A stretch of 52,165 nt of DNA from Halosimplex salinum (GCF_003730195.1 NZ_QWGG01000016.1:1-52165), one strand, 5' to 3'; positions 1 through 52,165 are shown, numbered from the stretch's first letter. Numbers and translations: made by a program. Notes: a model not told the origin generated them from the sequence alone.

Positions 1-125
1 TACTGTCTCAGTAGCCGCCGCATTCAAGAAGTCGTTAACCGAAGCTACGTCTTGCAGGGCGTTGGAGCTGGTGGACACAGTTTCCAAACCCTGCGGCCTC
101 CCTTGGGAGGCTTTCTATGACACGC
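1..125. other. Possible rearrangement junction upstream of the hsdR remnant
   Basis: This stretch reads through in frame with hsdR but encodes no recognisable HsdR motif, and the other two forward frames do not contain the missing Walker A either. It may be the end of another gene or element fused to the truncated hsdR. Its identity cannot be settled from the window. Confidence 0.35.
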
Positions 126-2116
126 TCGACCAGTTATACAAGGAGTTCGAGAAACATGGTTTGAACGCTGAATGGGCGGACAGCGACAACAGAGTTGAAC
201 TCAGGGATCGACTGGATCGGGAAGCAGGAGGAATTATCTTTGCGACGATCCAGAAGTTCCAGACCACAGATGACGAAGTCCAGTACCCAGAGGTAAACGA
301 CCGAGAGAACGTGATCGTGGTCGCAGACGAAGCCCACCGTACTCAGTACAAAAGTTTAGCTACTAATGTACGGGACGGACTCCCGAATGCCTCTCACCTC
401 GGTTTCACAGCTACACCGATAGAGAAAGAGGACAGGTCTACAACGAATACTTTTGGAGGCTATATCAGCCAGTATACTATCAAGGAGTCTGAAAAGGACG
501 AATCTACAGTCCCAATTTATTACGAGAGCCGTTTGGCCAAGCTCCAAGTAAATGATCCGGAGATTGAGGATCGATTTAATGAGTTGATGGAGTCGAAGTC
601 TGATGACTTGAAGCAGGAGATGAAACGGAAGTGGACACAGCTCCGCCGTGTCATCGAGAACAGTGAAGAGCGTACGGAGATGATCGCTGAAGATATTGTG
701 GAGCATTTCAATGACCGCGAGATAGAAGGAAAGGGAATGGTGGTTGCGATCAGCCGACAAGCCGCTGTCAACCTAAGCCGGAAAATCAGGGAGATTCCTG
801 AGGCTCCGGAAACACGTGTCGTGATCTCAGGTGCTGAAGACTTTATTGACGACCCTATCTCGAATGAGGAGCTAAAACGCCGTTTCAAAGAGCAAGACGA
901 AAATAAAGATGATTCGTTCAAGCTTGCTGTTGTCTGTGACAAATGGTTAACCGGATTTGACGCACCTCATCTTCATACCCTGTATGTCGATAAGCCGATG
1001 AAGAACCACAATCTGCTCCAGGCAATAGGCAGGGTCAACCGTGTATACAAGGATAAGCCTGGAGGCCTGATTGTCGATTATATTGGTATCAGTAAGCGGT
1101 TGAAGGAAGCATTAGACAAGTACACTTCTGAAGTCCGTGATGATGCGATGCTGGATATTAAGGAAGCTGTGAAAGTGATGAAGGACAAGCACAAGGAGGT
1201 GGCTGACTTCTTCGCGGCAATAGAGTATGATGACTGGCCGGAACTTGACAAGATTAATCGGAAGAGACTGTTGTACAAGGCGCAGAACGAGGTCTTAGTC
1301 ACTGAGGAAAGGGAAGAGGAATTCAGGAAATCCATGAAAGAGCTGAGAAAGGCTCACTCCTTAGTCACTCCGAATTCTGCGGCAAGCGATATACGCGCAG
1401 ATGTTGCGTTCTTTGAAGCTGTTCTCGGCGCTATAAACAGTATTGACAACTCCGGTGACCCGGATGAGGTCGAAGATCTGGACTCTGCGATGAAAGAGTT
1501 AGTAGCTGAAGGTGTCGGAATCGAGGATCTTGTTGAAGTGACTGGCTTCGATAAATGGGAGAAGGAAAAGCCGGTACTAAGCGATGAGTTTCTTGAGGAT
1601 GTGGAGGAAGTTGAGTTTGAGAATCTTCAGGTGAAGATGCTCCGGCAGCTGCTGGAAAACGAGATTACGACCCGTAAGAAAGGTAACTTAGCGAAGTATG
1701 AGTCGTTCGAGGAAGAGCTTGAAAACACGATAGATGATTATAACGAGGGATTCCTGTCTACACAGCAGGTGATAGATGAACTTAGAGACTATGCTAAGCA
1801 GATCCAGGAAACCGATGACCGTCAGGACAAGCTGGATCTGACTGATGAAGAGCTCGCGTTCTATGACGCAATTTCATCAAACACTGATACAGAGATTGAT
1901 GAGGAGACGTTGAAAACTATCGCACGGGAACTCAAACAGAATCTGAAGGACAGCGTGGAACTTGACTGGACAAACCGAGAGAAGATTAGAGCGGAGATCA
2001 AGACTGAGGTGAAGGCAGTTATGAGAACTAACGGTCTCAGTCTGTACAAGCATGAGGACTTGGTTGATCCTATTGTTGCTCAGGCAGAGGCATTCTACGG
2101 CGGGGCCGCTGCGTAG
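2..2116 (+). CDS. hsdR: Type I restriction enzyme R subunit, C-terminal part (5' truncated or disrupted)
   Basis: HsdR is the ATP-dependent translocase and nuclease subunit of type I restriction complexes. Counting from the TTG at 62, the DEAH box is at residues 89-92, motif III GFTATPI at 114-120 and motif VI (GRVNR) near 323-327, followed by the long acidic helical C-terminal domain that contacts HsdM in this family. The frame stays open to base 2. However, the N-terminal nuclease domain is outside the window, and the Walker A motif expected about 25-30 residues before LDQLYKEF is missing from all three forward frames. The first ~40 residues do not resemble HsdR. I infer a deletion or insertion junction near base 125, so the protein is probably inactive. 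No hsdM or hsdS is visible in the window. The family assignment is secure; the 5' end is not. Confidence 0.85.
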   Translation, partial: TVSVAAAFKKSLTEATSCRALELVDTVSKPCGLPWEAFYDTLDQLYKEFEKHGLNAEWADSDNRVELRDRLDREAGGIIFATIQKFQTTDDEVQYPEVNDRENVIVVADEAHRTQYKSLATNVRDGLPNASHLGFTATPIEKEDRSTTNTFGGYISQYTIKESEKDESTVPIYYESRLAKLQVNDPEIEDRFNELMESKSDDLKQEMKRKWTQLRRVIENSEERTEMIAEDIVEHFNDREIEGKGMVVAISRQAAVNLSRKIREIPEAPETRVVISGAEDFIDDPISNEELKRRFKEQDENKDDSFKLAVVCDKWLTGFDAPHLHTLYVDKPMKNHNLLQAIGRVNRVYKDKPGGLIVDYIGISKRLKEALDKYTSEVRDDAMLDIKEAVKVMKDKHKEVADFFAAIEYDDWPELDKINRKRLLYKAQNEVLVTEEREEEFRKSMKELRKAHSLVTPNSAASDIRADVAFFEAVLGAINSIDNSGDPDEVEDLDSAMKELVAEGVGIEDLVEVTGFDKWEKEKPVLSDEFLEDVEEVEFENLQVKMLRQLLENEITTRKKGNLAKYESFEEELENTIDDYNEGFLSTQQVIDELRDYAKQIQETDDRQDKLDLTDEELAFYDAISSNTDTEIDEETLKTIARELKQNLKDSVELDWTNREKIRAEIKTEVKAVMRTNGLSLYKHEDLVDPIVAQAEAFYGGAAA

Positions 2117-2187
2117 ACTAATTGTTTCTCAACGGAAATCCGGTCTTCCCCCGCTTCTATAGACATTAGTTCAGTAAATAGGCGCTC

Positions 2188-4182
2188 GTGAGTCGATCTG
2201 ATAATACTGATCTTCTTGAGTTGGCCAAAAGCAATGATCTGCTTGATAACCCGGAGATACAGAAGCTGGTATTGGCAGCAGGTGTTTCTCAGAGCGAGTT
2301 CCTGAAAGATTCTGCGAAGAAGGCTATTCTCGGTAAATCGGTTCAGCATTGGAGGAATCCTTTTGAGCCTCAACTGCAGTTGGGGGAGGCCGAGATTGGG
2401 AAGACGTTTCAGGGTTTGTCGTACTGTCTATCGCAGGATGAGTTGACGAAGCATCTGCTTGCGGTCGGTCAGTCCGGCTCAGGAAAGACGACCTTGTTCT
2501 ACTCTTTGATGAGTGAGGTCGATAAGCCGTTTTGGGCTTTTGATTTGAAGCAGGATTACCGGCATCTCGCAACTGAAACAGAGTTGTTGGTGTTGCCGTG
2601 GAGCCGTTTCAAGTTTAATCCGTTGAGGCCGCCGGAAGATGTCTCACCGCGTAGATGGGCGCAAGTGTTCTCTGAGATATTCGGTCACTCCACCGCTCTT
2701 CTATCTGGTTCGAAGAATTATTTGATGAAGAAGATTATCCAGCTTTACCGGTTGTACGGCTTGTTTGAGCGTTTGGAGCCGCCGTTTCCGAGTTTGCATG
2801 AGCTGGAATCGTTGATTCAGAGTGATACGATGAGTTATGCCAGGAAGCAGTCGAATTACCGTGATACTGTATTGAATCGGTTGGAGGCGATGAACTTGGT
2901 TGCAGGAACAGTGTTTGATTGCAGCCAGGGTTACTCAGTCGGAGAACTGTTGGAGAGGAATGTGGTTTTCGAGTTTGATGGATTGAGTCGAGATGTTCAG
3001 AACTTTTTGATGGAAGTCTTGTTCGCGTATGTCTACGAGTACCGGTTGGCGAAGAATCAGAGAGGAACGGGTTTGAACCATTTGTTTTTCTTGGATGAGG
3101 GTAAACGGGTTTTCTCGGTGTATAAGGAGCGGCAGAGTGAGTCGGGTATTCCTGAGATTGATGAGTTGACTGCGAAGATGAGGGAGTTCGGTGAAGGGTT
3201 GGTGGTTGCGGATCAGGAGGCTTCGAAGCTGACCGATTCGATCAAGGCTAACACCTACACCAAGTTCCTTCTTTCTACAGGTGACCGGAAGCAGTGTGAC
3301 GCAGTGACGGAGTCGATGAACCTGTCCAAGAGACAAAGGGAGTGCGCTCAGGAGCTTGGTGTTGGCGAAGCAGTTGTCCAGTCCGGGAGCAGTGACCCTG
3401 TGCCTGTGGATCTTCATGAATACCGGTTGGAGAAATCAGTCTCCGATAAAAGACTGGAAAATCTGATGGCTGAGAAATGGAACCGTCTTTCATTTCAGGA
3501 GAGGAGGGTGACACCGGAGTTCAGTTCAGCAACCGGTTCAAGGGAAGCAGAAAAGGAATCCAGTGTACCGGATGATCCTAAACAGCATGAAGCTGAACTT
3601 TCGAATGAAGCAGATAGGCTTTTGGAGGATATTGTTGAATCACCGTTCAAACCTCTTACAAAGCGTTACCAACGGTTTTCCAGCAGCTACAAGGGAAACA
3701 AGGCGAAGAATCAGCTCGTTGACCATGGCGTGGTAATCGAACGCCACGTTAAGACACAAACTGGGAAGCGGAAACTGCTTGAGCTGACTGAGAAGGGACG
3801 CAACTACATCGAAGAACAGCTTGAACTCGAATTAGAACGGACGGGCCGTGGAGGAGTGGTCCACCGGTACTGGCAAAAACAGGTTAAGGAGGCATTCGAA
3901 AATGCGGGTTGGACCGCCAAACGTGAAATGTTCGACGCCGACGTCTACGTCCACCTGAATAACTCAGAACTCGTGGTGGAGGTGGCCATGGGAAATAACC
4001 AGCGTGAAATAGAGCATGTTGAGAAGCATTTGGAGAAGTTCGACACTGTCTGGATCACCTGTCGAAACCCAGAGATTCTGGATGGACTGAAGCAGCGAGT
4101 AGAGGAAAACGGTTTAGATACAGATCGGCTGGTATTTCGGCTGTTTCGGGACTTCAACACCGAGGAGAGTCTTCCGAGTTAA
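2188..4182 (+). CDS. HerA/VirB4-like P-loop ATPase with C-terminal winged-helix and nuclease-like domain
   Basis: This 664-aa protein starts at GTG 2188. The Walker A motif GQSGSGKTT is at residues 94-102 and the Walker B motif LFFLDE at about 299-304, matching the HerA/FtsK/VirB4 class of ring-forming DNA translocases. After about residue 480 there is a MarR-like winged helix (LELTEKGRNYIEEQ near 530-545). It is followed by a C-terminal alpha/beta segment with D585 and E598-V-A spaced like a PD-(D/E)XK fold, though the usual Lys is not obvious. HerA-type ATPases pump DNA in end resection, conjugation and several defence systems, where they often pair with a nuclease; here ATPase and putative nuclease appear fused. 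It lies 71 nt after hsdR and 86 nt before a type IV restriction gene. It could instead be a conjugation coupling ATPase. Codon use is AT-rich, unlike the right part of the window. Confidence 0.7.
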   Translation: MSRSDNTDLLELAKSNDLLDNPEIQKLVLAAGVSQSEFLKDSAKKAILGKSVQHWRNPFEPQLQLGEAEIGKTFQGLSYCLSQDELTKHLLAVGQSGSGKTTLFYSLMSEVDKPFWAFDLKQDYRHLATETELLVLPWSRFKFNPLRPPEDVSPRRWAQVFSEIFGHSTALLSGSKNYLMKKIIQLYRLYGLFERLEPPFPSLHELESLIQSDTMSYARKQSNYRDTVLNRLEAMNLVAGTVFDCSQGYSVGELLERNVVFEFDGLSRDVQNFLMEVLFAYVYEYRLAKNQRGTGLNHLFFLDEGKRVFSVYKERQSESGIPEIDELTAKMREFGEGLVVADQEASKLTDSIKANTYTKFLLSTGDRKQCDAVTESMNLSKRQRECAQELGVGEAVVQSGSSDPVPVDLHEYRLEKSVSDKRLENLMAEKWNRLSFQERRVTPEFSSATGSREAEKESSVPDDPKQHEAELSNEADRLLEDIVESPFKPLTKRYQRFSSSYKGNKAKNQLVDHGVVIERHVKTQTGKRKLLELTEKGRNYIEEQLELELERTGRGGVVHRYWQKQVKEAFENAGWTAKREMFDADVYVHLNNSELVVEVAMGNNQREIEHVEKHLEKFDTVWITCRNPEILDGLKQRVEENGLDTDRLVFRLFRDFNTEESLPS

Positions 4183-4236
4183 GGTGTTCGGCGGTTTCGG
4201 CAGGTCGGAACAAACACTGATAATCCGGTGAAAATG

Positions 4237-4242
4237 TTTAAA
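4237..4242 (+). promoter_or_regulatory. TATA-like box for the GmrSD-like gene
   Basis: TTTAAA lies 27-32 nt upstream of ATG 4269, the spacing expected for a leaderless haloarchaeal transcript. It supports the chosen start. Confidence 0.5.
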
Positions 4243-4268
4243 GAACAGGGATTTCATTTGCTTCTGTA

Positions 4269-5960
4269 ATGCAGCATAGTTTCACGCCGGAACCGGTTGT
4301 GTGCCGTGATTTGTTCGATGGTGAAGAGGATCTCTATCAAATACCGCGGTATCAGAGACCGTACAGCTGGGAGGAATCCCATATTGAGCAGTTGGTTGAA
4401 GATCTCTATGAGTCGTGGTCTGAAGACAGGGATAGCCCTTACTACCTTGGTTCAGTTATCTTGGTGAAGGAGGATGGCGACGATCGTTTCGATATCTTGG
4501 ACGGTCAGCAAAGACTGACCACGCTCACAATATTCTATGCCATATTTAATGACCACTTCAAGGAGTACCTCAGTGATAAGAATAAGAGGCGTGTCCGGGG
4601 CAGAGTCAAAGAGAGAGCATTGGAGAAACCCAGACTGAGAACTAACAAACAGGTCGATCTTGAGGAATCGGTCTTGGAAACGCTTCAACTGGATCAAGAC
4701 AACCGGTATACGAAGGCGGCAGGAATACTTATAGATGAATTGGAGGATAAGTTCGATGATCAGACCGAGAACCTGAACGACTTCTTTGAATTTGTCGACC
4801 AGCAAATCGAACTCATCAGTATTACGAGCGACGATTTAACCCATGCTGTCCGGCTCTTCCAAACTATCAACACCCGTGGCAAGGATCTGACGGTCTCAGA
4901 CCTAACGAAAAGCTACCTGTTGAGCAACTTGGAGGATAAAGAAGACAAGGACGATGTTATCGAGGTCTGGCAGGAGATCACTACGAAGGTCGATGATGAC
5001 TATGACACCCTTGATGATATCCTCGGAATGTACCGGTTGTACCTCCGGCAACAGAAAGCGAAGCAGACAACATATGAAGAACTGAAATCTGAGTTTGAAG
5101 GAGATAATCCGAAGTCGATTGTCGTAGATATACGGGACTTTGTCACCAGCTACAAAGAGATCGAAAACAGCAGCTCACAGGACATCTTTATCCTGGAGAA
5201 CCTGAAACACGAACTCTACTGGAAAACCATTCTTATCGCGGCCAAAAAGAAAGATATCGAATACATCGATAAACTACGCGACGAACTAATCGGGTTCTAC
5301 TACTCCTACTGGATGGGCGACTACACCAGCGAGAAGATCAAGATACCGTCGATCAAGATTCTCTCTAAACTCCGGGACGGAGACAGCTTTGAGGAGATAC
5401 AGAAGTACATGGAAGACAAGCGACAACGCGATAACATCCCGGAACGGGTTCGCGATGGTCTTCACTCTGAGAATGTGTACGGAAACGAAAGCTGGCACAA
5501 AAGCCTCCTGATCGCTGTAGAATACAATCGTTCCACCTCACAGACACTGGAGCGTATCAGCAAGAGCGGTGGCGGCCTGCATATCGAGCATGTGCTACCG
5601 AAAAAGTATGAGAAAGCGATGGACCGGTACGATTACTGGGAGAACCATTTCACCAAGGAAGAAGCAAGCCGGTTGAAAAACACTCTTGGTAACCTTGTAC
5701 CGCTCCAGTACGATCTAAACAGCTCTGCCGCACAGAAACCGTTCCCCGACAAGGCAGAGATCTATCGAGGAGAATCGGATAAACCCCGTTCCAGCTTCTC
5801 AACAACGCTTCGTATTGCAGAGGAGACACCTTACACTGACTGGACACCTGAGGCTATACAGGAAAACAAAGAGTTCCTCATAGGAAAGGCCGCAGAAATA
5901 CTCAATCTTCCTGAAGGCTCGATCAAGCAAGAGGATGAGGAAGATCTCATCGAGGCCTGA
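4269..5960 (+). CDS. GmrSD-like type IV restriction protein (DUF262 + DUF1524/HNH)
   Basis: This 563-aa single-chain protein has the GmrS-type ParB/DUF262 NTPase domain: the family signature IPRYQRPYSW is at residues 25-34 and the DGQQR motif at 78-82. It also has a GmrD-type C-terminal HNH nuclease, with the His-rich motif HIEHVLPKK near 437-445 and the Asn-containing stretch (NTLGNLV...N) about 30-45 residues later. Members of this family cut modified (for example glucosylated hydroxymethylcytosine) phage DNA or other foreign DNA; the modification recognised here is unknown. The gene is convergent with the histone gene, with a 21-nt gap. Together with hsdR and the HerA-like ATPase it marks this stretch as a defence island. 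Length and motif set are complete, so it is probably functional. Confidence 0.88.
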   Translation: MQHSFTPEPVVCRDLFDGEEDLYQIPRYQRPYSWEESHIEQLVEDLYESWSEDRDSPYYLGSVILVKEDGDDRFDILDGQQRLTTLTIFYAIFNDHFKEYLSDKNKRRVRGRVKERALEKPRLRTNKQVDLEESVLETLQLDQDNRYTKAAGILIDELEDKFDDQTENLNDFFEFVDQQIELISITSDDLTHAVRLFQTINTRGKDLTVSDLTKSYLLSNLEDKEDKDDVIEVWQEITTKVDDDYDTLDDILGMYRLYLRQQKAKQTTYEELKSEFEGDNPKSIVVDIRDFVTSYKEIENSSSQDIFILENLKHELYWKTILIAAKKKDIEYIDKLRDELIGFYYSYWMGDYTSEKIKIPSIKILSKLRDGDSFEEIQKYMEDKRQRDNIPERVRDGLHSENVYGNESWHKSLLIAVEYNRSTSQTLERISKSGGGLHIEHVLPKKYEKAMDRYDYWENHFTKEEASRLKNTLGNLVPLQYDLNSSAAQKPFPDKAEIYRGESDKPRSSFSTTLRIAEETPYTDWTPEAIQENKEFLIGKAAEILNLPEGSIKQEDEEDLIEA

Positions 5961-5981
5961 GAATAGATATTACCTCAAGCG

Positions 5982-6182
5982 TTAACCGTTCAAGGCATTT
6001 CGAATGTGATTCTCCTTTATAGTCTGATAACCTTGTTCCTCAGCGTTAGTTATTGCTTCTTCAGCGATGTCGCCAGCGTATTTTTCAAGGAGTTTTCCAA
6101 GTTCATTTGCGGAGGCCTGAGAAACCCGTTTATTCCCTTGATCTCCGATGAGGTTATGGATTGAGCGTGTAGAGAACTCCAT
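5982..6182 (-). CDS. Archaeal histone, singlet HMf-type histone fold
   Basis: This 66-aa protein aligns along its length with methanogen HMf-type histones. It has an N-terminal helix, the RVS loop at residues 19-21, a long central helix, then the TIK loop (54-56) and the final helix. Archaeal histones wrap DNA as dimers or extended superhelices in the nucleoid. Haloarchaeal chromosomes normally encode a tandem (doublet) histone, so a single-fold version inside an AT-rich accessory island is unusual and suggests horizontal origin. It could act on element DNA or as a small regulator. The start is supported by a TATA-like stretch (6205-6213) 23-31 nt upstream. The protein ends a few residues short of the basic C-terminus seen in HMfB. 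Confidence 0.85.
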   Translation of the reverse strand: MEFSTRSIHNLIGDQGNKRVSQASANELGKLLEKYAGDIAEEAITNAEEQGYQTIKENHIRNALNG

Positions 6183-6204
6183 AACACCTATTCAATATGT
6201 AAGG

Positions 6205-6213
6205 TATTTAAAA
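6205..6213 (-). promoter_or_regulatory. TATA-like box for the histone gene
   Basis: On the minus strand this reads TTTTAAATA, 23-31 nt upstream of the histone start codon, consistent with a leaderless transcript. Confidence 0.5.
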
Positions 6214-6279
6214 TTTGAGGACTAGATTTCTCTTGGAAACCCAAATGAAGGAAGGAGAAGGGAAAACCAAGTCAAAGAA

Positions 6280-6433
6280 AAGCGTTGAACGCTTGAGACC
6301 AAGCCCCGAGAGGGCAGTTGATCAAGGGTTCAATGCCCTTCAACCGAATTGAGGGGTTCAACCCCCAAGAGAAACGTTGAGTGGGAGAACATTGAACAGA
6401 GGGTTCACTGCGCTTTCCCAGCTTTGAACCCTT
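6280..6433. repeat. Cluster of GGGTTCAA-type repeats and short palindromes upstream of the integrase
   Basis: The 306-nt gap between histone and integrase holds no gene but is rich in iterated motifs. AAGCGTT-G-AACGCTT (6280-6294) has 7-bp arms. GGGTTCAA occurs at 6326-6333 (inside AAGGG...CCCTT) and 6354-6361 (inside GGGGTT-C-AACCCC, 6353-6365). GGGTTCAC is at 6401-6408, and the inverse TTGAACCC at 6424-6431. A spaced set of related half-sites just upstream of a tyrosine recombinase gene suggests recombinase arm/core sites or an operator array; the attachment site itself is not proven. Confidence 0.5.
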
Positions 6434-6488
6434 TCGAAACATGGTGTCACCCCTTCTTTCCTTCCATTTCACGAGGAACTACAACTCT

Positions 6489-7724
6489 ATGTCCACCACA
6501 AAATACGTCGACGTCGAAACCGCTCTCCAAAACCTAGAAGACTCCGAACTCGACAGTGAGAACGCCGAAGCCATCCACCGGTTTATCGATCACTGTGCCG
6601 CAGAAGGACTCAGCGAAGTAAGACAAAGACGTTTGATCTCCGCACTCAAATCAGTGGTTCTCAACATCGCTCCCGACAATTTCAGGTATAGAGGTGCATC
6701 GGAGGACGAACTTAAAACAGTGATCGCCTCCCTGAACCGAAGCAGCTACGCTGATTCAACGAAGCATACGATGAGAGCCGCAGTCAAGAAATTTTACAAG
6801 GTGGAGAACGGCGGACATGAGCATCCAGAGAAGGTAGATTTCTTCTCCGCCCACGCAAAGAAAGGCTCCACCGTCTCAAGAGAAGACATATTCACAGATG
6901 CAGAATTGAAAAGCCTGTTTCAAGGATTTCTCAACAGCCGTGACCGCGCATTTACGATGGTTCTATACGAGTCAGCCGCACGTCCCGGAGAACTCCTCTC
7001 TCGGAACCTCGGCGACTTCACCTCCAATGAGAAAGGCGACTTCATCTACCTCCAAGGCCTCAAGGGTACTCCTGACCGGACCAACCAACTCGTTAGAAGC
7101 GGAAGACCGTTACGTGAATGGATCGCCCAGCACCCATTAGGCGGCGAACTCGGAAACATCGAGGATCCCAGTGTCCCGATGTGGGTGAAAACACAGCAAC
7201 AACAGTGTAAGAAATGCGGTGAAATCCCTCAACGCCACAACGACTCCTGTAACTACAAACCGGATCTCGGAGACAGATGGAGCTACGACAGCTTCCGCCG
7301 CCGGTTCAAAGATGCGTGTGAACGCGCCAATATCCCGGAAAACAAGAGAAGACCCTACAATCTGCGGCACACCCGGTTAACCGAAGTAGCGACCTTCATG
7401 GGTTACGAGCAGTTGAACAAGTTCGCTGGCTGGAAACCCGGTAGTGACAGGGCTAAAGTCTACGTCCATTTGAACAACGACGATGTCAACGAAGCCATTA
7501 GAGACGAATACGGCTTAGATATCGAGGAATCCGAAGACTCGGAGATCCAGTGTCCATTCTGTAACACCGTGAATCAGTCGACCTACAGCGAATGCCGTAA
7601 CTGCGGAAGACCTCTATCTCTCAAGAAAGATTCTAAGCAGGAGAACAAGAAACAGGTATTAGAACGGTTATCTGAGTTGGAAGAAAAAGGAGTACTGGAG
7701 AGACTGGAAGACCTGGAGAGCTAA
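6489..7724 (+). CDS. Tyrosine recombinase/integrase with zinc-ribbon C-terminus
   Basis: This 411-aa protein is read from ATG 6489; a GTG/ATG 48 nt upstream would add a non-homologous tail. An N-terminal SAM-like core-binding domain is followed by the catalytic domain. The box I Arg (ARPGEL) is R165, the box II Arg (NLRHT) R293, W315 sits in the usual His/Trp position and the nucleophile is Tyr325 (VYVHL). Y290 stands where box II normally has His. Two metal-binding motifs are visible: a Cys4/His-type knuckle inserted in the catalytic domain (C240, C243) and a C-terminal zinc ribbon (C355, C358, C369, C372), then a short coiled tail. Such enzymes integrate or excise haloarchaeal elements. It sits in the middle of the AT-rich island, just after the GTTCAA repeat cluster, and is the best evidence that the island is or was mobile. 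Confidence 0.9.
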   Translation: MSTTKYVDVETALQNLEDSELDSENAEAIHRFIDHCAAEGLSEVRQRRLISALKSVVLNIAPDNFRYRGASEDELKTVIASLNRSSYADSTKHTMRAAVKKFYKVENGGHEHPEKVDFFSAHAKKGSTVSREDIFTDAELKSLFQGFLNSRDRAFTMVLYESAARPGELLSRNLGDFTSNEKGDFIYLQGLKGTPDRTNQLVRSGRPLREWIAQHPLGGELGNIEDPSVPMWVKTQQQQCKKCGEIPQRHNDSCNYKPDLGDRWSYDSFRRRFKDACERANIPENKRRPYNLRHTRLTEVATFMGYEQLNKFAGWKPGSDRAKVYVHLNNDDVNEAIRDEYGLDIEESEDSEIQCPFCNTVNQSTYSECRNCGRPLSLKKDSKQENKKQVLERLSELEEKGVLERLEDLES

Positions 7725-7803
7725 GATTCCGGACATGCGAAACCCAACTGTAACACGGACTGTCCCTTCCTGATCTAAAGCATCGTTCCTCCTCTACAGT
7801 TGT

Positions 7804-7959
7804 ATGGGACGAGTTCTACCAAGAGATCTGGCGGAGGCAGAAAAACTACTTCAGAAAATCCATTCCTGGAGTGAAGACGAAGTTGAGCAGCTACCACGGT
7901 TCTACAAGGAGAAGGCAAGAGAACTCCGAGAAAAAACGGGTTCTAACGCAGAAGGGTGA
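7804..7959 (+). CDS. Small helical protein, 51 aa, coupled to the next gene
   Basis: The frame runs from ATG 7804 to TGA 7957-7959 and encodes a charged, helix-favouring protein. Its stop overlaps the GTG start of the downstream coiled-coil gene (sequence GTGA at 7956-7959), a classic sign of translational coupling. I do not recognise a family. Size and charge resemble small antitoxin-like or adaptor proteins, but that is inference only. The gene follows the integrase by 79 nt on the same strand. Confidence 0.55.
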   Translation: MGRVLPRDLAEAEKLLQKIHSWSEDEVEQLPRFYKEKARELREKTGSNAEG

Positions 7960-8399
7960 GGACTAACCGGCTTCAAACAGTCTTCACCTATTACTTTTCT
8001 GTGGACTACTTCGACTACAGCCAAGAATTGACTGAAGATTTTGATATCGAATCGTTTCTGGAAGAATCGCAGCGTCAGGAAAAGCAGCGGCTGGAGCAGG
8101 AACTTGAAAGAATCGAGGAACAACTGGAAAGCCGTGAAGCAATCCACAAAGAGAGTTTGGACGAGTTGGAGTCAAAGCTGGACTGGTACACCGAACGGTT
8201 AGAAGATCTTAGGAAGCGGTCGTTCGGTAAACAGGAGGAGAGACAGGAGCTGAAGCAGCGGATCAACCAGTTCTACCAAGAGATACGGGAGGAGAAACAA
8301 AAACGGTGGCGTGACCGTCAAGACCTCGAAAAAGAGAGAAGACAGCTACTTCAGCAGTTGAAAGAGGTTGGTCAAGAGTCGATTTGGGAGCTATTGTAG
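7956..8399 (+). CDS. Coiled-coil protein, 147 aa, unknown function
   Basis: The start is GTG 7956, overlapping the stop of the 51-aa gene by 4 nt. From about residue 30 almost to the end the sequence is a continuous Glu/Arg/Lys/Gln-rich heptad pattern typical of a long coiled coil. The first ~25 residues are aromatic-rich (FTYYFSVDYFDYS). No enzymatic motif is seen. It lies directly upstream of the KAP NTPase gene, which has its own TATA box, so it could be a structural partner or sensor for that protein, but this rests only on position. No assignment to a named family. Confidence 0.6.
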   Translation: MRTNRLQTVFTYYFSVDYFDYSQELTEDFDIESFLEESQRQEKQRLEQELERIEEQLESREAIHKESLDELESKLDWYTERLEDLRKRSFGKQEERQELKQRINQFYQEIREEKQKRWRDRQDLEKERRQLLQQLKEVGQESIWELL

Positions 8400-8450
8400 C
8401 TTATCTTATTTTACCAGTCATTTTCCTATCCCTGACCACAAGGTGACGGG

Positions 8451-8459
8451 TTATTTATA
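8451..8459 (+). promoter_or_regulatory. TATA box for the KAP NTPase gene
   Basis: TTATTTATA lies 26-34 nt upstream of ATG 8485. This places transcription initiation essentially at that ATG and argues against the upstream TTG at 8461 as start. Confidence 0.6.
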
Positions 8460-8484
8460 ATTGGAGTACAGCATTTTCGTTATA

Positions 8485-11400
8485 ATGCCGCCTGAGAATG
8501 AGGATCTCTTCTTACCAGACCGAGCTATTACATCGGAGAAGGATGACGAGTTTGGCCATACCGAGTATGCTGACAGTCTGGAAAGAATTCTACGTAACGC
8601 AGATCCTCCGTGGCATATCGGGATTTTCGGAGAGTGGGGGTCGGGAAAAACCTCAATCATCCGTATGCTGTTTGAACGGCTTCGGAACAAGGAGGAATTT
8701 GATGACACCATATTTGTCGAATTTGACGCATGGTCGCATGCTGAGGGCTCTATCAGGACAGAGCTTCTTCTCGAACTCGATCAACAGATCGGAAACCAGA
8801 TCGGCCAGCCTGAAGGCGTTCTTACCGAAGAAGAGATCACCGGCAGGCTCTACGACGTAGAGGAAGAAGAAGTAGAAGGAGAAAGCCAAGGAGTCTGGAC
8901 AGAATTTATTGAATTTATTACGGACGAAACCCATCTAGTCATAATTACGCTACTTCTTGTTATTATTTCAGGAACATTTGCTTACTTTGGATTACCGGAG
9001 GTTTCGATAGGCGTCCTCACATTGTTGCTGGCACCGCTGTTCGTCTCAATGGCGAAAAGACTCTCCGACGCCACAGACACACTACAGAAGAAATTTCTGC
9101 ATCCGCGGAAAGAGTGGTCTGGTTCCTACCAACGGATATTTGAGGGAATAATTGAAGAATCAGAGGCGGATACGATTGTAATTTCAATCGACAACCTGGA
9201 CCGATGTGAAAGCAGTACGGTCTATGAGGTCCTTGTATCTCTAAAGACCTTCATGGAAAACGACAACTGCATATATCTAATTCCTTGTGATGACAAGGCT
9301 CTTGAGAGCCATATCAAGTCCATCGATAAAGGAGATTATTTTGAAGCAGATAAAAACGAACGAGAGTTCCTCAGAAAATTCTTCCAGACACACATCCGGA
9401 TCCCGCCATTCCTACCTGAGGATATTGAAAAGTATGCCGAAAATGAGAGCGTGAAACTCTCTGAGCCGTTTTGTGAAGAAGCCCTTGACGTCGTTACAAA
9501 TGCGTATATCGATAATCCACGTAGGATCAAACACGCGCTCAATAGGCTTTCAACTCTCCGAGTTTTAGCAGAAGAAATAGAAGAGACAGGGGCGCTGACC
9601 GAAGGACGGGTCACTGCAAACATTCCATTTTTAGCTAAGATTTCAATCCTTGAGGAGGAATACCCTGAGTTCTACGAGACGTTATCGGAGAATCCGCGCC
9701 TATTAGGAAATATCAATGACTACTTCCGAGACCAGCTAAGTGATTCAGATAAACGAGAACGCGTTAAAGCAGTATTAGAGCCGGATGAGAACGGGAAAAA
9801 CGGAGAGCAGGAATCTAGATTAGAAGCATTTCTCCGGTCGACTCGAAGAATACATGTGGAGAACCCGAATCCGTTCCTAAATCTGTCCGAACCCTCCTAT
9901 GCGACCAGTCTCACAGATGTTGACGCGTTCCTACAAAACCTTAGAACCGGGCAAGAAGAAGAGGTACGCAAAGAACTTGAACAGGTAGAAAACTATTCGC
10001 CGTATGTCGGCGCAATCGAAAACACGTTTGAAGAATATACTACAAAAAGAAGAGAACAGCCTCTCTTTGGAAGTATTGACACCACCATCTCTGTATTCGA
10101 GGAATTTGATCAGCGTTCACAAGGCCGCCTGACTCAACTGCTCGGAGAATATCTTACAACGGATCTTGGCAGAGGATTTTTGATCGAGCTAGAAGCCGAG
10201 TCTGTGTTCCCTCTCGTTCTCCAAATGAGGGACTCCGAATCAAAGTCTCTTCTTCGGGAATACGCTTCTCTGACAGCCGACGGCACTGAACTACAGGAAA
10301 ATATTCTGCAGGCGTTTATTGATCACGCCGAGGACATCCCTCAGGGAATTGCTCAAGACGTATCTAAACAGATTGAATCGCTCAGTGATGAACAATTCAA
10401 GACAGCGCTCAAAAAGATCGAATCTTCGTCAGATGCAAAAGATCGGTTTATCCGGTTTGAAACGTTAGAACTTGCGGTTTCGCTGATTGAACTCGAGGAT
10501 AATGCAAATGAGTACGTCAATACAGAGCTTTACACTCTCTTTGAGGACGTAGCTAGTAAGAAGGCGAGAGGCAAATACGTCACCCATCTATTAGACTATA
10601 GACTATCTTATTCCGGAAATCAGGAGCAGATAGTTGATAAAGAGCTATCGGGGCTGCTGTTAGATATTGAAGGAGATATTCTTCAGTCGGATGGTGAAGA
10701 AGCGCTTGAGAGTATACAGAAGATAGTTGAGGGACAAAACAATCAGCATACGATAGATATTGTGGAGATCGGATTCCATTTCTACGAATCGTTCCCGCAG
10801 AGTTCGAAACAGGAGTTCCATGAGTGGATGGCTGGACTCTTCGAAAGTCGAAACGTGAATGATATTGAAAGAATCTTTGAGATGAGTGAGGAGTACAAGG
10901 TCTCTATTGTGAAGACTGAGACTGAGGCGAGATCGATCCTCCAAAGGATACCGAATCCAATCGACAATGAGAGTTTAGTAAAGAGTAGGATTGTGCCTGA
11001 GATTTCAGAAGAGTTTAATCAGCAGCTGATCGAGAGGATGAAATATTTGATCAGACAGAATAATAACAATCATAGCCAGCTTGGTACAACGATTTTCGCT
11101 GAATATCCAGACCGGTTTGAATCTAAGTGGGGAGAACTCATAGAGCTCTGCGGCAATCAAGCAAGCAACGAAAATAACGTAACTCTGAAAAGACGATACC
11201 TGGAGCCGATCTCAGAGATATTCGGAAAGCTGGACGGTCCTCAGCAAGAGAACTTTATCAGCCAGATGGATGATCTGCTCAGAGGCAACCACAATGACAA
11301 TAAGCTTTATCGAGACCTCTGGAATAATATCCAACCGGATACTGATACAGACCGGAAAGAAACTGTTGCGGGCGACGTGAGAAATGAGCTTGTACAGTCG

Positions 11401-11757
11401 TTCAATCGAAATCAGAATCCCAGCCATCTTGATCCACTAATTGAGGTTTTGAGTTCTCTGACAGAGCACATTGGAGAAGAGAACGGACAGAGCTTCATGG
11501 ATCGTCTTAGCAAACAGCTCACCCAGAGCAATCTCAACGATAGCCATAAATCCAATGTGATTGATCAGATATCTGAGTTCGACGAATTTTATGGAAAAGA
11601 AGAACAGATTCTTGATCGTATTGAGAACCTGCTGACCCAAACGGACCACAATCATGTTACAGATAGCGCGGCGATATTGCTGGATAAGTTTGAAAGATTA
11701 GAGGTAGTTGATGATGCGAGGTTAGACCAGATTCGTAATGATCATCTCTCAGAATGA
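8485..11757 (+). CDS. KAP family P-loop NTPase, membrane-anchored, large helical C-terminus
   Basis: This is a 1090-aa protein from ATG 8485. The Walker A motif GEWGSGKT is at residues 49-56 and the Walker B-type motif VISIDNLDRC at about 234-243, the hallmark of the KAP (Kidins220/PifA) family. As in that family, two hydrophobic segments (about residues 150-200) are inserted between the Walker motifs and probably anchor the protein in the membrane with the NTPase in the cytoplasm. The remaining ~650 residues are acidic and helical, with irregular repeats resembling a HEAT-like solenoid. KAP NTPases include PifA of plasmid F, which blocks phage T7, so a defence or abortive-infection role is plausible. 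The last codons overlap the convergent AAA gene by 9 nt. Confidence 0.85.
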   Translation: MPPENEDLFLPDRAITSEKDDEFGHTEYADSLERILRNADPPWHIGIFGEWGSGKTSIIRMLFERLRNKEEFDDTIFVEFDAWSHAEGSIRTELLLELDQQIGNQIGQPEGVLTEEEITGRLYDVEEEEVEGESQGVWTEFIEFITDETHLVIITLLLVIISGTFAYFGLPEVSIGVLTLLLAPLFVSMAKRLSDATDTLQKKFLHPRKEWSGSYQRIFEGIIEESEADTIVISIDNLDRCESSTVYEVLVSLKTFMENDNCIYLIPCDDKALESHIKSIDKGDYFEADKNEREFLRKFFQTHIRIPPFLPEDIEKYAENESVKLSEPFCEEALDVVTNAYIDNPRRIKHALNRLSTLRVLAEEIEETGALTEGRVTANIPFLAKISILEEEYPEFYETLSENPRLLGNINDYFRDQLSDSDKRERVKAVLEPDENGKNGEQESRLEAFLRSTRRIHVENPNPFLNLSEPSYATSLTDVDAFLQNLRTGQEEEVRKELEQVENYSPYVGAIENTFEEYTTKRREQPLFGSIDTTISVFEEFDQRSQGRLTQLLGEYLTTDLGRGFLIELEAESVFPLVLQMRDSESKSLLREYASLTADGTELQENILQAFIDHAEDIPQGIAQDVSKQIESLSDEQFKTALKKIESSSDAKDRFIRFETLELAVSLIELEDNANEYVNTELYTLFEDVASKKARGKYVTHLLDYRLSYSGNQEQIVDKELSGLLLDIEGDILQSDGEEALESIQKIVEGQNNQHTIDIVEIGFHFYESFPQSSKQEFHEWMAGLFESRNVNDIERIFEMSEEYKVSIVKTETEARSILQRIPNPIDNESLVKSRIVPEISEEFNQQLIERMKYLIRQNNNNHSQLGTTIFAEYPDRFESKWGELIELCGNQASNENNVTLKRRYLEPISEIFGKLDGPQQENFISQMDDLLRGNHNDNKLYRDLWNNIQPDTDTDRKETVAGDVRNELVQSFNRNQNPSHLDPLIEVLSSLTEHIGEENGQSFMDRLSKQLTQSNLNDSHKSNVIDQISEFDEFYGKEEQILDRIENLLTQTDHNHVTDSAAILLDKFERLEVVDDARLDQIRNDHLSE

Positions 11758-12774
11758 GGATGATTTTATTTCCCGTGTCTTGCCTTTTCTACCGCCGTAA
11801 TGGTATTTGGCCTCGACGAGATCGAGCAGCTCCAAATCTTTGAGGAAGTCACTCAGCCGCCGGTTGCTTACAGACTCTGACTTGCAGAGTTCTTGGTACC
11901 GGTCGTAGATTTTTCCCGTGTTGATTGGCGTGCCGTGTTCTTCTTCGAGTTCCTCGATTGCTTGGTGTAGCAATCTGTGGTGCTGAGTAAAGTACCGTAG
12001 CTGTTGACTGACGTAGTCTTGATACGCTTGTCTCTGTGTCTGTCGTACAGATTCTTCTGTGATTCTGTCTTCCGTATTCTTGGCACTGGTTTTGAGCCAG
12101 GTCAAGCCTTTGCTGATGTTCTGTGTCGTGGAGGCGATATAGGTCAATGCGTTCCGGTGAAGCGTTTCCGGTTTCAACGAGTCTCTGGCCCGTTTGCCAA
12201 GTACTTGGTAGGTCTCTCCAGCGCTGTAGGGTTCGAATCCGATCCGAGAAGGTTGAAGGCTGCTGTATGTACGTTCCTCCAGTCTCTGGGAGAGATCCGT
12301 GGTCTGGGAGGAGATTATTACTATACTCAGGTTTTCGGGATTGGTCCGTGAGAGCTTGTAGAGAAGGCTGTCACCGTCATTCGATAGAAGGAAGTCGACA
12401 TCGTCCAGAACGATTAGTGTCTCTACATCGGTTGTCCGGTCTTGTATCTCTCTTTGAAGCTTAGCAGTGTGGTGGCCGTCACCAGGGTTTTCTCCAGTTA
12501 CAGACTGGTAGATCTGTTTCAAGGCCTGGTACTGGGTACTGCATCTTCTACAGGGTATGTAGCAGGTGTTGATCGAGGAGGGCAACTTCTCAATATGATC
12601 CAGTAGTAGATGAGTTTTGCCTGTGCCTCTTGGCCCGTGAAGAAACAGGTTTCTCAACTGGTTTTCCTGTATCTGGTTGATCTGTTCTCGTTCCGATTCA
12701 CGGTCTACAAAGCTACTGGGTCTATAGCTGGTTTGAAGAGGTGCAGGATCATCGATTACGGAGTCATTTTTCAT
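11749..12774 (-). CDS. Orc1/Cdc6-like AAA+ ATPase with winged-helix C-terminus
   Basis: This 341-aa protein has the N-terminal pattern of Orc1/Cdc6 (SFVDRESEREQI), Walker A GPRGTGKT at residues 47-54, a CRRCSTQYQ segment after strand 2 like the Orc1 'CRQYST' region, and Walker B IVLDDVD at 121-127. A sensor-1-like segment follows (IISSQTTD), and a C-terminal winged helix from about residue 270 ends in a basic tail. Canonical haloarchaeal Orc1 proteins of about 400 aa bind origin recognition boxes; this shorter, divergent copy in a mobile region may be an element-specific initiator or a regulatory STAND-like ATPase. It converges on the KAP gene with a 9-nt overlap. No origin repeats were recognised next to it. 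Confidence 0.75.
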   Translation of the reverse strand: MKNDSVIDDPAPLQTSYRPSSFVDRESEREQINQIQENQLRNLFLHGPRGTGKTHLLLDHIEKLPSSINTCYIPCRRCSTQYQALKQIYQSVTGENPGDGHHTAKLQREIQDRTTDVETLIVLDDVDFLLSNDGDSLLYKLSRTNPENLSIVIISSQTTDLSQRLEERTYSSLQPSRIGFEPYSAGETYQVLGKRARDSLKPETLHRNALTYIASTTQNISKGLTWLKTSAKNTEDRITEESVRQTQRQAYQDYVSQQLRYFTQHHRLLHQAIEELEEEHGTPINTGKIYDRYQELCKSESVSNRRLSDFLKDLELLDLVEAKYHYGGRKGKTREIKSSSF

Positions 12775-12956
12775 AGAGTTATACTGCCGAGGGAATGGTT
12801 AGACAGGTTTTCAGTCACCGGATTTCCAATGATAGGAGACAACTGTTTTTACTGAAGTGGGGAGGATACCGCGGAATTCCGTTAGACTACTTTATGGAAT
12901 CAAGCGAAAGACGGGGCCAAGAATGGTTTAAGAATCTGCCGTAACCCAAACAGTGG

Positions 12957-13787
12957 TTGTGGAGGGGAAAATTTGCTGTGTTTGAATCAAACGGTACTGG
13001 TAAAGGCGTTCTGCGAAGTGAAACCTATCTAACTACGGATTTTCAGCCTGAGAAACCGGTTGGGCGGGATACGGAGATCAACCGGATTGTGGATGCAGTT
13101 CGACCGCTTACGAAACGAAGGCAGCCAGAGAACTTACTGGTGTACGGTCCAGCAGGTGTCGGAAAAACCACCTGTGTCAGGCATGTCTTCCAAAAGTTAG
13201 AGGAGGAGACTTCCGTGAAGCCGGTCTACATCAATGCCTGGCAGTACAACACTCGTCCCTCACTGCTTACAGAACTCTTGATCCAGTTGGGATACCCGGC
13301 ACCGCGGAAAGGAAAACCGGTGGACGAACTTCTCAGCAAACTACGGGAATGGCTGAACAAGAACCGTGGAATCGCAGTAGCTATCGACGAGTTCGACCAA
13401 CTCAAAGACACAGAGATAATCTACGACCTCCAACTACTCAACCAAGAAGCTGAAAACCCGGTTGGAACCATTCTCGTATCAAACCAGCCTCCTACAAGGA
13501 TCCAATTTGACCAGCGAAGCCAGAGCCGTCTCTCCATGCAAACACTACAGTTCAACCCATACAGTGCTTCCCAGTTAGCTGAGATCCTTGAGACACGGGT
13601 TGAACAAGGATTCCGGCCTGGAGCAGTACCCGACGAAGTAATCCAGAAGATCGCAACCCACGTCGCAGAGAACAGCGGAGACTGTCGACAAGCACTCGAA
13701 ATACTGCTCAGGACAGGCCGAGAAGCAGACAGAAATCAAGAGTCCGAACTTACAGAGGCTTTGGTGATCCAAATACTGGAGAACTGA
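12957..13787 (+). CDS. Orc1/Cdc6-like AAA+ ATPase lacking a winged helix
   Basis: Read from TTG 12957 this gives 276 aa; an in-frame GTG at 12978 would give 269 aa and is equally plausible. It has Walker A GPAGVGKT (residues 64-71), Walker B AIDEFD (142-147), a sensor-1 segment (ILVSNQPP) and an Orc1-type lid with GDCRQALEIL near the end. It stops where Orc1/Cdc6 proteins would begin the DNA-binding winged-helix domain, so it is an ATPase-only version. It is divergent from the neighbouring minus-strand Orc-like gene across a 182-nt gap. The two differ in sequence, so this is not a recent duplication. A TTTAAGA stretch about 25-30 nt upstream of the TTG could be the TATA box. Confidence 0.72.
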   Translation: MWRGKFAVFESNGTGKGVLRSETYLTTDFQPEKPVGRDTEINRIVDAVRPLTKRRQPENLLVYGPAGVGKTTCVRHVFQKLEEETSVKPVYINAWQYNTRPSLLTELLIQLGYPAPRKGKPVDELLSKLREWLNKNRGIAVAIDEFDQLKDTEIIYDLQLLNQEAENPVGTILVSNQPPTRIQFDQRSQSRLSMQTLQFNPYSASQLAEILETRVEQGFRPGAVPDEVIQKIATHVAENSGDCRQALEILLRTGREADRNQESELTEALVIQILEN

Positions 13788-13844
13788 TTTTCTACCGGAA
13801 TTCTGACAAATACATTTTTGAAGTTTACTACCAATTTAGTACTA

Positions 13845-13890
13845 AGAGGTAAGTACCGAGCATGGATGACAAATCTCGACGTCAAGTTCT
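13845..13890 (+). repeat. Copy 1 of a 46-bp direct repeat covering RBS, start and Tat signal
   Basis: The block contains the purine-rich AGAGGTAAG, the ATG and the first codons of the lipoprotein gene. It is repeated at 14931-14976 with four mismatches by eye. Confidence 0.8.
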
Positions 13891-14938
13891 CCAATTACTT
13901 GCTTCTGGCGGCGCGCTCGGGCTAACCGGCTGTACACAACTTCTGGGTGGTACCAGTAGTACCCCAGTTCCTACAGAAGAAAGCACTTCGAATCCCACTC
14001 CAACACCAACATCTACAAAGCCCAAGATTACGACTCAAACCGACACAGCAACCGATACACCGGGACAGACAGCTACAGCTACGGCAGAGCCGTACAGTTT
14101 TGACGAGGAAAGAATACAGAAGAAAACGGAAGAATGGACAGAAGAAGTAGTCTATAACCTTCTATTAAATGACTTGAAACAGGAAAACGCCAGTGAAAAA
14201 TACGACGGCAACAAATACGGAATAAGATTCCCTAATCAAAGCAATGATGGCGATGATTACAATTATGGACATTGGACCTTAGAAGGGTTTAGAGAGACTA
14301 AAAATGCACATGACATCCTCAAGTTTGGGGCAGCAGCAATTAAAATTCATCAAGCAGAAAACGCCAACGGCCCCCCATCAACAGAAAATGACTGGTTTTC
14401 AGCAACACTAGGAGAGATAGCCAATGACCTATACAAACCCGAGAGTGAAGGAAACTTATTTGAAACAGGAGTTGCCAACCAAGGAGGACATGGAACAGTA
14501 TTTGCATACGCAAACACAGAAAACACAGAGTTGGAAAGCGAAAGCAACTGGTTCTGGATAGACACAACAGGATACAACAAAGTATCAGATATAAGAGACG
14601 CTAGGGTAGACATGGGCTACAATCCTTTAGTCCAAGGATACAAAGCCGAAGCACAGACGGATCAAGGATATGAAAGAGAAAAAGAAAGAGCAGAAAGCGC
14701 ACTATTTAGTTTAGTACATCCAATTAACGGACCAGAACTTACACACAGGAAAATAGAATTAGAAGACCAGCTCTTAGACGATATTTACAATCGCCATATA
14801 AGACAGAATGATGGATCAGCAGATCCTATAATTGAAATGGTGGAAAGAGCGGCCGATTACCAGTTAGAAACTAACGAAGAAATCGAATTACATGGAACAC
14901 TAGACGATTACAGTCTGCACACAAGCACTGAGAGGTAA
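13862..14938 (+). CDS. Tat-exported lipoprotein, 358 aa, unknown function
   Basis: The N-terminus carries a twin-Arg motif (SRRQVLQLL, Arg6-Arg7) and a lipobox ending LTGC (Cys24), so it should be exported by Tat and lipid-anchored. A Ser/Thr/Pro-rich spacer (about residues 30-75) is typical of a haloarchaeal cell-wall linker. The remaining ~280 residues contain a conserved-looking segment rich in Gly, Trp and aromatic residues (GGHGTVFAYAN; NWFWIDTTGYN) but no family I recognise. The ATG is preceded by AGAGGTAAG, an SD-like site. The gene ends 9 nt before a second lipoprotein whose first ~15 codons and upstream region are nearly identical, so the two form an operon. AT-rich codon use places it in the accessory island. 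Confidence 0.75.
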   Translation: MDDKSRRQVLQLLASGGALGLTGCTQLLGGTSSTPVPTEESTSNPTPTPTSTKPKITTQTDTATDTPGQTATATAEPYSFDEERIQKKTEEWTEEVVYNLLLNDLKQENASEKYDGNKYGIRFPNQSNDGDDYNYGHWTLEGFRETKNAHDILKFGAAAIKIHQAENANGPPSTENDWFSATLGEIANDLYKPESEGNLFETGVANQGGHGTVFAYANTENTELESESNWFWIDTTGYNKVSDIRDARVDMGYNPLVQGYKAEAQTDQGYEREKERAESALFSLVHPINGPELTHRKIELEDQLLDDIYNRHIRQNDGSADPIIEMVERAADYQLETNEEIELHGTLDDYSLHTSTER

Positions 14939-14976
14939 GTAACGGGCATGGATGACAAATCTCGACGCCAGGTTCT
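14931..14976 (+). repeat. Copy 2 of the 46-bp direct repeat
   Basis: This copy overlaps the stop codon of the first lipoprotein gene and supplies the SD-like AGAGGTAAG and start of the second. It shows that the 5' end, not only the protein signal, was duplicated. Confidence 0.8.
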
Positions 14977-16441
14977 AAAACTTCTCGGCGCAGGAGCAAC
15001 CGCTGGGCTACTAACTGGTTGTTCTGCTTTAGACGCCGACGAAAAGAGTTCTTCAACAGAACCATCGACAACTACAGAAACATCATCTAATACTCGTATT
15101 GAGACTAGTACTGCGACGGAAGAGCCTACTGACGAATCTACTGAGACTTCTGAACCGACGGCAGAGCCCGATGGAGAAATCTTTGAAAGACCTTCAGCAT
15201 CCAGATCTCAAGAAGAAATTTTAGGACTTCACAAATCTGAAAAAGAAAGAGTTGTCGAAGAGTATCCCGAATGGCAAACCTTCCTAAACGGAGTAATGGA
15301 CGAAAACGCTATGCCTGAAACCAAAAGCTCATCTTATGGATCGGTTTTTCCTCTTGATCGAGATTCTTTTGGAGGCGGCACAACAGACCCCTATTATGAG
15401 TTTAAAGAGGATTTATTCGAGAACACAACCACGGGCCAGCAGGCACTGGATTGGATACATAACCTACAGCTTAACTTCTCTATATTAGGCGCGGATGGCG
15501 AAACCAGTATTGGGCCTCCTAAACCTTTTACGAAAGAGGAGTACTCATACCCTGAAGAAAACCATAAGTTTGCGCCGATGCTTGAAACGCCAGTAAATCA
15601 ACACACAGACAACAATATTCATGTGTGGCCAATAAGTACGTTCGAAACACAATCAGGAGGTACATATGGAGATTCAGTAAGGAGAGATGATGACCAAAGA
15701 TACGGAATGTTAATGGTTCTAGACCTAGAGCAGAATGAAGCGATAATGGCGCACGCGATGGATGCATCGGATGAATTTTCCTTAAGAAGTGAGCAGGCAG
15801 AGTATCTTGGAGAGAATTTCAGGGAGAATGAGGGAAAAAGATATGATAACGGCCACATTATCCATCCTAAAATTAAGAACAGCGTGATGCACCCCGAGGA
15901 AGAACATGAGGGAGATGAAACACCTACACCTGTAGAAGGTCCTGGCGACAATACTTTCGGTGCTGGACAGGAGGGTATGGAGGCGGTTGAGAAGTACTGG
16001 CTTCCTACACGTTATGATGGTGCTGAGCCGGATATGGATGGTCTGGATATGAGAACAGCTAACATCAATCTTCTCAGAAACATCAGGAAGGCTACAGTCA
16101 GCGAACACCACGAAACATACAACACTCCGATTGGCGAAGATGCGAACGTGGCTGCCACACCTGAAGTAATCAACCAGTTCTCAGACTACGTCACCAAACC
16201 AGGAGAAAACGGTACCAGCTTTGAAGAGTTCATGTCATTCTCTTACGACCTACATCAACTGGCAGAACAGGACGGAAACTTCGTTCTCTACAACGACCAG
16301 GAAACAGGAGAACTGAACTCAGCAGAAGTATACGACGACCAGACAGTAGACAACATCCTTCAGGCTGAAAAAGGCGACATAAACTTCCAGCAAACACACA
16401 CCCTCCTAGAACCACAGGACACCACAACTGCTGGTGCGTAG
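14948..16441 (+). CDS. Tat-exported lipoprotein, 497 aa, unknown function
   Basis: The signal is nearly the same as in the preceding gene: RRQVLKLL, then a lipobox ending LTGC (Cys25). A long Thr/Ser/Glu spacer follows (about residues 30-75). The mature part of about 420 residues is acidic, with several His- and Asp-containing stretches (for example KRYDNGHIIHPKI and SEHHETYNTP), which might be metal-binding, but no catalytic family is recognised. Beyond the signal and spacer, similarity to its neighbour is weak. The ATG is 9 nt after the upstream stop, and the SD-like AGAGGTAA spans that stop, so the two proteins are probably co-translated and may work as a pair at the cell surface. It is the last gene of the AT-rich island. 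Confidence 0.75.
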   Translation: MDDKSRRQVLKLLGAGATAGLLTGCSALDADEKSSSTEPSTTTETSSNTRIETSTATEEPTDESTETSEPTAEPDGEIFERPSASRSQEEILGLHKSEKERVVEEYPEWQTFLNGVMDENAMPETKSSSYGSVFPLDRDSFGGGTTDPYYEFKEDLFENTTTGQQALDWIHNLQLNFSILGADGETSIGPPKPFTKEEYSYPEENHKFAPMLETPVNQHTDNNIHVWPISTFETQSGGTYGDSVRRDDDQRYGMLMVLDLEQNEAIMAHAMDASDEFSLRSEQAEYLGENFRENEGKRYDNGHIIHPKIKNSVMHPEEEHEGDETPTPVEGPGDNTFGAGQEGMEAVEKYWLPTRYDGAEPDMDGLDMRTANINLLRNIRKATVSEHHETYNTPIGEDANVAATPEVINQFSDYVTKPGENGTSFEEFMSFSYDLHQLAEQDGNFVLYNDQETGELNSAEVYDDQTVDNILQAEKGDINFQQTHTLLEPQDTTTAGA

Positions 16442-16764
16442 TGATGTGCTGGAATATTCTTTATACAACTCGTTCTGTAGCGGATTCTACGATATAAACG
16501 CAGTTCAACTCGGAACCAACAGTTTCTAGGAGCTTCAGCTACTACAGAGAATTGTGGGAACTGTAGTACCACAGCGAGAAATCATGAGTTCCGAGGCCAG
16601 CTTTCGAGAGACAGATATCGGCCCGTGAGCGGCGCTGTCCGTACTTAGGCTGCCCTGTCCGGGAGTCGTCGATACCCCCTTCGCTACCCGTCGAAAACGA
16701 GAGTGAAGAAGATAAGTTATGAGTCTTCGGTGCAGTCGGCAACATAGCGACCGCTATCACAACA
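16442..16764. other. Right boundary of the AT-rich island; no gene seen
   Basis: Base composition and codon style change sharply across this 323-nt gap. The left part continues the AT-rich style; from about 16590 it becomes GC-rich. A short inverted pair CTACAG...CTGTAG lies near 16538-16570. No tRNA, attachment repeat or ORF could be supported. A weak TATA-like GATAAGTTAT near 16709 may serve the next gene. Confidence 0.5.
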
Positions 16765-18186
16765 ATGTCTGGCAAATACGACCTGGTTATCGTCGGCGGC
16801 GGGATCAGTGGGGCATCGCTCCTGTACACGACCGCGAAGTTCACCGACATCGACTCTATCGCGCTGATAGAGAAGGAGCCGGAGATCGCGGCGATCAACT
16901 CCCATCGGACGAACAACTCCCAGACCCTCCACTTCGGGGACATCGAGACGAACTACACGCTCGAGAAGGCCGAAGAGGTCAAGGAGGGCGCGGAACTGCT
17001 CGCGGGCTACCTCGAACACTACGACGAGGACCGCGAGATGCACTCGAAGCGGAGCAAGATGGTGCTCGGCGTCGGCGACGAGGAAGTCGAGTCGCTCGAA
17101 TGCCGCTACGACGAGGAGGGCTTCGGCGACCTGTTCCCGAAGCTCCGCCCGATCGAGCGCGACGAGATCGCCGAGATCGAACCGAAGGTCGTGGAGGGCC
17201 GCGACCCGCACGTGGACATGCTCGCGCTCCAGACGCCGGACGGCTACGTCGTCGACTACGGACAGACGACCAAGTCCTTCGTCGAGGCGGCGGCAGAGGA
17301 GTCGAACGTCGACGTCTACACCGGCACGGAGGTCACGGACATCACGCCGACGCTCGACGGGCACACCATCGAGACCGACGCCGGTCGGTTCGACTGTGAC
17401 GCGACCGTCGTCGCCGCGGGTTCGCACAGCCTCCAGATCGCGAAGGAACTGGGCTACGGCGAGGACAAGGTCCTGCTCCCCGTCGCGGGGAGCTTCTTCC
17501 TCGCGGACGACCTGCTGAACGGGAAGGTGTACACCCTCCAGATGAAGAAACTGCCCTTCGCGGCGGTCCACGGCGACGCGGACGTCCACGACCCGAGCGT
17601 GACGCGGTTCGGACCGACCGCGAAGCTCGTCCCGACGCTCGAACGCGGTCGGATCTCCACGGTCGAGGACTTCCTCGACGTGTTCGGCCTGAACGCGGCG
17701 GCGTTCCTGAGCTACGCGAACATCCTCTCGGACAAGGTGCTCCTCCCGTACGTCCTCAGGAACCTCGTGTACGACCTCCCGGAGGTCGGGCCGAAGCAGT
17801 TCCTGCCCCACGTCCAGAAGGTCGTCCCGAGCGTCGAACTCGACGACATCGAGCGCGCGAAGGGGTACGGCGGCGTCCGACCGCAGATCGTCGACACGAA
17901 GGAGAAGTCCCTCGACATGGGCGAGGCGAAGATCGTCGGCGACGACGTCATCTTCAACATCACGCCGTCGCCCGGCGCGTCGACCTGTCTGAAGAACGCG
18001 ATGCGGGACACGCACACGTTGCTGGAGTTCCTCGACGACGACTACGAGTTCGACGAGTCGGCGTTCCGCGCGGACACCATCGACAACTTCCCCCGCGGAG
18101 AGACGGACGGGTCCGTCGACATGAGCACTGCCGACGGCGTCGACGCGGACACGGCGGACACCGCCGACACGGCCACGGACGACTGA
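16765..18186 (+). CDS. FAD-dependent oxidoreductase, malate:quinone oxidoreductase-like
   Basis: This 473-aa protein starts at ATG 16765. An N-terminal Rossmann FAD-binding motif (IVGGGISG, residues 9-16) is followed by E36 at the end of strand 2. The segment NNSQTLHFGDIETNYT (about 51-65) matches in position the conserved substrate/FAD region of the Mqo/LhgO group, and a C-terminal GGVRPQ...ITPSPGAS segment closes the FAD fold. Mqo oxidises malate to oxaloacetate and passes electrons to quinone at the membrane; related enzymes oxidise other 2-hydroxy acids, so the substrate is not certain. The C-terminus has a low-complexity acidic tail of repeated D-T-A units. It is the first GC-rich gene after the island. 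Confidence 0.75.
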   Translation: MSGKYDLVIVGGGISGASLLYTTAKFTDIDSIALIEKEPEIAAINSHRTNNSQTLHFGDIETNYTLEKAEEVKEGAELLAGYLEHYDEDREMHSKRSKMVLGVGDEEVESLECRYDEEGFGDLFPKLRPIERDEIAEIEPKVVEGRDPHVDMLALQTPDGYVVDYGQTTKSFVEAAAEESNVDVYTGTEVTDITPTLDGHTIETDAGRFDCDATVVAAGSHSLQIAKELGYGEDKVLLPVAGSFFLADDLLNGKVYTLQMKKLPFAAVHGDADVHDPSVTRFGPTAKLVPTLERGRISTVEDFLDVFGLNAAAFLSYANILSDKVLLPYVLRNLVYDLPEVGPKQFLPHVQKVVPSVELDDIERAKGYGGVRPQIVDTKEKSLDMGEAKIVGDDVIFNITPSPGASTCLKNAMRDTHTLLEFLDDDYEFDESAFRADTIDNFPRGETDGSVDMSTADGVDADTADTADTATDD

Positions 18187-18206
18187 GTAGACCGCCCGAA
18201 GAGCGA

Positions 18207-18839
18207 TTACTGCTGTCGAAACGCTCGGAGCGTGTCGCGTTTGCCGTCGCGCCGCTCCGTCTGTTCGAGGCCCAGGTCGGTGAAGATCGACCGCCAGTCC
18301 CGGTAGTAGAGCGGGAACTCGTCGCGGACGTAGTTCACGTCGGGGTCGTCGTCGTTCTCCTCGCGCTCGGCGTCGGCCGCGGCGTCCTCGATCTCGACGG
18401 TGACGAGCACGTCTCCGGTGATCCGAGCGATCTCGTCGAACACCCACTCTGCGTCGTCGGGATGGATGTGCTGTAGCGTCTGGACCGAGTAGACGGCGTC
18501 GAACTGCCCGTCCTCGAAGTCGCCGATCACGTCCTCGATGGGCTGGGCGTAGAACGTGCCCGATTCCCGGAGTTCTGGGTACTGCTCGGCCATGACGTCG
18601 AAGGCGTCCTCGTTGAGTTCGATCCCGGAGAGGTCGGCGAACCCGGCCTCGCGGAGGTGTGCGAGGTGGCGCCCGGAGCTACAGCCCAGCTCCAGCACGG
18701 ACGCCTCGCGCGCGAGCGACTCGGAGAGGACGTCGAGAACCGACTCGCTCGTCTCGTCGGCGCCGTAGTAGGCGTAATACTCGGGCGAGTACTCCCCGGA
18801 GCGGTCGGCCCACTGTCGCCGAACGTCGTTAGAATCCAC
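18207..18839 (-). CDS. Class I SAM-dependent methyltransferase
   Basis: In this 210-aa protein motif I (VLELGCSSGRH, residues 48-58) is the SAM-binding glycine loop. An acidic residue follows strand 2 (GIELNEDAF, E74), and the motif IV region (FDAVYSVQTLQHIH) lies about 113-126. The order fits Methyltransf_11/25 small-molecule methyltransferases. The substrate is unknown. It is convergent with the FAD oxidoreductase (20-nt gap) and stands alone as a transcription unit. Confidence 0.85.
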   Translation of the reverse strand: MDSNDVRRQWADRSGEYSPEYYAYYGADETSESVLDVLSESLAREASVLELGCSSGRHLAHLREAGFADLSGIELNEDAFDVMAEQYPELRESGTFYAQPIEDVIGDFEDGQFDAVYSVQTLQHIHPDDAEWVFDEIARITGDVLVTVEIEDAAADAEREENDDDPDVNYVRDEFPLYYRDWRSIFTDLGLEQTERRDGKRDTLRAFRQQ

Positions 18840-19135
18840 ACGGAAACGCGGAGTGGGACACGTATAGTCCCGTCGTCCCGACGCTCGACGCCCGTCGCCC
18901 GACCTTCGACGCCGACGGGCGCGGTACGGTACGACGTGACACCGGGCTGGAAACTGTGGATATCACCGAACGAACGCCGCAGCGCGCGGTATCGATCGAT
19001 AAACCGACCGTTATCGGAGCGTATCGGGATATTCTAAATTAATTCGGAGTCTCGAAAAACATTGTCTTCAAATTTGGATTTTTTCTGGACGAATGCGGAA
19101 CCCTTATACCTGTACCCGTAGTCTCTTAGGTTGTA
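18840..19135. other. Intergenic region upstream of cspA
   Basis: These 296 nt hold no supported gene. The final part is AT-richer and carries the cspA promoter (TTATAC at 19104-19109). The rest probably contains the methyltransferase promoter near 18860-18870, although no clear TATA box is visible there. Confidence 0.5.
19104..19109 (+). promoter_or_regulatory. TATA-like box of cspA
   Basis: TTATAC lies 27-32 nt upstream of ATG 19136, consistent with a nearly leaderless mRNA. Confidence 0.55.
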
Positions 19136-19330
19136 ATGGCATCCGGTAAGGTTGACTTCTTCAACGACACAGGCGGTTACGGTTTCATCGACACCGAGGA
19201 CTCTGACGACGACGTTTTCTTCCACATGGAGGACGTTGGCGGTGAGGATCTGACGGAAGGGACCGAGATAGAATTCGAGATCGAGGACGCCCCCAAGGGC
19301 CCCCGCGCGACGAACGTCGTCCGCAACTAA
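19136..19330 (+). CDS. cspA: Cold-shock domain protein
   Basis: This 64-aa protein is the length of a single cold-shock domain. RNP1 is present as GYGFI (residues 14-18) and RNP2 as DVFFH (26-30), the aromatic patches that bind single-stranded RNA or DNA. Haloarchaeal CspA proteins are abundant small RNA chaperones; the acidic composition is the usual halophilic adaptation. It is monocistronic, with its own TATA box. Very confident. Confidence 0.97.
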   Translation: MASGKVDFFNDTGGYGFIDTEDSDDDVFFHMEDVGGEDLTEGTEIEFEIEDAPKGPRATNVVRN

Positions 19331-19481
19331 CCGAGGTTCGCACCGTCGCCTCACGGCGACCGAACGTACTTCGTTCTTCTGCACGCTACACCGACGAGCG
19401 ACCGCGTTACCCGAACGGACGTCCAGCGTCGACCGCTGAACCCCCGAAACGTTGAAACGGAAGACGTTCGTTCGTTTACAC

Positions 19482-20252
19482 ATGCAGCGCGAGTTCAGAA
19501 TGGACCGGCGCGCGTACCTGAAGACCGTCGGTGCAGTCGGTGCGGCGGGGGTCGTCGCGGGGTGTCAGAGCGGGAGCGACGACACCATCGTCCCGGGGAC
19601 CGCGTCCGGGTTCCCGCCGTTCGAGTACACCGAGGGGGGCGAACTCGTCGGATTCGACGTGGCGCTGGCCGAGGAGGTCATCGACCGCGCGGGCTACGAA
19701 GTCGGCGAGTGGGTCGACATCGAGTTCGACTCGCTCATCCCGTCGCTGACCGACGGCGACCTGGACCTCATCGCCGCGGCGATGACGATCGACGACGAAC
19801 GAGAGCAGCAGATCGACTTCACCGACCCGTACTGGGAGTCGAATCAGGCGGTGCTCGTCGCGGAGGGGGGCGACTTCCAGCCGGAGAGCACAGACGACCT
19901 CGGCGGGATGCGGGTCGGTGCCCAGGCGGGCACGACGGGCGAGGACCAGGTCGAGGCGCTCATCGAGGACGGGACCGTCAGCGAGAACGACTTCCGACAG
20001 TACGACAACTACACGCTGGCAGTCCAGGACCTCGAGAACGGCAACGTCGACGCCGTCGTCATCGACATCCCGGTGGCTCGTAACTTCGCCGAGAGCCGTT
20101 CCGTCGCGGTCGCGTTCGAGATCGAGACCGGCGAGCAGTTCGGCCTGGGGATGCGAGAGGACGACGACCGCCTCTCGGACGTGAACGAGGCGCTCGCCGA
20201 GGTCCAGGAGGACGGGACCTACGAGGAGCTCGTCGACGAGTGGTTCGAGTGA
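19482..20252 (+). CDS. Amino-acid ABC transporter substrate-binding lipoprotein
   Basis: From ATG 19482 this is 256 aa; an ATG at 19500 is a good alternative because the twin-Arg motif (DRRAYLK) follows it directly. A Tat-type lipobox ends VAGC (Cys28), so the protein is exported and anchored outside. The mature part is a family 3 (polar amino acid, HisJ/GlnH-like) binding protein: FPPFEYTEGGELVGFDVALAEEV, DLIAAAMTI...R...DFTDPYW and the closing YEELVDEWF are typical. It heads a four-gene operon, with the first permease ATG only 3 nt after its stop. The exact ligand cannot be read from the sequence. Confidence 0.92.
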   Translation: MQREFRMDRRAYLKTVGAVGAAGVVAGCQSGSDDTIVPGTASGFPPFEYTEGGELVGFDVALAEEVIDRAGYEVGEWVDIEFDSLIPSLTDGDLDLIAAAMTIDDEREQQIDFTDPYWESNQAVLVAEGGDFQPESTDDLGGMRVGAQAGTTGEDQVEALIEDGTVSENDFRQYDNYTLAVQDLENGNVDAVVIDIPVARNFAESRSVAVAFEIETGEQFGLGMREDDDRLSDVNEALAEVQEDGTYEELVDEWFE

Positions 20253-20255
20253 TCG

Positions 20256-21029
20256 ATGGGGCTGGCGCTCACCGGAACCGCAGCGCTCGGCGTGTGTGAC
20301 TGGGCGGCGACGACCGGTAATCCGCCCCTCCAGACCGGTGACTGGGCGTTCGTGGTCGGGAACTGGGAGGTCCTGCTCCTCGGGACGCTCGTCACGGTCC
20401 TGCTGACGGCGACCAGTCTCGCGCTCGGCTTTCTGGCTGGCTTCCCCGCCGGGACCGTCGAGGTGTACGGAACCGGCCGGCTCCGCGACGCCGTCAGCAC
20501 CGCGGGGGTGCTCCTCCGCGGGACGCCCGTCGTCGTCCTGATCGTCCTGTTCTTCTTCGGGTTGCCGATCCCCCGGTTGCTCACGCTCCCGGTGCTCGAC
20601 GTGCGCCTCGACGTCTTCCTCGCCGCGACGCTGGCGCTCGGGTTCCGGAGCGCGGCCTACCAGAGTCAGGTGTTCCGCGGCGCGATCCAGTCGATCGACG
20701 AGGGACAGCTGGCAGCGGCCCGGTCGGTGGGGATGACCCAGCGACAGGCGATCAGGCACGTCGTCTTCCCGCAGGCGGTCCGTCGGTCGATTCCCGGGTT
20801 CCAGAACGAGTTCACGATCGTCCTCAAGGACACCAGTGTCGCCTTCGCCATCGGTCTCGCGGAGCTGTTGACCCGCGCGGAGAACCTCTACCTGCAACCC
20901 GGCCGCGACACCGCGATCATGGAAGTCATCCTCGCGATCAGCGCGATCTACTTCGTGCTCACGTTCACGACGAACCGGACGATCGACTACCTCGGCGACG
21001 CCTACGCGATCCCCGGAGGCGACGAATGA
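20256..21029 (+). CDS. Amino-acid ABC transporter permease (HisM/GlnP type)
   Basis: This 257-aa membrane protein has about five hydrophobic segments and the binding-protein-dependent transport signature. The EAA-loop region (QSIDEGQLAAARSVGMT) precedes RQAIRHVVFPQAVRRSIPGF, which contacts the ATPase. It starts 3 nt after the binding-protein stop and is followed after 22 nt by the ATPase gene. It differs from the second permease of the operon, so the transporter is probably a heterodimeric channel or can assemble alternatively. Confidence 0.92.
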   Translation: MGLALTGTAALGVCDWAATTGNPPLQTGDWAFVVGNWEVLLLGTLVTVLLTATSLALGFLAGFPAGTVEVYGTGRLRDAVSTAGVLLRGTPVVVLIVLFFFGLPIPRLLTLPVLDVRLDVFLAATLALGFRSAAYQSQVFRGAIQSIDEGQLAAARSVGMTQRQAIRHVVFPQAVRRSIPGFQNEFTIVLKDTSVAFAIGLAELLTRAENLYLQPGRDTAIMEVILAISAIYFVLTFTTNRTIDYLGDAYAIPGGDE

Positions 21030-21051
21030 CGGGTGCTCCCGGAGGCGTTCG

Positions 21052-21786
21052 ATGACACTGCTCGAACTCGAGGGCGTCCGCAAGTCCTACGAGGACGAGG
21101 ACGTGCTCCGCGGCGTCAGTTTCGCGATGGACAGACAGGACGTGGAAGTGATCGTCGGGCCGAGCGGTTCGGGCAAGTCCACGCTGTTGCGCTGTGTGAA
21201 CCGACTCACCGAGATCGACGACGGAGCGATCTACCTCGACGGCGAGGAGATCCACGGGATCGACGAGAACGACCTCCGCAGGCGCGTCGGGATGGTGTTC
21301 CAGGATTTCAACCTGTTCGCCCACCGCACCGCTCGCGGGAACGTCACCCTCGGACTGACGGCAGTGCTCGGCCTCTCGAAGCCCGAAGCGGTCGAACGGG
21401 CCGACGACTACCTCGACCGCGTGGGGCTGGCCGACCAGGCGGACTCCTATCCCGCGGAGCTGTCGGGCGGGCAGAAACAGCGGGTTGGCATCGCGCGGGC
21501 GCTGGCGATGGATCCCGAACTGATCCTGTTCGACGAGCCGACGAGCGCGCTGGACCCCGAACTCATCGGCGAGGTGCTCGGCGTCATGCGGGACCTGGCC
21601 GAGGGCGGGACGACGATGCTGTGTGTCACACACGAGATGGGATTCGCCCGCTCGGCGGCGTCGACGCTCACCTTCCTCGACGACGGTCGCGTCGTCGAAC
21701 GCGGTCCGCCAGAGCAGCTGTTCGAGAACCCCCGCGAGGACAGGACGCGGTCGTTCCTGGGCCAGCTGACGGACCTGGAGCGATGA
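21052..21786 (+). CDS. Amino-acid ABC transporter ATP-binding protein (GlnQ type)
   Basis: This 244-aa protein has every ABC ATPase motif: Walker A GPSGSGKST (36-44), Q-loop Gln84, signature LSGGQ (137-141), Walker B ending FDEP with D161 and E162, and H-loop His194. Its sequence type (MVFQDFNLFAHRT) is that of polar amino-acid importers. Its stop overlaps the ATG of the second permease by 4 nt (ATGA), so the two are translationally coupled. It acts on the cytoplasmic face as a dimer with the two permeases. Confidence 0.96.
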   Translation: MTLLELEGVRKSYEDEDVLRGVSFAMDRQDVEVIVGPSGSGKSTLLRCVNRLTEIDDGAIYLDGEEIHGIDENDLRRRVGMVFQDFNLFAHRTARGNVTLGLTAVLGLSKPEAVERADDYLDRVGLADQADSYPAELSGGQKQRVGIARALAMDPELILFDEPTSALDPELIGEVLGVMRDLAEGGTTMLCVTHEMGFARSAASTLTFLDDGRVVERGPPEQLFENPREDRTRSFLGQLTDLER

Positions 21787-22832
21787 CCGACGGCGAGACG
21801 GCGACACCGGGGAGCGACCCGACGGAGACTCGCGGGACGACCGTCGGTGACCTCCCGGGCCGGCGGCGACTGGCCGTCCTCGCGGCCGGAACCGTCTTCT
21901 GGACGTGGCTGCTGGCTCGCTGGGCGTACCACAACTCCCTGCTCGACGGACTGTTCACCGCGCTCGGTTTCCCGGACCTGATCCGGTCCGAACGGGGCGT
22001 CCGCCAGCGCGAGGGGTGGATCCCTGCCGAGCCGTTCGGAGCCGCCGCCGACGCGGTCGGCACGGTCGCGGCGGCGCTCGGGCCCGCCGGCGTCCTCGTC
22101 GACTGGCTCCGGTGGGTACTGGACCTCGCGGCGTTCGCGACGACGACCGCGCCGGCGCTCGCGTCGGGCGCGTTCGTCACGGTGTACCTGACGGTGCTGT
22201 CGATGCTGTTCGGGCTCGTGATCGCCGTCCCGCTCGCGGTCGCGCGCGTCTACGGGGGACGGGCGTTGCGGGCCGTGTCGCTCGCGTACACGGAGCTGAT
22301 CCGCGGGACGCCCCTGCTCGCCCAGCTCTTCTTCCTCTACTTCGGGCTCCCGCTGGCGAGCATCGCCGAGGACGTCGGGTTCACGGGACAGCCGCCGATC
22401 CCCCGGGCGGCGGCCGCCGTCGCCATCGTGGGCTTCACGATAAACTCCTCGGCGTACCAGTCGGAGTACATCCGCTCGGCGCTGCAGTCGGTCGACCCGG
22501 GGCAGTTGACCGCCGCGCGCGCCGTCGGGCTCTCGAAGTTCCAGGGGATCCGCTACGTCGTCCTCCCGCAAGGGCTCCGCTTCGCGATCCCCGGCTGGAC
22601 CAACGAGTTCGTCTACCTCATCAAGTACTCCTCGCTGGCCGCCTTCATCACCGTCCCCGACCTGTTTCGACAGGCTCGCAACATCGGTTCGGAGACCTTC
22701 CAGTTCACGAATATCTACGTGGTCGTCGCCCTGTTCTACCTCGCGCTGGTGCTGACGACGGCCATCGCGATGGGGCGGCTCGAAGACCGCGTCGCGATCC
22801 CCGGCGTCGGACAGTCCGGGCCCCGGGAGTGA
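21783..22832 (+). CDS. Amino-acid ABC transporter permease, second subunit
   Basis: The start ATG 21783 overlaps the ATPase stop; the frame is open further upstream, but that part lies inside the ATPase gene in another frame. The 349-aa protein has an N-terminal extension of about 115 residues (one hydrophobic segment, TVFWTWLLARWAY, then an amphipathic region) before the HisM-like core. The EAA loop is clear: QSVDPGQLTAARAVGLSKFQ, then GIRYVVLPQGLRFAIPGW. It completes the operon of binding protein, permease, ATPase and permease. Confidence 0.92.
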   Translation: MTDGETATPGSDPTETRGTTVGDLPGRRRLAVLAAGTVFWTWLLARWAYHNSLLDGLFTALGFPDLIRSERGVRQREGWIPAEPFGAAADAVGTVAAALGPAGVLVDWLRWVLDLAAFATTTAPALASGAFVTVYLTVLSMLFGLVIAVPLAVARVYGGRALRAVSLAYTELIRGTPLLAQLFFLYFGLPLASIAEDVGFTGQPPIPRAAAAVAIVGFTINSSAYQSEYIRSALQSVDPGQLTAARAVGLSKFQGIRYVVLPQGLRFAIPGWTNEFVYLIKYSSLAAFITVPDLFRQARNIGSETFQFTNIYVVVALFYLALVLTTAIAMGRLEDRVAIPGVGQSGPRE

Positions 22833-22878
22833 GTCCGGCGTTCGGGGTAACGCGTACCGCTCGCTCGGTCGCGCCCGG

Positions 22879-23187
22879 TCACTCCTCGCTCTGCTCGTGA
22901 GCGGCCCGCACGTGCTCGCGGGCTTCTTCCGGCGTCATCCCGCGGACGCCACAGGCACACGAGCGCAGTTCCGGGTCGGTCAGCTCGCCGACCTGCTCGA
23001 CGCGCTCGCGCGCTAACCGGTCGGTCTCCGAGTCGTACTCGAAGTAGACGCGGTGGTTCACTTGCGTCACGCCCTCGATCCGGTGGTCCTCGGCCGGGTC
23101 GGGGTTGGCGATGGCGTCTTCGTGCTCGGCCCGCATCGACGCCTTCCACTCGTCGAGAGAGGTCTCTGGGTCGCGGTCGTCGGTCAC
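22879..23187 (-). CDS. Small conserved-looking haloarchaeal protein, 102 aa, putative zinc site
   Basis: This acidic protein starts at GTG 23187. The C-terminal third has CACG followed by REHVRAAH (about residues 82-100), a spacing that could bind zinc like a degenerate C2H2 finger. No family is recognised. It is convergent with the ABC operon (46-nt gap) and lies 40 nt from the 3' end of the GH15 gene region, so it is an independent unit. Composition and codon use are typical of the host chromosome. Confidence 0.65.
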   Translation of the reverse strand: MTDDRDPETSLDEWKASMRAEHEDAIANPDPAEDHRIEGVTQVNHRVYFEYDSETDRLARERVEQVGELTDPELRSCACGVRGMTPEEAREHVRAAHEQSEE

Positions 23188-23227
23188 GTCTCGACGAACT
23201 CGCCTCGGTGCAAAAAGTCCGACGGGG

Positions 23228-26200
23228 TCAGAGCATCAGGCGTCGAACCGTCGTCCCCGAGGACTCCAGGTCGCTCGCCCCGGCGGCGACGATCACCTGA
23301 TTCTCCCCGCGTTCGATGTCGACGGTCGTCTCGAACTCGGTCCCCGCCGGTTCGACGACGGCCTCGTCCACGGGCGTCTTCACGGCGACCCGCTCGCCGG
23401 TGGTCTCGCCGGAGACGACGAGCGTGTCGCCGCGGAACTCGGTGTCGACGCGGAGGGCGGGGCTCCGGTCGGGTTCGTGGAGGCCGCGCTCTCGGTAGCG
23501 CTCGCGGACGAACGCGGGCGTCTCGACCGGTTCGCCGGCGCTGATCCCGTGGGCGAGGCGGACGTACTGGGCCATCGACCACGCGAGCGGTGTGGCCGAC
23601 CCGGTGCCCTCGCCGAACGCCCAGTCGTAGTCGGTGGCGTGTTCGCGGTCCCACACCTGCTCGGCGATCATCCGCCCGGAGTTGGCGAACTCCTGCATCG
23701 CCCGGAGACAGTCCGCCGGGTCGAGGCCGGGGTCGGTGCGCTGGAGTTCGTACTCGCCGCGCTCCCCGGTGAGCAGGGGCCACAGCCGGCCCTTCCCCTT
23801 CTCCTCGACCGACCACGGTGCGCCGACGTCGCCGCGCCCGCGCTCGCCGTAGCCGTCGCCGTTGTAGCGGTAGAAGCCGGCGGCAGAGCCGGCGTCGACT
23901 CTGATGGTGTCGTCCACCTCGGCGACGGAGTTCTCGATCACGTCGTCGTCGGCCGGCACGACGCCGAGTCGGACGAGTTCCAGGAAGCCACCGTCGATGA
24001 TCTCCCGCTCGTCGAGGGTGGGGCCGGCGTTGGCGAGCGTCCGGAGGTGGCCGGCCTCCGGGTCGCCGTCGCGCGTCACGCGGACGTAGTACGGCGTGTT
24101 CGTGTGTCGATCGGTCCCGGTCTCGGTCGCCGTCCAGTTCTCCACGTTGTTGACCCACTGGTCGGCCAGCGCGAGCCAGACGAGCGCGTCGGCGTCGCGG
24201 CCGGTGTCGACCGCGAGCTTGGCCGCGCAGGCCAGTCCGGCGATCTCGGTGGCGATCGACGACGGAGAGTAGCCGGCCTCCTCCTCCCAGCGTTCCTGGG
24301 CGGTCTCCGGTCCGTTTCGGGCGACGTAGTCGGCCGACCGGCGGACGTTCTCGTAGTCGTAGTCGACCTCGTCGAAGTCGAGGCCGCGCTCGGCGAGCTG
24401 GTAGGCCATCACCTGCGGGAAGGAGATGTTGTCCATCTGCTCGCCGCCCCAGCGAGTGATCCCGTTGATGTAAGTGTTCTGCGGGATGAATCCGGTGTCG
24501 TCCTGCTGGTATTCGTAGATGTACGAGAGCTGGTCGGCGGCGATGTCCAGTCGACCCACGGCCTCGAAGACGGTGAACACCTGGTAGAGGTCGCGCGACC
24601 AGACGAAGTTGTAGCCGTACCCCTTCGGCTCGTCGGCGCTGACGGCCTCGCCCCACGGCACCGACGGCGAGGCGATGGAGGCGCCGGCGTAGGTCTTGTC
24701 CTCGACGGCGTAGAGGCTCGCGAGCGCGGTGCGGTACTGGGCCGCGAGGTCGCTGTCGTCCGCGACCGAGTCGGGGAGCGAGCGGTCCGCGAGGAACTCG
24801 ACCCACGTCTTACGGTAGTCCGAGCGGGCGGTCTCGAAGCCGCGGTCGAGCGCGCCGTCGGCCTCGCCGAGCGCGGCGGCCGTGTCGGCCGCTCGCGCGA
24901 ACCCGATCGCGAGTTCGGACTCGACGCGCGCGCCGCGGCCGAGTCTGCCGACGAGGACGACGTTCTCGTTGTCGACCGACTCGCGCGGCTCCGGGAGGCG
25001 ACCGTCGGCGAACAGCGCCCGCAACTGGTCGCTGCCGGCGGCGCCGACGGTGGCCCACTCGAAGCGGTCCTTGGCGGCCATCGCCAGCGCGACCGAGTGG
25101 GCCTCGCCCTCCTCGTCGACGAGGAACGGGTCGTCGCCCTCGCCCGTGTACGCGGTCGGGTCGCGGGCGGCGAGGTGGTGGGCGCCCTCCTCGCCGAGGC
25201 GGAACCCGCGGTCGGCGGTCGCGCTGTTGACCAGCGCCGTGTCCGCGACCGCGAACACGTCGTACTCGTGACCGTCGGCCGCCTCGAACTGCACGTCCGC
25301 GAGCACGGCGTCGTGGGCCGGATCGGTCGCGTAGTCGACGGTGAGTCGCCAGTCGCGCCCCTGCCCGTTGCCGGTCTCGCTGAAGACGTGCCGGAAGAGG
25401 AGCGCCTCGTCGTCGGTCGGTTCGACCCGACGCTCGACAGTGTCGTCGCTGTCCCGGGACTCGTTGTGCGTGCGGACGGTGTACTCGCCGTCCGCCCGGT
25501 CGGTGACGAGGAAGTCGAGCGTCCGGAGGTTCATCAGGTCGACCTGCGGGAACCGGACCTCGGTCATCGCGCCCTCGGTGAGGGTGAACCAGACCCGCGA
25601 GGGGTCCTCGGCGTCGTGGTCGGCCGCCGTCCCGAGGCCGTACTTCTCGCCGGTGGTCCAGCGGGGGCGTTCGGTCGGCCCCTCGATGTCGCTCGTCTGG
25701 ACCGGGAGGGACTCCTCGGCGTCGAGCAGGGCGGTCGCGCGCAGCCGCATCGCGTGGGACCAGCCCAGCGGCGTCGCGCTGTCGAGGTCGCCGTCGTCGA
25801 ACGTCTGCTCGGCCAGATACCCCGCGTCGCTCGTCATCGGACCGTCGTCGCCGAGCAGTTCGTACAGGTCGCCGGCCCGGTCGAGGTACGCGTCGCCGGA
25901 CCTGCCGCGCTCGTTCAGCAGGACGCCGGTCCGCGCCGCAGCGACCGCGCCCATCGCCGTCGCGGCCGACCACACCTTCTCCCGGTCCTGGCCGGCGCGG
26001 CGCCACTGGTCGCCCTCGTAGCGGGCCAGCCCGGCGAGTTCGCTCTCGACCGGGTTCCGAAAGAGGCCGTCGAGAGTCGTGCTCACGTGGTCCGCGAGGC
26101 GGTCGACCCGCGCGTCGGAGAGCGTCGCGTCGTCGACGGCCTCGTACTCGGCGACCGCGTCGACGAGCGCGAACGTCGCCGCGTCGAGCCGGTGGTCCGG

Positions 26201-27760
26201 CGACCCGTCGGTCAGCCGCATCGGATAAGCGCCCCGGTCGGCGTCGTACACGGCGTCGAGGCCGTCCAGGACCGTCTCCGCGGCGCCCAGCGCGCGTTCG
26301 CGGAGCGGGTGCCTGACCGGCGCCCTGGCCACGGCCGCGAACGCCTGGACGTACGTCGCAGCGGTGTGCGTGAACTGGCCGACCGCGTCCTCCCAGACGT
26401 TCTGACAGGGCGCCGGCAGTCCGTTCTCGTCGACGGTCCGAACCAGCGCGTCCACGGCCTCGACGACGGTCTCCCTGATCGAGACCGAGAGGTCGTCGTC
26501 CAGCATGCCGTGGCGCTCGCGCAGGAGCGTGGCGAGGAAGGCCGTCACCGACGCGGTCTGGTCGGCCTGGTACTCCACGGAGTCCTCGTTGCGTTCGACG
26601 TTCGCGTTGGCCCAGCCGGGCGCGAGCGAGCCGTCGACGGCCCACACGCGGTGGGGCCAGGTGCCGTCCGCGAGCTGGGCCTCGCAGTGAAAGCGCGCGC
26701 TCCGCTCGACCGGTCCGTCGAGCGAGAGGTCGAGGCGGTCGCCGGCCGCGAGCAGGTGGCGCGCGACTTCGGCGTCGTCGCGGAACCAGACGTAGCCGTA
26801 GCCGCCGGAGTTGGCGTGGAACGGGTCGAACTCCGGCCCGGCGATCCGGGCGCCCGTCGGCGCTTCGAGCAGGTCGACCACTCGCAGGTCGGTCCGCACC
26901 AGCGACGACCGGGGCGTCGACTCGGGGACGACGACGGTCGTCCGGTCGCGAGCGGCCGCGCGGATCTGCGCCGCGCTCGTGTGGTCGTCCGCGCAGGTCC
27001 GCAGGTCCGCCAGCGCGGTGCCCCGGTCCACTTCTCCGTGGTCGGAGAGCTGTGAGACCAGCGTCGTCCTGTTGCTCCGCCCGTCGCGCTCTAGCGGCGC
27101 GGTCACCACGAAGTCGCCGGTGAGCCGCGTCTGGTCGTAGCTGCGCGGTTCGTCGCCGCGTGGGAACTCGACAGGGTCGTCGCCGAGTATCTCCGAGAAC
27201 CGTTCCGGCCGCTGGCCGTGGACGCCGTCGAGTCCGGTCGAGGCCGTCAGGTAGTCGTGCTCGCGGCGGTGGAACACTTCGAGAACCGAGGCCCCTTCGG
27301 GACCGCTGTCGTCGTGGACGAGCGCGCCGACGCCCGCTTCCTTCCCTTCGGGCGCCATCGTGACGAACGCGACGAGGCGGGCCTCCGGCGGGACCGCACC
27401 GCGGAGTTCGACGTGGGTGACGTGGGCCCGGCCGAGCGTGAGGTCGTACTGGTGGACGGTGAACGTGCCCGCGTCGAACTCCGTCTCGACGAGCCTGGAG
27501 TCCCGGTAGTGGTGCTGTCTGATCGTCTCGAGGTCGGCGAACCAGTCGGTCCCCTCCGCCGTTCGGATGCCGAGTTTCGACCGATCGATGCCGTAGAGCC
27601 CCGAGAGCGACGCCGAGTAGTCGCGGAGCGACCCGTCCGGGCCGACGTGGACGAGGCGGTCGCCGTGGCCGGAGAAGGCGCCGGCGACCGTCCTGTTCTC
27701 CTCGGGGAAGCGCTCGCCGTGCGACCGCTTGTATTCGTCGAGCGCTGTCGTCAGCCGCAT
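23228..27760 (-). CDS. Giant glycoside hydrolase with two GH15 (glucoamylase-like) modules
   Basis: This 1510-aa protein starts at ATG 27760, 25 nt from a strong TATA box. Two GH15-type (alpha/alpha)6 modules are visible. The first has GGYGYVWFRD near residue 315 and ends with an AEQ...SATPLGWSHA segment. The second has YGYNFVWSRDLYQV near 1049, DDTGFIPQN, QMDNISFPQV, and AEQVW...GSATPLAWSMA near the end. GH15 enzymes release glucose from starch, glycogen or maltodextrin. No signal peptide is present, so it acts in the cytoplasm. The Glu that normally follows Asp in the general-acid motif appears as Gln in module 1 (ADQTA) and Asn in module 2 (MDN), so activity is uncertain. It neighbours a GH13 amylase, GT4 and MalQ. 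Confidence 0.85.
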   Translation of the reverse strand: MRLTTALDEYKRSHGERFPEENRTVAGAFSGHGDRLVHVGPDGSLRDYSASLSGLYGIDRSKLGIRTAEGTDWFADLETIRQHHYRDSRLVETEFDAGTFTVHQYDLTLGRAHVTHVELRGAVPPEARLVAFVTMAPEGKEAGVGALVHDDSGPEGASVLEVFHRREHDYLTASTGLDGVHGQRPERFSEILGDDPVEFPRGDEPRSYDQTRLTGDFVVTAPLERDGRSNRTTLVSQLSDHGEVDRGTALADLRTCADDHTSAAQIRAAARDRTTVVVPESTPRSSLVRTDLRVVDLLEAPTGARIAGPEFDPFHANSGGYGYVWFRDDAEVARHLLAAGDRLDLSLDGPVERSARFHCEAQLADGTWPHRVWAVDGSLAPGWANANVERNEDSVEYQADQTASVTAFLATLLRERHGMLDDDLSVSIRETVVEAVDALVRTVDENGLPAPCQNVWEDAVGQFTHTAATYVQAFAAVARAPVRHPLRERALGAAETVLDGLDAVYDADRGAYPMRLTDGSPDHRLDAATFALVDAVAEYEAVDDATLSDARVDRLADHVSTTLDGLFRNPVESELAGLARYEGDQWRRAGQDREKVWSAATAMGAVAAARTGVLLNERGRSGDAYLDRAGDLYELLGDDGPMTSDAGYLAEQTFDDGDLDSATPLGWSHAMRLRATALLDAEESLPVQTSDIEGPTERPRWTTGEKYGLGTAADHDAEDPSRVWFTLTEGAMTEVRFPQVDLMNLRTLDFLVTDRADGEYTVRTHNESRDSDDTVERRVEPTDDEALLFRHVFSETGNGQGRDWRLTVDYATDPAHDAVLADVQFEAADGHEYDVFAVADTALVNSATADRGFRLGEEGAHHLAARDPTAYTGEGDDPFLVDEEGEAHSVALAMAAKDRFEWATVGAAGSDQLRALFADGRLPEPRESVDNENVVLVGRLGRGARVESELAIGFARAADTAAALGEADGALDRGFETARSDYRKTWVEFLADRSLPDSVADDSDLAAQYRTALASLYAVEDKTYAGASIASPSVPWGEAVSADEPKGYGYNFVWSRDLYQVFTVFEAVGRLDIAADQLSYIYEYQQDDTGFIPQNTYINGITRWGGEQMDNISFPQVMAYQLAERGLDFDEVDYDYENVRRSADYVARNGPETAQERWEEEAGYSPSSIATEIAGLACAAKLAVDTGRDADALVWLALADQWVNNVENWTATETGTDRHTNTPYYVRVTRDGDPEAGHLRTLANAGPTLDEREIIDGGFLELVRLGVVPADDDVIENSVAEVDDTIRVDAGSAAGFYRYNGDGYGERGRGDVGAPWSVEEKGKGRLWPLLTGERGEYELQRTDPGLDPADCLRAMQEFANSGRMIAEQVWDREHATDYDWAFGEGTGSATPLAWSMAQYVRLAHGISAGEPVETPAFVRERYRERGLHEPDRSPALRVDTEFRGDTLVVSGETTGERVAVKTPVDEAVVEPAGTEFETTVDIERGENQVIVAAGASDLESSGTTVRRLML

Positions 27761-27782
27761 ACGGTCACCACGGCGCTGGCGC

Positions 27783-27789
27783 ATATAAA
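27783..27789 (-). promoter_or_regulatory. TATA box of the GH15 gene
   Basis: On the minus strand this reads TTTATAT, centred 26 nt upstream of ATG 27760. It fixes the start and indicates a leaderless transcript separate from the upstream amylase gene. Confidence 0.7.
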
Positions 27790-27866
27790 TCCGGGCTCGT
27801 AGGCGGGCGTTGCCACACGGTCACACCGGACACGGATCGCCGGACCGCGTCCGGGCGGGCGACGGT

Positions 27867-29921
27867 TCAGTCCCGGGTCGAACCGGCCGAGACGACGGCG
27901 ACGCTCTCGACGCGGAGGCCGCCGTCCGCGTCGATTCGATCCCCGGTGAGGAGGTCCGTGTCCCCGGTTTCGACGTCGACCGCGACGGTCGCCGGTTCGT
28001 CGCCGAAGTTCAGGACGATGACGACGGTGTCTCCGTCGGCGGCTTCGGCAGTGGCGTCCGCCGCTTCGCGACGGAAGGCGACGACGCGGTCGTCCCACCC
28101 TGAACGCACCCGGTAGTCGGTCCGCCGGAGCGCGGCGTCGGTGGCGAGAGCGGGGTATTCGCGCCGGAGCGCGGCGAGTCCGCGGACGTGCTCGCGGAGC
28201 GACTCGTCCGCGTGGGCCCACGCGAGGTCGTCGCGTTTGCCGCGCTGGCCGAACTCCTGGCCGGCGTACACCATCGGCGCGCCGGGGAGGGTGAACAGCG
28301 CCCCGAGCGCGGCCTCCGCGGCAGGGCGGCCGCACTCGACGAGGTAGCGCGTCTCGTCGTGGTTCTCGGCGTAGAGCATGAACCCGGCGTGGTCGGGGAA
28401 CCCCGTCCGGGCGCGCTCGTCGACGGCGTCGAGCACGGCCTCCGCGGACTCGCCGTTCCCGACGCGACGGAGCGCCGCGTACGTCGTCGAGTCGAAGTGC
28501 ACGTCGAAGCAACCGGCCTGGAAGTCCGGGATGTAGGGGATCGTCTCGTCGAGCAGGAGAAAGTCGCTGTCCCGTGCTTTCAGGCGGTCGTGGACCTCCC
28601 GCCAGAATCCGTCGGGCACCGCCCACGCCATGTCACAGCGGAAGCCGTCGACCAGCGGCGCCCACGTGTCGACCGCGTCGAGCAGGTGCCGACGGACCGG
28701 CAGGTGCGTGAAGTCGAAGTTGGCGATGAGCTCCCAGTCGAAGTACGTCTCCGGTTCGGTCGGCCCGCGCCACTCGTACCAGTCGCGGTACTCGCTGTCG
28801 GGGTCGGAGACGGCCGCCTGAAAGTGCGGATGGGCCCGCGCGGAGTGGTTGCAGACGAGGTCGAAGAGGACGCGCACGCCCCGCTCGTGGGCCGCCTCGA
28901 CGAGGCGCTCGTACTCCTCGCGGGTCCCGAGGTCCTCGGCCAGCGAGAAGAAGTCCGTCACGTTGTAGCCGTGCGGGGCGTCGTCGTTCTCCAGCACGGG
29001 CGTCAGCCAGAGCGTGTCGACGCCCAGCCCCGCGACGTAGTCCAGTCGCTCCCGGACGACGTCGAACACGGACCCGTCCGAACCGTCCGCGGCGCCGCTC
29101 GCCGCGTCGCTCCCCTGCCCTGGGAACGTCCGCACGTATATCTCGTAGATGACGGCGTCCTCGGCCCAGTCGGGCGGGTCGTAGGGGCGGGAGACGGTGA
29201 CCGGCGGCGCGCCCGCGCCGGCCGCGCTCGGGGCGTCGCCGTCGCCCGGGACCGCGCCGTCGCGCTCGATGTCGATCGAGTCGGGGACGCTGTAGCCGGC
29301 TCGACCGACCGCGACGGCGTGGACGCGGACACGGTCGGGGAGCGCACCGCTCGGAATCGTCAGTTCGTGCCCGTCGACGCGGACGTCCGGGCGTTCGATA
29401 TCGTCGCGGTCGTCGAGCAGGAACGCGACGGCGAGGTCGCCCGGCCGCTCGGAGCTCTCGGGGTGACTCTGCGGCGAGGCGGTCACCACCACGCCGCCGT
29501 CGGTGGACGCCGCCGAAAGCGAGAGGCGCGGTCGTCCACCTGCCCCCTCGTTCTCGACCGGTTCGTCGGCGCGGGCCGACCCCTCGCCCGAGGTGTCCGG
29601 TGCGGTCTCGGATTCGGCGTCGGTTCCCGTCGGCGCGCCCGACCGACCGTACGCGCTCTCGGTCGACCCCGGTGCGAGGTCGCCGGGGAACGCGCGGACC
29701 GTCAGCTCGTGGTGTCCGTCGGGCGCGTCGAGTCCGACGACGTACCGGCCCGGCACGTCCGGCCGGAACTGCTCGACCGGGTCGGAACCGACGGCCGCGC
29801 GCGACTCAGCGGGCGCGCGGTCGACCGACCACTCGTAGCTCGCCGCGGGGTCGGGGTCGCGCGGCGCGAGTTCCACCTCGTCGCCGACGGCGACGAACCG
29901 CGGCGGGCCCGGGTGATGCAT
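27867..29921 (-). CDS. GH13 alpha-amylase family enzyme with N-terminal beta domains
   Basis: The start ATG 29921 gives 684 aa; a longer in-frame extension lacks homology. The N-terminal ~230 residues are beta-rich, with PKD/CBM48-like stretches and an acidic Thr/Ser/Glu-rich insert. They are followed by the GH13 TIM barrel: LWLTPVLENDDAPHGYNVTDFF, then FDLVCNH (region I), GFRCDMAW with the catalytic Asp near 427, LLDE with the general acid near 458, and NHDE near 521. A C-terminal beta domain closes the protein. It probably hydrolyses or transfers alpha-1,4 (or 1,6) glucan. No signal peptide is seen. It is divergent from a small protein gene across 92 nt, and GH15 follows 106 nt downstream. 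Confidence 0.92.
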   Translation of the reverse strand: MHHPGPPRFVAVGDEVELAPRDPDPAASYEWSVDRAPAESRAAVGSDPVEQFRPDVPGRYVVGLDAPDGHHELTVRAFPGDLAPGSTESAYGRSGAPTGTDAESETAPDTSGEGSARADEPVENEGAGGRPRLSLSAASTDGGVVVTASPQSHPESSERPGDLAVAFLLDDRDDIERPDVRVDGHELTIPSGALPDRVRVHAVAVGRAGYSVPDSIDIERDGAVPGDGDAPSAAGAGAPPVTVSRPYDPPDWAEDAVIYEIYVRTFPGQGSDAASGAADGSDGSVFDVVRERLDYVAGLGVDTLWLTPVLENDDAPHGYNVTDFFSLAEDLGTREEYERLVEAAHERGVRVLFDLVCNHSARAHPHFQAAVSDPDSEYRDWYEWRGPTEPETYFDWELIANFDFTHLPVRRHLLDAVDTWAPLVDGFRCDMAWAVPDGFWREVHDRLKARDSDFLLLDETIPYIPDFQAGCFDVHFDSTTYAALRRVGNGESAEAVLDAVDERARTGFPDHAGFMLYAENHDETRYLVECGRPAAEAALGALFTLPGAPMVYAGQEFGQRGKRDDLAWAHADESLREHVRGLAALRREYPALATDAALRRTDYRVRSGWDDRVVAFRREAADATAEAADGDTVVIVLNFGDEPATVAVDVETGDTDLLTGDRIDADGGLRVESVAVVSAGSTRD

Positions 29922-30013
29922 TGGCCGTATCTGCGACTGTCTCCCCCTTTGCGCTTGCGGTGCTCGCGGTGTGCACGCGAACAACTAAGTCGCTGGTCCC
30001 CACCGGCTAAGAC

Positions 30014-30355
30014 ATGAGCGGAGCGACCGACCGGACGGGCGAGCGGGTGTCCGTGAACGTGGACGTCGACGGCGAGCGGACGACCATCGAGGTGACGGGC
30101 CAGCGGCGCGTCGCGGTCGTCGTCCGGTCGCAGTCGGGCGAGCGGATCTACCTGCCGCCAGAGAAACAGGAGAGCGAGCCCGCCGAGAGTCCGTACCGAC
30201 CGGCCGGCGGCGAGAGCCCCTACGAGGGCGTCCCCGACGACAGCCCGTACGGGTCGAGCCGGCAGGCCCCGACGACCCTCGGCCAGTCGCGGACCGCCGA
30301 CGGGTTCCGGATCGTCCACCCCGAACCGGTGACGGACGTGCGACTCCTGCGGTGA
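30014..30355 (+). CDS. Small haloarchaeal protein, 113 aa, unknown function
   Basis: The first ~50 residues form a predicted beta-rich domain (VSVNVDVDGERTTIEVTG, VAVVVRSQSGERIYLPP). The second half is Pro/Ser/Tyr-rich and contains three repeats of the type ESPY/DSPY. No family is recognised. The compact N-terminal beta domain and disordered tail suggest a binding or adaptor role. It is transcribed divergently from the GH13 gene; the stop codon lies in a 16-bp direct repeat. Confidence 0.7.
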   Translation: MSGATDRTGERVSVNVDVDGERTTIEVTGQRRVAVVVRSQSGERIYLPPEKQESEPAESPYRPAGGESPYEGVPDDSPYGSSRQAPTTLGQSRTADGFRIVHPEPVTDVRLLR

Positions 30356-30376
30356 AACGAGCGACTCCTGCGGTGA
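30340..30376 (+). repeat. 16-bp perfect direct repeat spanning a stop codon
   Basis: GCGACTCCTGCGGTGA occurs at 30340-30355 and again at 30361-30376 (21-nt period), including the TGA stop of the 113-aa gene. It is probably a recent slippage duplication. Confidence 0.75.
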
Positions 30377-30403
30377 GCGCTCGGGAGAGCCGACGCCGCG
30401 CGG

Positions 30404-31456
30404 CTACTCCTCGGTGATCTCCTCGTAGAATGCGACGTGTTCGTCGGCGACCGTCTCCCACGTCCTCGGTTCGTACGACAGCGGCGTGTCCGCGGCCAGT
30501 CCGGCGTCGATGCCGTCGGCGATGGAGTCGGAGTCGGGTTCGACCTCGACGATGCAGTCGTCGGGCAGCACCTCCGCGGCGCCGGACTCGCTGGCGACGA
30601 CGCGGGTCCCGACCGACAGCGCCTCGACGATGGTGATGCCGAACGGTTCGGCCAGCGACGGCGAGACGAACAGGTCCGCGCTCGCGTAGTAGTCGCCCAG
30701 TTCCGACTCGGGGACGTAGCCGACGAACTCGACCTGGTCCTCGACCCCGAGCACGTCGACGAACTCCCGCAACTGGTCGGTGAGGTGGCCGGTGCCGCCG
30801 AGGACGAGCGTCACGTCCGGCCGGCGGAGCTTTGAGAGCGCGTAGATCAGGTGGTCGATCCCCTTCTGGTCGGTGTGCCGGCCGACGAAGAACAGCATGG
30901 GGCCGTCGACGCCGAGTTCGGCCTTCAGGTCGCGACCGGTCGGCTCGACCGAGGAGAACCCGTTGTGGATGACGCGGGCGTCGCCGCCGTAGTCGTGGCC
31001 GAGGTTGCGTCGGAGCAGGTCGCTGACGGCGATCAGGTGGTCGGCGCGGTCGACGATCCGCTGTTCGGTCTCGACCTCTCGGTCGGGCGGGTGTCGGTTC
31101 CGGTCGGTGGTCAGCGAGTGGAACGTGGTCACCCACTCCACGTCGTGGGTCGCCTGGGCGCGCGAGCCGGGGCCGTAGCCGAACCAGTCGTGGGTGTGGA
31201 CCACGTCCGCGTCGGCCGCGTAGTCGACGAACTCGCTCGCGAGGCGATTGATGCGGGTGCTCACGTCGCCGTCGCCGGTCGGGACGCCGTGGACGTTCTC
31301 GCGGCCCTCGGGGGCGTACTCCGCCGGCAGGACGAGGTCGATATCGACGTCGTCGCGGCGGTCGAACTCGTCGACGAGTTCGCCGACGGCCGTGTCGAGC
31401 CCCCCGCTGACGTTCGGCGGGAATCCCCAGCCGAGCATGAGAACGCGTGGTGCCAT
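30404..31456 (-). CDS. GT4 glycosyltransferase, glycogen-synthase-like
   Basis: This 350-aa GT-B fold enzyme has an N-terminal glycine-rich acceptor loop (GWGFPPNVSGGLDTAVGELV), a central linker, VGRHTDQKGIDHLI at the start of the C-terminal domain, and the GT4 EX7E motif (EPFGITIVE) near residue 270. GlgA-like archaeal enzymes use UDP- or ADP-glucose to extend alpha-1,4-glucan. The location next to MalQ, GH13 and GH15 supports glycogen or maltodextrin synthesis, although GT4 enzymes also make glycoconjugates. It is divergent from malQ across 145 nt. Confidence 0.85.
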   Translation of the reverse strand: MAPRVLMLGWGFPPNVSGGLDTAVGELVDEFDRRDDVDIDLVLPAEYAPEGRENVHGVPTGDGDVSTRINRLASEFVDYAADADVVHTHDWFGYGPGSRAQATHDVEWVTTFHSLTTDRNRHPPDREVETEQRIVDRADHLIAVSDLLRRNLGHDYGGDARVIHNGFSSVEPTGRDLKAELGVDGPMLFFVGRHTDQKGIDHLIYALSKLRRPDVTLVLGGTGHLTDQLREFVDVLGVEDQVEFVGYVPESELGDYYASADLFVSPSLAEPFGITIVEALSVGTRVVASESGAAEVLPDDCIVEVEPDSDSIADGIDAGLAADTPLSYEPRTWETVADEHVAFYEEITEE

Positions 31457-31601
31457 CTACCCTCCCCTTCGTGACACCACCACTTTACCAGTTCGGCCGC
31501 GAGCGACCGCGAGACGCCGGGATGTAGACAACTGGTTGACAGCCGCCCGCCGGTCGGCGGGAGCCGGGCGTTTCAAACCGACGGCCGCCGAACGGCGAGA
31601 C

Positions 31602-33092
31602 ATGCAACAGGAGCGCCGGAGCGGCGTGTTTCTCCACCTCACCTCCCTCCCCGGGCCACACGGTATCGGCGACCTCGGGGACGGAGCGCGGCAGTTCCTC
31701 GACTTCCTCGACCGGGCCGACCAGTCGCTGTGGCAGTTCTGCCCCGTCGGCCCGACCTCCGAGGCCTACGGCCACTCGCCGTACGGGTCGTCGTCGGCGT
31801 TCGCCGGGAACCCGCTGCTGGTCGACCTCACGGACCTCGCCGAGCGCGGCTATCTCGACGAGTCCGACCTCGACGGACCGGCCGATTCCGACCCCTCCGA
31901 AGTGGACTACGCGACCGTCGCGCCGTCCAAACGCGACCGCCTCCGGGAAGCCTACGAGTCGTTCGCCGCGGACGCGCCCGAGAGCGACCGGGCCGCCTTC
32001 GAGGCGTTCCGCGAGCGCGAGTCGAACTGGCTGGACGACTACGCGCTGTTCGCCGCCCTGAAAGCGGCCCACGACGGCGCACCGTGGACGGACTGGCCGA
32101 CCGACCTCGCCTCGCGGGACCCGGAGGCGCTGGCCGAGGCGCGGGAGTCCCACGCCGACGCGGTCGGATACCACGAGTTCGTCCAGTGGACGTTCGACCG
32201 ACAGTGGCGGGCGCTCCGCGACGACGCCGCCGAGCGCGGGGTCGAACTCGTCGGCGACCTGCCGATATACGTCGCGCTGGATTCGGCGGACGTGTGGGCG
32301 AACCAGGACGTCTTCCAGCTGGACGGGGCCGGCGATCCGACGGCGGTCGCCGGTGTGCCGCCCAACCCCGGCGACGACGGCCAGCGGTGGGGGAATCCGG
32401 TGTACGACTGGGACGCGCTCCGCGAGGACGACTTCGGCTGGTGGCTCGACCGGCTCGACCGCCTGCTCGAACTGGTCGACGTCGCACGCATCGACCACTT
32501 CAAGGCGTTCGACGAGTTCTGGGCGATCCCGGCCGGCGCCGACGACCCGGCGGCCGGCGAGTGGCGGCCCGGGCCCGGTGCCGAGTTCTTCGAAGCGGTG
32601 CGGGACGACCAGGGCGGGCTCCCGTTCGTCGTCGAGGACCTGGGGTTCGTCGACGAGAGCATGGTCGCGCTGCGGGACCGCTTCGAGTTCCCCGGGATGG
32701 TCGTGCCCCACTACGCCGACTGGTGTTCCGAGGGCGACCGGTACAAACCCGTCAACTACCCGCGCCAGTCGGTCGCCTACACGTCGACCCACGACACCGA
32801 CACGGCCGTCGGCTACTACGAGTCCCTGCCCGAGGACCAGCGCGACTGCCTGCACTACGCGCTGGCGACCGACGGCGACCGGATCGCCTGGGACCTGATC
32901 GAGGCCGTCTGGGACTCCGAGTCCGTGCTGGCGCTGACGACGATGCCCGACCTCCTCGAACTCGGGAGCGAGGCGCGCTTCAACACCCCCGGGACGGCCG
33001 AGGGCAACTGGCGCTGGCGCGTCACGACCGACCAGTTGGACCCCGACATCGCCGACGAACTCGCCGGAATCACTGCGGCGACGCTCCGATAG
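31602..33092 (+). CDS. malQ: 4-alpha-glucanotransferase (GH77)
   Basis: Start ATG 31602 gives 496 aa, the usual GH77 length; the open frame upstream runs into the divergent GT4 gene. Family segments are clear: GVFLHLTSLPGPHGIGDLG at the N-terminus, DLPIYVALDSADVW, VARIDHFKAFDEFW with the nucleophile Asp near 296, VVEDLGF with the acid/base Glu near 344, and STHDTDTAVGYY with the third Asp near 395. MalQ shuffles maltodextrin chains, releasing glucose and longer glucans for phosphorylase, GH15 or glycogen enzymes. TTTCAAAC 25-32 nt upstream is a possible TATA box. Confidence 0.96.
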   Translation: MQQERRSGVFLHLTSLPGPHGIGDLGDGARQFLDFLDRADQSLWQFCPVGPTSEAYGHSPYGSSSAFAGNPLLVDLTDLAERGYLDESDLDGPADSDPSEVDYATVAPSKRDRLREAYESFAADAPESDRAAFEAFRERESNWLDDYALFAALKAAHDGAPWTDWPTDLASRDPEALAEARESHADAVGYHEFVQWTFDRQWRALRDDAAERGVELVGDLPIYVALDSADVWANQDVFQLDGAGDPTAVAGVPPNPGDDGQRWGNPVYDWDALREDDFGWWLDRLDRLLELVDVARIDHFKAFDEFWAIPAGADDPAAGEWRPGPGAEFFEAVRDDQGGLPFVVEDLGFVDESMVALRDRFEFPGMVVPHYADWCSEGDRYKPVNYPRQSVAYTSTHDTDTAVGYYESLPEDQRDCLHYALATDGDRIAWDLIEAVWDSESVLALTTMPDLLELGSEARFNTPGTAEGNWRWRVTTDQLDPDIADELAGITAATLR

Positions 33093-33213
33093 GCTCCGGG
33101 AGCGATCCCCACAGCTGCCGGCTCGAATCGCGTTCCCTCTGACCGACCAGCGCTCCCGAAAAATGTCGCTCCGTCGAGCCCGGTGGCTCGGTGCCCCGAC
33201 AGCGTCGACCCGG

Positions 33214-34047
33214 TTATCCGCCGACTTCGGTCGGAGTCGCCGTCTCGTTCCCTGCTTCGGTCGGGGTCTCGATCGGCGTCTCGGTGACGGTATCCGTCGG
33301 AGTCTCGGTGACGGTGTCCGTCGGCGTCTCGGTGACGGTGTCCGTCGGCGTCTCGGTGGCCGTCTCAGTCGGAGTGTCAGTGACTGTCTGGGTGGGCGTC
33401 TCGGTCTCCTCTCCCTCTTCTTCTTCCTCTTCGTCCTCTTCTTCCTCTTCGTCCTCTTCTTCCTCACCCTCGTCTTCTTCACCGTCGTCCTCCTCGTCGT
33501 CGCCGGCTCTCTCGGCGGCGTCCTCACCGGCGATCAGCGTCTCGACGGTGAGTTCCTGAACGGTCATCGTTCCGAAGCTCACGTTCTTCGCGTCGAGCAT
33601 CCCGCGAGCGACGCCGTTGTCGGATGCGGAGCCGTTGAACGTCACGCGGTCGGCTTCGACGTTCTCGAGGACGAGCCGGTTGATCCGGGCGTCGACGATG
33701 GCCGTGTTGTTCTCGATCGAGATCGTCCCTGACTGGACGACGCCGAGGTCGAGGGATTCGATCTCGAGGCCCTCCACGTTATCGCCGATCGCGGTCTCGA
33801 ACGCAGCGAGGAAGATCGAATCCGTCCGCTCGGTCTCGTTGAGATCGACCTCCTGGCTGGAGATGTTCACGTCTTCGAGGACGACACGCTCGGCCTCGAC
33901 GCCGTCCGCGACGACCGTCGTCTGATTCCCGGACGCCTGAGCCTCGTTGCCGATCGCTGCCGTCGTCCCCGCCGCGAACACCATCAGCGCCGCCAGTGCG
34001 AGAGCCGCGAGTTTGATGCCAGATCTGTCTGTCTCTCTGTCGGTCAT
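33214..34047 (-). CDS. Secreted acidic protein with Glu-rich and TPTE-repeat C-terminus
   Basis: From ATG 34047 this is 277 aa. A basic/hydrophobic N-terminus (KLAALALAALMVFAAGTTAA) acts as a Sec-type signal peptide. The folded part (about residues 45-180) shows beta-strand repeats of the type 'VEAERVVLEDVNIS', like a small right-handed or beta-sandwich domain. Then come a stretch of more than 30 Glu/Asp residues and a tandem PT(D/E)TVTET repeat, a typical haloarchaeal cell-wall spacer. No archaeosortase motif or final transmembrane helix is visible after the repeats. Function unknown; probably cell-surface or secreted. Confidence 0.75.
   Translation of the reverse strand: MTDRETDRSGIKLAALALAALMVFAAGTTAAIGNEAQASGNQTTVVADGVEAERVVLEDVNISSQEVDLNETERTDSIFLAAFETAIGDNVEGLEIESLDLGVVQSGTISIENNTAIVDARINRLVLENVEADRVTFNGSASDNGVARGMLDAKNVSFGTMTVQELTVETLIAGEDAAERAGDDEEDDGEEDEGEEEEDEEEEEDEEEEEEGEETETPTQTVTDTPTETATETPTDTVTETPTDTVTETPTDTVTETPIETPTEAGNETATPTEVGG
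33277..33395 (-). repeat. Tandem 24-nt repeats encoding ETPTDTVT units
   Basis: Four to five near-identical 24-nt units within the secreted-protein gene encode the Thr/Pro spacer. Such tracts change length by slippage. Confidence 0.85.
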
Positions 34048-34442
34048 GATACGAACGCAACTCGCGAAGCCCCGTCCATTGTTATTCGCCCGCCGCTGTT
34101 CGTCACCCGAGGCTATCGTTCGATCACCGCGAGTTACCGCCCGGGAGCGGTTCGGTCCCCGTCCGGTATCGGGTCGAAGCATCCCTGATTCTCCGCAGCG
34201 TCGACCCGGCGCCACGTCGACGGCCCGCTCGTCGGTCGGGATGCGAGCGGACGAATAGGAACGGCTGAACGCGCTCCCGGGAACGGCCGGCATTGGTAAG
34301 GTCACCCAAGGATCGCAGCGGACCCTCGCCGGACCGGCCCCTCGATCGCCGAATCGGCCGCTGCAGGCCGTGGGCGAGGGATCGAAGCGGAGAGACTGGC
34401 CGCGGGAGGAACGAATACCAGCGAGGCGCCGGACGACGAGCT
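34048..34442. other. Intergenic region between divergent genes; no gene seen
   Basis: This 395-nt gap separates the secreted-protein gene (minus) and the SDR gene (plus). Possible TATA-like stretches are GAATAAC on the minus strand near 34079-34086 and AACGAATACC near 34408. No supported ORF or RNA was seen. Confidence 0.4.
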
Positions 34443-35141
34443 ATGGACCCACAGCTTCACGATTCGCTGGACGGACAGGTCGCGCTCGTCACGGGCGCGA
34501 ACCGCGGGATCGGACGCGAAACCGCCCGCGGTCTCGTCGACCACGGCGCGACGGTGTTCGCCGGCGTCCGCGACACGGACTACGAGGTGCCCGACGGCGC
34601 GACGCCGGTCGAACTCGACGTGACCGACGAGGCGTCGCTCGAACGCGCGGTCGAGGAGGTGGTCTCCGCGGCCGGCGACCTCGACGTCCTCGTCAACAAC
34701 GCCGGCGTCGGCGGCACGGGATCCGGGATGGCCGACGTAGACACCGACGAGTTCGACCACGTGATCGACGTGAACCTCCGTGGCGCGTCGCTGCTCGCGA
34801 AGCACGCTCTCCCGCATCTGCTGGCGGGCGAGGGCGGCCGCGTCGTGAACGTCTCCTCGGGCGTCGGCATCCTCACGGATCCGATCGAGGACGAGATGCC
34901 GGCCTACCGGATCTCGAAGGCGGGGATCAACGCGCTGACCGTCTCGCTCGACCAGACCTACGGCGTCGACGGTCTCATCGCGAACTCCGTCGACCCGGGC
35001 TGGGTCGCGACCGATCTCGGCGGCCCAGAAGCACCCCGCGACCCCGAGACGGGCGCCGAGACCTCCGTCTGGCTCGCCCAGTTCGCTCCCGGATCCCCCT
35101 CGGGACTGTTCTGGAAGGACCGCGAAGTCATCGACTACTGA
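34443..35141 (+). CDS. Short-chain dehydrogenase/reductase
   Basis: Start ATG 34443 gives 232 aa. The classical SDR set is present: TGANRGIG cofactor loop (17-24), NNAG (85-88), catalytic Ser in VSSG (138-139), and Tyr155-x3-Lys159. Carbonyl-reductase-like SDRs with this TGANRGIG pattern mostly use NADP(H). The substrate is unknown. It stands between the glucan and pectin gene groups, alone on its strand. Confidence 0.92.
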   Translation: MDPQLHDSLDGQVALVTGANRGIGRETARGLVDHGATVFAGVRDTDYEVPDGATPVELDVTDEASLERAVEEVVSAAGDLDVLVNNAGVGGTGSGMADVDTDEFDHVIDVNLRGASLLAKHALPHLLAGEGGRVVNVSSGVGILTDPIEDEMPAYRISKAGINALTVSLDQTYGVDGLIANSVDPGWVATDLGGPEAPRDPETGAETSVWLAQFAPGSPSGLFWKDREVIDY

Positions 35142-35594
35142 GCGGTCCGCGCTCGGTTCGATCCACCCACCTCCCGAGGGGCTTCACCGCTCGTTCGGTA
35201 CACCAGTACTGGTACATATATCGTATCTCGATGTATGTATAGGTTCTAATATTATTTGAAGGCGACTTCGACGCCAGTGAATCGAGATATTTCGAGAATG
35301 CGCCAGATATGCTTCCTGACGATGTTTCATTCCATATATATCGGTGATCGGACCAGTTCGGCGAAAACGCGCTCCCGAATCCACATCCTCTCAGATAAAT
35401 CGCCATATAGTGCCTCAGATGGAGAAATATAGTGTTTTCAGTGTTTCGGGGCTGATCGCGAACGAAATCCACCGATTTTAACTTATTTCTTATAGGAGCG
35501 GGAAATGAACGGATTCTCGACTGGTTTTAGCACTCGACGCTGACTGGTGGTCAGTCGTAGAAACGAGGAGCGGGAACGGGGTGAGTCGCGGGCC
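35142..35594. other. AT-rich intergenic region, no gene seen
   Basis: These 453 nt contain an AT-rich core (about 35210-35500) with many ATATAT-type stretches, which stands out against GC-rich neighbours. A small inverted pair CTGAC-GTCAG lies at 35540-35554 near the 3' end of the LLM gene. The open frames across the AT-rich core look non-coding. It may be a remnant of an inserted element. Confidence 0.45.
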
Positions 35595-36581
35595 TCAGTC
35601 GAAGGCGGGGATGACTTCCTCGCCGAACAGGCGGATCTGGTCTTCGACGAGGTCCTTGGGCATGCCGGAGTGGTGGAATCGCAGGGCGAGCTGGTCGAGG
35701 GCGAAGCGGTCCTGCATCGCCTCGATCTGCTCGACGATCTGCTCGGGCGTGCCGTAGATGAAGCGGTCGTCGGCCAGTTCCTCGAAGTCCTCGACCGAAT
35801 CGGCGTTCATGAGCGGATGGGAGAACTCGCCGCCGTACTCGTCGACGTAGGTGGTGTGGAGGTACTCCTTGCGCTCCATGACCTCCTCTTCGGTTTCGGC
35901 GATGACCGCCTCGCGCATCAGCGGGTGGTCCATCGACGCCCAGTCCTGATCCGTCTCCTCGACGTGCTCTTTCTGTTGCTCTTTGCGGTCCTCGACGATG
36001 CCCAGGTCGGCGACGACACCGGGCACCCACGCGTCGGAGAACTGCACGGAGCGGCGGATCTGCTTGGGGCCCCAGCCGCCGATCCACAGGTTCGGCCGCG
36101 GCTCTTGGATCGTCTTGGGAAGCGGCTGCCAGTCCTCGACCTCGAAGAACGGACACTCGTAAGAGATGGGTTCCTCCGACGAGAGGAACTCGTCGATGAA
36201 CTGGATACCCTCGATCATCCGCCCCGCACGCTCGTCCATGGGGACGCCGAACGCTTCGAACTCTTCCTCGACGTAGCCGAGTCCGACGCCCAGCGTCAGC
36301 CGGCCGTTAGAGATGTTGTCGAGCATGGCGGCCCGCTGGGCGACGTGCAGCGGGTGATACAGCGGCAGAATGAGAACCGACGTGACGAGTTCCAGCTCTT
36401 CGGTCCCCTGTGCGATGCTGGTGAGTCGCGTCAGCGGCGACGGCCAGTAGTTGTCGCCCTCGGTGGCCTGGTGGTCGTTGACCCAGCAGGTCTCGAAACC
36501 GACGTCCTCGGCGACCTGACACTGCTCGACGACACCCTCCCAGGTGTCACCGCCCTCTATCGGGAAAATTCCGAATTTCAT
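35595..36581 (-). CDS. LLM-class (F420/FMN) flavin-dependent oxidoreductase
   Basis: Start ATG 36581 gives 328 aa beginning MKFGIFP, as usual for the bacterial luciferase-like (LLM) TIM-barrel family. Typical segments are FETCWVNDHQ, the strand ELVTSVLILPLYHPLHVAQ, and NGRLTLGVGLGYVEEEFEAFG. In haloarchaea such proteins usually use coenzyme F420. The substrate is unknown. It is monocistronic, with its 3' end facing the AT-rich gap. Confidence 0.9.
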   Translation of the reverse strand: MKFGIFPIEGGDTWEGVVEQCQVAEDVGFETCWVNDHQATEGDNYWPSPLTRLTSIAQGTEELELVTSVLILPLYHPLHVAQRAAMLDNISNGRLTLGVGLGYVEEEFEAFGVPMDERAGRMIEGIQFIDEFLSSEEPISYECPFFEVEDWQPLPKTIQEPRPNLWIGGWGPKQIRRSVQFSDAWVPGVVADLGIVEDRKEQQKEHVEETDQDWASMDHPLMREAVIAETEEEVMERKEYLHTTYVDEYGGEFSHPLMNADSVEDFEELADDRFIYGTPEQIVEQIEAMQDRFALDQLALRFHHSGMPKDLVEDQIRLFGEEVIPAFD

Positions 36582-36683
36582 TGCTCTCGATACCATCTGT
36601 GACTGGCCGCTACATACCTCTTACGGGCCGGCGGCGTCCGACGACGGGGTCGGCCGGTCACGGGAGCGGTCTGTACCGGTCCG

Positions 36684-37505
36684 TTACGGGACTCGACCGT
36701 CCGGGTCGTACCAGTCGGGCGGTCCGACCGTCGTCCCGCCGAGTTCGCTCAACTCGAAGCGGTATCTGACGACGGTCGGGCCGTCGGGCCTGTCCGTGCG
36801 GTAGCTGACGGACAGCGACCGCAACAGCCCGTCCGCCGAGACGACGGCCGTGACCGAGTAGTTGCGGACCGGGTTGGCTCCCGGAACCGTCGCGGTGTGG
36901 CCGTCGATCCGGTATCGAGCGGGGTCACCGCGGCGCAGGACCGTGACGGTAACGTCCTCCGCCGGGAGCGAGAGGTACCGGCGGATCGCCGGGGCGGTCT
37001 CGTCGCCGACGCGGTCGCTCGCACTCGGCGCCGGGAGTCGCCGGACTTCGACGGGTTCGGCGCCGGACGGCGACAGTCGCGCGTACCCGACGCCGCCGGT
37101 CACGTACTCGGAGTAGTTGTGCACGAAGCGGGTCCGCATCCCGAGGTCGACGAGGTACGAGTCCGCCCAGTAGCGGTACCTGTCCTCCGCGGCGACCCGG
37201 GCCGACCGAACCAGCAGCAGGTCGTCGGTCTCGGTGACGCCCGGGTCGTGCGATCCCCGCCACTCCCGCCAGACGTACGAGCGGTTCGCGAGCGCGTCCC
37301 GGTGTGCGGCCGCGAGTTCGTCGAGATCCAGTCGACCGCCGCCCGACACGCCGGGTGGGAGCACGCGTTCGGTCGTGTCGGTCGGTGTCACCGACGGGAC
37401 TGGGGCCGGCGTCAGCGTCTCGCCGCTGTCGGCGTCGTCGCCGATCAGCGTCCCACACCCCGCGAGGCAGACGAGCGCGACGACGACGAGCGGACGCCAG
37501 TCCAT
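36684..37505 (-). CDS. Haloarchaeal lipoprotein, 273 aa, unknown function
   Basis: The N-terminus is a short lipoprotein signal (VVALVCLAGC, Cys17) without twin Arg, so Sec export is possible. A Thr/Pro spacer precedes a domain with alternating beta strands (YVTGGVGYARLSPSG, VTVTVLRRGDPARYRIDGHTA, LLRSLSVSYRT, TVVRYRFELSELG). That pattern recalls haloarchaeal lipoproteins with a LolA/LppX-like open beta barrel, but the assignment is tentative. It ends 102 nt from the start of the LLM gene on the same strand and may be independently transcribed. Confidence 0.75.
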   Translation of the reverse strand: MDWRPLVVVALVCLAGCGTLIGDDADSGETLTPAPVPSVTPTDTTERVLPPGVSGGGRLDLDELAAAHRDALANRSYVWREWRGSHDPGVTETDDLLLVRSARVAAEDRYRYWADSYLVDLGMRTRFVHNYSEYVTGGVGYARLSPSGAEPVEVRRLPAPSASDRVGDETAPAIRRYLSLPAEDVTVTVLRRGDPARYRIDGHTATVPGANPVRNYSVTAVVSADGLLRSLSVSYRTDRPDGPTVVRYRFELSELGGTTVGPPDWYDPDGRVP

Positions 37506-37581
37506 CGGTTACGCTACGGAGCGCACCCTCAAAGGTCACTCGGGGGATGTCGCGGGGAGTGCACGGCGCGGGTGTGCCCCC

Positions 37582-38619
37582 TCAGAGGTGTTCGTCGACG
37601 AACGGCCAGACCCCGCCGGCGTAGTAGCGGTGGCCGCCGTCGCCGACGACGAGTTCGCAGCGGTCGATCGCCCCCGCGGCCTCGTAGATGTCGACGAGGC
37701 GCTCGAACGAGTGGTGCACTCCCTCGACGGGGAATATCTCGTCTTCGCGGCCGGCGACTGCCACGAACGGGCGGGGCGCGACGAGTCCCGCCACGTCCCA
37801 CATCTCTCCGAGTCCGAGGACGCCCGGCAGGTAGTTACACTCGCAGTGGTCGATCGCGGCGATGGAGTCCTCGAACGTACAGAAGTACGACGACGGCGCC
37901 ACCACGTCGACCCGCTCGTCGACCGCCGCGGCGAACAGCGCGACCGCACCGCCTCCCGAGTGACCGGTGAGGCCGATCCGGGCGTCGTCCAGGTCCTCGC
38001 GCCCCTCCGCGAAGTCGATCAGGCGCGTCACGTCCCAGACGCGGTCTCCGACGAGCGACCGACCGAACAGTTGCGCGTGTAACTGCATGGTGTGACAGGT
38101 CCGGTAGCCGCGTTCGACGTCGGCGGGGTTCGAGAGTTCGCCCATGGCGCGCATGTCCGGTGCGATCGCGGCGTACCCCCGTTCGACCGCCTGGACGGCG
38201 ATGTCGCGCTCCTCGTCCGCGATCTGGCGGCGTTGCTCGTCGGTCTCGGCGCGACCGACGGCGAGTTCCTTGCCCGCGTCGCCGTGTCCGTGCGCGACGA
38301 GGACGACGGGGTAGGGCGGGTCGGAGTCGTCCGGCACCAGCAGGTAGAACGGGAGTCGGAATCCGCGTTCGGGCCGGATCGTCCACCGCTCGCGCACGTA
38401 CCGGTCGAACGTGGCGCTGTCGGTTCGCTTCGGCGCCAGCGGCGGCGGATCCGCCTCGGCGATCACGTCGTGACCCAGGACCGACCGGAGCGCTGGCCGG
38501 AACTCGGCCTGCCAGGCACGGAACGCCTCCCCCGTCTGGCCCGCGTAGGCGTGCCGGCGCTCGTGGTCGCGGAAGAGCCGCTCCGTCCACGCTCCGGGAT
38601 CGAACTGCTCGTCGTCCAT
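37582..38619 (-). CDS. Alpha/beta-hydrolase esterase (acetylesterase-like)
   Basis: Start ATG 38619 gives 345 aa, supported by TATAAA 28-33 nt upstream. A long N-terminal cap-like region precedes the fold. The oxyanion segment AHGHGD is at 109-114, the nucleophile Ser221 in GHSGGG, the acid probably Asp293 (REDEIFP) and the His330 in GDGGH. Size and motifs fit the abhydrolase/acetyl-xylan-esterase group that removes acetyl groups from plant polysaccharides. No signal peptide is present, so the substrate is intracellular, perhaps imported oligosaccharides. It is divergent from an SGNH esterase gene and belongs to the presumed pectin locus. Confidence 0.85.
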   Translation of the reverse strand: MDDEQFDPGAWTERLFRDHERRHAYAGQTGEAFRAWQAEFRPALRSVLGHDVIAEADPPPLAPKRTDSATFDRYVRERWTIRPERGFRLPFYLLVPDDSDPPYPVVLVAHGHGDAGKELAVGRAETDEQRRQIADEERDIAVQAVERGYAAIAPDMRAMGELSNPADVERGYRTCHTMQLHAQLFGRSLVGDRVWDVTRLIDFAEGREDLDDARIGLTGHSGGGAVALFAAAVDERVDVVAPSSYFCTFEDSIAAIDHCECNYLPGVLGLGEMWDVAGLVAPRPFVAVAGREDEIFPVEGVHHSFERLVDIYEAAGAIDRCELVVGDGGHRYYAGGVWPFVDEHL

Positions 38620-38646
38620 CTCGTCCGCCGATGGGAGGCCGGCGGG

Positions 38647-38652
38647 TATAAA
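38647..38652 (-). promoter_or_regulatory. TATA box for the alpha/beta-hydrolase gene
   Basis: TATAAA on the plus strand (TTTATA on the minus strand) lies 28-33 nt upstream of ATG 38619, supporting a leaderless transcript and the shorter start. Confidence 0.6.
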
Positions 38653-38797
38653 TCCAGTCCCCCGTTCCGCCGCCGGCGGCGACTTGACCTGCGAGACGGT
38701 CGAGTCGCTCGACGCGGCGCCGTTCGCAACCGCCGAACCTCCCGGTCGAGCCCGCCGCAGTCCGTACATTAAAGCCGCGGGGCGCCGGGGTCGAACT

Positions 38798-39832
38798 ATG
38801 CACGTAGACGGCATGGAGTTCCACAACGTCGGAGAGCTACGACCCCCCGAGGACGGCGGAGGCCGCCTGATCCAGCGCGTTCCGGAGACGGTTCGGAGCG
38901 GTCTCAACGAGGGCGCCCAGTCGCGGATGCGCCACCCGGCGGGGGTCGAACTCCGGTTCGTGCCCGACGACGGCGAGACGGTCGAACTGACGCTCTCGAT
39001 CCGGCCGGGCGGAAGCGCCGACCGCGGGACGGTCCGCGTGTTCTGGGGCCCGATCCAGGGGTACGACGAGTTCGAGATCGGACCCGAGCCGACGACTGTC
39101 GAGGTGTCGATGCCCGAGAAGCTGACGCGGCTGACGGAGTCGGCGACCGAGGATCTGGCGTTCGATCCGAACGTGTGTCGCGTCGTCCTCCCCGGCGAAC
39201 ACCGCGGCGGCTACACCCTGTATCACGGTGCGAGCGGGGAGCGCCGGCCGCCGACCGAGGACGAACTCCCCGACCGCCGGTATCTCGCCTACGGCACGTC
39301 GATCACCGAGGGCGAGGCGCCGCTGGGCGAACACCTGACCTACGTGAACCAGACCGCACGACGGCTCGACGCCGATCTGGTGAACCTGGGTTCCTGCGGG
39401 ACGGCCTACTGCGACGAGGCGATCGCCGACCACATCGCCGAACGCGACGACTGGGACGTGGCGACGCTTTCGATATCGGTGAACATGGTCGGGACGTTCC
39501 CGGTCGAGACGTTCCGCGAGCGCGCCGAGTACCTGGTCGACGCCGTGGCGGGCGAGAACCCCGGGAAGCCGGTCGCCTGCATCACGATATTCCGGAACTC
39601 CCGCGACGTGGTCGAGGGACACGGGGAGGCCGAGGTCTGCGAGCGCTACCGGGAGACGCTCCGCGAGGTCGTCGCCGAGTCGCCACACGACAACGTCCAT
39701 CTCCTCGAAGGCCCGGACTTGCTCCCGAGCGTCGACGGCCTCACGACGGACCTCGTCCACCCCGGCGACGGCGCCATGACGACGATGGCGGAGCGTCTCG
39801 CGGCCGAACTCGCCCCCCTCGTGGACCGCTGA
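38798..39832 (+). CDS. SGNH/GDSL-family esterase with N-terminal beta domain
   Basis: Start ATG 38798 gives 344 aa. An N-terminal beta-sandwich (about 1-155) is followed by a flavodoxin-like SGNH domain: block I GTSIT with nucleophile Ser168, block II Gly198 (NLGSCG), block III Asn229 (SVNM) and block V Asp318-x2-His321 (DLVHPGD). All four catalytic blocks are present. The two-domain layout resembles carbohydrate esterases that deacetylate plant polysaccharides. No signal peptide is seen. It lies between the esterase gene and the IclR regulator, with ATTAAA about 30 nt upstream as a possible promoter. Confidence 0.88.
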   Translation: MHVDGMEFHNVGELRPPEDGGGRLIQRVPETVRSGLNEGAQSRMRHPAGVELRFVPDDGETVELTLSIRPGGSADRGTVRVFWGPIQGYDEFEIGPEPTTVEVSMPEKLTRLTESATEDLAFDPNVCRVVLPGEHRGGYTLYHGASGERRPPTEDELPDRRYLAYGTSITEGEAPLGEHLTYVNQTARRLDADLVNLGSCGTAYCDEAIADHIAERDDWDVATLSISVNMVGTFPVETFRERAEYLVDAVAGENPGKPVACITIFRNSRDVVEGHGEAEVCERYRETLREVVAESPHDNVHLLEGPDLLPSVDGLTTDLVHPGDGAMTTMAERLAAELAPLVDR

Positions 39833-39888
39833 CACACGGTTCCCCACAGCCGAACGGCTTATGTGCAACCCGGTTCGTATGTGATAGT

Positions 39889-40662
39889 ATGACAAATGCG
39901 GCGCGGAACGACAGGGGGCGTTCGATCCGTTCGGTAGAGATAGCGTTCAGCATCATCGACGTGCTGCAGGAGAAGGGCGGTGCGGGTGTGACGGAACTGG
40001 CCGAGGAACTCGATCACTCGAAGAGCACGATCCACAGTCACCTGCGGACCCTCGAAGACCGGGAGATACTCGTCCGCGAGGGCGACGGGTATCGGCTGAG
40101 CCTCCGCATCCTCGACATGGCGACGCACGTCCGCGACCAGGTCGGCAACTACGACGTGATCCGGAGCGAGGTCGACACGCTGGCCGAGGAGACCGGCGAG
40201 ATCGCGCAGTTCGGCATCGAAGAACACGGGAAGGTGTCGTACCTCTACAAGACGACCGGGGATCGCGGCGTGGAGACGGCCTCCCGCGTCGGCACCCAGC
40301 AGCCGATGTACTCGACGTCGCTCGGCAAGACGATCCTCGCGTACCTCCCGGAGGAGCGCACCGAGGAGATCGTCCAGGCGCAGGCGTACGAGGCGCTGAC
40401 GCCGATGACCATCACGAGCGCCGAGGAGCTCTACGACGACCTCGAAGCGATCCGCGAGCGCGGCTACGGCATCGACGACGAGGAGAACTTCGAGGGGCTG
40501 CGCTGTGTCGCCGCGCCGGTCAAGAACGAGGAGACCGTCCTCGGCGCGGTGAGCATCACCGGCCCGTCGAGCCGGTTCACCGTCGACCGCATCCACGACG
40601 AGCTCTCGGACCAGGTCCAGCGCGCCGCGAACGTCATCGAACTCAACACGAAGTTCGCGTAG
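39889..40662 (+). CDS. IclR family transcriptional regulator
   Basis: Start ATG 39889 gives 257 aa. An N-terminal winged HTH (about residues 12-75, with TELAEELDHSKSTIHSHLRTLEDREIL as the recognition region) is joined to the IclR effector domain (GEIAQFGIEEHGKVSYLYK; GLRCVAAPVKN; GAVSITGPSSRF). IclR proteins sense small acids or sugars and control catabolic genes; haloarchaeal examples control sugar degradation pathways. Its position in the middle of esterase, dehydratase and pectate lyase genes makes it the likely local regulator. CTTATGT about 30 nt upstream may be its TATA box. Confidence 0.94.
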   Translation: MTNAARNDRGRSIRSVEIAFSIIDVLQEKGGAGVTELAEELDHSKSTIHSHLRTLEDREILVREGDGYRLSLRILDMATHVRDQVGNYDVIRSEVDTLAEETGEIAQFGIEEHGKVSYLYKTTGDRGVETASRVGTQQPMYSTSLGKTILAYLPEERTEEIVQAQAYEALTPMTITSAEELYDDLEAIRERGYGIDDEENFEGLRCVAAPVKNEETVLGAVSITGPSSRFTVDRIHDELSDQVQRAANVIELNTKFA

Positions 40663-40686
40663 CGACGCCGCGCCGACCGCCTCTTT

Positions 40687-42612
40687 TCACTCCGCTCGGT
40701 CCCACGGGAACGCGTAACCCGGGTCGTCGACGAACCGGTCCATCTCCGCCGACACCGAGACGCGCGTGCCGCTCGGCAGCGAGACGCGGAGCGCGTCCGC
40801 GTCGGCGGTGGCTTCCTCGCCGTCGTACTCGACGCCGGTGAACTCGTGTTCGCCGTAGGCGCCCGCCTGCGTGAGCACTTCGCGGTCGCGGCTCCCGCTG
40901 TTGACGAGCGTCAGGTCGACCCCGTCGCTCGACACCCGCTCGACGAGCGCGCTGACGCCCTCGGGGAGACCGGGCCGCTCGCGCTGGGGGTCGAAGTGGC
41001 GGACCTGCGCCATCACCATGCCGCCGTAGTAGACCGGCTGTGGCGCGCCCATCGTCAGGTTGAGCAGGCCGCGGTGGAAGACCGGGTTGCGGTCGCGGAG
41101 GTAGTCCTCGTTGAGCACGTCGGGCTCGCGGCCCTCCGCGCGCATCCGGTCGAGGTGTTCCTGCGCGTGGTTGCGGTTGGCTTCGAGGACGCGCTCCGGG
41201 AAGTTCGGGAACTCGCCGTCGAGGTAGGCCAGCCACGCGTACTCGTTGCCGGCGCCGTGTTTCGAGGACGGGCGCATGTCGACCTGTTTCCAGTCGCGCG
41301 AGCCCCAGTCGCGCAGGTCCGCGACGCGGTCGCGGTCGGCCTCGTCCTGGGACATGAACCAGAGGTGGATCGCGTACGGGTCGTCGCGGTGGGGCTTGAA
41401 CTCGTACCAGCCGTCGCGCCACGCGATCTCGCCGTCGTCCTCGCGGAGCCCGGAGCCGTTGTAGTGGTAGTCGCCCTCGCCGCCGTACTTGTGGGGGATG
41501 TAGAGCGTCTCGCCCTGCTCGATCCCTTCCTCCATCAGCACGTCGAGCTGCGAGCGGTGGAAGTCGAGGTGGTCGCGGTCGCCGGTCAGGAGCGTCGCGT
41601 TCTCGGCGGCCGTCGTCGTCCCGACGCCGACGTAGTGCCAGCCGCCCCACGACCAGCCGTACATCCCGCCGTACCACTCGCCGTTCGTGTACTCGCCGAT
41701 CTCGTCGGAGAGGCCGACGTTGTCGGGGATGATTCCCCCGTTACGCTCCGTGCGCTCGCGCCACGCGTCGAGATACTCGGTCACCCACTCCCGGTAGCTC
41801 TCGTCGCCGGTGTGCAGGTAGGCGTTGGTCATCAGGCTGGAGATGGCGAGGTTGAGCGGGATATCGCCCTTCGAACACCGCTCCTCGTATATCTCGTACA
41901 GCCGGTCCTCGTTGGCCGGGTCGAGCAGTTCGGTGGCGCTCTCGAACTCCAGGTCGCGCCACGGGAGGCCGTGGCTCGCCCAGCGGTAGTCCGCGCCGTA
42001 GCCGCCGAAGGTGGACCGCGCGCCGAACGCCGAGAGGTCGCTGTACTCCGGCCCCGCGCTCCCGTTCATCGGCGCGCGGACGAGGCGCTGCTCGGGGTCG
42101 TAGTTGTTCAGGTCGCTGTCGCCGAGGTACATGTCGGCGAACTTCTCCGCCCGGTCGGCGACCACGTCGTCGTCCGGCGCGGCCAGCCCCATGTTGTACG
42201 TGTAGAGGTTCCCCTCCCCGAGGTGGAACCAGTCGCGGCACTGCTCGAACTCGTCGACGACCATCGGGTGGCCGTGCGGGGTCTCGGCCCGCTCGAAGCG
42301 GGTCAGCGCGCCCTCGTAGGCCCGCTGTGCGTGGTTCAGCAGCGACTCGTCGCCACCCATGGCGTACACGAGCGGCCAGTTGTAAAAGCCCTCTATCACG
42401 TCGTCGTAGCCGTCGACGCCGACGTGATCCTCGGGCGGCCAGAGCGGTTCGCCGTCCTCGTCGAGGTAGTCCGCGACGAACTCGTCGACGGCCGTCTCGA
42501 ACAGGTCGAACAGGGCCCGCTGGCGCGTTGCCCACTCGGGCGGCTCCGCGACCGAGCGACGCGCCGCTATCTCGAACATACTCCACTCACTGTCCCACGC
42601 GGCCATGAACAT
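40687..42612 (-). CDS. Unrecognised 641-aa protein, presumed carbohydrate-active
   Basis: Alternative in-frame starts at 42606 and 42579 are possible. The protein is rich in Trp, Tyr, His and Asp, with helix-favouring segments across residues 20-500 that may form an alpha/alpha toroid. Notable motifs are NGEWYGGMYGWSWGGWHYVG, HKYGGEGDYHYNG, MRPSSKHGAGNEYAWLAY and a beta-rich C-terminal segment from about 550 (GVDLTLVNSGSRDREVLTQAG), which looks like the beta domain of many glycoside hydrolases or lyases. No signal peptide, so it is cytoplasmic. I do not recognise a named family. It is divergent from the sugar-acid dehydratase gene (104-nt gap), and the neighbourhood points to processing of pectin-derived oligosaccharides. 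Confidence 0.7.
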   Translation of the reverse strand: MFMAAWDSEWSMFEIAARRSVAEPPEWATRQRALFDLFETAVDEFVADYLDEDGEPLWPPEDHVGVDGYDDVIEGFYNWPLVYAMGGDESLLNHAQRAYEGALTRFERAETPHGHPMVVDEFEQCRDWFHLGEGNLYTYNMGLAAPDDDVVADRAEKFADMYLGDSDLNNYDPEQRLVRAPMNGSAGPEYSDLSAFGARSTFGGYGADYRWASHGLPWRDLEFESATELLDPANEDRLYEIYEERCSKGDIPLNLAISSLMTNAYLHTGDESYREWVTEYLDAWRERTERNGGIIPDNVGLSDEIGEYTNGEWYGGMYGWSWGGWHYVGVGTTTAAENATLLTGDRDHLDFHRSQLDVLMEEGIEQGETLYIPHKYGGEGDYHYNGSGLREDDGEIAWRDGWYEFKPHRDDPYAIHLWFMSQDEADRDRVADLRDWGSRDWKQVDMRPSSKHGAGNEYAWLAYLDGEFPNFPERVLEANRNHAQEHLDRMRAEGREPDVLNEDYLRDRNPVFHRGLLNLTMGAPQPVYYGGMVMAQVRHFDPQRERPGLPEGVSALVERVSSDGVDLTLVNSGSRDREVLTQAGAYGEHEFTGVEYDGEEATADADALRVSLPSGTRVSVSAEMDRFVDDPGYAFPWDRAE

Positions 42613-42716
42613 TGGGGTCGGGGCGGGCTGGACCGGATACGAGCGTCCCCGGATCGGGCTGTCGGTGGACGCCCTCGGCCCAAAGATTCACGACCGAGCG
42701 CGTGCCATACCGGTCG

Positions 42717-43892
42717 ATGCGAGTCACGAGTTACGAGCTCTACGAGGTCCCGCCGCGCTGGCAGTTCCTGAAGGTCGAGACGAGCGACGGCCGCGTCGGC
42801 TGGGGGGAACCGTACACGAAGTGGCACTACCGCGGCGACGCGCCGTCGGCCACCCCCGCCGCCGTCGACCAGATGATGGAGAAGTACGTCCTCGGCAGCG
42901 ATCCCGAACGCATCGAGGACACCTGGCAGGCGATGTACCGGAGCAGCTTCTACCGCGGCGGACCGGTCCACATGAGCGCCATCGCGGGCATCGACCAGGC
43001 GCTCTGGGACCTGAAAGGCAAGCGCTTCGGCGCGCCCGTCTACGACCTGCTGGGCGGCGCGACCCGCGACCGGATCCGCGTCTACCAGCACGTCGACGCC
43101 CACCGCGAGGACGGCGTCGCCGACCCGGCCGCCGCGGCGGCGCGCGAGGCGGAATCGCACGTCGCCGACGGCTTCGAGGCGCTGAAACTCGTTCCCACCG
43201 GCGGCCTCGAACTCGTCGACGACCCCGCGGCCGTCGACGAGGCCGCCGATATCGTCGGTGCGATCCGCGAGGCGGTCGGTCCAGAGGTGGACATCGCGCT
43301 GGACTTCCACGGGCGCGCGTCGAAGGCGATGGCCCGGCAACTCGCGAGCGCGGTCGAGCCGTTCGACCCGATGTTCGTCGAGGAACCGGTCACGCCCGAG
43401 CACGGCCACGCGCTGGAGCGGATCGCGACCGCGACGCGGCTCCCCATCGCCACGGGCGAGCGACTGTACACCCGCTCGGACTTCAGACCGCTGCTGGAGG
43501 CGGACGTGGTCGACGTCGTCCAGCCGGACGTGTCCAACGCGGGCGGGATCACCGAGACAAAGAAGATAGCCGACATGGCCGAGACGTACGATGTCTCCGT
43601 CGCGCCCCACTGCCCGATGGGGCCACTCTGTACCGCCGCGTCCCTCCAGATCGACGCCGCCGCTCCGAACGCGCTGATCCAGGAGCAGGTGCTGCACAAG
43701 GTCGAGGGCGCGTTCCGCTACGTCGAGAACCCGGGGATGTTCGAGGTGGAAGACGGGTTCCTCGACGTTCCCGAGGGGCCGGGACTGGGCGTCGAGATCG
43801 ACGGCGCGACCGTCGCCGAGTTCGACGGCCGAGACCTCTCCTACGAGCGGCCCATCGGCCGCCGCGCGGACGGCAGCGTCGGCGAGCGGTGA
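42717..43892 (+). CDS. Enolase-superfamily sugar-acid dehydratase, D-galactonate dehydratase-like
   Basis: Start ATG 42717 gives 391 aa. The residues correspond with a constant offset to E. coli DgoD: metal ligands Asp196 (LDFHGR), Glu222 (VEEP) and Glu248 (ATGER), the general acid His198, and the dyad Asp271 (QPD) with His298 (APHCP). DgoD removes water from D-galactonate to give 2-keto-3-deoxygalactonate; related dehydratases act on gluconate, arabinonate or other aldonates, so the exact substrate is open. In a pectin locus the enzyme may handle aldonic acids from galactose or galacturonate. Its stop is 25 nt from the convergent pectate-lyase gene. Confidence 0.88.
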   Translation: MRVTSYELYEVPPRWQFLKVETSDGRVGWGEPYTKWHYRGDAPSATPAAVDQMMEKYVLGSDPERIEDTWQAMYRSSFYRGGPVHMSAIAGIDQALWDLKGKRFGAPVYDLLGGATRDRIRVYQHVDAHREDGVADPAAAAAREAESHVADGFEALKLVPTGGLELVDDPAAVDEAADIVGAIREAVGPEVDIALDFHGRASKAMARQLASAVEPFDPMFVEEPVTPEHGHALERIATATRLPIATGERLYTRSDFRPLLEADVVDVVQPDVSNAGGITETKKIADMAETYDVSVAPHCPMGPLCTAASLQIDAAAPNALIQEQVLHKVEGAFRYVENPGMFEVEDGFLDVPEGPGLGVEIDGATVAEFDGRDLSYERPIGRRADGSVGER

Positions 43893-43917
43893 GCCGACGA
43901 CCCCGAACCCTGAGGGG

Positions 43918-45651
43918 TCAGGGCGGACTGGCGTTCGGGTCCTCCACGGACAGCGCCCACTGATCGATCCAGTCGCGCAGGCCGCTACTGGGCACGTTCA
44001 GCGTGTGGGTGTTCTCCGGCAGTTGCGGGTAGCCGCCGACCTCCTCGTGGTCGGCGATCCAGTAGTCGTAGGGCGAGTCGGTGTAGCCGTCGCCGGCCCG
44101 GTTCCGGATCTCCGAGACGATGCGGGAGTCGTTGCTCGTCCGGTCGGCCGGTCGCGCGCCGGCGTAGCTCAGGTTGTGGCTCTCCACGTCGCCGGCGGCC
44201 ATCGCCGAGAAACCGCCGGGCCACAGCGGTCGCGAGGATAGTTCGGACGTCCCGCCGGTCAGCGGCGTCGAACTCGGGTCCGTCACGTTGTCTTCGAGGT
44301 AGGCGTTCCCGTCCTCGATAGCGGTGTCTTCCAGGTCCTGCGGGATGTAGACGTTCCCGACGATGGACGCCTCGGTGTCCCCGTCCATGTTCGTCGCCTC
44401 GTTGAAGAAGTACATCACGTTGTTCGCGACGACCGAGCGGGTGCCGCTCTTGAGTCGCGGGACCCGGCCGCGCGTCTTCGCCCAGACATTGCCCAGCAGC
44501 GCGACGTTGTCGGCGCCGTCGCCGACCAGCGTCGCGTAGTTGTGGTCGGAGCCGTCGCCGTAGGGGTCGTACAGTCCCTCGTAGATGAGGCAGTTCGAGA
44601 ACGTCGTCCGGTCGGTGTCGTAGCCGACGGACATGCACTCGTCGACGCCCCACGAAGCGGTGCAGTGGTCGAAGATGTTGTTCGAGGTGCCGTCGGCGGA
44701 GTTGAACGAGTCGTTGCCCTGGATGTTCCCGCTGTCACCGGGCCCGACTCGCGAGCGGATGTGCTGGACGACGCAGTCGTTCGCGTTGACCTGGAAGAGG
44801 CCCTGCGTGAGCGTGATCCCGGGTGAGGGAGCCGTCTGGCCGGCGATCCAGCACCGGTCGTTCGTCACTTCGAGTTCACTGCCACCGAGATCGATCGTCC
44901 CGCTGGTCTCGAAGACGACCAGCCGCGGGCCGCTGGCTTGCACGGCGTCGGCCAGCGCGCTCCGCGTCGCTTCGGTGACGCGGTGGACGGTGACGCTGTC
45001 GTCGAACCACGAGGGCGTCGCGAACCCGTCCGACAGGTCGAAGTACGCGCCGGTCCCGTCGGATCCGCCGCCACCGTCGTCACCGCCGGATCCACCGTCG
45101 CCACCGTCACCGCCGCCCGACAGCTCTTCGAAGTTCCAGCGCTGGTTGTCGCCCTCGAGCCAGTCCCAGTCGATGACGTCCGCGCCGTCGGCGGTCGACC
45201 AGCTGTCCACGTCGAGGACGTTCCCGCTGGCGACGTTCTCGACGCGGTAGGTGCCGTCGTCGTTCTGGACGATGTTCCAGCGCTGCATGTCCCCGCCGTG
45301 CCAGGACCACTGCTGTATCGTCGTCCCGTTGGCGGTGTCCCCGTTCGGCACGTCGAGCACGTTGCCGCTGTTGACGTTCTCGATGCGGTAGTTCCCGTCG
45401 TCCAGTTCCTCGACGACCCAGCGCTGTTGGTCGCCGCCGTTCCACGACCACTGCTGGACGTTGTCGCCGTCGCCCGTGCCCGCGCTGGCGACTTCCAGCG
45501 CCTTGCCGCTGTGGACCGGAGTCAGCCGATAGGTCGCGCCAGACGTGATGCCCGGCGCGGCGCTCGCGCTGCCCGCGGCCGCCGTTGCCACTGCTCCGAT
45601 GCTACTCGCTCCAACGAGGCGCAGGAAGCTGCGCCTGTCGTGTCGTGTCAT
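43918..45651 (-). CDS. Tat-exported pectate lyase with ricin-type lectin domain
   Basis: Start ATG 45651 gives 577 aa. A Tat signal (RHDRRSFLRLVG, then an Ala-rich stretch to about 33) is followed by a ricin-type beta-trefoil (about 34-176) with three Q-x-W copies, a Gly/Asp/Ser linker (178-200) and a right-handed beta-helix pectate-lyase domain (203-577). The lyase module has the WIAGQTAPSPGIT, FDHCTASWGVDE and RIP/RVPRLKSG segments of PL1-like lyases. It would cleave polygalacturonate outside the cell, with the lectin holding the polymer. The protein ends ASPP. Its lyase domain is nearly identical in places to the second lyase module of the next gene. Confidence 0.9.
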   Translation of the reverse strand: MTRHDRRSFLRLVGASSIGAVATAAAGSASAAPGITSGATYRLTPVHSGKALEVASAGTGDGDNVQQWSWNGGDQQRWVVEELDDGNYRIENVNSGNVLDVPNGDTANGTTIQQWSWHGGDMQRWNIVQNDDGTYRVENVASGNVLDVDSWSTADGADVIDWDWLEGDNQRWNFEELSGGGDGGDGGSGGDDGGGGSDGTGAYFDLSDGFATPSWFDDSVTVHRVTEATRSALADAVQASGPRLVVFETSGTIDLGGSELEVTNDRCWIAGQTAPSPGITLTQGLFQVNANDCVVQHIRSRVGPGDSGNIQGNDSFNSADGTSNNIFDHCTASWGVDECMSVGYDTDRTTFSNCLIYEGLYDPYGDGSDHNYATLVGDGADNVALLGNVWAKTRGRVPRLKSGTRSVVANNVMYFFNEATNMDGDTEASIVGNVYIPQDLEDTAIEDGNAYLEDNVTDPSSTPLTGGTSELSSRPLWPGGFSAMAAGDVESHNLSYAGARPADRTSNDSRIVSEIRNRAGDGYTDSPYDYWIADHEEVGGYPQLPENTHTLNVPSSGLRDWIDQWALSVEDPNASPP

Positions 45652-45670
45652 GAAGTGACACCGAGTTCGC

Positions 45671-45715
45671 ATACAAACGGATACAAAATAAACATTTTCT
45701 AGAAATTATATAATT
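45671..45715 (-). promoter_or_regulatory. Promoter region of pectate lyase 1 with TTCTAGAA palindrome
   Basis: A TATA-like element (GTTTGTAT on the minus strand, 45671-45678) lies 20-27 nt upstream of the start. The palindrome TTCTAGAA (45697-45704) lies 46-53 nt upstream, and AATTATATAATT (45704-45715) directly beyond. The same arrangement occurs upstream of pectate lyase 2. Confidence 0.55.
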
Positions 45716-45866
45716 AACTAATGTGTTACAGGAACGAACGTCTCACGTCGTTCTCGGGCTGAACTGGCGGTCGCCGAAACGGGGGACCGGTGACGGCTCC
45801 GACTCCGGGGAGCCGTCGGGAGGTCGTCACCGCCGTCTCGCGGTGGGGAGGACGGTTGGCATCGCG

Positions 45867-48800
45867 TCAGGGCGGACTGGCGTCCGGTTCTTCGACCGCC
45901 AGCGCCCACTGCTCGACCCACTCGCTGAGGCCCGAGTCGGGCACGTTCAGCGTGTGATTGTTCTCGGGCAGTTGCGGGTAGCCGCCCACGGCGTCCACGT
46001 CTGGCACCCAGTAGTCGTACTCCGAGTCGAGCCTGTCGTTCCCGGCCCGGTCCCGGATCTCCTGGACGATCCGCGAGTCGTTACCGGTCCGGTCGGTCGG
46101 GCGGGCGCCGGCGTAGCCGAGGTTGTGACTCTCCACGTCCCCGGAGGGCATCGCGGAGAGGCCGCTCGGCCACAGCGGGCGCGAACTCGTCGTCGACTGC
46201 TCGACGAACGAGACGTCCGAATCGATCGGCGGGTCGGCCGTGACGTTGTCCTCGCTGTAGACGGTGCCGCCGCCCTCGACGATGGACTCGCCGGTCGCGG
46301 TGACGCCGGTGTACTTGTTGCCGACCCACGAGGTCTGTGCACTCCCGTCGACGTTCGCCGCCTCGTCGAAGAAGTAACACAGGTTGTTGGCGACGACCGA
46401 CCGGGTGTCGCTCTTGAGTCGCGGGATCCGACTGCGCGACTTCGCCCAGACGTTGCCCAGCAGGGCGACGTTGTCGGCGCCGTCGCCGACGAGGGTGCAG
46501 TAGTTGTGGTCCTCGCCGTTCCCGTAGGGGTCGTACAGCCCCTCGTAGATCAGGCAGTTCGAGAACGTCGTCCGGTCGGTGTCGTAGCCGACGGACATGC
46601 ACTCGTCGACGCCCCACGAGGCGGTGCAGTGGTCGAAGATGTTGTTCGTCGTCTCGTCTTCCGTGTTGAACGAGTCGTTGCCCTGGATGTTCCCGCTGTC
46701 ACCGGGCCCGACCCGCGAGCGGATGTGCTGGACGACGCAGTCGTTCGCGTTGACCTGGAAGAGCCCCTGGGTGAGCGTGATCCCGGGCGAGGGGGCCGTC
46801 TGACCCGCGATCCAGCACTGGTCGGCGGTGACCTCGAGTTCGCTCCCGTCCAGATCGATCGTCCCGCTGGTCTCGAAGACGACCAGTCTCGGGCCGCTGC
46901 CCTGGACGGCGTCTTCGAGCGCGCTCCGGGTCGCGTTCTGCACGCGGTAGACGTCGACGCTATCGTCGAACCAGTCCGGGCTGGCGAACCCGTCCGACAG
47001 GTCGAAGTAGGCCCCGTCGGTCGAACTACCGCCTCCGCCGCTGCTCGACGTGCTGAACGTGCTCGTCTCGGCAGTCACCGAGTCGCCGTCGCTCGCCGAC
47101 GCGACGGCCCGGTACTCGTAGCTCGTGCCGCCGGTGAGCCCCGTCACGTCGACGCTGACGGTCCCGGTCGCCGAGCGCGACTGGGGCGCCGTGCTCGTCC
47201 ACTCGCTGTCGGCGGTGTCGCGCCACTCGAAGGAGACCTCGACCGACGAGGCGCCGCCGAGGTCGTCCAGCGAGGCGTTCAGCGTCGCCGAGGACGCGTC
47301 GATACTCGTCGCCGAGTCCGTGGTGACGACGGGGTCGGTGTCGCCGGAGCCGCCGCCCGACCCGCCGTCGGGCGGGCTGGCGCCCTCCTCCTCGACGGCC
47401 AGCGCCCACTGGTCGACCCACTGTTTGAGGCCAGTGTCCGGGACCGATAGCGTGTGCGTCGTACCGCTGTAGCTCGGGTAGCCGCCGACCGCGGCCTGAC
47501 TGTCGGGGATCTCCGAGTCCGCGGGGTCCGAGACGTTCGTGTCCAGTGCCCGCGTGGCGATCTCGTCGATCACGCGCGTCTCGTGGTCGATCCGGTCGGC
47601 CGGCCGCGCACCGGCGTAGTTCAGGTTGTGGCTCTCGACGTCTCCCACGGGCATCGCGGAGAGGCCGCTCGGCCAGATCGGCCGCGAGGACAGCTCAGTC
47701 GAGACGGTCTGGAACGCCCGGCCGTCGAGCCCGGGGTCGACGACGGCGTTGTCCTCGAAGTAGGCGCTGCCGTTCCCCTTGACGACGGCGTCCGACCAGT
47801 CGAAGCGGCCGGCGAACTTGCAGCCGACGATGCTCGCCTGGGCGCCGCCGGTGAGCCACGACGCCTTGTCGAAGTAGTAGACGAGGTTGTTCGCGAGCGC
47901 CGCGCGACTGCCGTCCTTGTGTCGGGGGTTGCGGTCGTTGTTCTTCGCGTAGACCGTTCCCATGATCGCCACGTTGTCGGCGTTGTCGCCGATGAGCGTG
48001 CCGTTGGAGTTCTCCTCGGGGTCCTCCAGCCCTTCGGTGATCAGACAGTTGGAGATGGTCTGGTCGGTGCTGTCGTAGCCGAGCGAGAGGTTCTCGTCGC
48101 GGCCCCAGTAGGCAGAGACGTGGTCGAAGATGACGTTCGACGTGCCGTCGCGGCTGTTGACCGGGTCGGTCCCCTCGCCGCCCTGTTCGTCCCCGCGCAA
48201 CACGCGGATGTGCTGGACGATGGTGTTGTCCTGCTCGACCTGGACCATCCCGTTGATGAACGTGATACCGGGCGACGGCGCGGTCTGGCCGGCCACCCAG
48301 CAGTTCCCGTAGGTGATCGAGAGGTCGCCGTCGTTCAGGTCGACGACGCCGCTCTCCTCGAAGACGATCAGGCGCGGCGCGTCGGTCGTGAACGCGTCGC
48401 GGATCTCGCTCTCGTTCGCACCGACCCGCATCACCTGGACGTCGTCGTCGAACCACGACACGTCGGCGAAGCCGTCCTCGTAGTCGACGTACGAGCCGCC
48501 GGACGTGTTCGTCCCTGCCGTCGTCGTGAACGTCACCGTCGACCCGGTGGCCGTGTCCCCGTCTTCGGCGTCGAGGACCGCCCGGAACTCGTAGTCGGTC
48601 TCGCTCGCGAGCCCGTAGACGGTTCCCTCGAAGGTGCCGGTCTCCGAGCGGTTCCCGACGACCGATTCGGTCCACGACGAGTCGCCCGCTTCCCGGTACT
48701 CGAAGGCGACGTCCGCCGAGCGGGCGCCGCCCAGGTCGTCGAGCGACCCGGACAGCGTCGCGGACGTCGCGTCGACCTCGCTCGCGGACCCGGTCGAGAC

Positions 48801-50690
48801 GACGGGGTCGGTGTCGGGCGCCCGCGTCGTGAACGTCTCCACGAACCCGACGTCGGTGTCACCGTCGCTCGCGCTCGCGACCGCGCGGTACTCGTAGTCC
48901 GTGGACTCGGTCAGCCCGTTTACCTCGACGCTGACGCTGCCGGGCGACGAGCGCGTCTGCGAACTCGACGTACTCCACGAGGCGGCGCCCGTCTCGCGGT
49001 ACTCGAAGGCCACGTCGACCGAGGCGGCGTTCCCGAGCAAGTCGAGCGCGCCCGTCAGCGTCGCGCTCGTCGAGCCGACGGTCTCGGTCGCCCCGGTCGA
49101 GACGAGCGGGGACGTGTCTGACCCGCCGGACCCGCCGGAGACGGTCCCGGCCACGTCCGGGCTTCCGAGGTCCTGATTGTTCGTCAGCGCGACCCCGGAG
49201 AGGTCCGAGAACTCCGCGGTGCAGAGCGTCCCGGTGTTCGCGCTGGTCACCGCGAGGCCGAGGTAGCCCTCGGTCGCGAAGTCGACCGACGACAGTTCCG
49301 CGACGAGCGTCCAGCTCGACCCGTCGGTCGAGAGGTACGCCTGTAGCGTGTCGCCCGTTCGGACGAGCCGCTGATAGGTGGCGGTCATCCGGCCGCCGTT
49401 TCGACTGACGTCGCCGCCGTCGGAGGTCGTGCTCTCGGTCGACCCGCCGGTGGCCGCGCGCCAGGAGAACGACGACTCGTTACCCGGCGTCTTGCGGACC
49501 ATCGCGTTACGCGCGTCGGCCGCTATCGACTCGCGGAACATCAGTCCCGCCTTGGCCCACGAGTCGGTGTCCTCGACGCTGTCGACGGCCACCGTCACGT
49601 CGAAGTCACCGCTGACGGCCGTGAAGTAGTAGTGGCCCTCGTCAGCGCTTTCCCAGATGTCTTCCCCCGCACCCTCGACGGTGATGCCCGAAGTCGGCTG
49701 CTCGGCCGTCGTGAACGACGACGCGGATCCGACGGCGGAGTCACCGTCGGCAGCGTCGACGACGGCGCGATACTCGTAGTCGGTCCCGCTCGACAGTCCC
49801 GAGACGCTTTCGCTGAAGGTCCCGGTCGAAGAGACCGTCTGACTCGCGGTCGTCGTCCACGAACTCGCGCCCGACTCGCGGTACTCGAAGGCCACGTCAG
49901 CCGACGAGGCGCCGCCGAGACTGTCGAGCGTGCCCGTCAGCGTCGCCGAGGTGGTGCCGACGTTCGAGACCGACCCGGTCGAGACGGCGACGGCGGGCTC
50001 CGTGCCACCGCCGCCGTCGCTCGTCGAGACGCTCCCCGCGACCTCCACGTCGCCGATGTCTCCGTTACTACTGGGCGAGAGGCCCGAGAGGTTCGAGAAC
50101 TCCGCCGTGGTCAGCGTCCCCTCGCTGTGACTGCAGACCGCGAGACCGACGTACGCGCTGTCCGCGAAGTCGATCTCCCCGGGCGAGATGTCGGCGATAA
50201 GCGTCCAGTTCTCCCCGTCCGTCGAGCCGTACGCCTCGATGGTGTCGCCCGAGCGGACGAGTCGCTGCCAGGTCGCCGTCATCGTCCCCCCGGAGACCTC
50301 AGCCTCGCCGCTTCCCTCGTCGGACGTGGTGCTCTCGGCCTGGTCGCCGTCGTCCGAGCGCCACTGGAAGGACGTGTCGTTGCCCGGCGTCTTCCGGATC
50401 ATCGCGTGCTCGGCGTCGTCGTTCAGCGTCTGCCTGATCATCAGCCCGGCACGCGCCCAGTCGTCGGTGTCTTCGAGGCTATCCACCCTGACCGTCACGT
50501 CGAAGTCGCCGTCGACCTCGGTGTGGTAGTAGTGGAACTCGTCGCGTGCGTTCCAGATGTCGTAGCCTGCGCCCTCGATCGTTATCGTCGTCGCCGCCGC
50601 GACGCCGTCGGTCGCGTAGTTCGATGCCAGTACCCCTGTCGTGCCGAGCCCGACGGCCCGGAGAAACGTGCGTCTGTCGTGGCGTACCAT
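45867..50690 (-). CDS. Giant Tat-exported pectate lyase with two lyase modules
   Basis: Start ATG 50690 gives 1607 aa. In order: Tat signal (RHDRRTFLRAVG), a DUF1349/laminin-G-like beta-sandwich (about 31-200), Fn3 (235-328), a second such sandwich (335-501), two Fn3 (528-724), pectate-lyase module A (733-1108), Fn3 (1118-1215) and lyase module B (1224-1607). Both lyase modules keep CWVAGQTAPSPGIT-type and FDH-x-SA-x-WG(R/V)DE signatures. Module A ends in ASPP before a Gly/Ser linker, and so does the whole protein, as if two complete lyase genes had been joined by an Fn3. It is an extracellular pectin-degrading machine, the sandwiches probably binding carbohydrate. Confidence 0.9.
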   Translation of the reverse strand: MVRHDRRTFLRAVGLGTTGVLASNYATDGVAAATTITIEGAGYDIWNARDEFHYYHTEVDGDFDVTVRVDSLEDTDDWARAGLMIRQTLNDDAEHAMIRKTPGNDTSFQWRSDDGDQAESTTSDEGSGEAEVSGGTMTATWQRLVRSGDTIEAYGSTDGENWTLIADISPGEIDFADSAYVGLAVCSHSEGTLTTAEFSNLSGLSPSSNGDIGDVEVAGSVSTSDGGGGTEPAVAVSTGSVSNVGTTSATLTGTLDSLGGASSADVAFEYRESGASSWTTTASQTVSSTGTFSESVSGLSSGTDYEYRAVVDAADGDSAVGSASSFTTAEQPTSGITVEGAGEDIWESADEGHYYFTAVSGDFDVTVAVDSVEDTDSWAKAGLMFRESIAADARNAMVRKTPGNESSFSWRAATGGSTESTTSDGGDVSRNGGRMTATYQRLVRTGDTLQAYLSTDGSSWTLVAELSSVDFATEGYLGLAVTSANTGTLCTAEFSDLSGVALTNNQDLGSPDVAGTVSGGSGGSDTSPLVSTGATETVGSTSATLTGALDLLGNAASVDVAFEYRETGAASWSTSSSQTRSSPGSVSVEVNGLTESTDYEYRAVASASDGDTDVGFVETFTTRAPDTDPVVSTGSASEVDATSATLSGSLDDLGGARSADVAFEYREAGDSSWTESVVGNRSETGTFEGTVYGLASETDYEFRAVLDAEDGDTATGSTVTFTTTAGTNTSGGSYVDYEDGFADVSWFDDDVQVMRVGANESEIRDAFTTDAPRLIVFEESGVVDLNDGDLSITYGNCWVAGQTAPSPGITFINGMVQVEQDNTIVQHIRVLRGDEQGGEGTDPVNSRDGTSNVIFDHVSAYWGRDENLSLGYDSTDQTISNCLITEGLEDPEENSNGTLIGDNADNVAIMGTVYAKNNDRNPRHKDGSRAALANNLVYYFDKASWLTGGAQASIVGCKFAGRFDWSDAVVKGNGSAYFEDNAVVDPGLDGRAFQTVSTELSSRPIWPSGLSAMPVGDVESHNLNYAGARPADRIDHETRVIDEIATRALDTNVSDPADSEIPDSQAAVGGYPSYSGTTHTLSVPDTGLKQWVDQWALAVEEEGASPPDGGSGGGSGDTDPVVTTDSATSIDASSATLNASLDDLGGASSVEVSFEWRDTADSEWTSTAPQSRSATGTVSVDVTGLTGGTSYEYRAVASASDGDSVTAETSTFSTSSSGGGGSSTDGAYFDLSDGFASPDWFDDSVDVYRVQNATRSALEDAVQGSGPRLVVFETSGTIDLDGSELEVTADQCWIAGQTAPSPGITLTQGLFQVNANDCVVQHIRSRVGPGDSGNIQGNDSFNTEDETTNNIFDHCTASWGVDECMSVGYDTDRTTFSNCLIYEGLYDPYGNGEDHNYCTLVGDGADNVALLGNVWAKSRSRIPRLKSDTRSVVANNLCYFFDEAANVDGSAQTSWVGNKYTGVTATGESIVEGGGTVYSEDNVTADPPIDSDVSFVEQSTTSSRPLWPSGLSAMPSGDVESHNLGYAGARPTDRTGNDSRIVQEIRDRAGNDRLDSEYDYWVPDVDAVGGYPQLPENNHTLNVPDSGLSEWVEQWALAVEEPDASPP

Positions 50691-50708
50691 GTGTACCACC
50701 ACTTCACC

Positions 50709-50781
50709 GTATATTTGGACATTAGATAAGTATATTCTAGAATTTATTACAATCTTTACTAATTTTAACTGTAGTTAAAAT
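50709..50781 (-). promoter_or_regulatory. Promoter region of pectate lyase 2 with TTCTAGAA and a 20-bp palindrome
   Basis: A TATA-like AAATATAC (minus strand, 50709-50716) lies 19-26 nt upstream of the start. TTCTAGAA (50735-50742) lies 45-52 nt upstream. A 20-bp perfect palindrome, ATTTTAACT-GT-AGTTAAAAT (50762-50781), lies 72-91 nt upstream and is a likely regulator-binding site. Confidence 0.6.
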
Positions 50782-50901
50782 AGATATCCGATCGGTGCGG
50801 TAGCGACTGGGGGTCGTTCGCGGAGTTCAGCGAGAGAACGAGGGCGCGTCACCGACGGACGATCGGCTCGAGGTCAGTCGTCGCGGTCGGTCGGCTCGGG
50901 G

Positions 50902-51621
50902 TCAGTCGTCGCGGTTCGCCGGTTCGACTTCGCCCCAGACGGCGTCGCTCCCCTCGGTCGGGGCGGCCCACTCGACGGCGTTGGCGATCACCTGCTGGAC
51001 CTCGTCCTGGTAGAGGATGGGGTACTCCTCGTGACCGGGGCGGAAAGCGAAGATACGGCCGCGGCCGCGCCGGTAGCAGACGCCGGAACGGAACACTTCG
51101 CCGCCCTCGAACCACGAGATCAGGACTGTGCGGTCGGGTTCGGGGATGTCGTACGGTTCGCCGTACATCTCGGTCTCCGGGATCTCGAACGACTCCGGGA
51201 GGCCGTCGACGATCGGGTGGCCGTGGTCGGCGACCCAGACGCGTTCCGTCTCGCCGCCGTGACGGTACTTGATGTTACAGGTCGTCCCCATCAGTCGCTT
51301 GAACGGCTTCGAGTTTTTCCCGGAGTGGAGCGGGACGAACCCCATCCCCTCGTGGACGGCGTCGACGACCCGCTCCGCGACTGCGTCGTCGACCTCGTCG
51401 TTGGCACAGTGGGACCACCAGACGAGGACGTCGGTCTCCGACAGCACCGCGTCGGTGAGGCCGTGCTCGGGATCCTGTAGCGTGGCCGTCCGCGTGTCGA
51501 ACCCGCGGTCCGACAGCGCGTCGGCGACGGCCCCGTGGATGCCGTCGGGGTACCGGTCGGCGACGGACGGCTCTTCACGTTCGTGAACGTTCTCGTTCCA
51601 GACCGTGACCTGTAACGTCAT
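50902..51621 (-). CDS. ThuA-like (trehalose-utilisation) family protein
   Basis: Start ATG 51621 gives 239 aa. The class I glutamine-amidotransferase-like fold of ThuA is recognised by VTVWNEN near the N-terminus, LVWWSHCANDEV, a VDAVHEGMGFVPLHSGK segment, the HPI(V)DGLPE stretch and a C-terminal GRGRIFAFRPGHEEYPILYQ. ThuA-like proteins are linked to disaccharide or glycan catabolism; their precise chemistry is not settled. It follows the giant lyase's promoter region on the same strand and probably belongs to the carbohydrate locus. Confidence 0.88.
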   Translation of the reverse strand: MTLQVTVWNENVHEREEPSVADRYPDGIHGAVADALSDRGFDTRTATLQDPEHGLTDAVLSETDVLVWWSHCANDEVDDAVAERVVDAVHEGMGFVPLHSGKNSKPFKRLMGTTCNIKYRHGGETERVWVADHGHPIVDGLPESFEIPETEMYGEPYDIPEPDRTVLISWFEGGEVFRSGVCYRRGRGRIFAFRPGHEEYPILYQDEVQQVIANAVEWAAPTEGSDAVWGEVEPANRDD

Positions 51622-51696
51622 CAGGCTCACCTGCCGCCGCGACGGGAATAAGTCCTTCCGTCGCTCGGCCGGGGACTCGCGGCGCGACCGTGCCCG

Positions 51697-52005
51697 TCAG
51701 TCCGCCAGGGACTCGTCGGTCGAGTCGAGACCCGGATCGACCGCCTCCGTCTCGACCCCCGGCCGCGGCCGCGGCCGCGGGGCGTCGACCACGGCGTGCC
51801 CGTCGTGCGTGAGTATCACGTGGTAGCCGCAGTATCGAAAGGTGATCTGGAGTTCCGCGTCTCGACCTTCGTGTTCCAGCAGTTTGTTGAGCGCGTCGGC
51901 GTCCACGGCGTCCGCGAGCGGTGGTAAGTCGGTGGGGTCGGTCCCTTCTACGTCGGCGACCGCCCGTATCACCGAGAGAGTGGCGGTCGTGGCGTGCTGA
52001 ACCAT
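51697..52005 (-). CDS. HalOD1 domain protein
   Basis: This 102-aa protein is almost entirely a HalOD1 (halobacterial output domain 1): VIRAVADVEGTDPTDLPPLADAVDADALNKLL, then ITFRYCGYHVILTHDG. The domain is haloarchaea-specific and is thought to act as an output or signalling module; its mechanism is unknown. A Pro/Arg/Glu tail follows. ATATAA at 52029-52034 (plus strand) lies 24-29 nt upstream of the start and is a good TATA box. Confidence 0.88.
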   Translation of the reverse strand: MVQHATTATLSVIRAVADVEGTDPTDLPPLADAVDADALNKLLEHEGRDAELQITFRYCGYHVILTHDGHAVVDAPRPRPRPGVETEAVDPGLDSTDESLAD

Positions 52006-52028
52006 GCTCGTGTGGATTACAGAGCGGG

Positions 52029-52034
52029 ATATAA
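52029..52034 (-). promoter_or_regulatory. TATA box of the HalOD1 gene
   Basis: TTATAT on the minus strand, 24-29 nt upstream of ATG 52005; supports a leaderless mRNA. Confidence 0.6.
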
Positions 52035-52077
52035 CTGTACGCTCTTCGGAAGCAGATTGTTGGTCGAACAGAGCTGG

Positions 52078-52122
52078 CGCTATGAAAGCGTAGCGGGCAA
52101 GGGTGATGCGTCAGCATCACCC
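52078..52122. repeat. Pair of hairpins at the right edge, possible insertion-sequence end
   Basis: CGCTA...TAGCG (52078-52095, 5-bp arms) is followed by GGGTGATGC-GTCA-GCATCACCC (52101-52122, 9-bp perfect arms). Hairpins of this type occur near the ends of IS200/IS605-like elements or as transcription terminators. No transposase is visible because the window stops at 52165. Confidence 0.4.
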
Positions 52123-52165
52123 GACTATGTTTCCAATTGAAGTATTTCGTTCGGAGGCGAGCGCC

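Follow-up and report, generated by a model that had tools for sequence, protein, structure and literature searches.

Background

PifA, which is encoded on the F plasmid, protects its carrier against viruses. The main text of Moi et al. 2022 (PMC9259645) describes fsx1 elements with XerC/D, HerA, VirB4 and TraG/VirD4, for which fusion-dependent transfer was proposed; ORC1 is not mentioned in that main text. Among thaumarchaeal ICEs, two iMGE carry Cdc6/Orc1, and other conjugative elements of archaea, too, are reported to lack relaxase and oriT (PMC6563490).

Here, we analysed a stretch of 52,165 nucleotides from Halosimplex salinum (the window, positions 1-52165) together with a second contig of the same genome (C23). 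We suggest, with a probability of about 0.85, that the gene block described below is the right part of a haloarchaeal integrative conjugative-type element of about 39 kb, composed of a conserved backbone and variable cargo. The sequence itself shows att repeats beside a border integrase, a T4SS operon that includes a conserved 323-aa protein, one HerA-like ATPase, one internal recombinase (INT), and a conserved module formed by a 51-aa ORF, a coiled-coil protein (CC), OrcA and OrcB. The variable cargo, lying between and beside these genes, includes type I restriction, GmrSD, a KAP NTPase, a QatC-like gene and two lipoproteins (Table 1). This class of haloarchaeal conjugative-type elements has already been partly described, and the assignment to it is supported; the Orc-type variant seen here was not found described in the literature searched.

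Table 1. Features of the element on contig C23 and in the window.
Feature	Location	Strand	Evidence or remark
Border integrase, tyrosine recombinase	C23:559762-560727		PF00589 1.1e-23
QueC-like/QatC-like protein, 487 aa, cargo	C23:564562-566025		QatC 6.8e-30
Complete T4SS operon	C23:566937-573714		
HsdR, N-terminal part	C23:580121-581170		End of contig C23
HsdR, C-terminal part, type I restriction, cargo	window 62-2116	+	TIGR00348 2.6e-94
HerA/VirD4-like ATPase, backbone	window 2188-4182	+	DUF87 2.6e-5
GmrSD/DUF262-type restriction protein, cargo	window 4269-5960	+	PF03235 3.3e-37, PF07510 1.5e-17
INT, internal Xer-like tyrosine recombinase with C-terminal zinc ribbon, backbone	window 6441-7724	+	PF00589 9.1e-8
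51-aa conserved ORF, backbone	window 7804-7962	+	ORF with 47-67% identity in each of the 15 other Orc-type loci
CC, coiled-coil protein, backbone	window 7956-8399	+	34-55% identity in 15 other Orc-type loci
KAP P-loop NTPase, cargo in the CC-OrcA gap	window 8485-11757	+	PF07693 8e-29
OrcA, Orc1/Cdc6-type AAA+ with winged helix, backbone	window 11749-12774	-	TIGR02928 2.9e-54, Cdc6_C 5.9e-15
OrcA/OrcB divergent intergenic region	window 12775-12956	.	
OrcB, Orc1/Cdc6-type AAA+ without winged helix, backbone	window 12957-13787	+	TIGR02928 7.9e-59, residues 19-270
Lip1, Tat lipoprotein, cargo	window 13862-14938	+	RR motif and LTGC lipobox recognised on inspection
Lip2, Tat lipoprotein, cargo	window 14948-16441	+	Leader and start nearly identical to Lip1
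attR, right end of the element	window 16584-16599	+	16-bp direct repeat ATGAGTTCCGAGGCCA

Extent and ends of the element

Over the first 16 kb or so of the window, GC content ranges from 42-50% (about 46% for the island), and beyond 17 kb it is mostly 62-74%. A preliminary description had placed an AT-rich block at 7804-16441; its low GC content is real, but the block runs far beyond these limits, from position 1 to 16599 of the window and then over another 22 kb of C23. The genes listed in that description do belong to the element, and the KAP NTPase, both Orc-like ATPases, the coiled coil and the two Tat lipoproteins were confirmed by profile matches or by inspection, but the integrase, HerA-like ATPase, GmrSD and HsdR genes of the same element lie outside the block as first drawn. 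Two NTPase classes were found instead of the three claimed, because OrcA and OrcB are both of the Orc1/Cdc6 type, and the 51-aa ORF at 7804 is a conserved gene in its own right rather than the start of the coiled coil.

A second identical copy of the 16-bp repeat ATGAGTTCCGAGGCCA was found at C23:559188-559203. It precedes by 65 bp the border integrase operon, a two-gene unit that forms the left edge of the element. Thus, both marks of an integrative element, att repeats and an adjoining tyrosine recombinase, are present, and the positions of the two copies give a size of about 38.7 kb when the IS described below is left out of the count. Three further elements contain paired repeats of a similar motif, and the same integrase type is present in all four elements. 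The orientation of the att motif relative to the element varies among these four. An empty integration site was not found, and the flanks were not syntenic in two genomes of the same genus; relatives of the right-flank gene occur in two of three same-genus genomes, and the left flank does not lie beside them. Viral contigs gave distant integrase matches and nothing else.

The hsdR gene is split over the two contigs. Since the contig ends at this break carry a 15-bp terminal inverted repeat together with a duplicated 9-bp target (GACCAGTTA), insertion of an IS into hsdR is the likely cause of the contig break. We infer the join between C23 and the window from these sequences, as the assembly does not connect the two.

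Transfer operon and recombinases

We used INT as the bait for a synteny analysis of 16 Orc-type loci across Halobacteria. The relatives have a second conserved block in common, an operon on the minus strand with genes for a T4SS pilin, a membrane protein of VirB6-like type, VirB4, the 323-aa protein and VirD4, accompanied by DUF932. The operon is complete on C23, which also carries DUF932. Its VirD4, 323-aa, VirB4 and VirB6-like proteins are 54-67% identical to those of the closest relative. For the T4SS parts, profile matches were obtained to TrwB (4e-8), to T4SS_pilin (3.1e-5) and, below the curated cut-off, to NF045975 for VirB4 (3.5e-45). The VirB6-like protein has no Pfam match and was assigned from its position and apparent TM content. 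The element encodes both ATPases, VirB4 and VirD4, together with a VirB6-like channel protein and a pilin. Among the genes scanned, neither a relaxase nor an oriT was recognised.

One might regard the locus as an immobile defence island in which the T4SS-like genes are relics, as it is rich in defence genes, its hsdR is interrupted, and hsdS, which lies on C23 with hsdM, reads as two overlapping ORFs. However, full-length, closely related T4SS operons occur in many families, the att repeats are intact, and the 85-91% identity of HsdR between the window and elements of different families implies that transfer was recent. We regard immobility as very unlikely. The GmrSD gene was not conserved at the same place in relatives.

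In the order-level genome sample, INT was present in 22 of 392 genomes, mostly at 62-78% identity, in genera including Haloferax, Halorussus, Halobellus, Halonotius, Halorhabdus, Natronococcus and Halovenus, and its residues RHTR and Y341 are invariant in 17 members. VirD4 was likewise found in 22 of the 392 genomes, and 15 genomes have both where 1.2 would be expected (p 6e-17, computed, like the other co-occurrence statistics, without regard to the phylogenetic relatedness of the genomes). INT was rejected as the sole integrase, because the att site adjoins another recombinase and a third type lies at the border of other elements. HerA-like orthologues in other elements share 43-68% identity and form a cluster of 19.

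The conserved Orc module

The HerA-like ATPase (55-68% identity), CC, OrcA in reverse orientation and OrcB recur around INT with their relative order mostly kept and with different intervening genes; a few elements have the CC-Orc module on the opposite side of HerA and INT. The arrangement 51aa-CC-OrcA(-)-OrcB is kept in 16 loci with INT and the HerA-like ATPase nearby and the VirB2/VirB6/VirB4/VirD4 operon on the same element. The 51-aa ORF accompanies CC and OrcA in all 16, usually immediately 5' of CC. CC and OrcA overlap or abut tail to tail in eight loci, are separated by 236 bp in one, and enclose KAP or other genes (at least 1 kb) in seven. Of 293 genomes, 14 have a member of the OrcB family; INT is present in 13 of these and VirD4 in 12. 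A plasmid of Halobaculum limi carries an OrcB relative with neither OrcA nor INT nearby.

The 16 aligned OrcA proteins share 35-53% identity. OrcA possesses both the AAA+ core and the C-terminal winged helix, whereas OrcB possesses the core alone, ending after the AAA lid in all 14 members aligned. OrcA is for that reason the likely DNA binder of the pair. Comparison of 14 loci by eye showed a conserved stretch, about 35-40 bp long, upstream of OrcA. Inverted ORB repeats with a G-string, which mark an origin beside an orc gene (PMC3528665), were not found in the OrcA/OrcB intergenic region of the window; inverted repeats of any kind were lacking there down to a length of 11 bp. A guessed 9-mer was inverted in one of 14 loci, and we do not claim it as an ORB-like motif.

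As to the function of the pair, a role in replication has a competitor that concerns this step alone, in which OrcA and OrcB would resemble AAA+ proteins of the TnsC/TniB type and serve as a switch for targeting, immunity or the licensing of transfer. It would agree with the missing winged helix of OrcB, with the lack of visible ORB repeats, and with OrcB matches to TniB (1.6e-6), to TnsC (6.7e-5) and to the profile of a phage transposition ATPase (1.6e-12). Nevertheless, Orc1/Cdc6 is by a wide margin the best match of both proteins, and Orc1/Cdc6 initiators are common in haloarchaeal replicons (PMC3528665), so that we consider such a switch a minority possibility.

The KAP NTPase and the lipoproteins

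KAP has 1090 aa, of which the N-terminal part alone is matched by known KAP proteins, and hydropathy predicts two TM helices within the NTPase domain, as in the KAP family. It matches PifA (4.9e-19) and QatA (4.2e-17), and the QatA model NF041923 at 1.5e-21, below cut-off. A first contig scan with KAP as the only query gave no match. Among the 16 Orc-type loci, KAP lies between CC and OrcA in two, the window and Haloferax gibbonsii. Five other full-length or near-full-length relatives have no Orc neighbours, and solitary relatives reside on unrelated plasmids, pHTUR05 and a Halococcus plasmid, with recombinase and restriction genes near. KAP was therefore rejected as a core gene, and in the simplest reading it is probably virus-exclusion cargo of a PifA/Qat-like kind. 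OrcB and KAP occur together in two genomes (p 0.04); the association rests on these two, and common descent may be its cause. A QatC-like operon was also observed in both KAP-bearing elements, about 23 kb from KAP within the same element, which we record as a weak lead.

This raises the idea of a split Qat-like system, with KAP as QatA and the QueC-like protein as its partner. The matches of KAP to QatA models and of the 487-aa protein to QatC, and the joint presence of both genes in the two elements, speak for it. On the other side, the genes belong to separate operons, QatB and QatD were not recognised, and KAP relatives elsewhere showed no QatC-like match within the stretch fetched, and the link depends on two genomes; the complete set QatA-QatB-QatC-QatD is not found together. 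We think that this idea is unlikely to be correct.

The two lipoproteins show the Tat-lipoprotein pattern (MDDKSRRQVL...LTGC) on inspection, with weak profile matches, and the duplicated start noted earlier is real, 50 of 61 bp being identical over leader, start and signal peptide. When we searched with the full-length proteins, matches were almost confined to the signal peptide. Mature Lip2 gave one weak partial match (28% identity) among 293 genomes, mature Lip1 and Lip2 gave no Pfam match at E<=5, and AlphaFold single-sequence models were useless (pLDDT 34 and 33, respectively). Because their mature parts have no convincing relatives, the lipoproteins were rejected as members of a common system; they are likely surface cargo, and a part in surface exclusion is a guess.

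These results bear on the central proposal of the preliminary description, that KAP, the Orc pair and the lipoproteins form a single signalling or exclusion system spanning the envelope. The genes are adjacent within one low-GC block, and in two species KAP shares the gap position with the Orc pair. However, since KAP is present in two of 16 loci and solitary elsewhere, and mature Lip2 has one weak match, the full set does not hold together in relatives, the outcome that the description itself had named as refuting, and a single system appears most improbable. Synteny is striking across families for 51aa-CC-OrcA-OrcB, while KAP and the lipoproteins are scattered or not conserved. The looser guess of virus exclusion or element transfer does fit a conjugative-type element with a putative PifA/QatA-like KAP, though not as one system.

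Proposed mode of action

We infer the roles of the excision, transfer, replication and defence genes in the integrative element as follows. The border integrase would excise the element as a circle. OrcA would use its winged helix to bind DNA, and OrcB, which lacks that domain, would be its ATPase partner; the pair would start or license replication of the circle and so serve its maintenance. INT would resolve multimers. VirD4, VirB4 and HerA would drive DNA through a T4SS-like channel. Finally, KAP may protect the carrier from viruses as PifA does, and the lipoproteins may cover the surface of the cell and possibly act in exclusion. In some 16 genomes, a conjugative-type element combines defence cargo with att sites and a T4SS that can be recognised, and these genomes suggest a rule for reading such islands: backbone genes hold their order, and genes in gaps such as that between CC and OrcA are candidate defence cargo.

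Comparison with known systems

KAP resembles PifA, the F-plasmid phage exclusion protein, and QatA in its P-loop domain and in being an NTPase on a mobile element, but differs in that its N-terminal part alone is matched and in lacking QatB/QatD partners. Plasmids of the pR1SE type (PMC10818511) are also haloarchaeal, encode an ATPase with a VirB4/HerA-like predicted structure and in some cases carry CDC6/ORC1; they are described as non-conjugative and vesicle-forming, with other core genes, and by this description they differ from the present element. Thaumarchaeal ICEs (PMC6563490) share VirB4/VirD4/VirB6, a large size and no recognised relaxase with the present element. Unlike it, they were reported to be non-syntenic with one another and ParB-linked, whereas gene order is largely conserved here and the Orc genes form a divergent pair in which OrcB has no winged helix.

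The fsx1 elements share the T4SS/HerA backbone with the present element; as these are described in the main text of PMC9259645, both have VirB4, VirD4/TraG, HerA and an XerC/D recombinase signature. Two genomes of our sample with VirD4 and without INT (G373 and G284) encode 653-aa proteins matching fusexin-1 (PDB 7P4L, 1.7e-89 and 8e-88), and their T4SS operons belong to the family seen here, the VirD4 proteins sharing 88-89% identity with the VirD4 of one Orc-type element. Members of the CC cluster are also present in these two elements, but INT, OrcA and OrcB were not found within the 45-50 kb examined, and the 51-aa ORF had no convincing match. Conversely, tblastn with two Fsx1 proteins found no fusexin in H. 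salinum or the other Orc-type loci. Multi-TM proteins of 546-611 aa were rejected as fusexins: one had no PDB match, another contains HEEKH, and they look like M48-type proteases. With two fusexin elements examined, the either/or pattern is no more than suggestive. A doubtful extension of it, to which we give a low probability, would be one chassis in two forms, one with a fusexin for cell fusion and the other with INT, 51aa, OrcA and OrcB, the Orc pair, in which one subunit has no DNA-binding domain, being a dedicated replicate-or-license switch for transfer that replaces fusion. The same transfer machinery comes in natural fusexin-plus and fusexin-minus versions, which makes the role of Fsx1 in DNA transfer testable.

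Borders and the hsdR and hsdS genes of the element

The 15-bp inverted repeats (GAGCGTGTCATAGAA) of an insertion sequence, together with a 9-bp target duplication, lie at the start of the window and the end of C23, the H. salinum contig carrying the rest of the element. Based on these sequence features, hsdR appears to be split by the insertion sequence, which also appears to be the reason for the break between the two contigs. While HsdS is a single ORF of about 430 aa in relatives, on C23 it comprises two overlapping ORFs with one specificity domain each, suggesting a frameshift or assembly error. The distance from the att motif to the border integrase genes was equal in four elements (H. 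salinum, G296, G239 and G235), and the motif lay on the minus strand in G239 and G235 but on the plus strand in the other two.

Other genes of the elements and a stretch of Lip1

Features and their locations
Feature	Location	Match
Insertion sequence ends	window 1-136; final ~135 bases of C23	
HsdS ORFs (173 and 299 aa)	C23:578797-580114	
QatC/QueC-like protein, three-gene operon	C23:563707-566025	PADLOC QatC, 6.8e-30
AAA ATPase	C23:560921-562315	anti-phage IetA, 2e-35
Multi-TM proteins	L108:12191-13948; L076:1268-2989	
MntA-like nucleotidyltransferase, 164-aa neighbour	L090:9313-10481	
3626-aa open frame	G254 joined region 11997-22877 (L112 + L087)	
Lip1 stretch	window 14480-14585	

The QatC/QueC-like operon is shared with Haloferax gibbonsii (G239), the second KAP-bearing element, and a gene for a 437-aa protein adjoins the AAA ATPase. 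In relatives, two multi-TM proteins are encoded close to the T4SS operon, and the one bearing an HEEKH motif looks like an M48-type metalloprotease. The nucleotidyltransferase and its neighbour, found jointly in several elements, are possible toxin-antitoxin cargo. The G254 frame, within one element, has hydrophobic segments at both N- and C-terminal ends and is predicted to be a giant surface protein. In the Tat lipoprotein Lip1, the stretch GHGTVFAY...WFWIDTTG faintly resembles the His/Asp portion of transglutaminase-like folds, and the corresponding Cys is absent.
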